Source: Clostridia bacterium
GTDB lineage: Bacteria > Bacillota > Clostridia > Christensenellales > Aristaeellaceae
Length of the DNA: 40,762 nucleotides
Direction of reading: 5' to 3'
Assembly (NCBI GenBank): GCA_017550745.1
Contig: JAFZOG010000109.1
Span: 1-40,762 of the forward strand
In this document: piece after piece, positions 1 through 40,762 of the stretch
Layout: each line of letters begins with the position of its first letter
Numbering within the stretch: position 1 is the stretch's first letter
Translations under genes and position numbers: made by a program
Notes under the pieces: model-generated
The model's database searches: none
Seen by the model: the letters and a program-made list of their open reading frames with translations, nothing else
What the model was told of the DNA's origin: nothing

Positions 1-81
1 CATTTCAGAATTAACTGTCTTTCTCCTCATTCTCTCTGTATCGTTTTCAAGATTCCCGCGCCCTCTCTTGAGCGCTTGGTT

Positions 82-110
82 AGAATACCACATCATCCGC
101 TCTATGTCAA
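82..110 (-). promoter_or_regulatory. Leftward sigma-A promoter for a gene beyond the left edge
   Basis: On the minus strand TTGACA (110-105), a 17-nt spacer and TATTCT (87-82) form a good sigma-A promoter. Transcription would run off the left edge. An ATG on the minus strand falls at 3-1, with a GGAG-like element some 18 nt upstream, so a gene may begin at or just beyond the edge; no coding sequence is visible. The surrounding 1-285 is AT-rich and has no gene. Confidence 0.6.
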
Positions 111-203
111 CTCCTTTTTTTATCCTTTTTGGAGTTTTTTCTGATTTTCATCTATTTCCCGAACAATCCACTGTTTTATTTGGATTTTTTTTCACTCTAT
201 ATC

Positions 204-240
204 CGAACATTCATATCCATTAAGTGCAATGAACGTTCAT
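204..240. promoter_or_regulatory. Repeated palindromic site GAACRTTCAT
   Basis: GAACATTCAT (204-213) and GAACGTTCAT (231-240) are direct repeats 27 bp apart. The second copy lies in the perfect 12-bp palindrome ATGAACGTTCAT (229-240). The pair sits upstream of the leftward promoter at 82-110 and could bind a dimeric regulator. The function is inferred; no regulator gene is adjacent. Confidence 0.35.
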
Positions 241-280
241 AATTTAAAAGAATATCTGTTCCCATTTTAGGCAGTTTAAA

Positions 281-363
281 ACAAAAATCCTCCGTCCTGT
301 TCGGATGCGCCTGGAAATGATTGCCGGCTTTCCCTGCGCGATTCCGGATAAAAACGGAGGATT
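281..363 (-). terminator. Terminator of the sigma/anti-sigma/SIMPL operon
   Basis: ACGGAGGATT (354-363) and AATCCTCCGT (286-295) are perfect 10-bp inverted arms. On the minus strand the distal arm is followed by a T-rich run (TTTTTGTTTT). The loop is unusually long (58 nt) and may contain internal pairing. The position, 17 bp after the SIMPL stop codon, fits an intrinsic terminator for the leftward operon. Confidence 0.6.
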
Positions 364-379
364 CGCTATGATTCAACTG

Positions 380-1099
380 TTATTGAAATTCATATACCAG
401 CGTTACTTCGGCGCTGACCGTGATATCGCCGCCGGTAATGACCGTGCCGCTGTCCATGCCTTTTCCTTCATAAGCAAATGTGTTGCTTACGCCGTAACCG
501 GCGTTCGCGTACTGGTTCTGAGCCGCGTTCACGGATACCAGTCCGCCCAGCTGCACTTTTGCGGCAGCAGCCAGTACGGCGGCTTTTTGCATCGCGTCTT
601 CTACGGCGCGGGTCAGCGCTTTCTGATAAGCCTCATTCTCCTTGGAGGACGAAAACTGGATGCCATAGCTTGTATTGGCTCCGGCTTCCATGGAGGCGTC
701 CAGCACCGTGCCGATCAGGTTCAAGTCATGCACGGTGACAGACACTGTGTTCTGCACCTCGTAATACAAAGTGCGCGTTTCCTGTCCGAAGGAAGAAACG
801 GAATAATCATACTGGCTGTATACGTTGAACTGGCTGGTCATAATATCCTGATCCTCAATGCCGCACCCGTGCAGCGCGTCCAGCACCGCGTTCATCAGCG
901 CCGCGTTCTCCTTCTGTGCCTCCTTGACGGTTTCCTTTTTGGTATTCACGCCGATTTGAAGGGTGGCTGTATCCGCGGCCAGGGAGACCGCGGCGTTTCC
1001 GGTGACGTGCATCAGGCAGGGGTCGGTTTCCGCCAGTGCCGGAACAGAAAGCGCCAACAGCAAACCGGCCATACAGACAGTGAAGAGCTTTTTCATCAT
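380..1099 (-). CDS. SIMPL (DUF541) domain secreted protein
   Basis: This 239-aa protein has a signal peptide (residues 1-23, cleavage after PALA, no lipobox cysteine) followed by a SIMPL/DUF541 domain over nearly the whole mature chain. Family hallmarks are the early V-x-G-x-A segment, the VKEAQKENAALM helix with an I/M-x-T-S-x-F-N-V-Y segment after it, and the C-terminal I-T-V-S-A-E-V-T-L-V-Y strand. SIMPL proteins (for example E. coli YggE) are periplasmic or surface oligomers linked to oxidative or envelope stress; their biochemistry is not settled. The start codon overlaps the stop of the upstream anti-sigma gene by 4 bp (ATGA), so the two are translationally coupled. It is the last gene of a three-gene operon and is probably controlled by the ECF sigma factor. 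Family assignment is firm; the stress role is inference. Confidence 0.85.
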   Translation of the reverse strand: MMKKLFTVCMAGLLLALSVPALAETDPCLMHVTGNAAVSLAADTATLQIGVNTKKETVKEAQKENAALMNAVLDALHGCGIEDQDIMTSQFNVYSQYDYSVSSFGQETRTLYYEVQNTVSVTVHDLNLIGTVLDASMEAGANTSYGIQFSSSKENEAYQKALTRAVEDAMQKAAVLAAAAKVQLGGLVSVNAAQNQYANAGYGVSNTFAYEGKGMDSGTVITGGDITVSAEVTLVYEFQ

Positions 1100-2331
1100 T
1101 TTGATTCCTTCTTTTCCTTCCTATTCTTTTTCACTTTCTTTACGATCACCCGGACAACCAGTGCCACCGCGCCAAGGGTGATGAGCCAGGGCAGCGCGGA
1201 CACAAGGAAAATGACCATATCCTCCAGGAACGCAGCGCCGCTCTCCAGGGAATCCCGGAAGCCTTCGGCGATACGCTGGCCCAGCGTGACCTGCTTAAGC
1301 TCCGTTACCCGCACTTCCTTCACTGTAGCGCGGACGGTAGCGTATTCCACCTTGCCGTCGTAGGTTTTCAGCTGGGAGGTGTAACGGTCGATATAATACT
1401 GCGCGTCGGCGATAGCGGCCTCGATCTCGATCAGATCGGATACGTCTCCCGCCGCCTGGAACATGCTTTGCAGCCGCTCCAATTTTTTCTGTTGGGTTTC
1501 CAGGCGGGTTTTCACATCATAGTAGCTGTCGCTCACATCCTGCATTTCCTGGGTCATGGACGTGACATTCCCGATGCCCTCCGCGCCGGCAAGGAATTCA
1601 TCCAGCCGCTGGGAAGGGATGCGCAGGGTAAGGGACGCGCTGCGGGTCTGGCCGCTGGAAGCGTCGCCGCTGGCGGAAAGGTATTCCACCCGGCCGCCAA
1701 GCTCCTTGGCCAGGGTTTGGAGGCTCTCCAGGTCCGCGTCGTAGTTGGTGGTCTTAATGGTGAAGCTGGCGCTGCGGATGATCTTTTCCTCCTGGACAGC
1801 GCCGCCCGCCGCGGTATCCGCCTGCGCTTCCTCCATTTCAACGGCCATGTCATAGTCGTCATAAGCGGACGCCATCATCGGTGTTTCATAGGCCATGCTG
1901 TAGTATTCGCCCGCATCGTTGCTCCTGCGCGCCACGCTGCTGCCTGACTTTGCGGCCTGTGAACCGGTTCCGTACTCGACAGACGCGCCGGTCGCCTTGG
2001 TTCTGGCGGGCATACTGTCCCTTGTCAGCGCTGTGCCGCCCAGCACGAACACCAGCACGGCTGCAGCCGCGATCCATGTTTTCCAGGGAAATTTCCTTGC
2101 TTTTCTATCCTCCATCGTATCTTCCTCCCGAATCATCCGCCGCCAGGAGGAGGAGAAGGCTTCGGGTACCTCGATTTCTTCATCCATCCGCCGGGCGTCA
2201 TTCAGCAGGGCAAGCCGCGCGGCGCAGTCCGGACAGGCCGCGGCGTGCTCCCGCATCCGATCCGCTTCCATTTCGGTAAGCGAACCGTCCACATAGGCGT
2301 CGAGAAGAGTTGAAAATTCTTTACAATCCAT
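1096..2331 (-). CDS. Anti-sigma factor (zf-HC2) fused to DUF4349
   Basis: A 411-aa membrane protein. Residues 1-45 form a zinc-finger anti-sigma domain (Cys3, His29, Cys33, Cys36 in H-x3-C-x2-C). A transmembrane helix follows at about 88-108, then a low-complexity linker, then a DUF4349 domain (about 185-375) with predicted coiled coil (QQKKLERLQSMFQ), and a second C-terminal transmembrane helix ending in a lysine-rich tail. The ATG at 2331 is preferred over an in-frame ATG 18 bp upstream because AGAGGAGG lies just before it. It should hold the upstream-encoded ECF sigma factor at the membrane until a signal releases it. Most DUF4349 proteins are stand-alone lipoproteins, so the fusion suggests DUF4349 acts as the external sensor. 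The gene lies 22 bp after the sigma gene. Confidence 0.85.
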   Translation of the reverse strand: MDCKEFSTLLDAYVDGSLTEMEADRMREHAAACPDCAARLALLNDARRMDEEIEVPEAFSSSWRRMIREEDTMEDRKARKFPWKTWIAAAAVLVFVLGGTALTRDSMPARTKATGASVEYGTGSQAAKSGSSVARRSNDAGEYYSMAYETPMMASAYDDYDMAVEMEEAQADTAAGGAVQEEKIIRSASFTIKTTNYDADLESLQTLAKELGGRVEYLSASGDASSGQTRSASLTLRIPSQRLDEFLAGAEGIGNVTSMTQEMQDVSDSYYDVKTRLETQQKKLERLQSMFQAAGDVSDLIEIEAAIADAQYYIDRYTSQLKTYDGKVEYATVRATVKEVRVTELKQVTLGQRIAEGFRDSLESGAAFLEDMVIFLVSALPWLITLGAVALVVRVIVKKVKKNRKEKKESK

Positions 2332-2353
2332 GTTTTCGCCTCCTCTCATTTCT

Positions 2354-2914
2354 TTAGACGGATTGGGAAGAAAAAAGTTCCGAAGATTTTTGCAATATAC
2401 CGCCGAGTTTTTCCCTTGCCCGGTTTACCCTGCTTTTTACCGTGCCCAGGGGCAGTTCCAGGGTTTCCGCTATTTCATCATACGCCATGCCGCGCATATC
2501 CCGAAGCACAATCATCCGCCGCATCTCTTCCGGAAGCTGATCCAGCCCCTCCCGCAGCAGGCGCATACGTTCCTTTTGTACCAACCGGGCGTAAGCTGTC
2601 GGCGCGGTGTCCGGCACGTCGAAGTTCGTTTCCTCCCGCATGGCGTCCAGCGACGCCGCGGGCCGCCGCTTGCGCAGGGCGTCTGTACACGCGTTCATGG
2701 CGATCCGGGTGATCCAGGTAGTAAACGATGCGTCGCGGCGGAAGGAGCCAAACGCTTTGAACGCCCGCAGCATGGCCTCCTGGGCGCAGTCCTGGGCATC
2801 CTCCCTGTTCCCCATCATATGATAACAAACGGCGTACACCTGCCGCTCGTTTTCCGCAGCCAGGCGTTCAAACTGTTCTCTTTCCTGATTTCTGGAAAAA
2901 AGCCTGATGGACAT
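2354..2914 (-). CDS. ECF (sigma-70 family) RNA polymerase sigma factor
   Basis: A 186-aa protein of typical ECF length. Region 2 spans about 18-85, with the DAQDCAQEAMLRAF helix and FTTWITRIAMNACTDALRKR; region 4 spans about 115-175, with the helix-turn-helix EIAETLELPLGTVKSRVNRAREKL. It directs RNA polymerase to a small stress regulon. The ATG is set by AAGGAGGG nine nt upstream. Immediately downstream are its presumed anti-sigma factor and a SIMPL protein, the usual sigma/anti-sigma order. A weak -10 (TACAAT on the minus strand, 2959-2954) lies about 40 nt upstream of the start but no clear -35 is seen, which would be compatible with autoregulation. The target promoters cannot be named from this window. 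Confidence 0.9.
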   Translation of the reverse strand: MSIRLFSRNQEREQFERLAAENERQVYAVCYHMMGNREDAQDCAQEAMLRAFKAFGSFRRDASFTTWITRIAMNACTDALRKRRPAASLDAMREETNFDVPDTAPTAYARLVQKERMRLLREGLDQLPEEMRRMIVLRDMRGMAYDEIAETLELPLGTVKSRVNRAREKLGGILQKSSELFSSQSV

Positions 2915-3133
2915 GCGCCGCTTCCCTCCTTGTCTCGCATACCGGACAGCATCATTGTACCACCGATCTGCCGAAAAGGAAATATGATTTCCATTTCATT
3001 TTCGGGAAAATACACACGCGGAAACGTGCATAGCGAAGCATTGAATGCTGCCATCCCTGGCCTATTTATCAATATAATGTATTATCTGGTTGTTTTATTT
3101 TTCTGATTTGACCGTTTTATACATTTTTTAATA

Positions 3134-3162
3134 TTGACAACTGGTTTTTCATCGCTTATAAT
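3134..3162 (+). promoter_or_regulatory. Perfect sigma-A promoter of the pectin locus
   Basis: TTGACA (3134-3139), a 17-bp spacer and TATAAT (3157-3162) match the sigma-A consensus completely. Transcription would begin near 3169, giving a roughly 60-nt leader before the GH43 gene. This 317-bp divergent gap (2915-3231) also holds the start region of the leftward sigma operon. No obvious operator palindrome overlaps the promoter, although a consensus promoter on a catabolic locus would normally need repression. Confidence 0.85.
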
Positions 3163-3231
3163 GTATATGCTGGTAAATCAAATCCGACGTTGATCGATAT
3201 GTACTGTTTGCCAAGAAGGGAGCGACGGCTC

Positions 3232-4695
3232 GTGCGATACGCCAATCCCATCCTGCGCGGGGATTATTCCGATCCGGATGTGATCCGTGTGGGCGAAGAT
3301 TTTTATATGATCTCCTCCTCTTTTACCTACGTGCCCGGTATTCCGGTGCTGCATTCCAGGGATCTTGTCCACTGGGAGCTGATCGGCTACGCGGCGCGGC
3401 GCCTTCCTTTTGCCCGGTACGACAAACCCGCCCACAAATGCGGCATCTGGGCCCCCAGCCTGCGGTTTCACAACGGGCTGTTTTATGTGTATGTGTGCAT
3501 GCCGGACGAGGGGTTATTTGCTTTTACCGCCAAAGACCCGGCGGGAGAATGGGAATGCCACTACGTGAAGGACGTGACCGGCTGGATCGACCCCTGCCCG
3601 CTGTTTGACGATGACGGGCGGGTATGGCTTGTCCACGGTTTCGCCGCCAGCCGGGCGGGGATCAACAATGTGCTGTATGTGCATAAAATGTCCGCCGACG
3701 GCCTGACGGTAGTGGATAAGGGCCGGATGGTATACGACGGCGCGGACCACAACGACATCACCGTGGAAGGGCCCAAGGCCTACAAGCGGGACGGCGTTTA
3801 CTGGATCCTGTGTCCGGCGGGCAGCGTGAAGCCCGGATACCAGCTGGCCCTGCGGTCAAACAGCATCTACGGCCCCTATGAACGCCGGGTGGTGCTGGGC
3901 CAGGGCAGCACGCCCATCAACGGCCCCCACCAGGGCGGCTGGGTCAGCGACGGCCGGGGAAAGGACTGGTTTATCCATTTTCAGGACATGGACGCCTACG
4001 GCAGGGTGACCCACCTGCAGCCGGTGGATTGGACAGACGGCTGGCCTGAAATCGGCAGGAAGGGTTCGCCGGTGCTGGGCGGGCAGATCGATTTGCCCCC
4101 CTTCGCCGCGGAAATCCCCACATCCGATGAGTTCGTCCATGGCCTGGGGCTGCAGTGGCAATGGCAGGCCAATCCCAGCATGAGCTGGTATTCGGAATTA
4201 AAGCCCGGACTGCGGCTGCACGCCGCGCCGGCGGAAAGCCTGTTCCACGCGGGCAACTTCCTTTCCCAGCTCATGCAGAACCACGATTTTGACATGGACA
4301 CCCAGTTCGACACCCATGCCCAGGACGGCGACATTTCGGGCCTGGGCATGATGGGCTATACATATTATTATATCGCGCTCGGCCAGGGCCGGGTGAGCCT
4401 GAAAATGGGCATGGCGGTGGAAATCAGCCGCTGGGTGCCGGAGCGGGTCACGGAAACAGCCATTGCGGAGGTCATGTGGCCAAGCGAGCGGATCATGCTG
4501 CGGATGCGGGTCAGGCGGGGCAACGTGTCCTTCTTCTATGGCGAAGGCAGCCATTCCCTGCGGCCCCTGGGCGGCGAATATCCCATGACCGGCGGCGGAT
4601 GGACCGGCGCGCGCCCCGGCCTGTTCACCCTGAACACCCTGGGCCGCTGGGGCGGCTGGGCGGATGTGCAGTACGTTAAGTTTTCTACATTATAA
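3232..4695 (+). CDS. GH43-family glycoside hydrolase (beta-xylosidase / alpha-L-arabinofuranosidase type)
   Basis: This 487-aa protein lacks a signal peptide and is probably cytoplasmic. The N-terminal five-bladed propeller of GH43 covers about 1-300. Candidate catalytic residues are Asp14 (base, in SDPDVIR), Asp120 (pKa modulator, in GWIDPCPL) and Glu179 (acid, in TVEGPKAY). The C-terminal ~190 residues look like the beta-sandwich found on many GH43 enzymes. GTG at 3232 is chosen because AAGAAGGGAG lies about 9 nt upstream; an in-frame TTG at 3190 has no ribosome site. GH43 enzymes release arabinose, xylose or galactose from oligosaccharides. In this pectin-type locus the substrate is probably an arabinan or galactan side-chain fragment, but specificity cannot be read from sequence. 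It is the first gene after the consensus promoter. Confidence 0.88.
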   Translation: MRYANPILRGDYSDPDVIRVGEDFYMISSSFTYVPGIPVLHSRDLVHWELIGYAARRLPFARYDKPAHKCGIWAPSLRFHNGLFYVYVCMPDEGLFAFTAKDPAGEWECHYVKDVTGWIDPCPLFDDDGRVWLVHGFAASRAGINNVLYVHKMSADGLTVVDKGRMVYDGADHNDITVEGPKAYKRDGVYWILCPAGSVKPGYQLALRSNSIYGPYERRVVLGQGSTPINGPHQGGWVSDGRGKDWFIHFQDMDAYGRVTHLQPVDWTDGWPEIGRKGSPVLGGQIDLPPFAAEIPTSDEFVHGLGLQWQWQANPSMSWYSELKPGLRLHAAPAESLFHAGNFLSQLMQNHDFDMDTQFDTHAQDGDISGLGMMGYTYYYIALGQGRVSLKMGMAVEISRWVPERVTETAIAEVMWPSERIMLRMRVRRGNVSFFYGEGSHSLRPLGGEYPMTGGGWTGARPGLFTLNTLGRWGGWADVQYVKFSTL

Positions 4696-4746
4696 AAAAA
4701 TTCGAAATATAAGAATGAAACAACGACCACCGAGGAGGAGCGTCCT

Positions 4747-7716
4747 GTGAAACGTCTTGCCGGGATGATGCTGATGGTTTTCTGCCTGACGGGGGTTCTT
4801 TGCGCCCAGGGAGAAACCGTCGGCGGCGAATGGGCCGATTTATACGCTTTGTCTGCGGAAACCGCCATTGAATACGGTGATTTGCGGGAGGAATGGGCGC
4901 AGAACCCTGACGTCTATGCCCCCGCGCCGCAGGACGCCCGCATCGAGCTAAAGCCTGCCGATGCGGAGCTGTCCGGCGACATCCGGTTCGTGGAGCATTT
5001 TGACGCGTATGGCCCGCTGTATCCCGCGCAGAAAGGCGCGTTTGACGCTGTGCTGTCCGCGGGGGACAATGATTCCGCCGCCGTTTGGCATATCACGGTG
5101 GAGCACGCGGGCCTGTACGAGCTGCAGGTTTCCTATCTTGCCCTGGGCGGAAACGAAGCCAAGGTGCAGCGCAAAATCACCATTGACGGGGAAATGCCCT
5201 TTGAGGAAGCCAACAACCTGTGCTTCTACCGCGTGTTTGAGGAGGAAGTGCAGGCAAACGGCAGGATGCGCGTCAATGCCATCGGCGATGAGGTATGGCC
5301 GCACATGTATGAAAAAGAAGTGTGGCAGACCGTGCGGGCGGTGGATCAGCAGGCCATTTATGTGGATCCGCTGCAATTCTACCTCTCCGAGGGCCGGCAT
5401 GAAATCTGCTTCCAGTATGTGGACCAGCCCGTGGTGCTGGGGGAAATCGCTTTCGTAAGCCCCAGGACGTATCCCGCCTATGCTGAAAAGCTGGCCCAGT
5501 GGCAGGCGGCGGGCTGCCAGCCCGTATCCTCCGGGACGGTCGTCAAGCTGCAGGCGGAAAACAGCGCCTGGCGCAGTGAAAACGTCATCCGCCGCGAATC
5601 CGACGCCGACCCCATGACCGAGCCCAAGTCCGGCGCAGAGCGGGTGCTGAATATCGTAGGCGGTTACCGCTGGCGTCTTGGCAACGCGGCGGTGAGCTGG
5701 GACATCGACGTGCCCGAATCCGGCCTGTACGCCATTCACTTTAAGGTGCTCCAGAGCACCGACCCGGGAATGCCCTCCTACCGGCAGATCATGATCGACG
5801 GTGAAATCCCCTTTGAGGAAATGAAGCTCTATTCCTTCCCCTATGACAGCCATTGGTACGGCGACACCCTGCGGGACGCGGACGGCGTGCCGTACCAGTT
5901 TTACCTTGAAAAGGGAAAGCACACCCTCACCGCCACGGTGAAGCTGGGGCCCATCGGCGACATCATGCGCCGCACGGAAAAGGATACCGCCTATTTGAGC
6001 CGGATGCAGCGGGAGATCGTGAAAATCACCGGCACGGAGCCGGATTACAATTATGAATACGACCTGTACCGCACCATGCCGGAGCTGAGCGGCCAGCTTA
6101 TTTACCTGGCGGAGAGGCTTTCGGAAAGCGCTGACCTGCTGGCCTCTATTTCCAGCGAAACCACCTCCATGGAAAACAACTACCGGCAGATCATCGACCA
6201 GCTTCATTTCTTCGCCGAAGACGTGGACCGCATTCCCAAGGCCCTCAGCGACCTGGACAACGCCCAAAGCAACCTGGGCACCTATATCGCTTCCATTGAA
6301 AAATGCCCCATGGCCATGGATTACCTGGCGCTGACCGCGCCGGACGCGGCGTTTGAAATCACCACCTCCAATTTCCTTCAGCGCATGGCCGTGACAGGGG
6401 AAAACTTCATCGCTTCTTTTTCCAAGGATTATGACAGCGTGGGCCTGATCGTGGACGATATGCCCGAAAACAAGGAGACCACCCTGCTCAACGTGTGGAT
6501 CGCCCGCGGCACCGAGTGGGGCGAAATCCTCAAGGAGCTGGCCGACGAAGATTTCACGCCCAAGACCGGCATCGTCATCAATCTGCACGTGCTGCCCGCG
6601 GGGCAGCTGTCCACCGGGTCCGTCAACACCATCATGCTGGCTGTGGCCAGCGGCACCGCCCCGGACGTGGCGCTCAGTGTGCAGTACAATCTGCCCAACG
6701 AATTCGCCTTCCGCGGCGCAGTGGCGGATCTGACCCAGTTCCCGGATTTTGAGGAAGTGGCCTCGGGCTTTTATGAAAGCAGCCTGATCCCCTTCCGCTA
6801 CAACGGCGGGGTGTACGCGCTGCCGGAAACCATGGACTTTACCTGCCTGATTTATCGGCAGGACGTGCTGGCGGAGCTGGGGCTGGAGCTGCCGGAAACC
6901 TGGACGGACCTGTACCAGAAAGTGCTGCCCAGGCTGTATGAAAACAACATGAGCTTCTCCCTGCCGGTGGATACCTCCGTATCCAGCAATTCTCCCGGCG
7001 CGCTGCGCGGGTTCACGATGCTGCTGCTGCAAATGGGCGGCGATTATTACAAAGGCGGCGGGGCCGCGTCCGGGCTGGATACGCCGGAAGCCTACAAAGC
7101 CTTTAAAGCCTGGACGGACATGTACGCCAACTATGAAATCGACGCGGAAAGCAATTTCTTCACCCGCATCCGTACCGGCACCATGCCCATCGGCATCGGG
7201 AATTATACCACCTACATGCAGTTGATGACCTCCGCGCCGGAGCTGTACGGCCGCTGGAGCATCGCCCCTGTGCCCGGCACGCTGCAGCCCGACGGTACCG
7301 TCAGGCATACCGTGGGCACCACGGCGTCCACCGCCAACATCATCCTGAGCCAGAGCGAAAAGCAGGAGGCGGCCTGGGAATTCATGAAGTGGTGGTGCAG
7401 CGAGGAAGTGCAGACCCGCTACGGCCGTGAGCTGGAAGCCATCCTGGGCATGGGCGCCCGGTGGAATACCGCCAATGTGAACGCCTTTTATTCCCTGCCC
7501 TGGGACGCCCGGCACGAACGGGTCATCCGGGCGCAGATGGAAGCCGCGGAAGAACAGCTGATCGTTCCCGGCGGCTACTTTACGGGCCGCCACATCATCA
7601 ATGCCTGGAACCGGGTGGTCATCAACAACGAAAACGCCCGGGACGCCCTGGAAAAAGCGGTCAAGGACATCAACAAGGAGCTGCATAACAAACGGCTGGA
7701 GTTTGGGCTGGAATAA
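4747..7716 (+). CDS. Giant extracellular solute-binding protein with duplicated N-terminal modules
   Basis: A 989-aa exported protein, about twice the normal size of a sugar-binding protein. A signal peptide (1-20) has no good lipobox. Two related beta-rich modules follow, at about 60-240 and 265-430, each carrying an ITIDGE(M/I)PFEE-type strand about 203 residues apart and a (Q)FYL-x-x-G-(R/K)H segment. These resemble carbohydrate-binding jelly rolls. A helical, coiled-coil-prone linker (about 430-560) leads to a family-1 extracellular solute-binding domain (about 575-985, with ASGTAPDVAL and EAAWEFMKWW). The GTG start follows GAGGAGGAG. Two permease genes lie immediately downstream, so it probably delivers an oligosaccharide to them. 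Module-1 and -2 function as a substrate trap is inference. Confidence 0.85.
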   Translation: MKRLAGMMLMVFCLTGVLCAQGETVGGEWADLYALSAETAIEYGDLREEWAQNPDVYAPAPQDARIELKPADAELSGDIRFVEHFDAYGPLYPAQKGAFDAVLSAGDNDSAAVWHITVEHAGLYELQVSYLALGGNEAKVQRKITIDGEMPFEEANNLCFYRVFEEEVQANGRMRVNAIGDEVWPHMYEKEVWQTVRAVDQQAIYVDPLQFYLSEGRHEICFQYVDQPVVLGEIAFVSPRTYPAYAEKLAQWQAAGCQPVSSGTVVKLQAENSAWRSENVIRRESDADPMTEPKSGAERVLNIVGGYRWRLGNAAVSWDIDVPESGLYAIHFKVLQSTDPGMPSYRQIMIDGEIPFEEMKLYSFPYDSHWYGDTLRDADGVPYQFYLEKGKHTLTATVKLGPIGDIMRRTEKDTAYLSRMQREIVKITGTEPDYNYEYDLYRTMPELSGQLIYLAERLSESADLLASISSETTSMENNYRQIIDQLHFFAEDVDRIPKALSDLDNAQSNLGTYIASIEKCPMAMDYLALTAPDAAFEITTSNFLQRMAVTGENFIASFSKDYDSVGLIVDDMPENKETTLLNVWIARGTEWGEILKELADEDFTPKTGIVINLHVLPAGQLSTGSVNTIMLAVASGTAPDVALSVQYNLPNEFAFRGAVADLTQFPDFEEVASGFYESSLIPFRYNGGVYALPETMDFTCLIYRQDVLAELGLELPETWTDLYQKVLPRLYENNMSFSLPVDTSVSSNSPGALRGFTMLLLQMGGDYYKGGGAASGLDTPEAYKAFKAWTDMYANYEIDAESNFFTRIRTGTMPIGIGNYTTYMQLMTSAPELYGRWSIAPVPGTLQPDGTVRHTVGTTASTANIILSQSEKQEAAWEFMKWWCSEEVQTRYGRELEAILGMGARWNTANVNAFYSLPWDARHERVIRAQMEAAEEQLIVPGGYFTGRHIINAWNRVVINNENARDALEKAVKDINKELHNKRLEFGLE

Positions 7717-7738
7717 AGAAAACCAAGGAGTGATTGCC

Positions 7739-8647
7739 GTGCAGGCAGTGAATAAGAGCGGCTTCAAAGAATGGATGCGCAAAAACGGCACCGGGTATGC
7801 CTTTTTGCTGCCCTTTCTGATCCTGTTCGCGGTGTTTGTGATCGTGCCGGTGGCGGTAGCCATGTACTACAGCCTGACCAATTACAACATGATCCAGCCC
7901 GCCCGGTTCGTGGGCATCAGCAATTATTCCCAGCTGATCCTGGATGACGACGTGTTTTTGATCTCTCTCAAAAACACCATGCTGTTTGCCGTGATCACCG
8001 GCCCCATCGGCTATTTCGCCTCCTTCCTGATGGCGTGGCTGATCACGCTGGTGAAGCGGGGCAGGGGCTTCTTTTCCCTCATGTTTTACGCCCCCAGCCT
8101 GACCAGCGGCGTGGCCATGGCGACCATCTGGCTGATCCTCTTTTCCGGCGACCGGTACGGGTACATCAACAACCTGCTGCTCCGCGCCGGGCTGATCCTG
8201 GAGCCGATCCTGTGGACCAAGGACGCCACCTATGTGCTGCCGGTCGTCATGATCATCTCCGTCTGGATGAGCATGGGCACCGGTTTCCTGGTGTTCCTGG
8301 CGGGCCTGCAGAATGTGGATCCCGCCATGTACGAGGCCGCCCGGGTGGACGGCATTAAGAACAAGTTCCAGGAGCTGCGGTTCATCACTTTGCCCATGAT
8401 GAAGCCGCAGATGCTCTTCGGCGCCATTAACGCCATCGTCGGCGCTTTCGGCGTATTCGACGTTGCCACCGCCGTGGCCGGTATGCCCAGCCCTAACTAC
8501 GCCGCCCACACCATCGTGGCCCACCTGTACGACTACGCTTTCACCCGCTTCAATATGGGCTATGCCAGCGCGGTGGCCATGGCGCTGTTCGTGATCACCT
8601 TTACCCTGGGGCGGATCTGCATGCATGTGTTTAAGGACAATACATAA
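7739..8647 (+). CDS. Carbohydrate ABC transporter permease (UgpA type), pair 1
   Basis: A 302-aa inner-membrane permease with six predicted helices; the first is at about 19-44. The EAA loop reads YEAARVDGIKNKFQELRFI, the site that docks on the ATPase. GTG at 7739 is taken as start because AAGGAG lies 8 nt upstream; codons further upstream overlap the solute-binding protein gene and lack a ribosome site. It forms a heterodimer with the next permease, energised by an ATPase not encoded here. The 22-bp gap after the giant binding protein suggests one importer. Confidence 0.9.
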   Translation: MQAVNKSGFKEWMRKNGTGYAFLLPFLILFAVFVIVPVAVAMYYSLTNYNMIQPARFVGISNYSQLILDDDVFLISLKNTMLFAVITGPIGYFASFLMAWLITLVKRGRGFFSLMFYAPSLTSGVAMATIWLILFSGDRYGYINNLLLRAGLILEPILWTKDATYVLPVVMIISVWMSMGTGFLVFLAGLQNVDPAMYEAARVDGIKNKFQELRFITLPMMKPQMLFGAINAIVGAFGVFDVATAVAGMPSPNYAAHTIVAHLYDYAFTRFNMGYASAVAMALFVITFTLGRICMHVFKDNT

Positions 8648-8715
8648 CGATCTCGAAACAATGCGGGACCTCCTGCTTTTCCACTCCTCACTGACCGCAA
8701 GGGAGGCTGACAATC

Positions 8716-9606
8716 GTGACTGCCAAAGCCGTTTATAAGCCGCGCAGGTTCAAGCTCCACCTGCACAGGCTGACCTTTTCACGCTTCATGCTGTATCTTT
8801 TGCTCACCGTGCTGGTGGTGATCGCGGGCCTGCCGCTGTTCGCCATGGTCTGCCGCAGCCTCATGCCGCTGGATGAGCTGTACATTTATCCGCCCCGGCT
8901 GATCGTGTATAAGCCCACCCTGCGGAATTTCAGCGACCTGCTGACCTCCCTTTCCTCCTCCACCGTTCCCTTTACCCGGTATATTTTCAATTCCCTCTTC
9001 ACCACCGTGGTCACCGTGCTGGCCAGCGTGATGGTGTGCTGCATGGGCGCTTACGGCCTGGTAAAGCACAGGCCCGCGGGCAGCGGGGTGATCTTCGCGG
9101 TGGTCGTGGCGGCGCTGAGCTTTTCCACCCATGTGACGCAGATCCCCAATTATCTGGTGGTCAACAAGCTGGGCCTGGTGAACACATATTGGGCGCTGAT
9201 CATTCCCAAAATTGCCATCGCGTACAATTTCTTCCTGGTCAAGCAGTTCTGCGAGCAGCTGCCCGATTCCATCCTGGAGGCCGCCCGCATCGACGGGGCG
9301 AAGGAGTTCCGCGTGTTCTGGACCATCGCAATGCCGCTGCTCAAGCCCGCCTGGACAACGCTGGCGGTGTTCTCCTTCGTGAACAACTGGAACGACTATT
9401 TTTCTCCCCTGATCTTCATTTCCAGCAACGCGCTGAAAACCCTTCCCCTGGCGCTGCAGACCCTGTCCGGCGGCGCGGGTGTGGTGGCCAGGGCAGGCAC
9501 CGTTGGCGCGGCGACCTTCCTGACCACGGTGCCCTCCATCCTGGTTTTCGCCATCATGCGCGGCAAGGTCATGGAAACCATGTCCTTCTCGGGCATCAAG
9601 TCGTAA
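8716..9606 (+). CDS. Carbohydrate ABC transporter permease (UgpE type), pair 1
   Basis: A 296-aa permease with six predicted membrane helices; the first is at about 21-43. The EAA loop is LEAARIDGAKEFRVFWTIA, with a following WNDYFSPLIF segment typical of the MalG/UgpE family. GTG at 8716 follows GGGAGG at a 9-nt spacing. Partner of the preceding UgpA-type permease in the inner membrane. The 68-bp gap between the two genes contains nothing evident. The ATPase is missing from the locus, as is common where one MsmX-like ATPase serves many importers. Confidence 0.9.
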   Translation: MTAKAVYKPRRFKLHLHRLTFSRFMLYLLLTVLVVIAGLPLFAMVCRSLMPLDELYIYPPRLIVYKPTLRNFSDLLTSLSSSTVPFTRYIFNSLFTTVVTVLASVMVCCMGAYGLVKHRPAGSGVIFAVVVAALSFSTHVTQIPNYLVVNKLGLVNTYWALIIPKIAIAYNFFLVKQFCEQLPDSILEAARIDGAKEFRVFWTIAMPLLKPAWTTLAVFSFVNNWNDYFSPLIFISSNALKTLPLALQTLSGGAGVVARAGTVGAATFLTTVPSILVFAIMRGKVMETMSFSGIKS

Positions 9607-9619
9607 GGAGGGAACGGCA

Positions 9620-11074
9620 ATGAAGAAACGAATGCTCTTCCTTTCGCTGGCGCTCCTTCTGCTGTGGACGCCATGCGCCCGGGCCGTGGTGGGGATGGAC
9701 GCCTTCGTGGTGGATCCGGACAGCGCGGATACGGATAACAGCTTCGTGCCTGTGCCCGCCGCTTACGAAGTGTACGACACCATCAAGAACCTGGGCGAAG
9801 CCGGGTTCATGAACCACCCGGAGGATATTTTCGCGGCCCCGGACGATACCCTGTATATCGCGGACGGGGAAAACAACCGGGTGCTGCAGATGACCCGGGA
9901 CGGCAAAGTCCTCCGGGAAATCACCGAGGGCGGCGGCATGAAGCTGAAAAAGCCCCGGGGGGTATATGTGCATACCGACGGCAGCATCTGGATCGCCGAT
10001 ACGGGGAATCTGCGCATCGTGACCCTGAACGCGGACCTAAGCGACCGCAAGGTATATGTCAAGCCGGAATCCAGCCTGCTGGGGGCCAATTTCACCTTCG
10101 ACGTGCAGAAGATCTTCGTGGCGAACACGGGCTATATCTACGCCCTCAAAGGCGCGAACCTGATCGCCCTGGACGAAAGCAACAATTTCCGCGGCTACCT
10201 GGGGGCTGACAAGGTGGGCTTTTCCCTGTCCCGTTTCCTGATCCGCCTGTTCGGCAGCAAGAGCCAGATCGAGCGCACCGTCAAGCAGGAGCCCGCCAGC
10301 TACTCCAATTTCTTTATTGGCGCGGACAATATGATTTACGGCATTCTGTCCAACAAGAACACCGCCCAGATCAGAAAACTGAATTCCGTGGGCACCAATA
10401 CCTATCCGGAGGAAACCTACGGCTTTACCCTGCCGGACCGCACGGCAGGCGCCGCCTCCAAAGTGCTGGAGCCCACCTTCGCCGATATCACCGTGGAGGA
10501 GAACGGCATCATCACCGTGGTGGACCGCGGCACGGGCCTCATTTACCAGTATGACCAGGACGGGAACCTGCTGTGCTGCTTCGGCGGCCTGGGGGATACC
10601 GGCGGCCTGTTCCAAATCCCCATCAGCATCGACGCGGACAGCGAAGGCTACCTGTATGTGCTGGACTACCAGAACAACGAGATCACCGTGTTCAAGCCCA
10701 CCCACTTCATCCAGCTGGTCCATCGGGCGGTCATGCTGCACAGCGAGGGGCGCTACGACGAAGCGCTGGTGTACTGGCGGCAGGCGCTGGAAATCGACAG
10801 CAACTATGCGCTGGCCCACCGGGGGGTGGCGAAGATCCTGGGGAAGCAGGAGGATTGGTCTGGCGCCCTTCGCTCCTACGAGCTGGCCGGCGATAAGGAG
10901 GGCTACTCCGAAGCCTTCGCCGAATACAGGCACGAATACTTCCGCCAGCATTTCCTGCTTGTGACGGTGCTGGCTGCGGCCGCCGCGTTCATTGCGGTCA
11001 AGCTGCTGGCCCTGGCCAAGAAGAAAGCGGATCAGTGGGCGGACGACGTACAGATGGGGAGGGGATTGAAATGA
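9620..11074 (+). CDS. Membrane-anchored NHL-propeller protein with TPR segment
   Basis: A 484-aa exported protein. It has a signal peptide (1-22, cleavage after ARA) and NHL/beta-propeller strands over about 55-360, with repeats of the form hPxDIFAAPDDTLYIADGENNRV, PRGVYVHTDGSIWIADTGNLRI and PISIDADSEGYLYVLDYQNNEI. A tetratricopeptide segment (about 363-425) and a C-terminal transmembrane helix (about 445-467) with a short basic cytoplasmic tail follow. The propeller and TPR should therefore face outward. Its stop overlaps the next gene's ATG by 4 bp, implying coupled synthesis with the Yip1-like protein. No catalytic motif was recognised. A scaffold or sensor role for the surrounding importers is inference. 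Confidence 0.75.
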   Translation: MKKRMLFLSLALLLLWTPCARAVVGMDAFVVDPDSADTDNSFVPVPAAYEVYDTIKNLGEAGFMNHPEDIFAAPDDTLYIADGENNRVLQMTRDGKVLREITEGGGMKLKKPRGVYVHTDGSIWIADTGNLRIVTLNADLSDRKVYVKPESSLLGANFTFDVQKIFVANTGYIYALKGANLIALDESNNFRGYLGADKVGFSLSRFLIRLFGSKSQIERTVKQEPASYSNFFIGADNMIYGILSNKNTAQIRKLNSVGTNTYPEETYGFTLPDRTAGAASKVLEPTFADITVEENGIITVVDRGTGLIYQYDQDGNLLCCFGGLGDTGGLFQIPISIDADSEGYLYVLDYQNNEITVFKPTHFIQLVHRAVMLHSEGRYDEALVYWRQALEIDSNYALAHRGVAKILGKQEDWSGALRSYELAGDKEGYSEAFAEYRHEYFRQHFLLVTVLAAAAAFIAVKLLALAKKKADQWADDVQMGRGLK

Positions 11075-11703
11075 CGGGCTTCAAGCTCTGCGTCATGATG
11101 CTGTTCCACCCCATTGTGGTGGGTGAATACATCAAAAAACGCCGCGGGGACGATTCCTTTCAGAAAACGGGCCTGATCCTGGTTGCGGCGCTGCTGGCCC
11201 TGGCCCTGGGCGTAAGCATCTTTTCCATCTACTTCACCCATTATCCCCTGGCAGCCGTTTCCGTGCGCAAGGCCAACCTGGTGCTGGAGATCGGCAAGCT
11301 GTTCGTGCCGGTGCTGACGTGGATCCTGGCTTCCTATGCCATGACCACCATCCTGGACGGGGCCACCAGGATAGGCGAAGCCATGCTGTACAACACGCTG
11401 GCGCTAATGCCTTACGTAGCGTTCACGGTGCCGGCGGTGCTCCTCTCCCGCCTGATGGACGGGGGCCAGGCCGGGCTGTACGGCATTCTCACCGGCGGGC
11501 TGCTGATGTGGGTCATCCTGCTGATGATCGTGGGCCTCAAGGAAATGAACGAGTACAGCATCCCGAAAACCCTGCTGGTGGTATTGCTCACCGTCTTCAC
11601 CATGGCCGTGATCTGGGCCACCATCGTGCTGCTGTTCACCATCTCTTCCCAGTTTGTCACCATGATCCGGGAAGTGTATTTTGAAATCGTTTACCGCATA
11701 TAG
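11071..11703 (+). CDS. Yip1-family integral membrane protein
   Basis: A 210-aa polytopic membrane protein with about five predicted helices (roughly 33-55, 75-95, 108-127, 137-155, 168-192) after a short amphipathic N-terminus containing MLFHPIVVGEYIKKRRGDDSF. This arrangement matches the bacterial YIP1 family, whose function is unknown. ATG at 11071 is preferred because GGGGAGGGG lies just upstream and it forms an ATGA overlap with the propeller gene; an ATG 36 bp further upstream lies inside that gene. Placement between an outward-facing propeller protein and a secreted DUF5696 protein suggests the three work together, possibly as an accessory of the sugar importers. Confidence 0.7.
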   Translation: MTGFKLCVMMLFHPIVVGEYIKKRRGDDSFQKTGLILVAALLALALGVSIFSIYFTHYPLAAVSVRKANLVLEIGKLFVPVLTWILASYAMTTILDGATRIGEAMLYNTLALMPYVAFTVPAVLLSRLMDGGQAGLYGILTGGLLMWVILLMIVGLKEMNEYSIPKTLLVVLLTVFTMAVIWATIVLLFTISSQFVTMIREVYFEIVYRI

Positions 11704-11719
11704 GGAAGGAGGGCGCGGC

Positions 11720-13849
11720 ATGAAAAAAACGGTTTTTGTGTTTCTCCTTTGCGCGGCGCTGCTGGCTTTCCCGGCCCTGGCGGAGGAAGCGGTGGAAGAA
11801 AGGATCCCGATTGCCGAAAACGGGCGGCTGAGCCTGTACCTTGCTTCCAATTGCTGCTCCATTGATATCGAGGATCATCTGACGGGCAAAACCTGGTCCT
11901 CCACCATGAACGATGAAACGGCGGAGGGATTGAAGATCATTCCCGCCCAGCAGAAGCGGATCACCTCCCTGCTGGCCGTCAACTGCACCAACCTGGACAC
12001 CGGCCTGGGCGTGGTAAACAACATCGCGCTGATGGCGGAAAAGGATCTAAAGGCGTCCTATGAGCTGATCGGCAACGGCGTGCGGCTCACCTATTACCTG
12101 GGCACTTACCAGGTGGGGGTCCAGGTGGAAATCCTCCTGGACGGAAACAGCCTGGTGGCACGCGTGCCCTACAGCGGCATCCGGGAGGACGGCGGGTTTT
12201 CCCTGGTCAGCGTCGACATGATGCCCTTTCTGTTTTCCGCCACGGACAAGGCGGAAGGCTTCTTCTTCTATCCCGACGGCTGCGGCGCCATCATGGAGTT
12301 TCAGGATTACGCCCATTACCGGGAATCCACCCGGCTGTACTCCGTGTACGGCGATTTCCTCAGGCAGCCTGCCCTGCTGGACATGTTCGGCCAGGAGGCC
12401 CCGGACGTGCTGATGCCCGTGTTTGCCATGAACCGGGGCGGCCACGGCATGATGGCCATCATCGAACAGGGGGCGGAAAGCGCCAGGATCTCCCTGAACA
12501 GCTCCAACAACATCATTGGCATCAACTACCTCTTCGCCAACTTCCAGTATCGCCGTTCCTTCGACGATCGGCGCGTCACCAGCCGGGACATCAAGGTGTT
12601 TGATAAAAACGACATCCCCACGGATTATCAGATGCGCATCCTGTTCCTGGAGGAGGAAGACCCGGATTACAGCCTGATGGCCTGCGCCTGGCGGGATTAC
12701 CTGCTGCAGAACGGCCTGGTGGAAAAGACACAGCGCGCGCCCACCGTGGCCATCGACCTGTTCATGAACGCCCCGGAGGAGGGCCTGCTCTTTGATATTC
12801 CCCGCACCGTCACCACCCTGTCCCAGGCGGAGGAAATTCTCCGATCCCTGGACAGCCTGGGGGTGAAAAACATCCGGGCCTCCATCAAGGGCTGGACGGC
12901 GGACGGTTACGGCAAGACCCCGGACCGTTTCCCCATCAGCGGCTCCATCGGCAATGAGAGCGATTTCAGGCGCCTCCTGGAAACGGCCCACAGCCTGGGC
13001 GCCACCGTGTCCCTGACCTGCAATTTTCTGGAGGCCGCCTCCGATCAACGGGGTTACTCCCACCGGAACGACGTGGTGTATACCGGCAACCATACCATCC
13101 TGACCGATCCGGAAGAAACGGTGTTCATGCTCAGCCCCGAAGTGGCCCAACAGAAGATGGACGCCTTCATGGAGAAAGCGAAGGCATTCAGCCTGGACGG
13201 CATCCGCTTCGAGCGGATGGGCAAATTTGTTGCTTTCAATTACGGCAGCCGCCGGTATCTGACCGCAGCGGATACGCTGAACATCTATCATGCCATGGCG
13301 GACAGCGCGCATGCCGCTTTCGGATCAGCCGAAGCGGAGGGCGGGGATACCAGCCTGCTGGGACACGTGGATTTCTTCACAGACGTGCCCTATGAGGATT
13401 TTGGCTACCAGGTGACCACCGCCGCCGTGCCCTTCTACCAGATCGCCCTGCACGGCCTGGTGGATTACACCGGGCGCCCCGGCAACCTGAGCAGCGACCT
13501 GGAGCGGGAAGTGCTGCGCTGGGCGGAGATGGGATATACCCCCTTCTTCGAGCTGACCTACGATAACACGGAAGAGCTGATGTATACCAATTACCAAAGC
13601 CTGTTCTCGGCGGAATACACCGCCTGGCAGGAACGGGTTGCCCGGGCGGCGAAGCAGTTCACCGACGGGCCCCTGGCGTCTCTTCACGATCAACTGATCG
13701 TAAAGCATGAGCGGCTCAGCGATACCTTGGTCAAAGTGACCTACGAAAACGGCGCGGCGGTCTGCGTGAATTACGACCAGGAACCTGCCTTGGCGGACGG
13801 CGCGGAAATCCCCGGCCGGAGCTGGGCCGTCGTTCAGCCCGGTCAGTGA
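11720..13849 (+). CDS. DUF5696-type secreted protein, glycosidase-like fold suspected
   Basis: A 709-aa exported protein with a signal peptide (1-21, cleavage after PALA) and no lipobox. An N-terminal beta-sandwich-like part (about 30-330) precedes a segment of alternating strands and helices (about 355-600) that reads like a TIM barrel: DSLGVKNIRASIKGWTADG, LGATVSLTCNFLEAA and SLDGIRFERMG. A small beta-rich C-terminal domain follows. The general layout resembles DUF5696 proteins found beside sugar ABC transporters in Firmicutes. Acidic residues in the barrel could be catalytic but none can be assigned. ATG at 11720 follows GGAAGGAGGG. It is the one gene product here that could act as an extracellular glycosidase; this is inference. 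Confidence 0.65.
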   Translation: MKKTVFVFLLCAALLAFPALAEEAVEERIPIAENGRLSLYLASNCCSIDIEDHLTGKTWSSTMNDETAEGLKIIPAQQKRITSLLAVNCTNLDTGLGVVNNIALMAEKDLKASYELIGNGVRLTYYLGTYQVGVQVEILLDGNSLVARVPYSGIREDGGFSLVSVDMMPFLFSATDKAEGFFFYPDGCGAIMEFQDYAHYRESTRLYSVYGDFLRQPALLDMFGQEAPDVLMPVFAMNRGGHGMMAIIEQGAESARISLNSSNNIIGINYLFANFQYRRSFDDRRVTSRDIKVFDKNDIPTDYQMRILFLEEEDPDYSLMACAWRDYLLQNGLVEKTQRAPTVAIDLFMNAPEEGLLFDIPRTVTTLSQAEEILRSLDSLGVKNIRASIKGWTADGYGKTPDRFPISGSIGNESDFRRLLETAHSLGATVSLTCNFLEAASDQRGYSHRNDVVYTGNHTILTDPEETVFMLSPEVAQQKMDAFMEKAKAFSLDGIRFERMGKFVAFNYGSRRYLTAADTLNIYHAMADSAHAAFGSAEAEGGDTSLLGHVDFFTDVPYEDFGYQVTTAAVPFYQIALHGLVDYTGRPGNLSSDLEREVLRWAEMGYTPFFELTYDNTEELMYTNYQSLFSAEYTAWQERVARAAKQFTDGPLASLHDQLIVKHERLSDTLVKVTYENGAAVCVNYDQEPALADGAEIPGRSWAVVQPGQ

Positions 13850-13866
13850 AGAAGGAGGTGTGTCCC

Positions 13867-14760
13867 GTGACGGCAAAAAACGCTGCCCCGGCCCGGAAGC
13901 GGCTGGGCATTGACAGGAGACGGTCGCTGGAAGCCTATATTTTCCTGATTCCCTGGATCATCGGCGTCTGCCTGTTCTTCGCCTACCCGATTTTCGTGTC
14001 CGTCAGGCTGGCCTTTTCGGACATCGTTGAGTTCAAGGGCCTGAAAACCACCTGGGTGGGGCTGGAGAATTTTCAGTATATCTTCTTCTTTGACATCAAC
14101 TTTGTGCCCACCTTTCTGCAGGTGGTGTACGACACCCTGCTGAACACCCCGCTGTGCATGGTGTTTTCGCTGGTCATCGCGATTTTGATCAACCGCAAAA
14201 TGGTGGGGCGGGGCTTCTTCCGCACGGCGTTTTTCATTCCCGTGCTGCTGGGCACCGGCTACATCATGAAACAGCTGCTGGGCATGGGCGTGGACGGCAT
14301 GACCGTGACCACCGGCATCACCGTGCCCAAGCTCATCGCCGATCTGCTGGGCGTGAACATCACGGAGGTGGTGCAGGGCTTCCTGGACCGGATCACCGTG
14401 GTGCTGTGGAAAAGCGGCGTGCAGATCGTGCTGTTCCTGGCGGGCCTGCAGGGCATATCAGGCTCGCTGTACGAAGCGGCGAAGGTGGACGGGGCCACGG
14501 AGTGGGAAATGTTCTGGAAGATCACACTGCCCATGATTTCCCCCGTGATCATGATGAACATTGTCTATACCGTCGTCGCTTTCTTCGTCGATACCACCAA
14601 CCCCATGGTGGACTACATTTACAAAATGAACTTTACCAATCAGCAGTTTGAGTATGCCGCGGCCATGAGCTGGGTCTATTTCATCTTCGCCTTGGCGCTG
14701 TGCCTGGCCTGCATCCTGCTGATGCGCCGCCACATCTATGATTCCGGCGCCAAAAACTGA
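13867..14760 (+). CDS. Carbohydrate ABC transporter permease (UgpA/LplB type), pair 2
   Basis: A 297-aa permease with six predicted membrane helices and an EAA loop YEAAKVDGATEWEMFWKIT. The N-terminus has the basic stretch and first helix (YIFLIPWIIGVCLFFAYPIF) typical of LplB-like permeases. GTG at 13867 follows AAGGAGGTG, which overlaps the stop codon of the DUF5696 gene, so an earlier in-frame GTG at 13846 is rejected. It pairs with the next permease and probably with the binding protein at 15804. Confidence 0.9.
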   Translation: MTAKNAAPARKRLGIDRRRSLEAYIFLIPWIIGVCLFFAYPIFVSVRLAFSDIVEFKGLKTTWVGLENFQYIFFFDINFVPTFLQVVYDTLLNTPLCMVFSLVIAILINRKMVGRGFFRTAFFIPVLLGTGYIMKQLLGMGVDGMTVTTGITVPKLIADLLGVNITEVVQGFLDRITVVLWKSGVQIVLFLAGLQGISGSLYEAAKVDGATEWEMFWKITLPMISPVIMMNIVYTVVAFFVDTTNPMVDYIYKMNFTNQQFEYAAAMSWVYFIFALALCLACILLMRRHIYDSGAKN

Positions 14761-14779
14761 CCGGGAGGAGGGATCAGCC

Positions 14780-15724
14780 ATGACGACGGCCGCTATCAAA
14801 AGCAGAGCAAGGAAAAGCAGGGTGTCCCGCTTCTTCAAAACCTTTACGGTCAGGTTTGCGTTCTATTTTCTGCTCTGTGCCCTGAGCTTCATTTTCCTTT
14901 ACCCTTTTATCACCATGATCGTCAAATCCCTCATGACGGATGACGACCTGGTGAACATCACGGTCAAATGGCTGCCCAGCGAGCTGACGTGGAGCAACTA
15001 TGAGATCGCCTTCCGCCGCATGGGGTTCAGCCGCTATGTGTGGAACAACGTGCTGGTATGCGCGGTGGGAACCGTCGGGCATATGTTTTCCTGCGCCTTG
15101 ACGGGATACGCCTTCGCGCGGTATAATTTCAAATTGAAGAATGTATTGTTCGTGGTGGTCATCCTGATGATGATCGTGCCTGTGCAGGTGATCATCTTTC
15201 CGCTCTACAAGCAGTATTCGGACTGGAGATGGCTGAATACCTACCTGCCCCTGCTGGTGCCCACGTTCTTTGGCTTTGGCCTGAACGGCGGCTTCTTCAT
15301 CTTCCTTTACCGGCAGTTCTTCATGGGCCTGCCCTACGAGATGGAAGAAGCGGCCCGGGTGGACGGCTGCGGCCCGGTCCGCACCTATGCGCGCATCATG
15401 CTGCCCATGGCGCAGGCCCCGATGCTGGTGTGCGGCGTGCTCAGCCTGGTATGGCACTGGAACGATTATTTTGAGCCCAGCATTTACATCACCACCAATC
15501 CGAATATGCGCATGCTGCCCAGCGTGCTCCCCTCCCTGTATGCCTTGCTCAACCAGGAAAACCACACCATGATCCAGGTGAATGAGCTGGAGGGCATCAT
15601 TTTCAACGAAGCCATGCTGATGGCCGCCACCTTCCTGTGCATTATCCCCATCCTGATCGCTTACCTGTTCCTGCAGCGCCGGTTCATGGAAGGCGTGGAG
15701 CGCAGCGGCCTGACGGGAATGTAA
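14780..15724 (+). CDS. Carbohydrate ABC transporter permease (UgpE/YtcP type), pair 2
   Basis: A 314-aa permease, six predicted helices, EAA loop EEAARVDGCGPVRTYARIM followed by WHWNDYFEPSIYI. ATG at 14780 follows GGGAGGAGGG at 8 nt; the reading frame is open upstream but lacks a ribosome site. It forms the second permease pair with the preceding gene. A 79-bp gap with a stem-loop (15750-15776) separates it from the second solute-binding protein gene, an arrangement that could allow higher expression of the binding protein. Confidence 0.9.
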   Translation: MTTAAIKSRARKSRVSRFFKTFTVRFAFYFLLCALSFIFLYPFITMIVKSLMTDDDLVNITVKWLPSELTWSNYEIAFRRMGFSRYVWNNVLVCAVGTVGHMFSCALTGYAFARYNFKLKNVLFVVVILMMIVPVQVIIFPLYKQYSDWRWLNTYLPLLVPTFFGFGLNGGFFIFLYRQFFMGLPYEMEEAARVDGCGPVRTYARIMLPMAQAPMLVCGVLSLVWHWNDYFEPSIYITTNPNMRMLPSVLPSLYALLNQENHTMIQVNELEGIIFNEAMLMAATFLCIIPILIAYLFLQRRFMEGVERSGLTGM

Positions 15725-15749
15725 GTATCGTTCCAGGCTCTTTTCATCG

Positions 15750-15776
15750 TTCCAAAGCGGCTTAAAGCCGCTGGAA
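15750..15776 (+). other. Intercistronic stem-loop before the second solute-binding protein
   Basis: TTCCA and GCGGCT (15750-15762) pair with AGCCGC and TGGAA (15766-15776), giving an 11-bp hairpin interrupted by two unpaired adenines. No T-run follows, so it is not an intrinsic terminator. A role as an mRNA-stabilising 5' structure for the highly expressed binding protein gene is inference. Confidence 0.6.
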
Positions 15777-15803
15777 ATAATACAATTCAAGGAGGTCTAC
15801 CCA

Positions 15804-17444
15804 ATGAAGAAACTCGTTGCTCTCATGTTGGCTCTGGCCATGCTGCTCACCATGTGCGGCGCGGCGCTGGCGGCGGACAAGGTATCCTACTGCCTGCTGC
15901 CCTTCTCCAACGCCGTGTACGAGCCCTACATCTATCAGGGCCTGGTTGGCATGCTGAAGGTGCAGGAACTGGCGGATGTGGAAATCGAATGGCAGCCCAT
16001 CCTGGGTTCCCGGGATGAGCAGCCCGCCCTGTACCTGGCGATGCTGGCCAGCGGCAATTACCCGGACGTAATCCAGGCCCAGCACAATAACATGTACGCG
16101 GGCGGCGTCAGCCAGCTGTACGCCGACGGCATCATCATCGAGCTCAACGATGTGATCGACAAGTATATGCCCAACTATAAGGCCATGCTGGAAGCGCATC
16201 CCGAGGTCGCCAAGACCCTCAAGGACGATGAAGGCCGTTACCTGTATTTCACCGTCATCAACCCCGGCTCCACCCCCGATGAAAAGGTCGCCTTCACCTG
16301 GTACGGCCTGCAGGGCCGCAAGGACTGGATGGAGAACGTCGGCATCGAGGAAATGCCCACCACCATCGACGGCTGGTATGAGATGCTGGTTGCCTTCCGC
16401 GACCTGGACCCCAACGGCAACGGCGAACAGGATGAGATCCCCTTCGACGGCGGCGCTTCCGGCTACACATATTTCATGCCCGCCTATGACATCCTCAACG
16501 GCGCTTACGTCAACCCCGAAACCGGCAAAGTCGGCATCGGCGAATATACCCAGAACTATAAGGAATTCCTCGAAACCATGAACAAGTGGTATTCCGAGGG
16601 CCTGGTGAAGGACATCTGGAAGGAAGACGGCACCACTGCCGGCGACGAAGAGAAGGACGCCAACATCTTCGCCGACCTGGCCGGCTCCTGGAAGGGCCTG
16701 AGCAACTATTGGGAGCAGCGTCTGCCCCAGGTTCAGGAAAAGAACCCCAACGCTGATTTCATCTCCTTCCCCTGGATCGTTGACGCCAACGGCGTGGCCT
16801 ACGGAACCGACTACAACTTCTCCTACGGCGACCGGTTCACCACCGTCATCACCGTGGACTGCAAGAATGTGGAAGCTGCCGCCCGCCTGATCGACACCAT
16901 GTTCACCGAAGAAGGCACTGCCCTGACCACCTGGGGCGTCATCGACGGCGACTCCATCCTCACCGGCCGGGAAGACACTGCCTGGACCAAGGGCAACGGC
17001 ACCTACACCGTGGATGAAAACGGCGTGAAGCACGAAACCGAATGGGCCAACCAGATGACCGAAGACTTCTACGACGGCACCGGCGCCTTCGCCAACAAGT
17101 ACCGCTACGCCATGAGCCACGTGTCCTTCCCCCGCTGGGGCGCCGGCGATTACCTGGCCGCCACCCGCGAGCCCAACTATGTCGCTTCCGCCAAGCTGTG
17201 GGGCGAAGCCAGCAATGCCCTGGAATATCCCGCTGCCATCGTGCTGAGCGTGGACGCCCAGAAGGCCGCCGCGCCCCAGCTGGATGAAATTAACACCTAC
17301 ATCAACGACATGACCAAGAAGTTCATCACCGGTGAAGAACCTCTGACCAACTTCGACAATTACATGGACCAGCTGCAGAAGATGGGCATCGAAGACCTCA
17401 TCGCCGCCTATCAGGCCGCGTATGACAGCTTCATGGCCCGCTGA
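15804..17444 (+). CDS. Extracellular solute-binding protein (LipO/YtcQ type), pair 2
   Basis: A 546-aa exported oligosaccharide-binding protein of normal length for the LipO/YtcQ group. The signal peptide ends in AALA-AD; a cysteine at residue 18 sits in TMCG, which does not fit a lipobox. Family features are SGNYPDVIQ (about 75-85), the calcium-binding-like FRDLDPNGNGEQDEIPF motif and a C-terminal helix with EDLIAAYQAAYDSF. AAGGAGGT lies 8 nt before the ATG. Codon usage is extremely uniform, suggesting high expression. It most likely serves the permease pair just upstream. Ligand specificity cannot be read, but the downstream enzymes point to rhamnogalacturonan or pectin oligosaccharides. 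Confidence 0.9.
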   Translation: MKKLVALMLALAMLLTMCGAALAADKVSYCLLPFSNAVYEPYIYQGLVGMLKVQELADVEIEWQPILGSRDEQPALYLAMLASGNYPDVIQAQHNNMYAGGVSQLYADGIIIELNDVIDKYMPNYKAMLEAHPEVAKTLKDDEGRYLYFTVINPGSTPDEKVAFTWYGLQGRKDWMENVGIEEMPTTIDGWYEMLVAFRDLDPNGNGEQDEIPFDGGASGYTYFMPAYDILNGAYVNPETGKVGIGEYTQNYKEFLETMNKWYSEGLVKDIWKEDGTTAGDEEKDANIFADLAGSWKGLSNYWEQRLPQVQEKNPNADFISFPWIVDANGVAYGTDYNFSYGDRFTTVITVDCKNVEAAARLIDTMFTEEGTALTTWGVIDGDSILTGREDTAWTKGNGTYTVDENGVKHETEWANQMTEDFYDGTGAFANKYRYAMSHVSFPRWGAGDYLAATREPNYVASAKLWGEASNALEYPAAIVLSVDAQKAAAPQLDEINTYINDMTKKFITGEEPLTNFDNYMDQLQKMGIEDLIAAYQAAYDSFMAR

Positions 17445-17493
17445 CCATCATAGCAAACCCCTTCGCCGGGGCTGCCGGTATCAGCCGACAGTC

Positions 17494-17555
17494 CCGGCAT
17501 TTTGTCGAAGGTGCCGCGCGCATTGCAACGCAGCGCATCTTCGACAGAATGCCGG
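17494..17555. repeat. Long imperfect inverted repeat after the transporter block
   Basis: Arms 17494-17514 and 17535-17555 are 21 bp each with two mismatches (CCGGCATTYTGTCGAAGRTGC) and enclose a 20-nt loop. A GCCGGTAT sequence also occurs on both sides of the structure. No T-run follows, so it is not a classical terminator. It may be a REP-like palindrome or a miniature-element remnant. The rest of the 247-bp gap (17445-17691) shows only a small CCCC/GGGG hairpin just after the stop codon. Confidence 0.65.
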
Positions 17556-17691
17556 TATACGAAGCAGCTTGACGAATCAGACTTTGATGCGATAAGGAGA
17601 AAACTTTGCTGACGAAAACAAACCACGTGATCTCAGCGATATTCACCAAAGCTCCCGTATATGCTAAAAAGATCGAAGGAGAAAAAACACG

Positions 17692-18564
17692 ATGAATCCG
17701 TTCGATGATTTCATCAGCAGGAAATTTTCAGACGATGAGAATGTTTTCTGGCTGCACGGAGAAAAAATGGACATTGGCGGCGGAAGACTGACGTTTGAAG
17801 AAATCGACCGGTTAGCGGGGTATCCACAATTGGATACGGTAAGAATATCAGGGGTGAATCAGAAGACCTTTGAATACTTTATTGCAAGGTATGGAAAGCA
17901 ATTCAAACGGATTCATTTCTTTAAATGCAAACTCGTGCAGGATTGGGCCTGCCTCTCCGATCTGCCAAACCTGGAATGTCTTTCCTGGTTTTGGAATCAG
18001 CGGATCGATTCTTTATGGGATATGTCGAACAATGTATCGTTGACGGCATTGCATATTTCAAATTTTACCAGGCTGCACAGTCTCTCCGGTATTGAAAAAG
18101 CGAAGAACCTGCGTCTGTTTTCGGTGGGGGATGCCATTTGGGAAAGCATGATAATCCAATCTTTGATGCCGTTGGCCGGGATGCCGCTTGAATGCCTGGC
18201 ATGGCAGGGCAAGCATATTATGGATCAGGACTTATCATTTATACCAGCGTTGAAGCGGCTGCAGTGGTTTTTCTGTGCTATCAATCAGTTCTCGACGGAG
18301 CAATGCGCTTGGGTATCCGCGAATTGCCCTCATGCGGATGGAAGGATTTTTCATCCCTATGAAAGCTGGGAGAACGGCATGAAAGCCGCCATCATCGGCA
18401 AAAGGAAGCCTGTTCTGAATGTGCAGGGAAACGAGGAAAGAATACAAAAATATGTGGACAAATATCAAACGCTAAAAAAGCAATATGCGGGGATTCCATA
18501 CAGAGAGGCGTTTCCTGATTTATTTGCGCAAACAGATATGAAAATCAAGGAGGATAGAGTATGA
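17692..18564 (+). CDS. Leucine-rich-repeat-like cytoplasmic protein of unknown function
   Basis: A 290-aa protein without signal peptide or membrane segment. Residues about 45-215 show irregular leucine-rich repeats at roughly 20-25 residue spacing (LDTVRISGV, FKRIHFFKC, LECLSWFW, LTALHISNF, LRLFSVGD, LECLAWQG, LKRLQWFF). The C-terminal 70 residues are charged and helical. GAAGGAGAAA precedes the ATG. The base composition is visibly more AT-rich than its neighbours and the codon choice differs, so it may be an insertion into the sugar locus. Its stop codon overlaps the start of the next esterase gene (ATGA), so it is nevertheless co-translated with it. No role in sugar use can be inferred. 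Confidence 0.7.
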   Translation: MNPFDDFISRKFSDDENVFWLHGEKMDIGGGRLTFEEIDRLAGYPQLDTVRISGVNQKTFEYFIARYGKQFKRIHFFKCKLVQDWACLSDLPNLECLSWFWNQRIDSLWDMSNNVSLTALHISNFTRLHSLSGIEKAKNLRLFSVGDAIWESMIIQSLMPLAGMPLECLAWQGKHIMDQDLSFIPALKRLQWFFCAINQFSTEQCAWVSANCPHADGRIFHPYESWENGMKAAIIGKRKPVLNVQGNEERIQKYVDKYQTLKKQYAGIPYREAFPDLFAQTDMKIKEDRV

Positions 18565-19205
18565 CCATTTACGTTTGCGGCGATTCCACCGCCGCCACTT
18601 ACAAGCCGGAGGAAGCGCCCATTACGGGCTGGGGACAGGTGCTTTCTGGATTTTTGCCCGGCGTCCGGGTGGAAAACCGGGCCATGGGCGGACGCAGCAC
18701 AAAGTCCTTTCTGTCCGAGGGAAGATTGCAGAAGATCGAAACGGAGATCCAGCCCGGCGACCTGCTGCTGATCCAGTTTACCCACAACGACAACAACGAC
18801 CTGGTGTGGCGGCACACCGATCCCTGGACTTCCTTTTACCACAACCTGGAAATCTATGTGGACACCGCCCTGCTGCATCAGGCGCGGCCCGTGCTCATGA
18901 CGCCCATCTGCCGCCGATACTGGCGGGACGGGCAGCTGCTGGCATCTCACGGGGATTACCCGGAGGCGATCCGCGTGCTGGCGCTCCAGCGGAACGCGCC
19001 GCTGATCGACATGTACGAAAAGAGTATAAAGCTGGTGCGGGAACTGGGCGATGAGGAAAGCAAAAAACTGTATCTTTACGCTCGGCCCGGCGTCTATCCT
19101 GCCTATCCAAACGGCAGCGCCGACGACACCCACACCCAGCGCGCCGGGGCGGAAGCCTATGCCCGCATGACGGCGGAAGCGCTGAAAGAATACGGACTGA
19201 TTTAA
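18561..19205 (+). CDS. Rhamnogalacturonan acetylesterase (CE12, SGNH hydrolase)
   Basis: A 214-aa SGNH/GDSL hydrolase. Visible blocks are GDST (Ser9 nucleophile), GRST (44-47), the HND block with Asn76, and D-x-x-H (Asp188/His191). No signal peptide, so a cytoplasmic enzyme that removes acetyl groups from imported rhamnogalacturonan or pectin oligosaccharides so that glycosidases can act. AAGGAGGA precedes the ATG, inside the end of the upstream gene. It is close in type to the C-terminal half of the next protein, so the locus encodes two CE12 domains. The family is well supported; the exact acetyl position attacked is not visible. Confidence 0.88.
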   Translation: MTIYVCGDSTAATYKPEEAPITGWGQVLSGFLPGVRVENRAMGGRSTKSFLSEGRLQKIETEIQPGDLLLIQFTHNDNNDLVWRHTDPWTSFYHNLEIYVDTALLHQARPVLMTPICRRYWRDGQLLASHGDYPEAIRVLALQRNAPLIDMYEKSIKLVRELGDEESKKLYLYARPGVYPAYPNGSADDTHTQRAGAEAYARMTAEALKEYGLI

Positions 19206-19220
19206 GAGGGGGAGAAACGC

Positions 19221-20918
19221 ATGTACATCATCGCCAAAGACGGCAGCGGAGACTTCACTTCCATCCAGCAGGCCATTGACGCCATTCCGGGGGGCGGGCG
19301 GGCCCCCACCATTCTGCTCCTGCGTATGGACGAATACCGGGAGCGGGTGGTGGTAGACAAGGACAACGTGCGCATCATCGGCGAGGCGCGGGACAGGACG
19401 GTGATCACCGCCAAGGGCTGCGCCAAGGATTTGGACGAAGAAGGAAAAGAGCGCGGCACCTTCCTCTCCGCCACCTTCACGGTGACGGGCCATAACGTGG
19501 AAGTGGAAAACCTGACCATCCGCAACGACGCGGGTGACGGCCGCGTCGTGGGCCAGGCCGTAGCCGTGTACGCGGCGGGAGATCGCGGTGTGTGGCGCAA
19601 CGTGCGCATGATCGCCCACCAGGACACCCTGTTCTGCGGCCCGCTGATGCCCAAGGTAGCGGACTTCATCGCCCCGCGCCAGGGGCGGGCGGAAGTGGTG
19701 CCCTCCGTGGGCGACAGCCCCCTCACCCACAGCCGCCAGTATTTTGAGGACTGTTTCATTCAGGGCGACGTGGACTTCATCTTCGGCCCCTACCGCTGCT
19801 GGTTCGAGCGCTGCACCCTGTTCATGAACGCCCGGGGCGGGCTGTACACCGCCGCAAACACCCCGGAGGAGCAGCCCTACGGCCTGGTGTTCCACCGCTG
19901 TAAGCTGACCGGCGAATGCGAGGAAGGGAAAGCGTTCCTGGGCAGGCCGTGGCGCAAGTTCGCCCGCACGGTTTTCCTGAACTGTGATATGGACGCGCAT
20001 GTGGCTCCCCAGGGATTTGACGACTGGGACGAGGTCAAGCTGGTCACGGAACGCTATGCCGAATACGGCACCACCGGCGTCCGAGCCGATCCGTCCGCCC
20101 GCCACCCGAAGCAAAAGCGCATGACGCGGGAGGAGGCGGCCTGCTGCACCGTCCCCCAGGTCATCGGCGGCTGGGATAACTGGCGGCCCGACAGGCGTGT
20201 GCCCACCTGGTTCCTCTGCGGCGACAGCACCATGGCGGATTATCCCGAAGCGGCGTATCCCATGATGGGCTGGGGCCAGAAGCTGCAGGCCCTGATCCCC
20301 TGGAACATATTCGTGGAAAACTGCGCGGTGAACGGCAGAAGCAGCAAGAGCTTTATCGCGGAAAAACGGCTGAATTTCATCGAGCTGTGCCTGCGGCCCG
20401 GCGATAAACTGATCGTTTCCTTCTCGCATAACGACGAAAAGCCCGACCCGGAGCGCTCCACGAACCCCCGCGTCACCTACCCGGAATACCTGGGCATGTA
20501 CATCGACGCGGCCCGGCGGCAGGGCGCGGAACCTATCCTGGTCACGCCCATTGCCCGGCGGCACTTTGACGAAACCGGCCGCCTGCTGTTGACCCACGGG
20601 GCGTATCCCGACGCCATGCGGGATCTGGCGGTGTATCGCGGCGTGCGGCTGAGCGAGATGGAAAAGGCCAGCATGGCCCTGTTCCAGGAAGCGGGCGTGG
20701 AAGGCACAAAAGAAATTTTCTGCCACGTGCCGGCCGGGAGCAGAAATTATCCCGACGGCCTTTCCGACAACAGCCACTTGCAGGAGCGGGGCGCCGTGCG
20801 TCTGGCAGCGCTGTTCCTGACGCTGCTGCGTGGGGAGGAAATCGAAACGGGAGAGTTTGAGGCGTCAAAAGGGACCCTGTCCGAACTCATCAGCCGGGAG
20901 GACAGCGTGGTATGCTGA
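19221..20918 (+). CDS. Pectin methylesterase (CE8) - acetylesterase (CE12) fusion
   Basis: A 565-aa two-domain enzyme without a signal peptide. Residues about 1-300 form a CE8 pectinesterase parallel beta-helix with GQAVAVY (111-117), HQDTLF (acid/base Asp135), GDVDFIFG (nucleophile Asp185) and GRPW (Arg242). After a short linker, residues about 328-560 form a CE12 SGNH domain with GDST (Ser336), SHND (Asn404) and D-N-S-H (Asp516/His519). All recognised catalytic residues are present in both halves. The fusion would remove methyl and acetyl esters from the same imported pectic fragment. AGAGGGGGAGAAA precedes the ATG; the GH105 gene overlaps its 3' end by 7 bp. Confidence 0.9.
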   Translation: MYIIAKDGSGDFTSIQQAIDAIPGGGRAPTILLLRMDEYRERVVVDKDNVRIIGEARDRTVITAKGCAKDLDEEGKERGTFLSATFTVTGHNVEVENLTIRNDAGDGRVVGQAVAVYAAGDRGVWRNVRMIAHQDTLFCGPLMPKVADFIAPRQGRAEVVPSVGDSPLTHSRQYFEDCFIQGDVDFIFGPYRCWFERCTLFMNARGGLYTAANTPEEQPYGLVFHRCKLTGECEEGKAFLGRPWRKFARTVFLNCDMDAHVAPQGFDDWDEVKLVTERYAEYGTTGVRADPSARHPKQKRMTREEAACCTVPQVIGGWDNWRPDRRVPTWFLCGDSTMADYPEAAYPMMGWGQKLQALIPWNIFVENCAVNGRSSKSFIAEKRLNFIELCLRPGDKLIVSFSHNDEKPDPERSTNPRVTYPEYLGMYIDAARRQGAEPILVTPIARRHFDETGRLLLTHGAYPDAMRDLAVYRGVRLSEMEKASMALFQEAGVEGTKEIFCHVPAGSRNYPDGLSDNSHLQERGAVRLAALFLTLLRGEEIETGEFEASKGTLSELISREDSVVC

Positions 20919-22045
20919 CAGCGTATCTCCCCCATTCCGGACAAGCCATGGCGGACTGCCTGATGCAAAGGGAAGGGCTGCTGACAAAAGACTGGAGCTA
21001 TGACTACGGCGTGGTCTGGCGCGGCATGGAAATGCTGTACGCCCTGGCGGGGAATCAGAAATACTTTGATTACGTTCGAAACGCCCTGGACAGCATGGTG
21101 GACGCAGACGGGCGCATCGCCGGGTATCGCCGGGAAGCGTACAATCTGGATTACCTGAACAACGGACGGCAGATCATCTTCCTGTATCAGCTTACCGGGG
21201 AAGAAAAATATCAAAAAGCCGCGGCGCTGCTGCGCTCCCAGCTGGATGACCAGCCCCGCACCTCGGACGGGGGCTTCTGGCACAAGCAGGTGTATCCCTT
21301 CCAGATGTGGCTGGACGGCCAGCACATGGCCGTTCCTTTTTACCTGCAATATGAAGCCGCCTTCGGCCCCAAGGAAGCCGCGCAGAACGACGCGGCGAAT
21401 CAGCTCATATCCGTGTACCGCCATACGCTGAACCCGGAAACCGGCCTGCCCTGCCACGGGTGGGACGAAAAAAAGCAGCAGGTTTGGGCCGATCCCGCCA
21501 CAGGCCGGTCGGCCCACGCCTGGGGCCGGGGCGTGGGCTGGTACATGGTGGCCCTGGCCGACAGCCTGGAGCTGCTGCCGAAAACCAACATCCATTACCG
21601 GCAGGTTTTGGAAATCTTCAAAACCCTGTCCGCAAAACTGCTTTCCGTCCGCCAGGACGGCGTGTGGCTCCAGGTGCTGGATTGTCCCGGCAGAACGGGC
21701 AATTACGCGGAATCCTCCGCTTCCTGTTTGATAGCTTACGCGCTTTTGAAGGGCGTCCGGCTGGGCCTGCTGCCCGAAAGCTGCGGGAAAGAAGCCCAGA
21801 AGAGCTTTGAAAGCATCCAGCGCCATTTCGTGGGACGGATGAAAAACGGCGAATGGTTCGTCGCCAAGTGCTGCCAGGGCGCGGGGCTTGGCGGCAGCAG
21901 CGGACGCGACGGCTCCTTCGATTATTACGTCAGCGAAAACGTGAACAGCCGCGACTTGAAAGCCACAGGCGCTTACATCCAGGCCGCGTGCGAGGAACAG
22001 CTTTATCGGGAACAGGCCGGGGACGGTCATCTGCGCCGGGAATAA
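20912..22045 (+). CDS. Unsaturated rhamnogalacturonyl hydrolase (GH105)
   Basis: A 377-aa (alpha/alpha)6-barrel enzyme of GH105 (YteR/RhiN/YesR type). The catalytic aspartate is expected at Asp135 in QMWLDGQHMA; WGRGVGW (204-210) is a second family block. Members remove the 4,5-unsaturated galacturonate left at the non-reducing end by rhamnogalacturonan lyases, using a hydration mechanism. Lack of a signal peptide indicates cytoplasmic action on imported fragments. GGGAGG lies 10 nt before the ATG, within the end of the CE8-CE12 gene. It is the strongest indicator that the locus handles lyase-cut pectic oligosaccharides; the lyase itself must be elsewhere. Xylan- or ulvan-active relatives make the exact substrate provisional. 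Confidence 0.88.
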   Translation: MLTAYLPHSGQAMADCLMQREGLLTKDWSYDYGVVWRGMEMLYALAGNQKYFDYVRNALDSMVDADGRIAGYRREAYNLDYLNNGRQIIFLYQLTGEEKYQKAAALLRSQLDDQPRTSDGGFWHKQVYPFQMWLDGQHMAVPFYLQYEAAFGPKEAAQNDAANQLISVYRHTLNPETGLPCHGWDEKKQQVWADPATGRSAHAWGRGVGWYMVALADSLELLPKTNIHYRQVLEIFKTLSAKLLSVRQDGVWLQVLDCPGRTGNYAESSASCLIAYALLKGVRLGLLPESCGKEAQKSFESIQRHFVGRMKNGEWFVAKCCQGAGLGGSSGRDGSFDYYVSENVNSRDLKATGAYIQAACEEQLYREQAGDGHLRRE

Positions 22046-22059
22046 AAGCGTCGCCCCAG

Positions 22060-22087
22060 CCAGTTTCTGCATACCAGTTTCTGCATA
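22060..22087. repeat. 14-bp perfect tandem duplication
   Basis: CCAGTTTCTGCATA occurs twice in direct succession (22060-22073 and 22074-22087) in the 75-bp gap between the GH105 and sfsA genes. It looks like a slippage product. No function is evident. Confidence 0.85.
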
Positions 22088-22120
22088 TATGAAGGCAAAT
22101 GATCAAAGGCGGTTAAGCAA

Positions 22121-22786
22121 TTGAAGTATGGAAACATCACCCAGGCAGCGTTTCTGAGCCGGCCAAACCGGTTCATTGCGCAGGTCGATATCCGCGGGCA
22201 AAGGGAAACCGTTCACGTAAAAAACACCGGGCGGTGCAGAGAGCTGCTGGTGCCCGGCTGCGAAGTGTGGCTCACCGCGCCGGGCACGCCGGGCAGAAAG
22301 ACCAAATATGATCTTGTAGCGGTCAGGAAGGACACCGGGGTTCTCTTTAATATCGACAGCCAGGCGCCGAACCGGGCGGCCAGGGAATGGCTTGGCCGGC
22401 AGGATTTTTCAAGGGTGGTTCAGGAATATGCCTACGGCGGTTCCAGGATCGACTTCTATATGGAGCGCGGCAGTGAACGGTACCTGATGGAGGTAAAGGG
22501 CTGCACGCTGGAAAAGGACGGCATCGGATACTTCCCCGACGCGCCTACGGAACGGGGTGTCAGGCACATCCGGGAGCTGATCAGGGCAAAGGCCCAAGGC
22601 TTCAGGGCGATCCTTGCCTTTGTGATACAGATGGAGGGCATATCAGAGGTCCGGCCGAATGCCGCCACCCATCCCGAATTTGGCATGGCGATGGAGCAGG
22701 CAAGGGGGGCGGGGGTGGAAATCGTTTTCTGCCTATGCCGTGTCCGGCCGGATGAGCTGGTGATCACGTCCAGTATTCCCGGATAA
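22121..22786 (+). CDS. sfsA: SfsA-family nuclease / sugar fermentation stimulation protein
   Basis: A 221-aa protein covering the full SfsA family: an N-terminal OB-like domain with FLSRPNRFIAQV, HVKNTGRCRELL and a C-terminal PD-(D/E)XK-like nuclease core with RIDFYMERGSERYLMEVKGCTL and FPDAPTERGVRHIREL. SfsA was first noted in E. coli for maltose metabolism and is now annotated as a DNA/RNA nuclease; its cellular role is unclear. The start is read as TTG at 22121, since no in-frame ATG gives the conserved N-terminus and AAAGGCGG lies a few nt upstream. It is convergent with cysS and probably not part of the pectin operon, though no terminator separates them. Confidence 0.85.
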   Translation: MKYGNITQAAFLSRPNRFIAQVDIRGQRETVHVKNTGRCRELLVPGCEVWLTAPGTPGRKTKYDLVAVRKDTGVLFNIDSQAPNRAAREWLGRQDFSRVVQEYAYGGSRIDFYMERGSERYLMEVKGCTLEKDGIGYFPDAPTERGVRHIRELIRAKAQGFRAILAFVIQMEGISEVRPNAATHPEFGMAMEQARGAGVEIVFCLCRVRPDELVITSSIPG

Positions 22787-22796
22787 AAAGCACAGC

Positions 22797-22831
22797 AAAA
22801 AACACAGCGGACCGCCTTTGGATCCGCTGTG
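22797..22831 (-). terminator. Intrinsic terminator of the cysE-cysS transcript
   Basis: On the minus strand CACAGCGGA (22831-22823) pairs with TCCGCTGTG (22811-22803) and is followed by six Ts (22802-22797). It begins 17 bp after the cysS stop. On the plus strand the same hairpin follows sfsA but has only an AT-rich tail, so it may work weakly in both directions. Confidence 0.85.
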
Positions 22832-22847
22832 CTAAATAATAACGGCA

Positions 22848-24245
22848 TTACGCTTTCGTGATATTCTGCCCCTGGGGGGTATCCTTCACCAGATAGCCCG
22901 CGGCGGCGAGGGCGTCGCGGAGCTCGTCGCTGCGCTTCCAGTTCTTTTCCTTCCGGGCCTGGTCGCGCTGGTTCACCAGGTCCTGGATCTCGGCGGGCAA
23001 TACGTCCTCGGCCTTTTTCATCAGCAGGCCCAATACGTCTGTCAGCGCCGTCAGACCGTTGAGGACTTTTTCCACGGCGGCTTTGGCGCTCTGCTCGCTC
23101 AGGGCCACGTTGGCGTCCCTCACGATTTCGAAGACAGCCCCCAAAGCGTCGGCAGTGTTCAAATCGTCGTCCATGGCGGCGTCGAAGCGGACGGCGCTTT
23201 CCCTGACCCGGGCAAGCAGCGCTTCCTCTTCCTCTGTCATGGGCTGATCCGGGGCGTTTTTCAGGAGGAAGAGCAGATGATCCCGGGCGGTGTACAGCCT
23301 GTGCAGGGAGGCGTGGGCCTGGGCCATCATGTCCCGGCTGAAATTGATGGGGCTGCGGTAATGGGCGGAAAGCATGAACATGCGCACGTCCTCGGGGTCA
23401 TATTCCTTCAAAATATCACGCACGGTGAAGAAATTGCCCAGGGACTTGCTCATCTTTTCGTTGTCGATGTTGATGAAGCCGTTGTGCATCCAGTACCGGG
23501 CAAAGGGCTTGCCGGTGGCGCACTCGCTCTGGGCCACCTCGTTTTCGTGGTGGGGGAACAGCAGGTCTTTGCCGCCGCAGTGGATGTCAAAGGTCTCCCC
23601 CAGGTACTTCATGCTCATGGCGGAGCACTCGATATGCCAGCCGGGACGGCCCATGCCCCAGGGCGAGGGCCAGGCGGGCTCGCCGGGCTTCTGGGCTTTC
23701 CAGAGCGCGAAATCGGCGGGGTTCTTTTTGACCTCGTCCACGTCAATGCGCGCACCGGCTTCCAGGTCATCCAGATTCTGGCCGGACAGCTTGCCGTAGC
23801 CCATGTCCTTCTTGGTGTCGAAGTACACATCGCCATTGACCTCATAGGCGTAGCCCTTGTCCTGCAGGGTTTTTACCAGATGGATGATCTCGCCGATGTG
23901 CTCCGTGGCCCGGGGATGCACCGTGGCGGGCCGGATGCCCAGGGCCTTGGCGTCCTGATAGTACTCCTTGATGAACCGGTCGCCCAGCTCCTTCACGGTG
24001 ATGTTTTCCTTGTTGGCCCGCTTGATCATCTTATCGTCGATGTCGGTGAAGTTCTGCACAAAGGTCACTTCGTACCCGCGATGCTCGAAGTACCGCCGCA
24101 GCACGTCAAACGTGATGAAAGGCCGGGCGTTGCCAATGTGGAAGAAATCGTACACTGTAGGGCCGCAGGCGTAGATGCCGACTTTGCCGGGATGCAGGGG
24201 AATGAATTCTTCCTTTTTTCTCGTCGCGCTGTTGTAAATCTGCAT
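22848..24245 (-). CDS. cysS: Cysteine-tRNA ligase
   Basis: A 465-aa class I aminoacyl-tRNA synthetase that charges tRNA-Cys. Visible signatures are the HIGH motif FFHIGNARPF (about 36-45), zinc-site residues beginning with Cys27 (YACGPTVYD) and continuing in GWHIECSAM and the HHENE block, and KMSKSLGNF. The C-terminal DALR-type anticodon-binding region ends in the usual charged tail (RDQARKEKNWKRSDELRDAL). The length is normal. AAGGAGG precedes the ATG. It lies downstream of cysE, and the shared T-box leader and terminator make a cysE-cysS operon likely, interrupted by the element at 24286-24700. No promoter was seen directly upstream. Confidence 0.97.
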   Translation of the reverse strand: MQIYNSATRKKEEFIPLHPGKVGIYACGPTVYDFFHIGNARPFITFDVLRRYFEHRGYEVTFVQNFTDIDDKMIKRANKENITVKELGDRFIKEYYQDAKALGIRPATVHPRATEHIGEIIHLVKTLQDKGYAYEVNGDVYFDTKKDMGYGKLSGQNLDDLEAGARIDVDEVKKNPADFALWKAQKPGEPAWPSPWGMGRPGWHIECSAMSMKYLGETFDIHCGGKDLLFPHHENEVAQSECATGKPFARYWMHNGFINIDNEKMSKSLGNFFTVRDILKEYDPEDVRMFMLSAHYRSPINFSRDMMAQAHASLHRLYTARDHLLFLLKNAPDQPMTEEEEALLARVRESAVRFDAAMDDDLNTADALGAVFEIVRDANVALSEQSAKAAVEKVLNGLTALTDVLGLLMKKAEDVLPAEIQDLVNQRDQARKEKNWKRSDELRDALAAAGYLVKDTPQGQNITKA

Positions 24246-24285
24246 TATATGAACCTCCTTGTTTGATATTGTAGTCAGTTTTAGG

Positions 24286-24700
24286 GTACAGAGTTCAGAG
24301 TACAGATTATTTAGTCGGTTTCATTGTTCGCGTAGTAGCTGAGGGCATTTTGCTGAGTTCTTCGGCGTCCTTATACATGCTTTCAAACTGACTTTTTGTC
24401 AGAATGTCTGTTTTTTACAATAGTTCCAGCCAATACTTTGTTTCCGATGTTTCTTTTAATGCGATGTATATTTTTGAGAGAAAACCGCTTCGACTGACAG
24501 CCCGTTCAGATTCCGCCAGATTCACGCCAATGGATGTTCCCGACCGGAGCAATTGCTTCGACAAAAACATATTCTCTCTTTTCTCTGCAAAGATACCGAT
24601 ATAAACGAACAATGCGAACCGCAAATTCTTTGCTTTTATCTCCAGCTATGCTCACGATATTTTCATCCTTCTAACTAAATCTGTACTCTGCACTCTGTAC
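24286..24700 (-). mobile_element. Inverted-repeat-bounded element with four-helix-bundle (IVS-type) gene remnant
   Basis: A 415-bp unit occupies almost the entire gap between cysE and cysS. Its ends are 23-nt inverted repeats, 24286-24308 and 24678-24700, of the form GTACAGAGTKCAGAGTACAG plus ATT, with one mismatch. Each arm is itself a run of short CAGAGTACAG-like repeats. Inside is a decayed gene of the four-helix-bundle family related to proteins of 23S rRNA intervening sequences. The boundaries coincide with the repeat ends. The RNA of such a unit would close into a long hairpin. Mobility is inferred from the structure and the insertion site; no transposase or target-site duplication was recognised. 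Confidence 0.6.
24307..24655 (-). pseudogene. Four-helix-bundle (S23/IVS-type) protein, frameshifted and interrupted
   Basis: Read on the minus strand from a GTG at 24655 (AAGGA upstream) the frame gives MSIAGDKSKEFAVRIVRLY and continues to CREKREYVF. One extra base in an A/T run (24563-24567) then shifts the frame. The next frame continues the family pattern LSKQLLRSGTSIGVNLAESE, FLSKIYIALKETSETKYWLELL, then hits TAA at 24417-24415. After that stop the same frame still reads KTDILTKSQFESMYKDAEEL up to TAA at 24309-24307. The intact relative would be about 115 aa, so this copy has one frameshift plus one nonsense change. The family is a small helical bundle also seen as the accessory (Avd) protein of diversity-generating retroelements; no retroelement is present here. 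Confidence 0.8.
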
Positions 24701-24705
24701 TCTCT

Positions 24706-25383
24706 TTACTGCTTCCTTCCCGGGCAGTCCTGCAGCGAGCAGTGCTCGCAGTCATGCGGCTCTCCGGTTTCCTGCTCCAATTGTTCCAGCTTGCCCTCGA
24801 TGGCGCGGACCTTCTCCAGCATCGGGTCGGGCAGGTCGCCGTGGTTGAGGTCGATTTCGTTCTTTGTGGCGGGGCCTCGGACGATCCGGCCGGGGTTGCC
24901 CACCACGGTACAGTGGGCGGGCACGTCCTTTAACACGATGGCCCCCGCGCCAATCTTCACATAGTCCCCAATGGTGATGGGGCCCAGCACCTTCGCCCCG
25001 GCCCCGACGGTGACGCCCTTGCCGATGGTGGGATGGCGCTTGCCGGTGTCCTTTCCCGTGCCGCCCAAAGTCGCGCCCTGGTAGATGGTCACGTCGTCTC
25101 CCACCTCGGCGGTTTCGCCGATCACCACGCCGGTGCCGTGGTCGATAAACACGCCGCTGCCGATGGCCGCGCCGGGGTGAATATCAATGCCGGTGCGTTT
25201 GTAGGAATGAAAATTGATGAGCCGGGCCAGGAAGTAATGGCCTTTCAGATAGGCTTTATGCGCCCGCCGATGGCTGCGCAGGGCCTTAAAGCCCGGATAG
25301 CAGAAGAATACCTCCGCTTTGGAATGGACTGCCGGGTCGCGCTTGACGACCGCGTCCAGGTCGCGCCTCAGGGTTTCAAACAT
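24706..25383 (-). CDS. cysE: Serine O-acetyltransferase
   Basis: A 225-aa enzyme making O-acetylserine from serine and acetyl-CoA, the first step of cysteine synthesis. An N-terminal helical domain (1-60) is followed by left-handed beta-helix hexapeptide repeats (about 65-175) with catalytic-region GIDIHPGA (His69) and DHGTGVVIGE (His82), and GGTGKDTGKRHPTIG. The C-terminal tail is cysteine-rich (CEHCSLQDC), unlike the E. coli enzyme's inhibitory tail; it could bind a metal or cysteine, which is speculation. ATG at 25383 follows GAGGGGAA; the longer upstream frame runs into the T-box leader and is not coding. First gene of the probable cysE-cysS operon. Confidence 0.93.
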   Translation of the reverse strand: MFETLRRDLDAVVKRDPAVHSKAEVFFCYPGFKALRSHRRAHKAYLKGHYFLARLINFHSYKRTGIDIHPGAAIGSGVFIDHGTGVVIGETAEVGDDVTIYQGATLGGTGKDTGKRHPTIGKGVTVGAGAKVLGPITIGDYVKIGAGAIVLKDVPAHCTVVGNPGRIVRGPATKNEIDLNHGDLPDPMLEKVRAIEGKLEQLEQETGEPHDCEHCSLQDCPGRKQ

Positions 25384-25504
25384 GGGCTGTTCCCCTCTTT
25401 CCGAAAACAAGGTCCGGGGCAGAAAGGAGGATGTTTTGTTTTCCGGAAGAAAACCAGCATCCCCGACGGCTGCGGGAAAACCATCCCTGCCTCCTGCCTG
25501 AATG

Positions 25505-25539
25505 AAAAAGCACGCCGTTCCCATCAGAGAACGGCATGC
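25505..25539 (-). terminator. Terminator of the T-box leader
   Basis: GCATGCCGTTC (25539-25529) pairs with GAACGGCGTGC (25520-25510) in an 11-position stem with one mismatch or wobble and an 8-nt loop, followed by TTTTT (25509-25505) on the minus strand. It lies 121 nt before the cysE ATG. Formation is mutually exclusive with the antiterminator helix AGAG/CTCT described for the leader. Confidence 0.9.
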
Positions 25540-25724
25540 CGCATCAATCCACTCTATCCATCATGGCTGCGCCTTAACGCGGCGCGTACGGCGGGGAATA
25601 CTGCGTTTTTCTTCCCCGCGGCTCCCGGGCGCACTGCTCGCTTCGGACGCGGGCGCGCTTCCAGCCGATGACGCGCCTTCTCTTTCCGTCCTGTTCCCGC
25701 GAACGTTTTTCCCGTTCCTCGCTC
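25505..25724 (-). promoter_or_regulatory. Cysteine-type T-box riboswitch leader of cysE
   Basis: About 220 nt of structured leader lies between the promoter and cysE. Stem I is suggested by a GGACG/CGTCC helix enclosing an AAGAGAA bulge-like segment and a GGCGCG/CGCGCC hairpin with loop TCATCGGCTGGAAG. On the 3' side of stem I a TGC triplet (25633-25631) can serve as Cys specifier. The T-box proper begins AGAGTGGATTG (25555-25545). Its UGGA (25551-25548) would pair with the UCCA end of tRNA-Cys, whose discriminator base is U. AGAG can pair with CTCT inside the terminator to form the antiterminator. The bulge is longer than, and differs from, the usual UGGNACC. Uncharged tRNA-Cys should allow read-through into cysE and cysS. 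Confidence 0.72.
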
Positions 25725-25730
25725 CCTGCT

Positions 25731-25759
25731 ATTATATGCTCGGGGAAGGAAAAAGTCAA
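25731..25759 (-). promoter_or_regulatory. Promoter of the cysE leader
   Basis: TTGACT (25759-25754), a 17-nt spacer and TATAAT (25736-25731) on the minus strand. The -35 overlaps the last codons of the upstream GNAT gene. The start would be near 25724, about 340 nt before the cysE ATG, which leaves room for the T-box leader. Confidence 0.85.
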
Positions 25760-26295
25760 TCCCCTCTCCTGGCAAGCTGTTTGGAAAGATACAGCACCAA
25801 ATCGTCGTCGTTTGTGTAGATGGTGTCATAGGGCGTGCAGGGCTTATCCCTGTACCACACGCCGGAGCCGTCAGGGATATAGCCGCGCTTTACATACATC
25901 CTCTGCGCGCTCCCATACCCGTTATGCAGCCCGACCCCAAGATACACCGTGTCAGCATATGCCGAGGCCACCTGCTCCGCCACGTCCATCAGCTTTGAGC
26001 CAATGCCTCTCCTTCGGTATTTCTCCAGCACGCCGAAATCGACGATCTCCGGAAGGCCCTTCCCCCCGAAGGAGCCCCAGGCGCTGTCCGGATAGACGTT
26101 CACATACCCGGCCTGCTGTCCCTGAAACACCGCGACCAGGGAAACCGCCTTTCCCGCCGCCTGATCCGCCAGCCGCATCTGATACTTTGCTATGTCAGCG
26201 TTCCACCCCTGCGTCCTTTCACCATCCGTAAACACCTGGGCGTCCTTTGGCTCCATGCTGCGAATGAGCAGCGCGTCATCGCTGTAGTATACCAT
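25756..26295 (-). CDS. GNAT-family N-acetyltransferase
   Basis: A 179-aa acetyl-CoA-dependent acyltransferase. The central motif A of the fold is visible as EIVDFGVLEKYRRRGIGSKLMDVAEQVA (the R-R-G-I-G acetyl-CoA pyrophosphate loop). The later segment VGLHNGYGSAQRMYVKRGYIPDGSGVWY is the motif B region. ATG at 26295 follows GGAGGGG; a GTG 18 bp upstream lacks a ribosome site. The substrate is unknown. The gene begins 66 bp after the DUF362 gene on the same strand, separated only by a strong hairpin, so the two may share a transcript. Confidence 0.85.
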   Translation of the reverse strand: MVYYSDDALLIRSMEPKDAQVFTDGERTQGWNADIAKYQMRLADQAAGKAVSLVAVFQGQQAGYVNVYPDSAWGSFGGKGLPEIVDFGVLEKYRRRGIGSKLMDVAEQVASAYADTVYLGVGLHNGYGSAQRMYVKRGYIPDGSGVWYRDKPCTPYDTIYTNDDDLVLYLSKQLARRGD

Positions 26296-26313
26296 CTTTG
26301 TCCCCTCCGCCAC

Positions 26314-26344
26314 GCGCGGGAGGAAATGCGATTTCCTCCCGCGC
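26314..26344. other. 14-bp perfect stem-loop between DUF362 and GNAT genes
   Basis: GCGCGGGAGGAAAT (26314-26327) and ATTTCCTCCCGCGC (26331-26344) pair perfectly around a 3-nt loop. On the minus strand there is no T-run after it, so it may be an mRNA 3'-end protector or partial terminator rather than a full intrinsic terminator. On the plus strand TGTTTTG follows, but no gene is read that way. Confidence 0.6.
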
Positions 26345-26361
26345 TGTTTTGTTCACAGGGT

Positions 26362-27489
26362 TTATTTCACTGTAATCAGTTCGTACTCCCTGGTTCCCAG
26401 ACCGATCTTTTCCCCGTGGGCGAGGGTTTCTTTCCAATGGACGTTGGGATTGCTGTCCTTGAAGTGGTCGTTGTAGTGGTGCCAGCCGGGCTTGGCCAGG
26501 TTGTCCCCCAGCTGGCTGTTGCGGAAGGGGGTGGCCTGCTGGCAAAGATCCACGCAGGCCTGGTCCAGCGCTACGGGATCGAAGGAGGCCAGCATGCCGA
26601 TATTGGGCAGGATCGGCGCATCGTTTTCCCCGTGGCAGTCGCAGTTGGGCGACACGTCCATGATGAGGCTGATATGGAAGCAGGGGCGTCCATCGCACAC
26701 AGCCTGGGTGTATTCGGCCATCTTTCGGCAGAGCATCTCCCCGGCGCTGTCGTTCATGTTGCTGATGGCGTCGAAGGCGCAGGCCCCGATGCACCGTCCG
26801 CAGCCCTTGCAGAGCGCGGGGTCAATGTATGCTTTATGATCTTTCCCGTAAGAAATGGCATCGCTGCCGCATTCCTTGGCGCAGCGTCCGCAGCCCCGGC
26901 AGGCGTCCTGATCCACTTCGGGGGTGCCGTCGTTATGCTGGTTCATCTTGCCCGCGCGGCTGCCGCAGCCCATGCCCAGGTTCTTGATGGCCCCGCCGAA
27001 GCCCGTAGCCTCATGGCCCTTGAAGTGGCTGAGGGAAATCACGATATCCGCGTCCATCACGGCGCGGCCGATCAGCGCGGTCTTGCAGTATTCTCCGTTG
27101 CGCACCGGCACCTCGATATCATCCGTACCCCGCAGGCCGTCGCCGATGATCACATAGCAGCCGGTGGTGACGCTGTTGAAGCCGTTCATTTCAGCGTTCA
27201 TCAGGTGGTCCACCGCGTTCTTGCGGCTGCCGGGATACAGGGTGTTGCAGTCGGTCAGGAAGGGCTTGCCGCCCAGTTCCTTCACGACGTCCGCCACGGC
27301 CTTTACATAATTTGGCCGCAGGAAAGCCAGATTGCCCAGCTCGCCGAAGTGCATTTTGATGGCCACAAATTTGCCGTCAAAATCAATGTCGCCGATGCCT
27401 GCTTTTTTGATCAGCCGCTGCAGCTTCGTGGCTTGGCTCACGCCCAGCCGGGTGCGAAAGTCCGAAAAATAAACTTTGGCTTTGTTCAT
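26362..27489 (-). CDS. DUF362 domain protein with 2x[4Fe-4S] ferredoxin module
   Basis: A 375-aa cytoplasmic protein. The DUF362 part (about 40-180 and 290-375) has KMHFGELGN, LTDCNTLYPGSRKNA and SLSHFKGHEATGFGGAIKNLGMG. Between them is a bacterial-type ferredoxin domain (about 195-250) with CRGCGRCAKEC and CKGCGRCIGAC, enough cysteines for two [4Fe-4S] clusters. Such proteins are common in anaerobes and presumably carry electrons to an unidentified reaction. ATG at 27489 follows AGGAGG; the frame is open further upstream but overlaps the promoter. A good promoter lies 58 bp upstream. Function beyond the family is unknown. Confidence 0.88.
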   Translation of the reverse strand: MNKAKVYFSDFRTRLGVSQATKLQRLIKKAGIGDIDFDGKFVAIKMHFGELGNLAFLRPNYVKAVADVVKELGGKPFLTDCNTLYPGSRKNAVDHLMNAEMNGFNSVTTGCYVIIGDGLRGTDDIEVPVRNGEYCKTALIGRAVMDADIVISLSHFKGHEATGFGGAIKNLGMGCGSRAGKMNQHNDGTPEVDQDACRGCGRCAKECGSDAISYGKDHKAYIDPALCKGCGRCIGACAFDAISNMNDSAGEMLCRKMAEYTQAVCDGRPCFHISLIMDVSPNCDCHGENDAPILPNIGMLASFDPVALDQACVDLCQQATPFRNSQLGDNLAKPGWHHYNDHFKDSNPNVHWKETLAHGEKIGLGTREYELITVK

Positions 27490-27546
27490 CGGTTTTCCTC
27501 CTGTAATCATGGTTTCTGTATGCATTGCGCTGTTTCTGCTGCTTTT

Positions 27547-27576
27547 ATCATATAATGAACAAGCGCAGGATGTCAA
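27547..27576 (-). promoter_or_regulatory. Promoter of the DUF362 gene
   Basis: TTGACA (27576-27571), an 18-nt spacer and TATGAT (27552-27547) on the minus strand, giving a start near 27540 and a leader of about 50 nt. Confidence 0.75.
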
Positions 27577-27601
27577 TAGCTGGAAGCTGCGTTTTCTTCC
27601 G

Positions 27602-27638
27602 AAAAGAAAGAAAACTGCCGCGCGTAAAAACACGGCAG
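27602..27638 (-). terminator. Terminator of the tRNA-like transcript
   Basis: CTGCCGTG (27638-27631) pairs with CGCGGCAG (27622-27615) with one G-T pair, followed by the T-rich tract TTTTCTTTCTTTT (27614-27602) on the minus strand. It ends the transcription unit that contains the tRNA-like gene, before the DUF362 promoter. Confidence 0.85.
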
Positions 27639-27674
27639 CTATAACCACACGCAGAGAAAAGGGCGACAACGGTG

Positions 27675-27771
27675 TGTTTAGGGAAGGACTCGAACCTCCA
27701 CGGGTGAACGGGAACCCCGAACACCCACAGGATTATCAATCCTGCGCGTCTACCACTTCCGCCACCCTCCA
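27675..27771 (-). tRNA. tRNA-like gene: leucine-type body, GAU anticodon, defective acceptor stem
   Basis: The minus strand gives T-G at positions 8-9, a leucine-type D arm (GGCGGAAGTGGTAGACGC), an anticodon arm CAGGA-TTGATAA-TCCTG, a very long variable arm (GGGTG...CGGG-GTT-CCCG...CACCC) and a T arm GGAGG-TTCGAGT-CCTTC. The anticodon is GAT (27737-27735), which would read isoleucine codons although the body is leucine-like. The 5' acceptor (TGGAGGG) barely pairs with the 3' acceptor (CCTAAAC): three pairs at most. No CCA is encoded. It has its own promoter and terminator. It could be a tRNA pseudogene, a recombinant tRNA or a tRNA-shaped RNA with another task; I would not count it as a normal decoding tRNA. 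Confidence 0.6.
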
Positions 27772-27900
27772 GAAGGAGAAGTAACCGTCATCTGCACTGC
27801 TGCATGCAATTACCAAAGCATGATCCATCCTTGATACCATAACGCCCGCCGCCTGGCCCTTCGGGTGTCGGCGGGACGGAAAGCTTCGCTTCCCATGTTT

Positions 27901-27929
27901 AGTATACCATATCCTGTCAGGAAAGTAAA
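27901..27929 (-). promoter_or_regulatory. Promoter of the tRNA-like transcript
   Basis: TTTACT (27929-27924), a 17-nt spacer and TATACT (27906-27901) on the minus strand, giving a start near 27894. The roughly 120-nt leader before the tRNA body contains a hairpin (CCCGCCG 27845-27851 with CGGCGGG 27869-27875). The 627-bp gap 27490-28116 holds only this unit plus the promoters of the flanking genes. Confidence 0.6.
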
Positions 27930-28005
27930 GGTACATGCCAGAAACATAAATGAAATAATATTTTAATTTATTCGAAACAAATGATCGATTTATGAAATAT
28001 ATGTC

Positions 28006-28034
28006 TTGACATTGTTATAAATTTGAAATAAAAT
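28006..28034 (+). promoter_or_regulatory. Promoter of the peptidoglycan-binding protein gene
   Basis: TTGACA (28006-28011), a 17-bp spacer and TAAAAT (28029-28034). The start would be near 28041, leaving a leader of about 75 nt before the ATG. Confidence 0.8.
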
Positions 28035-28116
28035 AGACTTGGTTCCTTGTAAGCACGAGGGAAATTTGTCCTGTTTTCCGGGGCGAATGGATACACAAAC
28101 GTGTGGAGGATGAACA

Positions 28117-31065
28117 ATGCGTACATTATTTTTCCGTCGGGCCGCCGCCCTGCTGCTGGCAGCGGTATGCTGCCTGAGCGCGCTGCCCGGCATCGCGGAA
28201 ACCTACCCGCTGTCTGCCTATACCACCACAAACCTGAACCTGAGGCAGCAGCCGTCCGATACAGGCACCGTGCTGCTCACCATTCCCTCCGGGGATATGG
28301 CGCTGATTAACGGCGAAAGCGGCAAGTATTACATCGTCACCTATGAAGGCACCCAGGGATTCGCGCTGAAGCAGTACTTCCGGGTGATCGACGGCAGCGT
28401 GAACCTGCCCGCCGTGACGCCCGCGCCGGAGGATTCCGCCTCCGGCTATCAGGTGCTGTATTCAGGCAGCCAGGGCGATGCGGTGGCCGCGCTTCAAATG
28501 GCTTTAAAGGAACTGGGCTTCTACTCCGGAAAAACGGACGGCCAGTTTGGGTCCGGCACCCGCAGCGCTGTGGTGTCGTTCCAGGCGAAAAACGGCCTGG
28601 CCCAAAACGGCACCGCCGACGCGGCCATGCAGCAGCTGCTTTTTGAAGGAAAGCCCAAAAACAGCAGCGGCAAAGCCACCCAGGTAAAAACCGTTTCCAT
28701 GCTGCCCGGCGCGCTGATCCAAAATGGCAGCATCGGCCCCGCCGTTACAAAACTGCAGCAGCGCCTGATCGAGCTGGGCTACCTGACCGGCAGCGCCGAC
28801 GGAACCGCGGGCAAAGCCACTGTGAACGCCATCAAGGCTTTCCAGAATAAGAACAACCTGAGCCAGACCGGGAAAGCCGACGAAGTGACCCTGGCCCTGC
28901 TCTATTCCGCCCAGGCGGTTTCCAATGCCAAATCCGGCAAATCCGCGCCCACCCCGACGCCGATTCCCACAGCGAATCCCGCCAGCACAGACGCCACTTT
29001 CCCCTTCACCACTTATACCACAGCCTCCGTCAACCTGCGCAAATCCGCCTCCACGACGGCCGCGCGCATCACCACCGTGCCCAAGGGCTCTGAAATCAAA
29101 GTGCTCGCCATCACGGGAGACTTCCTGAAAATCACCTATAACGGCACCACCGGCTATATCGTCAGCGAATACGCCTACGTGCCGCCGCAGTACGCCCCCG
29201 GCAAGGCGCTGAAAACCGACGCCGATGCCCAGAAGAATTATCCTTACCTCCAGTCCGGCAGCACCGGCAAGGACGTGACCGTGCTCCAGGACGCCCTCAG
29301 GGAATTGGGCTTTTATACCCAAACGTCCAGCGGGACCTACGACACGGCCACCATTTCCGCCATGAAAGCCTTCCAGAAGGAGAACAATATCCGGCAGGAC
29401 GGCATCGCCTCCCCTGAAGTGCTGAAGCTGATTTTCGAAGGAAAACCGCTGAACGCCAAAGGCAAAAAGACCACCGTGATGACCCTGCCCAACCGCACCT
29501 TGAGCGAACTGCGCAGCGGCAACAAGGGCGAGCAGGTGACGGATCTTCAGCAGCGGCTTAAATTGCTGGGCCTGTTCACCGCCCAGATCACCGGCACGTA
29601 TGACACCGCCACGGTGAACGCGGTAAAGAAATTCCAGGAGGCACACAAGCTGACCCAGGACGGCGTGGCGGGTGAAAAGACGCTGCGGCTGCTCTATCTG
29701 CTCTCGGACAGCGCAGCCCAATCCTCCGCCACCTCCACGCCTGTTCCCGCCGCCACCGCACTGACGGCAAACAATGTGATCGTGCTGCGCAGCGGCACCA
29801 AGGGCACGGAAGTGGCCAAGCTGCAAAACCGGCTGAAAGAGCTGGGCTTCTATACCGGTGAAGCCGACGGCGTGTACGGCGACGCGGTGGTGGCCGCGGT
29901 GAAGGCTTTCCAGCGCAGCAGCGGCCTGACCCAGGACGGCGTGGCCGGCCTGACCACCCAGCAGGCGCTGTATTCCGATTTCGCTGTGTCCATCGCCACC
30001 CCCGCCCCCACGGAAACGCCCCTGCCCGGCACGCCTACGCCCATCGTGATCTCCTCCGGGGCCCCGTCCCTGCAAACGCTGAAAACAGGCAGCCGGGGCG
30101 ACCTGGTCAAGGCGCTGCAGACCAAGCTGAAAGAGCTGGGCTATTATACCGGCGCCATCGACGGCGATTACGGCAGCTCCACGGCCTCCGCCGTGAAAGA
30201 ATTCCAGCGCCGCAACGGCCTGACCGCTGACGGCGTCGCCGGTGAAAAAACGCTGACCAAGCTGTATACCAGCGGATCCGCCGTCGCCGCCGCCACAGCC
30301 AAGCCCACCACGGCCCCCGCTTCTTCCGCATCCGCAACGACTGAAACCTTGAAAACCGGGAGCAAAGGCGAAGACGTCCGCGCCATGCAGGCGCGCCTGG
30401 TAGAGCTCGGCTACCTGAAAAATGCGGACGGCATTTACGGCATCGCCACTTATAACGCCGTGGCCGCTTTCCAGAAAAAGAACGGCCTGACCGCCGACGG
30501 CGTGGCCGGCGTGATGACCCTGAACCGCCTCAATTCCGCCAACGCCATTTCCGCCAACGGCACCCTGCTGATCAACAGCAGCGCGTCCACGCAGCAGGCG
30601 GCTTCCAGCACTTCTTCCGGCTTTACTCCCCCGAAGGCGTCCAAGGTGCAGTACGCCAACTGGTACACCACCATCCGCGCGATCGCCAAGCAGATGCCGG
30701 ACGTGGTGATCTATGACCCCGATTCCGGCCTCTACTTTAACCTGCACATGTTTTCCTTCGGCAAGCACGCCGATAGCGAAACGCCCACCGCCGCCGATAC
30801 AGCCATCCTGAATCAAGTCGTGGGCGTAAACAACTGGACGCCCAAGTATGTATGGGTGTGCTTCCCGGACGGCCAGGTGTATATCGGCTCTATCCACAGC
30901 CACGGCCACGAGGTGGACCATACCCCCAACAACGACCTGGAAGGCCACATTTGCCTCCATTTCCCCCGGGTCATGAGCGAAGCGGAGGCCACCGGCCCCT
31001 ACGCCGTCAGCCACCAAAAGGAAATCAACTGGGGCTGGGAGCTGACCCAGGCCATGGCAAAGTAA
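28117..31065 (+). CDS. Secreted protein with two SH3 and seven peptidoglycan-binding modules plus a His/Cys C-terminal domain
   Basis: A 982-aa exported protein. It has a signal peptide (1-27, cleavage after GIA), SH3 (about 32-92), PG-binding-1 modules at about 112-178 and 198-265, a second SH3 (297-356), then PG-binding modules at about 375-442, 460-528, 553-620, 650-718 and 742-807. Proline/threonine-rich linkers join them. Typical repeats read GSxGxxVxxLQxxLKELGFY...F..DGVAG..T...L. The C-terminal domain (about 840-982) carries HSHGH (927-931) and GHICLHF (943-949), loosely recalling the HG...S-x-G-C pattern of L,D-transpeptidases but not matching it. It probably binds and remodels cell wall; catalysis is unproven. 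GGAGGA precedes the ATG. Confidence 0.85.
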   Translation: MRTLFFRRAAALLLAAVCCLSALPGIAETYPLSAYTTTNLNLRQQPSDTGTVLLTIPSGDMALINGESGKYYIVTYEGTQGFALKQYFRVIDGSVNLPAVTPAPEDSASGYQVLYSGSQGDAVAALQMALKELGFYSGKTDGQFGSGTRSAVVSFQAKNGLAQNGTADAAMQQLLFEGKPKNSSGKATQVKTVSMLPGALIQNGSIGPAVTKLQQRLIELGYLTGSADGTAGKATVNAIKAFQNKNNLSQTGKADEVTLALLYSAQAVSNAKSGKSAPTPTPIPTANPASTDATFPFTTYTTASVNLRKSASTTAARITTVPKGSEIKVLAITGDFLKITYNGTTGYIVSEYAYVPPQYAPGKALKTDADAQKNYPYLQSGSTGKDVTVLQDALRELGFYTQTSSGTYDTATISAMKAFQKENNIRQDGIASPEVLKLIFEGKPLNAKGKKTTVMTLPNRTLSELRSGNKGEQVTDLQQRLKLLGLFTAQITGTYDTATVNAVKKFQEAHKLTQDGVAGEKTLRLLYLLSDSAAQSSATSTPVPAATALTANNVIVLRSGTKGTEVAKLQNRLKELGFYTGEADGVYGDAVVAAVKAFQRSSGLTQDGVAGLTTQQALYSDFAVSIATPAPTETPLPGTPTPIVISSGAPSLQTLKTGSRGDLVKALQTKLKELGYYTGAIDGDYGSSTASAVKEFQRRNGLTADGVAGEKTLTKLYTSGSAVAAATAKPTTAPASSASATTETLKTGSKGEDVRAMQARLVELGYLKNADGIYGIATYNAVAAFQKKNGLTADGVAGVMTLNRLNSANAISANGTLLINSSASTQQAASSTSSGFTPPKASKVQYANWYTTIRAIAKQMPDVVIYDPDSGLYFNLHMFSFGKHADSETPTAADTAILNQVVGVNNWTPKYVWVCFPDGQVYIGSIHSHGHEVDHTPNNDLEGHICLHFPRVMSEAEATGPYAVSHQKEINWGWELTQAMAK

Positions 31066-31083
31066 GCCTCTTTCGTCTTTCTC

Positions 31084-31115
31084 CCCCGCCGAAAAAATAA
31101 TCGGCGGGGTTTTTT
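31084..31115 (+). terminator. Terminator after the peptidoglycan-binding protein
   Basis: CCCCGCCG (31084-31091) pairs with CGGCGGGG (31102-31109) around a 10-nt A/T loop and is followed by TTTTTT (31110-31115). A textbook intrinsic terminator, 18 bp after the stop codon. Confidence 0.95.
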
Positions 31116-31117
31116 GC

Positions 31118-31146
31118 TTGCGTTTCCTTCGATCATCCCGTATAAT
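31118..31146 (+). promoter_or_regulatory. Promoter of the Tex gene
   Basis: A perfect TATAAT (31141-31146) with a weak -35 TTGCGT (31118-31123) at 17 bp. It directly abuts the preceding terminator and gives a leader of about 45 nt. Confidence 0.6.
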
Positions 31147-31198
31147 AAATCCTGCCGCTTTTGCGGAACAGGGAAGAAACATCATGAGGAGGCAGCGC

Positions 31199-33349
31199 AT
31201 GGACTTTATATCCATTTTAGCGAAAGAATTTTCTTTGAAACCCGAACACGTGCAGGCCGTGATCGAAATGCTGGACGCGGGCAACACCATCCCCTTTATC
31301 GCCCGTTACCGCAAGGAAAAGACCGGCTCCATGGACGACCAGCTATTGCGCGAGCTGGCGGAGCGCCTGGAATACCTGCGGAACCTGGAAAAGCGCCGCC
31401 AGGAAATCGAAGCAGCACTGGCGGAAATGGGCGTACTGACGGATGAATTAAAGGTTCAGCTTGCCGCCGCCAAGACGCTGGCTGAACTGGAGGATCTGTA
31501 CCGCCCCTTCCGGCCCAAGCGCCGCACCCGCGCCACCATCGCCAGGGAACGCGGCCTGGAGCCGCTGGCCTTATGGCTGCTGCTGCAGCTTCCCAAGGGG
31601 GACGTCTGCGCGGAAGCGGCCAAGTACATCAACGAAGAAAAAGAAGTGCCGGACGCCGAAGCCGCCCTGGCCGGCGCCCGGGATATCCTGGCCGAGCAGG
31701 TCAGCGACGACGCGGCCCTGCGCAAGGAGCTCCGTGAAACGCTGCTGCGGGAGGGCGTGATCGAAACCAAGGCCGCCAAGGAAGAGGACAGCGTGTACAG
31801 CATGTACTACGACTACAGGGAGCCCGTGCCCAAAATGGCGGCCCATCGGGTGCTGGCCGTCAACCGCGGCGAGCGGGAGGAATTTTTGAAGGTCGCTTTG
31901 ATCCCGCCGGAGGGCAAATGCCTGCAAAGCGTAAAGAACGCCTTTGTCCGGCCCGGCGGCGGAGCCTCCGATCAGGTGGCGATGGCCTGCGAGGACGCCT
32001 GGGAACGGCTGCTGTTCCCTTCCATGGAGCGCGAGATCCGCAATGAGCTCACCGACCGGGCCAACGAGCAGGCCATCAAGGTGTTCTCCCAGAACCTGCA
32101 CCAGCTGCTTTTGCAGCCGCCCATCAAGGGCAAGGTGACCCTGGGCGTCGACCCCGGCTTCCGCACCGGCTGCAAGCTGGCTGTCATCGACGAAAACGGC
32201 AAGGTGCTGGACACCGGCGTGGGCCACTTCACCCTGCCCGGCGCGGAAGCGGGCAAGGCCGCGGCAGCGAGGCTGATCAAAGGCTTCGTGAAAAAGTACG
32301 GCGTCACCGCCATCGCCATCGGCAATGGCACCGCCAGCCGGGAAAGTGAACAGTTCATCGCGTCCCTGCTGCCCGACCTGCCCGGCGTGGCCTATGTGAT
32401 CGTCAGCGAGGCGGGCGCGTCCGTCTACTCCGCAAGCAAGCTGGCCGCCGCCGAGTTCCCGGATTTCGACGTGACCCAGCGCAGCGCCGTTTCCATCGCC
32501 CGCCGGATGCAAGATCCCCTGGCCGAGTTGGTAAAGATCGACCCCAAGGCCATCGGCGTGGGCCAGTATCAGCATGACCTGAAGCAGAACGAGCTCACCG
32601 CCGCCCTGGACGGCGTGGTGGAGCAGTGCGTGAACCTGGTGGGCGTAGAGGTGAGCACCGCCTCCGCGGAGCTTTTGTCCCACGTGGCGGGCATCGGCCC
32701 GGCGCTGGCCAAGAACATCGTGGCCTACCGGGAGGAAAACGGCATCTCCTCCCGCGCCGCGCTGAAAAAGGTGCCGAAGCTGGGGCCGAAAGCCTTTGAG
32801 CAGTGCGCGGGCTTCCTGCGGGTGATGGACAGCAAGAATCCCCTGGACGCCACCGCCGTGCACCCCGAAAGCTACGACGCGGCCAAGGCGGTGCTGTCCA
32901 CTTTAGGCTATGAGGCGAAAGACGTCAAAAACGGCGGCCTGCCCGGCATCGCCCTGAAGGCGAAGGAATACGGCACGGAAAAGCTGGCAAAGGAACTGGG
33001 CATCGGCCTGCCCACCCTGAACGACATTCTCTCCGAGCTGCAAAAGCCGGGCCGCGACCCCCGCGACGAGCTGCCCAAACCCGTGCTGCGCACCGACGTG
33101 CTGGACATGAAGGATCTGCAGCCCGGCATGGAGCTCACCGGTACCGTGCGCAACGTGATCGACTTCGGCGCATTCGTGGACATCGGCGTCCATCAGGACG
33201 GCCTGGTGCATATCTCCCGCATGGCCGACCGCTTTATCCGCCATCCCTCCGAGGTGGTCAAGGTGGGCGACGTCGTGAAGGTCTGGGTGGTCAGCGTGGA
33301 CGAAAAGAAAAAGCGCATCGCCCTGACCATGGTGAAGGGCAGGGAATAA
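31199..33349 (+). CDS. tex: Tex-family S1 RNA-binding transcription accessory protein
   Basis: A 716-aa cytoplasmic nucleic-acid-binding protein matching the Tex (YhgF) architecture. It has an N-terminal helical region with NTIPFIARYRKEKTGSMDD, a YqgF/RuvC-like domain (about 320-445, VDPGFRTGCKLAVIDENGKV), helix-hairpin-helix segments (about 490-555, LLSHVAGIGPALAKNIVAYREENG) and a C-terminal S1 domain (about 638-710, GTVRNVIDFGAFVDIGVHQDGLVHIS). Tex affects transcription elongation and gene expression in several bacteria and is near-universal; its exact role is unsettled. ATG at 31199 follows AGGAGG at 6 nt; upstream in-frame codons overlap the promoter and are rejected. The gene stands alone between its own promoter and terminator. 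Confidence 0.95.
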   Translation: MDFISILAKEFSLKPEHVQAVIEMLDAGNTIPFIARYRKEKTGSMDDQLLRELAERLEYLRNLEKRRQEIEAALAEMGVLTDELKVQLAAAKTLAELEDLYRPFRPKRRTRATIARERGLEPLALWLLLQLPKGDVCAEAAKYINEEKEVPDAEAALAGARDILAEQVSDDAALRKELRETLLREGVIETKAAKEEDSVYSMYYDYREPVPKMAAHRVLAVNRGEREEFLKVALIPPEGKCLQSVKNAFVRPGGGASDQVAMACEDAWERLLFPSMEREIRNELTDRANEQAIKVFSQNLHQLLLQPPIKGKVTLGVDPGFRTGCKLAVIDENGKVLDTGVGHFTLPGAEAGKAAAARLIKGFVKKYGVTAIAIGNGTASRESEQFIASLLPDLPGVAYVIVSEAGASVYSASKLAAAEFPDFDVTQRSAVSIARRMQDPLAELVKIDPKAIGVGQYQHDLKQNELTAALDGVVEQCVNLVGVEVSTASAELLSHVAGIGPALAKNIVAYREENGISSRAALKKVPKLGPKAFEQCAGFLRVMDSKNPLDATAVHPESYDAAKAVLSTLGYEAKDVKNGGLPGIALKAKEYGTEKLAKELGIGLPTLNDILSELQKPGRDPRDELPKPVLRTDVLDMKDLQPGMELTGTVRNVIDFGAFVDIGVHQDGLVHISRMADRFIRHPSEVVKVGDVVKVWVVSVDEKKKRIALTMVKGRE

Positions 33350-33360
33350 TACAAACAGCG

Positions 33361-33395
33361 AACCCGCTTCCGTCTTTTGCAAAAGCGGGTTTTTT
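33361..33395 (+). terminator. Terminator of the Tex gene
   Basis: AACCCGCTT (33361-33369) pairs with AAGCGGGTT (33383-33391), followed by a T-run to 33395. It may also limit leftward transcription from the small gene at 33413. Confidence 0.92.
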
Positions 33396-33412
33396 CATCA
33401 AGTTTTACCCTT

Positions 33413-33616
33413 TTATTGATCTGACCTTAGAATCATCCACTTGTTATTCACTCGAACCATCTTTACCACATTCTCCGTGTCCGTTTCCTTTCCGCCCGCG
33501 GCTTTCCATCCGGCGATAAACGCCGCCCGAAGCAGGGAAAACAACGCTTCCTCTGCCTGGTCGTAGGTATCCCGGTCAAGAAATGCTTCAAAGGTTTTTT
33601 CAAACACATCATCCAT
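33413..33616 (-). CDS. Small hypothetical protein divergent from an XRE regulator
   Basis: A 67-aa soluble protein with no recognised domain. It is predicted mostly helical (DQAEEALFSLLRAAFIAGWKAAGG), ending in a basic strand (VVKMVRVNNKWMILRS). GAGGAG lies about 10 nt before the ATG. The gene diverges from an XRE-type regulator and the 127-bp region between them contains two copies of a 20-bp operator, so the two genes are likely co-regulated. The arrangement is similar to small regulator/effector pairs, but there is no evidence for a toxin. A minus-strand promoter TTGTCT-17-TATACT lies near 33685-33713. Confidence 0.6.
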   Translation of the reverse strand: MDDVFEKTFEAFLDRDTYDQAEEALFSLLRAAFIAGWKAAGGKETDTENVVKMVRVNNKWMILRSDQ

Positions 33617-33652
33617 GAATTTTTTCTCCTCTTTTTCTCTTCTTGTACAATG

Positions 33653-33729
33653 ATTGACATTTAGTGAATGTCATATGCAATAGGCAGTATATCATATAAT
33701 CCCCTAAAAGACAATCACTGAATGTCAAT
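33653..33729. promoter_or_regulatory. Paired inverted operators in a divergent promoter region
   Basis: ATTGACATTTAGTGAATGTC (33653-33672) and, on the opposite strand, ATTGACATTCAGTGATTGTC (33729-33710) differ at two positions. Each is a near-palindrome with GACATT and AATGTC-type half-sites. They flank an AT-rich core containing TATAAT (33695-33700) and the minus-strand TATACT. This is the natural site for autoregulation by the adjacent XRE protein. Confidence 0.75.
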
Positions 33730-33743
33730 CGAAGGGGAGCGCT

Positions 33744-34010
33744 ATGTACAAGAACAGGGCAAAGGACGGGAGAAACAACATCACCGGCCGGGCAATTGCC
33801 CGATACCGGCTGCATATGCCCGATAAACCATCCCAGAATGACCTGGCCGTGCTCCTCCAAGTCAACGGGCTGGACATCGACAAAAACGCCATCCAGCGCA
33901 TCGAATGCGGGAAACGGTTTGTGACCGACATTGAACTGAAGATGATCGCGAAAGTTCTCCAGGTGTCCTACAGCGATTTGCTGGACGACGAATCAGCGGA
34001 AGACAAGTAA
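33744..34010 (+). CDS. XRE-family helix-turn-helix regulator
   Basis: An 88-aa protein consisting almost wholly of a Cro/C1-type helix-turn-helix domain (about 15-80). The recognition helices are visible as PSQNDLAVLLQVNGLDIDKNAIQRIECGKRFVTDIELKMIAKVLQV in shorter overlapping blocks: SQNDLAVLL, AIQRIECGKRFV and LKMIAKVLQVSYSDLL. GGGGAG precedes the ATG. Stand-alone proteins of this kind are usually repressors of their own and a neighbouring promoter. The paired operators at 33653-33729 immediately upstream fit that. The effector and any wider regulon are unknown. Confidence 0.85.
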   Translation: MYKNRAKDGRNNITGRAIARYRLHMPDKPSQNDLAVLLQVNGLDIDKNAIQRIECGKRFVTDIELKMIAKVLQVSYSDLLDDESAEDK

Positions 34011-34011
34011 A

Positions 34012-34050
34012 GGCCGCGCCCGAACCGGACGCGGCCTTGCTTTGTATTTT
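34012..34050 (+). terminator. Terminator of the XRE gene
   Basis: GGCCGCG (34012-34018) pairs with CGCGGCC (34030-34036), followed by the T-rich TTGCTTTGTATTTT. The distal arm and tail are duplicated in the next 29 bp. Confidence 0.75.
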
Positions 34051-34087
34051 CAGGATTACGCGGCCTTGCTTTGTATTTTCAGGATTA
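34030..34087. repeat. Perfect 29-bp tandem duplication
   Basis: The 29-bp unit at 34030-34058 is repeated exactly at 34059-34087. Each unit holds the distal arm and T-rich tail of the XRE terminator. The second copy also supplies the TAA stop codon (minus strand) of the metQ-type gene. It is a recent duplication, since the copies are identical. Confidence 0.95.
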
Positions 34088-34909
34088 TTCGGCGACTTCA
34101 AAGGTGGGGATGACGCCGCCGGCGAACTGCTCGTTGTTCAGGATGAAATCCTTCACCTTCTGGGTGGCCAGCACCTTCTCCAGGGCCAGCACCCAGGGAG
34201 CCTGCTCGTTTTCGGGCTTCACCACCAGGTAGTTCACGTACACCTGGCCGGTCACGGTGCCGGCTTCGGTGAAGAGCGCGTCGTCACGGACGGTCATGCC
34301 GGCGTCCAGCACGTAGTTGCCGTTGATGACGGCAAAGGCGACGTCGTCCAGCACGGCGGGGATTTTTTCAGCGTCCAGCTCCACGATTTCCAGGCCCTTG
34401 GCGTCCTTGATGTCTTCCTTCTGCAGGCCGCTGTCCGGGGTCACGCCGTCATCCAGCTCGATCAGGCCGGCGTCAGCCAGCAGGATCAGGGCGCGGGTTT
34501 CGTTGGAGGGGTCGTTGGTCACGGCGATCTTGTCGCCGGCAGCGATTTCGCTCAGATCCTTCTTGGTGCCGGGATAGATGCCGTAGGGCTCGCAGTGCAC
34601 GCCGAAGGCGGCGACCAGCTTGTCTTCTTCCTTTTCAACGCTGGCGTTGTAGGCGTTCAGGAAGGGGATGTGCTGGAAGTAGTTGCCGTCCACTTCGCCG
34701 GCGGCGGTGGCGGGGTTGGCAACGTAATAGTCGGTCACTTCCAGGATCTCCAGGTCATAGCCCAGGGCGGCCAGGTCGTCCTTCACAAATTCCAGGATGA
34801 TGGCGTGGGGGGTGGTGGAGGCGGCGATGGTGATTTTTTCGTTCGCCAGCGCGGCGGGCACAACAGACAGGATCACCAGGGCAAGAACCAGAGCGAATAC
34901 CTTTTTCAT
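34085..34909 (-). CDS. metQ: MetQ/NlpA-type substrate-binding protein
   Basis: A 274-aa exported binding protein of the NlpA/MetQ family (mature part with ITIAASTTPHAIILEFVKDDL, ATAAGEVDGNYFQHIPFLNAYN, DKIAVTNDPSNETRALILL and NGNYVLDAG). Members bind methionine or related sulfur amino acids. The signal peptide ends in PAALA-NE and contains no cysteine at all, so it is not a lipoprotein, which is unusual for this family. ATG at 34909 follows GGAG; an in-frame ATG 36 bp upstream is less likely. It is the last gene of a metN-metI-metQ operon, and its stop codon lies inside a tandem duplication. Substrate could be methionine, cystine or a relative; the Cys-containing leader peptide of the operon leaves this open. 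Confidence 0.9.
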   Translation of the reverse strand: MKKVFALVLALVILSVVPAALANEKITIAASTTPHAIILEFVKDDLAALGYDLEILEVTDYYVANPATAAGEVDGNYFQHIPFLNAYNASVEKEEDKLVAAFGVHCEPYGIYPGTKKDLSEIAAGDKIAVTNDPSNETRALILLADAGLIELDDGVTPDSGLQKEDIKDAKGLEIVELDAEKIPAVLDDVAFAVINGNYVLDAGMTVRDDALFTEAGTVTGQVYVNYLVVKPENEQAPWVLALEKVLATQKVKDFILNNEQFAGGVIPTFEVAE

Positions 34910-34951
34910 TGTTGTTTCTCCTTTTTTCTTTTTTTCCGGCGTCAATACAGA

Positions 34952-35608
34952 TTAACGGATTCTATGATCCAAGCGGCGGGTAAGCCGCGTACCGGTAACA
35001 GCGATGACCTGCACCATCAGCACCAGCACGGCGCTGGCCAGATACATGAAGTCGTAGTACTTTTTGCCGCGCTGGTAGCCTTTCGTGATGGCGTAGGCGC
35101 CGATGCCGCCGCCGCCCACGGCGGACACCATGGCGGTATAGGCCAGGATGGTGGTGACGGCCATGGCCGCGCCCGTGACCAGGGAGGGCACGGATTCGGG
35201 GATGAGCACCTTATAGATGATCTGCCAGGTGGAGGATCCCATGGCCTTGGCGGCTTCTATGACGCCGCCGTCCACTTCCAGGAAGCTCTGCTCCACCACG
35301 CGGGCGATGTAAGGCGTGGCGCTCACCACCAGCGGAAACACGGAAGCCGTGGTGCCGATGGAGGTGCCCATCACGATGCGGGTGACGGGAATGAGCATGG
35401 CGATCAGCAGGATAAAGGGAATGGAGCGGAGGAAGTTGATGATCGAGCCAAGCACCGCGTTGAACGTCGGCGCGGGGCGGATGCCGTCCTTCCGGGTAAT
35501 GACCAGCAGCACGCCAAGCGGCAGGCCCAAAGCGTAGGAGACCACGGACGTCCAGAACGTCATCATACAGGTTTCCAGAAAGCCCTGCCAAATCAGGCCC
35601 CAGTTCAT
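34952..35608 (-). CDS. metI: MetI-type ABC transporter permease
   Basis: A 218-aa integral membrane permease with five predicted helices, typical of MetI. The docking loop reads VIEAAKAMGSSTWQIIYKVLIPES, and the C-terminal helix is YLASAVLVLMVQVIAVTG. ATG at 35608 overlaps the metN stop by 4 bp (ATGA) and has AAGGAGGT upstream; the frame is open further upstream inside metN but is not used. It works with the adjacent ATPase and binding protein in uptake of methionine-type substrates. Confidence 0.92.
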   Translation of the reverse strand: MNWGLIWQGFLETCMMTFWTSVVSYALGLPLGVLLVITRKDGIRPAPTFNAVLGSIINFLRSIPFILLIAMLIPVTRIVMGTSIGTTASVFPLVVSATPYIARVVEQSFLEVDGGVIEAAKAMGSSTWQIIYKVLIPESVPSLVTGAAMAVTTILAYTAMVSAVGGGGIGAYAITKGYQRGKKYYDFMYLASAVLVLMVQVIAVTGTRLTRRLDHRIR

Positions 35609-36657
35609 CCGTTCACCACCTCCTTCACGGTCACGCCCTGGGCGGTCAGATATTCCATCACCTGTTTGCACACCGCGTCGTCCTCGGGCCGCTCGATGAG
35701 CATCTGGCCATAGGGCTTGCCGTTGATGGGCTTGATGTCGGCGGAAAGGATGTTCACGTCCACGCCGCAGTTCTTCACCAGCCCCGCGATGATGGGCATG
35801 CCCTCCTTGCCGCCGTCGAACACCACGCGCAGGGCAGGCACATCGGACACTGCGTCGTCCTCGTCGGAGGAAAGGATGCCGAACAGCCGCTTGCCTGCCG
35901 CCGAACGGGTATGGATGAACACGTCGTCCACGGTGCCCTCCTCGGCGATGCGGCCCCCGTCCAGGATGGCGACCCGGCTGCATATCTGCCGGATGACCGC
36001 CATTTCGTGGGTGATCAGCACCACGGTAATGCCCAGGTCCCGGTTAATGTCCTGCAAAAGCGCCAGGATGGACTGGGTGGTCATGGGGTCCAGGGCGCTG
36101 GTGGCCTCATCGCACAGCAGCACTTCGGGGTCGGAGGCCAGGGCGCGGGCGATGGCCACCCGCTGCCGCTGGCCGCCGGACAGCTGGATGGGGTAGGCGT
36201 CCGCCTTGCCTTCCAGCTCCACCACCTTCAGCAGTTCCTTCACCCGGGCGTTGGCTTTCGCCTTCGGCACCCCGGCGATTTCCAGGGGATAGCGCACGTT
36301 CTGGGCCACGGTTTTCTGCATGAGCAGGTTGAAGTTCTGGAAAATCATGCTCACCTTGCGGCGCATCTGCATCAGCTGTTTATTGTTCATGGCCAGGATG
36401 TTCTGGCCGTCGATGAGGATCTGTCCGTCCGTCGGGGTGTCCAGCCGGTTCAGGCAGCGGATGAGGGTGGATTTGCCCGCTCCGCTCATACCGATGATGC
36501 CGTAAATCTGCCCCCGGCTGATGCTCAGGTCGATGCCGTCCAGGGCCACCACCTCGCCCCCCGGCACCTGGTACACCTTGCGCAGGTTCCTGACCTCGAT
36601 CAGCGGCGTTTCGGGCGGCGCGCCTTCCAGGATCTGGTTTTCATTTTCTTCCGACAA
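35605..36657 (-). CDS. metN: MetN-type ABC transporter ATP-binding protein
   Basis: A 350-aa ATPase. Residues about 15-265 are the ABC domain with Walker A GMSGAGKST, Q-loop FQNFNLL, signature LSGGQRQRVAIARAL, Walker B VLLCDEATSALD and the switch-histidine region VLITHEM. A C-terminal NIL-type regulatory domain (about 275-350) is typical of MetN and mediates inhibition by the transported amino acid in E. coli. The start is placed at TTG (36657), a few nt after AGGAAGAGG; the frame runs upstream through the attenuator hairpin, which is not coding. Length matches MetN. The gene is controlled by the leader-peptide attenuator directly upstream. Confidence 0.92.
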   Translation of the reverse strand: MSEENENQILEGAPPETPLIEVRNLRKVYQVPGGEVVALDGIDLSISRGQIYGIIGMSGAGKSTLIRCLNRLDTPTDGQILIDGQNILAMNNKQLMQMRRKVSMIFQNFNLLMQKTVAQNVRYPLEIAGVPKAKANARVKELLKVVELEGKADAYPIQLSGGQRQRVAIARALASDPEVLLCDEATSALDPMTTQSILALLQDINRDLGITVVLITHEMAVIRQICSRVAILDGGRIAEEGTVDDVFIHTRSAAGKRLFGILSSDEDDAVSDVPALRVVFDGGKEGMPIIAGLVKNCGVDVNILSADIKPINGKPYGQMLIERPEDDAVCKQVMEYLTAQGVTVKEVVNG

Positions 36658-36675
36658 TTGCCTCTTCCTTTCAGT

Positions 36676-36709
36676 AAAAAAGCCGCTCCGCGCATATCTG
36701 CGAAGCGGC
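36676..36709 (-). terminator. Attenuator terminator before metN
   Basis: GCCGCT (36709-36704) pairs with AGCGGC (36687-36682), with an inner CGCA/TGCG helix, and TTTTTT (36681-36676) follows on the minus strand. It stands between the leader peptide and metN, so most transcripts would stop here unless it is disrupted. The distal arm can instead pair with the end of the leader reading frame (36744-36735, 9 of 10 positions), which provides a plausible switch. Confidence 0.88.
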
Positions 36710-36730
36710 GCAAGCAACTTTCAGCGTATG

Positions 36731-36805
36731 TCAAGCGGCGCGGCGCAAACAGCGCGAGGAGAACCCCACGCGGCAGGACATTCGCATTGTTTCCCTCCGC
36801 TTCAT
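36731..36805 (-). CDS. Putative 24-aa leader peptide of the metNIQ operon
   Basis: A 25-codon reading frame (ATG at 36805, TGA at 36733-36731) follows GGGAGG at 7 nt and lies 27 nt from the predicted transcription start. The peptide contains two cysteines, three serines and many arginines (core MSCRVGFSSRCLRR), and no other coding role is likely. Its last codons (encoding Arg-Arg-Ala-Ala) repeat the sequence of the following terminator's proximal arm. This layout of leader frame, alternative pairing and terminator is the classical form of translation-dependent attenuation. Which amino acid is sensed (cysteine or arginine supply, or ribosome release) is inference. Confidence 0.65.
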   Translation of the reverse strand: MKRRETMRMSCRVGFSSRCLRRAA

Positions 36806-36838
36806 GGGTTTCCCTCCCTTCGCCTCTTGATGGTATGT

Positions 36839-36867
36839 ATTATAAAAGATTGGGGTTTTTATGTCAA
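36839..36867 (-). promoter_or_regulatory. Perfect sigma-A promoter of the metNIQ operon
   Basis: TTGACA (36867-36862), a 17-nt spacer and TATAAT (36844-36839) on the minus strand fully match the consensus. The start would be near 36832. A constitutively strong promoter fits control by downstream attenuation. The remaining gap to the aldo/keto reductase stop (36868-36976) shows only a weak TATAGCT/AGCTATA inverted repeat. Confidence 0.9.
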
Positions 36868-36976
36868 GGGTTCGGGGATTATGAGAAATGTATAGCTGAT
36901 TATAGGGAAAAGCTATAAGGGACCGCGGAAACGTGGATTTCTCCCGTTCGCGCCGCCGCTGTTCCCTCCCCTTCAA

Positions 36977-38101
36977 TCAGGTTTCCAGTTCCCTGCATTC
37001 CTGAAGCAGCTTGATGATCGGCAGCTGCTGGGGGCAGACGCTTTCGCACTGGCCGCATTGAATACAGTCCCCCGCCTTGCCCTTATCCTGGGTCACGATG
37101 GTGTATTCCCGCACCGTGCGGAACCGGGGGCTGCCCTTCTTGCGGTTTTCCACGTTGAAGATTTCGGGAATGGGGATCTGCATGGGGCATCCCTTGGTGC
37201 AGTAATGGCAGGCGGTGCAGGGAATGGATTTGTCCGCGTCCAGGGCCCGCTGCGCCTGCCGGATGACATCCTGTTCCGCATCGGAAAGCGGGCGGAAATC
37301 CCGCATGAAGCTCAGGTTGTCCTCCATCTGGGCCAGGCTGCTCATGCCGCTGAGCACGACCATGATCTGGTCCAGCCCGGCGGCGTACCGCAGCGCCCAG
37401 CTGGCGCAGGACGCTTTGGGGTCTGCCGCTTTCAGGATGTCCTTCACTTCGGGAATGGGATCGGCCAGGATGCCGCCCTTCACCGGCTCCATAACGACCA
37501 CGGGCTTGCCGTGGGCTTTGCAGATTTCCCAGTTGCGCCGGGACGCCACGCCGGGGTTTTCCCAGTCGGCGTAGTTGATCTGCAATTGCACGAACTCCGC
37601 GTCGGGATGGGCGGCCAGCAGCTCTTCCAGCAGGCCGGGATCGGCGTGGAAGGAAAAGCCCCAGTGCCTGATAAGGCCCTTCGCTTTTTGCTCCCTGACG
37701 AAATCCCAGATGCCGTAGTCATCATACAGACGGTAATTGCTGCGCTGGATCGCGTGCAGCAGATAGAAGTCAAAGTAGCCCGCGCCGGTGCGTTCCAGGC
37801 TGGTATAAAATTCCTGCCTGGCGCTCTGGGCGTTTTTTTCCGGCGCCATCATCGCGTTCAGCTTGGTGGCCACCGTATACGCGCCGCGGGGATACCTGTC
37901 CGCCACCGCCAGCTTGAAGGCTTCCTCGCTTTTCCCGCCGTCGTACACGAAGGCCGTGTCAAAATACGTGCCGCCCGCGGCAAGGAATTTATCCGCCATC
38001 CGGGCCGTCTGCGGCACGTCGATGGTTCCGTCCGGGTTCTTCGGCAGGCGCATCAGGCCGAAGCCCAGCTTAAAGGTTCCGGCGTCCAAATATCCGCTCA
38101 T
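36977..38101 (-). CDS. Aldo/keto reductase with C-terminal 4Fe-4S module
   Basis: A 374-aa cytoplasmic oxidoreductase. The (beta/alpha)8 aldo/keto reductase domain (about 8-280) carries FDTAFVYDGGKSEEAF (the Asp and Tyr of the catalytic tetrad), VATKLNA (Lys) and DFYLLHAI (His). The C-terminal 90 residues hold two cysteine clusters, CTACHYCTKGC and CIQCGQCESVC, for two [4Fe-4S] clusters. This combined architecture is common in anaerobic Clostridia and is annotated as putative oxidoreductase; physiological substrates are not established. GGAGGGAAAGC precedes the ATG. It follows the amino-acid transporter ATPase gene by 20 bp, so it is probably in the same transcript. Confidence 0.88.
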   Translation of the reverse strand: MSGYLDAGTFKLGFGLMRLPKNPDGTIDVPQTARMADKFLAAGGTYFDTAFVYDGGKSEEAFKLAVADRYPRGAYTVATKLNAMMAPEKNAQSARQEFYTSLERTGAGYFDFYLLHAIQRSNYRLYDDYGIWDFVREQKAKGLIRHWGFSFHADPGLLEELLAAHPDAEFVQLQINYADWENPGVASRRNWEICKAHGKPVVVMEPVKGGILADPIPEVKDILKAADPKASCASWALRYAAGLDQIMVVLSGMSSLAQMEDNLSFMRDFRPLSDAEQDVIRQAQRALDADKSIPCTACHYCTKGCPMQIPIPEIFNVENRKKGSPRFRTVREYTIVTQDKGKAGDCIQCGQCESVCPQQLPIIKLLQECRELET

Positions 38102-38121
38102 GCTTTCCCTCCTTGTTTTTC

Positions 38122-38850
38122 TCAGTCTCCCAGGCCCACAAAGGCTTTCACCTTTTCGCTGCCGAACACTTCCTCCGGCCTGCCCTCGGCCACGATCACG
38201 CCGTCCTCCATGAACACCACCCGGTCGGCCACCTCCCGGGCGAAATTCATTTCATGCGTGACCACCACCATGGTGCGCCTTTCCTTGGATAATGCGCGGA
38301 TAACGCCCAGCACCTCCTGGGTGAGCAGCGGGTCCAGGGCGGAGGTGGGCTCGTCAAAGCAGAGGATCTCGGGATCCAGCGCCAAGGCCCGGGCGATGGC
38401 TACCCGCTGCTGCTGTCCGCCGGAAAGCTGGAAGGGGTAGGCGGCTTCCTTGTCGGCCAGGCCCACTTTTTGCAGCAGTTCCCGGGCATAGGACGCCGCT
38501 TTCGCTTTATCCCGCTTCAGCACGCAGACCTGGGCTTCCGTCAGGTTCCTCAGCACGCTCATATGGGGGAACAGGTTGAAATTCTGAAACACATAGCCCA
38601 TTTTCAGGCAGATGGCCCGCTGTTCCCTCGGCGTGCCGTAGACGCCGTCCTTCACCAGCGCCTGGCCGTCGATTTCGATGGTGCCGCCGTCCACCTGCTC
38701 CAGATTGTTCAGGCAGCGAAGCAGCGTGCTCTTGCCTGAGCCGCTTTTGCCGATGATGGCCACCACTTCACCCTCGTTTACCTGCAGGGAGATGTCCCGC
38801 AGCACGCCCAGGCCGTCAAAGCTCTTTTTCAGGTTCGTCGCGTTCAGCAT
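38122..38850 (-). CDS. Polar amino-acid ABC transporter ATP-binding protein (GlnQ type)
   Basis: A 242-aa ATPase with Walker A GKSGSGKST, Q-loop FQNFNLFPHM, signature LSGGQQQRVAIARAL, Walker B ILCFDEPTSALD and switch histidine VVTHEM. Length and the LFPHMSVLRNL segment match the GlnQ/HisP/ArtP group. It energises import of a polar amino acid with the adjacent permease (14 bp upstream) and binding protein. AAGGAGGGAGAAGCC precedes the ATG. Specificity (Gln, His, Arg, cystine) cannot be told from sequence. Confidence 0.93.
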   Translation of the reverse strand: MLNATNLKKSFDGLGVLRDISLQVNEGEVVAIIGKSGSGKSTLLRCLNNLEQVDGGTIEIDGQALVKDGVYGTPREQRAICLKMGYVFQNFNLFPHMSVLRNLTEAQVCVLKRDKAKAASYARELLQKVGLADKEAAYPFQLSGGQQQRVAIARALALDPEILCFDEPTSALDPLLTQEVLGVIRALSKERRTMVVVTHEMNFAREVADRVVFMEDGVIVAEGRPEEVFGSEKVKAFVGLGD

Positions 38851-38863
38851 GGCTTCTCCCTCC

Positions 38864-39550
38864 TTACCGGTAATAATTCAGCTTCTTTTCCACCCAGCCC
38901 AGCAGCAGCGTCAGCACGCCGTTGAAAACCAGGTAATAAACGCCTGTAAAGAACATGGGCCAGATGGCGCCGGAAATTCCCTGGCTGCCCTTCATAAACG
39001 CCTGCCCCGCCCAGATGATTTCCTGCAAAGCGATAATGCGGGCCAGGGACGTATCCTTCACCAGCGTGATGATCTCATTGGACATGGGCGGCACGATGGC
39101 TTTGACCACCTGCATCAGTTTGACGCGCCAGAAGATCTGGCCCTTGGTCATGCCCAGCACCTTGCCCGCCTCGATCTGCCCCACCGGGACGCTCTGGATG
39201 CCGCCGCGGTAGATCTCGGAAAAATAGCAGGCGTAGTTGATGATGAACGCCGCCGAGGCCGCCAGGAAGCGCCCGCTTTCCCCGCCGCCCCAAATGGGGT
39301 TATGCAGCACCAGGCCGGGAAAATAATAAATGATGAGCAGCTGGATCATCAGTGGCGACCCACGGATGATCCACACGATCACCCGGGTCAGGATACTTAA
39401 AGGCCTAAACCGGCTCATGGACCCGAACGCGATCACCAGCCCCAGCGGCAGCGCCCCCAGCAGAGTCACGAAAAACAGCCGCAGGGTCTGGAAAAACCCC
39501 ACGTTCAGGGAGTTGATGACGATGGGCATCTGCTGTAATATCAATTCCAT
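38864..39550 (-). CDS. Polar amino-acid ABC transporter permease (HisM/GlnP type)
   Basis: A 228-aa membrane permease with about five helices. The family docking loop is visible as IEAGKVLGMTKGQIFWRVKL, with the downstream VPPMSNEIITLVKDTSL segment. ATG at 39550 follows GGGGAT; codons upstream are open but less well placed. A single permease gene suggests a homodimeric channel. A strong stem-loop in the 129-bp gap upstream separates it from the binding protein gene. Confidence 0.92.
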   Translation of the reverse strand: MELILQQMPIVINSLNVGFFQTLRLFFVTLLGALPLGLVIAFGSMSRFRPLSILTRVIVWIIRGSPLMIQLLIIYYFPGLVLHNPIWGGGESGRFLAASAAFIINYACYFSEIYRGGIQSVPVGQIEAGKVLGMTKGQIFWRVKLMQVVKAIVPPMSNEIITLVKDTSLARIIALQEIIWAGQAFMKGSQGISGAIWPMFFTGVYYLVFNGVLTLLLGWVEKKLNYYR

Positions 39551-39620
39551 TTCTATATCCCCGTTTATGTACAAAATACGGTATTTCCGGCAAAATGCTC
39601 AAGACCGGACAAATACATAT

Positions 39621-39659
39621 GGACAGCCGGGCTGTGAATGACACACGGCCCGGCTGTCC
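39621..39659 (-). other. 12-bp perfect intercistronic stem-loop
   Basis: GGACAGCCGGGC (39621-39632) and GCCCGGCTGTCC (39648-39659) pair perfectly around a 15-nt loop. It lies between the binding-protein stop and the permease start and no T-run follows on the minus strand. It could protect the upstream message so that binding protein is made in excess over membrane parts, or act as a leaky terminator. Confidence 0.75.
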
Positions 39660-39679
39660 CTTCAATTCTGAATCACGGA

Positions 39680-40459
39680 TTATTGCGCGATCAGCGCAGC
39701 CTGGACACCGTAGGCTTCGGCGCAGGCGGCCAGGGTGCCATCGGCATAGGCGGCGGCAAAGAAGTCATTCAGCGCGGCGGCCAAATCGCTGCCCTTGCGG
39801 AAGCCGACGCCGTATTCTTCGCTGTTCAGGGCCAGGGTATAAGTGAGATTCACATAGTTGGTGCCTTCGCCCACCATGGCGGCGGCCATAAGCGCGTCGA
39901 TCACAGCGGCGTCAGCGGTGCCGCCGGCCACTTCCATCAGGGCCGCGGCCTGGGAGGTGACAGCCACCTTGTTATAGCCCAGCGCGTCGATTTCCGCTTC
40001 GCCCGCGCTGCCGGCCTCAACCGCGAAGGTCAGCCCGGAGAGGGAAGCGATATCGGCGAAGTCCGCCGCCTTATCAGCGGGGAGCACCACCACCTGGGCG
40101 TTGTTGCAGTAGGCGTTGGAGGTCTCCATGGCGCTCTTGACTTCGTCGGTCAGGGTCATGCCGTTCCATACGCAGTCGATAGCCTTGCTGTCCAGCTCCA
40201 GGATCTTGTTGTCCCATTCGATCTCCACCAGTTCCACTTCCACGCCCAGAGAGGCGGCGAACGCCTTGGCCATATCCGCGTCAAAGCCGACCCACTCGCC
40301 CGCGTCGTCCTTAAAATCCATGGGCGCGAAGTCCGTAATGCCCACCACCAGCTTGCCCTTGGCTTTTACATATTCCAGATCGGTTTCCGCCACAGCCGCG
40401 CTGCCCAGCAGCAGCATCACCGCCATCATCAGCGCGCATATTTTCATCAGTTTCCTCAT
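39680..40459 (-). CDS. Polar amino-acid ABC transporter substrate-binding protein
   Basis: A 259-aa exported family-3 solute-binding protein. The signal peptide ends in SAAVA-ET; its only early cysteine (residue 8) is not in a lipobox. The mature part has GKLVVGITDFAPMDFKDDAGEWVGFDADMAKAFA in successive blocks typical of the fold, WNGMTLTDEV and LTFAVEAGSAGE. It binds a polar amino acid and hands it to the adjacent permease. AGAGGG precedes the ATG at 40459; an in-frame ATG 27 bp upstream has no ribosome site. First gene of the SBP-permease-ATPase-reductase operon. Confidence 0.93.
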   Translation of the reverse strand: MRKLMKICALMMAVMLLLGSAAVAETDLEYVKAKGKLVVGITDFAPMDFKDDAGEWVGFDADMAKAFAASLGVEVELVEIEWDNKILELDSKAIDCVWNGMTLTDEVKSAMETSNAYCNNAQVVVLPADKAADFADIASLSGLTFAVEAGSAGEAEIDALGYNKVAVTSQAAALMEVAGGTADAAVIDALMAAAMVGEGTNYVNLTYTLALNSEEYGVGFRKGSDLAAALNDFFAAAYADGTLAACAEAYGVQAALIAQ

Positions 40460-40531
40460 TTTGTTTCCCTCTTTCCTTTCGTCCATACGTTCATTTGGCT
40501 CTTTATCGCTTTACTGCAATAAACCGATAAT

Positions 40532-40561
40532 ATAATATCATATCATCGCGGCCTTTGTCAA
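40532..40561 (-). promoter_or_regulatory. Promoter of the amino-acid importer operon
   Basis: TTGACA (40561-40556), an 18-nt spacer and TATTAT (40537-40532) on the minus strand, start near 40525 and leader about 65 nt. Confidence 0.8.
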
Positions 40562-40590
40562 TCCTTTGAAAAAACTTCTTTACGTAAATG

Positions 40591-40673
40591 GTTACTACTC
40601 AGCCCTCGGCTTCGTAGTAACGCGAAAGGGGCTGTGAAAAAAGGCAGAAAGCCACTGGCTGAATCACAGCCCC
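40591..40673. repeat. Two nested-scale inverted repeats at the right edge
   Basis: GTTACTAC (40591-40598) pairs with GTAGTAAC (40614-40621), and GGGGCTGTGA (40628-40637) pairs with TCACAGCCCC (40664-40673). The second is reminiscent of insertion-sequence ends but no transposase is visible. The 200-bp right flank (40562-40762) has no gene. Confidence 0.5.
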
Positions 40674-40762
40674 CATTTGAACAAGAACAGAAAAGCCGAA
40701 GAAGAGGCAAAAAGAGCATAAAAAGCCCCTTTCCCCAATAGCAGGAGCCAAAGGAGATCAGG

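What the first reader, a model, noticed from the sequence alone, without database searches (positions are those of the whole stretch)
3232..17444. Unstudied membrane module (NHL/TPR - Yip1 - DUF5696) embedded between two sugar-importer permease pairs
Three genes of unknown role sit between two complete permease pairs, with a giant binding protein at one end and a normal one at the other. They encode an outward-facing propeller with a C-terminal membrane anchor, a five-helix Yip1-like protein and a secreted barrel-like protein. ATGA overlap or very short gaps link them. The set reads as one machine: a surface assembly that captures or trims polysaccharide and feeds two importers. Module membership is seen in the sequence; the joint function is inference.
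Basis: partly seen in the sequence, partly recalled or inferred. Interest (0 to 1): 0.72.

Follow-up and report, generated by a model that had tools for sequence, protein, structure and literature searches.

The report
Conserved dual sugar-importer operon with unstudied trio
Three unstudied genes sit together between two sugar-importer gene pairs in plant-fibre-degrading bacteria and almost always stay together, so they are probably dedicated extra parts of an importer that takes up pieces of plant cell-wall polysaccharide.

Summary
The window carries giant SBP – PermA1 – PermA2 – NHL/TPR/TM – Yip1-like – DUF5696 – PermB1 – PermB2 – SBP beside pectin enzymes. NHL and Yip1 are one fused protein in 39 of 167 loci. 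The trio is tied mainly to the second permease pair: genomes with many copies hold fewer giant SBPs than DUF5696 genes.

One instance is in print, uncharacterised: the Caldicellulosiruptor bescii xylan locus, written 'xloEFG-X-GH129-axoFGE' and induced on xylan. 'X' is our NHL–Yip1 fusion, 'GH129' our DUF5696.

DUF5696 is a distant full-length homologue of the GH129-like enzyme DagB, but only 3 of 166 unique members have acidic residues at both barrel catalytic positions. I read it as a binding/guiding subunit rather than a glycosidase. Physical assembly is inferred; structure prediction was never accepted. Verdict: a real, widespread, practically unstudied accessory module of CUT1 importers; new variant of a known kind.

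The parts
3190..4695 (+). GH43 glycosidase with GH43_C2 domain (start 3190 TTG or 3232 GTG); accessory enzyme of this copy, differs between copies
4747..7716 (+). Giant solute-binding protein (989 aa): long N-terminal part with CBM-like sandwich region, helical linker, SBP domain at residues 589-889; hydrophobic N-terminus, no clear lipobox; homologue of C. bescii xloE
7739..8647 (+). PermA1, CUT1 permease with EAA loop (start inferred from the Shine-Dalgarno-like site)
8716..9606 (+). PermA2, CUT1 permease with EAA loop
9620..11074 (+). NHL-repeat propeller + TPR + single C-terminal TM anchor (residues 445-463); core of the trio
11071..11703 (+). Yip1-like protein with five hydrophobic segments; ATGA overlap with the NHL gene; fused to NHL in other genomes
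   Evidence: fusion
11720..13849 (+). DUF5696: GH129/DagB-like sandwich + TIM-barrel protein, Lys at the DagB Asp486 column and Glu at the Glu517 column
13867..14760 (+). PermB1, CUT1 permease with EAA loop; the pair most tightly tied to the trio; homologue of C. bescii axoF
14738..15724 (+). PermB2, CUT1 permease with EAA loop (start 14738 or 14780); homologue of C. bescii axoG
15804..17444 (+). Second, normal-sized solute-binding protein; the gene after PermB2 is an SBP in at least 41 of 67 loci scanned
17692..22045 (+). Substrate genes of this copy: LRR-like 17692-18564, GDSL esterase 18561-19205, pectinesterase+GDSL 19221-20918, GH88 family 20912-22045

Best explanation
The NHL/TPR protein, the Yip1-like protein and DUF5696 are dedicated accessory subunits of a CUT1 sugar importer (permeases PermB1/PermB2 and the SBP after them), usually built together with a second CUT1 importer (giant SBP, PermA1/PermA2) in one operon. 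SHOWN: inseparable genes, conserved order, NHL-Yip1 fusion into one protein, intact ATPase-coupling loops in the permeases, no MalK-type ATPase on the window contig but six elsewhere in the genome, plant-polysaccharide enzymes around it, and (from print) induction on xylan of the C. bescii operon of the same gene order. INFERRED: the NHL anchor plus the five Yip1 helices form a membrane unit with an outward propeller and TPR; this unit holds DUF5696 at the cell surface beside the permeases; DUF5696 has in most members lost glycosidase chemistry and binds and orients chains or long oligosaccharides; the giant SBP with its CBM-like region collects chains; a shared MsmX/MsmK-type ATPase drives import, after which cytoplasmic enzymes (here GH43, GH88, esterases) finish degradation.
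For: Co-location: YIP-NHL 91 of 91, YIP-DUF5696 87 of 91, DUF5696-YIP 87 of 95 in 30 of the 37 DUF5696-positive genomes; of 12 exceptions 11 are at contig ends, one is a C-terminal DUF5696 fragment. Genome level: the 37 of 398 genomes with DUF5696 are the same 37 that have a Yip1-like match of 130 bits or more; 11 other genomes have matches of 50 bits or less. Order: DUF5696 loci with NHL/YIP/PermB1/PermB2: relatives 47/47/47/46 of 47; named 78/78/76/74 of 80; phylum sample 39/39/39/38 of 40. Fusion of NHL and Yip1 in one ORF: 16 of 47, 0 of 80, 23 of 40. EAA loop: PermA1 138 of 138, PermA2 128 of 129, PermB1 142 of 158, PermB2 151 of 155 unique proteins. Distance matrices of the seven core families correlate 0.84-0.96, against 0.80-0.91 with the downstream SBP. 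DUF5696: full-length match to DagB 5opq, E 1e-17; acidic at Asp486 column 13, at Glu517 column 30, at both 3 of 166 unique proteins. C. bescii: operon string and xylan induction; XDL listed with a XynR operator and 14 target genes. MalK-type ATPases.
Against: No physical contact was tested. Correlated distances and shared operons also arise from common inheritance; no outside family was used as a control. 64 of 166 DUF5696 proteins have an acidic residue within one column of the Asp486 column, 3 (L122, L123, L125) keep acidic residues at both columns, DagB's Asp202 aligns to Asp in 31 of 34 in a second alignment, and three other acidic positions are well kept (window D225 91%, E262 81%, E616 95%), so an enzyme with shifted residues is not excluded. 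PermB1 lacks a recognisable EAA loop in 16 of 158. Genomes with many copies hold units without a giant SBP. The Yip1 assignment of the window protein is below Pfam's cut-off.
Confidence: 0.55

Rival explanations
1. DUF5696 is a working exo-glycosidase (a GH129-like family) that trims oligosaccharides at the cell surface before import; NHL-Yip1 merely anchors it.
For: Full-length homology to the proven 3,6-anhydro-D-galactosidase DagB; Rodionov 2021 labels the C. bescii gene GH129; three well-kept acidic positions and Asp at the DagB Asp202 position in 31 of 34; three Paenibacillus-like members with both barrel acids; window keeps Glu at the Glu517 column.
Against: Asp486, the one catalytic residue shared by DagB and NagBb, is D or E in only 13 of 166; no D or E is invariant among 18 diverse members; many conserved columns are Gly, Pro and Asn.
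Confidence: 0.25
2. NHL-Yip1-DUF5696 is a surface sensor that reports polysaccharide and regulates the transporters or their genes.
For: Propeller, TPR and membrane helices could make a receptor; gene copies travel with substrate-specific enzymes.
Against: No kinase, output or DNA-binding domain was found in the trio; in C. bescii the locus is assigned to separate regulators XynR and AraR; the trio is tied to a permease pair rather than to a regulator.
Confidence: 0.1
3. The trio assists biogenesis or stability of the permeases and the large secreted proteins (a dedicated assembly factor) and takes no part in substrate handling.
For: Yip1-domain proteins act in membrane traffic in eukaryotes (recalled); TPR domains commonly bind proteins (recalled); the trio is tied to PermB.
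Against: A DagB-like sandwich + barrel fold points to carbohydrate rather than to chaperoning; a separate copy accompanies each transporter unit.
Confidence: 0.1

Closest known systems
[quoted passage not shown] passages seen)
   Same: Same order: giant SBP, two permeases, NHL-Yip1 (fused, 716 aa, the unnamed 'X'), DUF5696 ('GH129'), two permeases, SBP, then hydrolases.
   Different: There the enzymes are GH43, GH10, GH39 and an esterase for xylan; in the window GH43, GDSL, pectinesterase and GH88 for pectin. NHL and Yip1 are separate genes in the window. In the passages seen, X is not characterised.
CUT1 oligosaccharide ABC importers with a shared ATPase, e.g. the Xua arabinoxylo-oligosaccharide importer of Ruminiclostridium cellulolyticum (PMC9675976; passages seen)
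   Same: SBP + two permeases with EAA loops, ATPase encoded elsewhere, cytoplasmic hydrolases
   Different: Xua has one SBP and one permease pair and no NHL, Yip1 or DUF5696 gene is described in the passages seen
GH129 and GH129-like enzymes: NagBb (5wzn) and DagB/ZGAL_3152 (5opq)
   Same: Full-length profile match of DUF5696 to DagB, partial to NagBb
   Different: Asp486 (= NagBb Asp435) and Glu517 are mostly replaced
Yip1 family (PF04893)
   Same: Five hydrophobic segments; Pfam match 77.6 bits in the fused C. bescii homologue
   Different: Window protein scores below the cut-off; bacterial importer context

Membership tests
CUT1-type ABC importer | Solute-binding protein plus two different permeases | tested here: met
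   Two permease pairs and a giant SBP in Pfam; the second SBP of the window lies below Pfam cut-offs and is named by its place and by homologues
CUT1-type ABC importer | EAA loop for ATPase coupling in the permeases | tested here: met
   138/138, 128/129, 142/158, 151/155 unique proteins; all four window permeases by eye
CUT1-type ABC importer | MalK/MsmX-type ATPase available | tested here: met
   Six OB_MalK matches in the genome, none on the window contig; coupling itself not tested
GH129 / DagB-like glycosidases | Homologous fold over the full length | tested here: met
   Profile of 18 DUF5696 vs 5opq, E 1e-17, profile 6-728 on chain 7-674; sequence only
GH129 / DagB-like glycosidases | Catalytic Asp (DagB Asp486 = NagBb Asp435) | tested here: not met
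   Lys in the window; D or E in 13 of 166, D in 5 of 34 in a second alignment; alignment at about 20% identity, no structure
GH129 / DagB-like glycosidases | DagB Glu517 | tested here: inconclusive
   Glu in the window; D or E in 30 of 166 overall
GH129 / DagB-like glycosidases | DagB Asp202 supplied by the second monomer | tested here: inconclusive
   D in 31 of 34 in one alignment, gap in 186 of 197 in the other
Yip1 domain family | Match over the curated cut-off | tested here: inconclusive
   Window 23.5 bits against 28.6; C. bescii homologue 77.6
C. bescii XDL-type operon | Gene order E-F-G-X-GH129-F-G-E | tested here: met
   X is two genes in the window
C. bescii XDL-type operon | Induction on the cognate polysaccharide | not testable with these tools
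   Published for xylan in C. bescii only

The most novel reading that the evidence does not exclude
A surface machine that makes a CUT1 importer accept long, branched plant polysaccharide chains: a propeller/TPR/Yip1 membrane scaffold docks a GH129-derived pseudoenzyme that threads or presents the chain to PermB, while a membrane-anchored giant SBP with CBM-like domains feeds a second importer. It would be a single-membrane counterpart, in working principle only, of the Bacteroidota SusCD uptake systems.
Probability: 0.3. Interest if true: 0.85.

Novelty: new variant of a known kind. Interest (0 to 1): 0.62.

Why it matters
Dedicated extra membrane and surface subunits of CUT1 sugar importers are not something I know of (recalled), yet this set is found in about one in ten of the sampled genomes of the phylum (37 of 398), in up to 20 DUF5696 hits per genome, and in Treponema, next to xylan and pectin enzymes. 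DUF5696 appears in none of the 5.39 million papers searched. If the reading is right, a component of fibre uptake in rumen and gut bacteria and in the biofuel organism C. bescii has been overlooked, and the C. bescii xylan locus makes it testable at once; it would also correct a 'GH129' label.

Tried and rejected
Structure prediction of DUF5696 (alignment A10) was asked for many times; each answer was 'machine busy', so no model, no fold search and no complex model exist. The search for related loci with the 18-row alignment failed for lack of conserved stretches; a 7-row alignment worked, so the named loci are biased to the long DUF5696 clade, capped at the best 80 of 572. A Spirochaetota prevalence count failed ('of' needs a genome handle) and was not pursued.

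Rejected: chance neighbourhood; 'three families mostly apart'; 'both importers obligatory'. Weak DUF5696 matches: 13 of 60 fetched regions (L077-L089) were partial matches without NHL or Yip1 hits and were left out of the tallies. Not all strong hits were fetched with their surroundings. In one search, 6 Yip1 rows under 40 bits and 10 NHL rows under 75 bits were left out. The 'fusion' totals (78, 47, 39) are an artefact, because the NHL model includes fused Yip1; only the NHL+YIP labels (16, 0, 23) count. A length-based count gave 16, 1 and 22; its other counts, and those, contain duplicate loci and are replaced. The regular expression for the EAA loop was too strict for PermA1 and was widened.

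Literature: nine searches in an open-licence library; subscription papers are not held and supplements were not readable, so 'uncharacterised' means in what I could see. Paenibacillus O199 proteome: 'GH129' and CBM35 proteins only on cellulose (PMC4867992, passage); not shown to be this module.
Full report
Observation. The window holds, on one strand, GH43, a giant SBP, PermA1, PermA2, an NHL/TPR protein with a C-terminal anchor, a Yip1-like protein, DUF5696, PermB1, PermB2 and a normal-sized SBP, followed by an LRR-like gene, a GDSL esterase, a pectinesterase-GDSL protein and a GH88-family hydrolase. NHL and Yip1 overlap by ATGA; the next two gaps are 16-17 bases. Over 181 loci gaps of 30 bases or less are usual: NHL-YIP 112 of 114, YIP-DUF5696 103 of 124, DUF5696-PermB1 140 of 159.

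Co-occurrence. The genome has two DUF5696 genes, each in such a module. Of 60 relatives 36 have DUF5696 over the cut-off. Of 60 regions fetched around one search hits, 47 have a full-length DUF5696; all 47 have NHL and Yip1, 47 PermB1, 46 PermB2, 46 the giant SBP, 46 PermA1, 44 PermA2. The other 13 were partial matches and show no NHL or Yip1. In a phylum sample 37 of 398 genomes have DUF5696 (at most 3 candidates per genome scored), and the same 37 have Yip1-like matches of 130 bits or more; 11 further genomes have only 50 bits or less (at most 7 candidates scored). For 30 of the 37 genomes all candidates were scored: Yip1 beside NHL 91 of 91, Yip1 beside DUF5696 87 of 91, DUF5696 beside Yip1 87 of 95. 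Of the 12 exceptions 11 are cut by contig ends and one is a C-terminal DUF5696 fragment on an 8.8-kb contig.

Named genomes. A scan of genome contigs kept the best 80 of 572 relatives: mostly Lachnospiraceae (Butyrivibrio, Lachnotalea glycerini, Acetatifactor), Clostridium sp. 12(A), a Christensenella MAG, and 14 records titled Treponema or Spirochaetia. Of the 80, 78 have NHL and Yip1, 76 PermB1, 74 PermB2, 65 the giant SBP; some are cut by contig ends, not checked one by one.

Which genes are the core. In 40 phylum loci NHL, Yip1 and PermB1 are in 39 each and PermB2 in 38, but the giant SBP is in 29. In G121, G194, G224, G099 and G141 DUF5696 hits number 10, 10, 8, 11, 20 and giant SBPs 4, 4, 4, 6, 10; in G160, G401, G238 and G394 they are equal (3, 4, 1, 3). 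So the trio belongs first to PermB. The gene after PermB2 is an SBP_bac_1 protein in 41 of 67 loci scanned (67 of 88 candidates), an undercount since the window's own is missed. Other neighbours: GH43 in 14, GH10 in 4, GH26 in 3 and GH5 in 3 of 86 proteins. NHL and Yip1 are one ORF in 16 of 47, 0 of 80 and 23 of 40 loci, so the cytosolic tail of the NHL anchor leads into Yip1: a six-helix unit with the propeller outside (inference). Distance matrices of the seven core families correlate at 0.84-0.96, without an outside control.

Proteins. DUF5696 matches DagB (5opq) over its full length, E 1e-17, and NagBb (5wzn) in part. For DagB, Asp202, Asp486, Glu517 and Glu531 were shown by mutation to matter and Asp486 equals NagBb Asp435 (PMC5698469, passages). 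In 166 unique DUF5696 proteins the Asp486 column is acidic in 13, the Glu517 column in 30, both in 3, all Paenibacillus-like (L122, L123, L125); 64 have an acidic residue within one column of Asp486. The window has Lys and Glu. A second alignment puts Asp at the Asp202 position in 31 of 34. Acidic positions kept within the family are window D225, E262 and E616. I conclude that most members probably do not hydrolyse by the DagB/GH129 mechanism, but this rests on alignment at about 20% identity. The giant SBP matches sugar SBPs (5ysb, E 9e-30) and, at profile positions 308-406, chain 432-520 of a cycloisomaltooligosaccharide glucanotransferase (5x7g, E 8.5e-09), a region I recall as CBM35. Only 15 of 131 giant SBPs have a lipobox-like motif, and 126 of 133 have a hydrophobic N-terminus (with duplicates), which suggests a membrane anchor rather than a lipid. 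The Yip1-like family has no solved relative by sequence (best E 0.41). Permeases keep the EAA loop; six MalK-type ATPase matches lie elsewhere in the genome.

Print. DUF5696 occurs in no paper of the library. Rodionov 2021 (PMC8579813, passages) lists the C. bescii xylan locus as xloEFG-X-GH129-axoFGE-xynF-xynE-xynD-xyn10A-xynX-xynB, predicted under XynR and AraR, proximal genes among those up about 10- to 100-fold and distal ones 4- to 9-fold on xylan against cellobiose. A 2025 paper (PMC12285236, passages) lists a XynR operator for this locus with 14 target genes. In genome G238 (one 2,919,718-base contig, taken for C. bescii) I find that order: giant SBP 954 aa, permeases, fused NHL-Yip1 716 aa (Yip1 77.6 bits, NHL), DUF5696 733 aa, permeases, SBP, then GH43, GH10, GH39, GH10, esterase, GH39. 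So one instance is known as an operon, with X unnamed and DUF5696 filed as GH129; in the passages seen neither is characterised.

Mechanism and verdict. Shown: an inseparable accessory trio of a CUT1 importer, repeated with different substrate enzymes. Inferred: a membrane scaffold with a mostly non-hydrolytic glycan-binding barrel that helps deliver long oligosaccharides. Structure prediction could not be run (queue full at every call). I rate it a new variant of a known kind.

Noticed in passing
L042:7634-12349 (-) and L043:7476-12281 (+): DUF5696 genes of 1572 and 1602 aa in two same-genus genomes, with about 500 extra residues before and 450 after or within the Pfam match and no other Pfam domain
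   Followed up: partly
L053, L054, L070, L071: PermA2 lies after PermB2 instead of beside PermA1, so pair members can be separated in the operon
   Followed up: no
L122, L123, L125: Paenibacillus-like DUF5696 proteins that keep acidic residues at both DagB catalytic columns and may be active enzymes
   Followed up: no
window 19221-20918: Pectinesterase domain fused to a GDSL-like domain in one 565-aa protein, next to a separate GDSL esterase
   Followed up: no
window 28117-31065: 982-aa protein with many PG_binding_1 repeats and SH3 domains
   Followed up: no
window 27681-27766 (-): Rfam tRNA match of 33.4 bits (gathering 29), not found by ARAGORN
   Followed up: no
window 380-2349 (-): SIMPL (DUF541) gene beside a zf-HC2/DUF4349 gene on the opposite strand
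   Followed up: no
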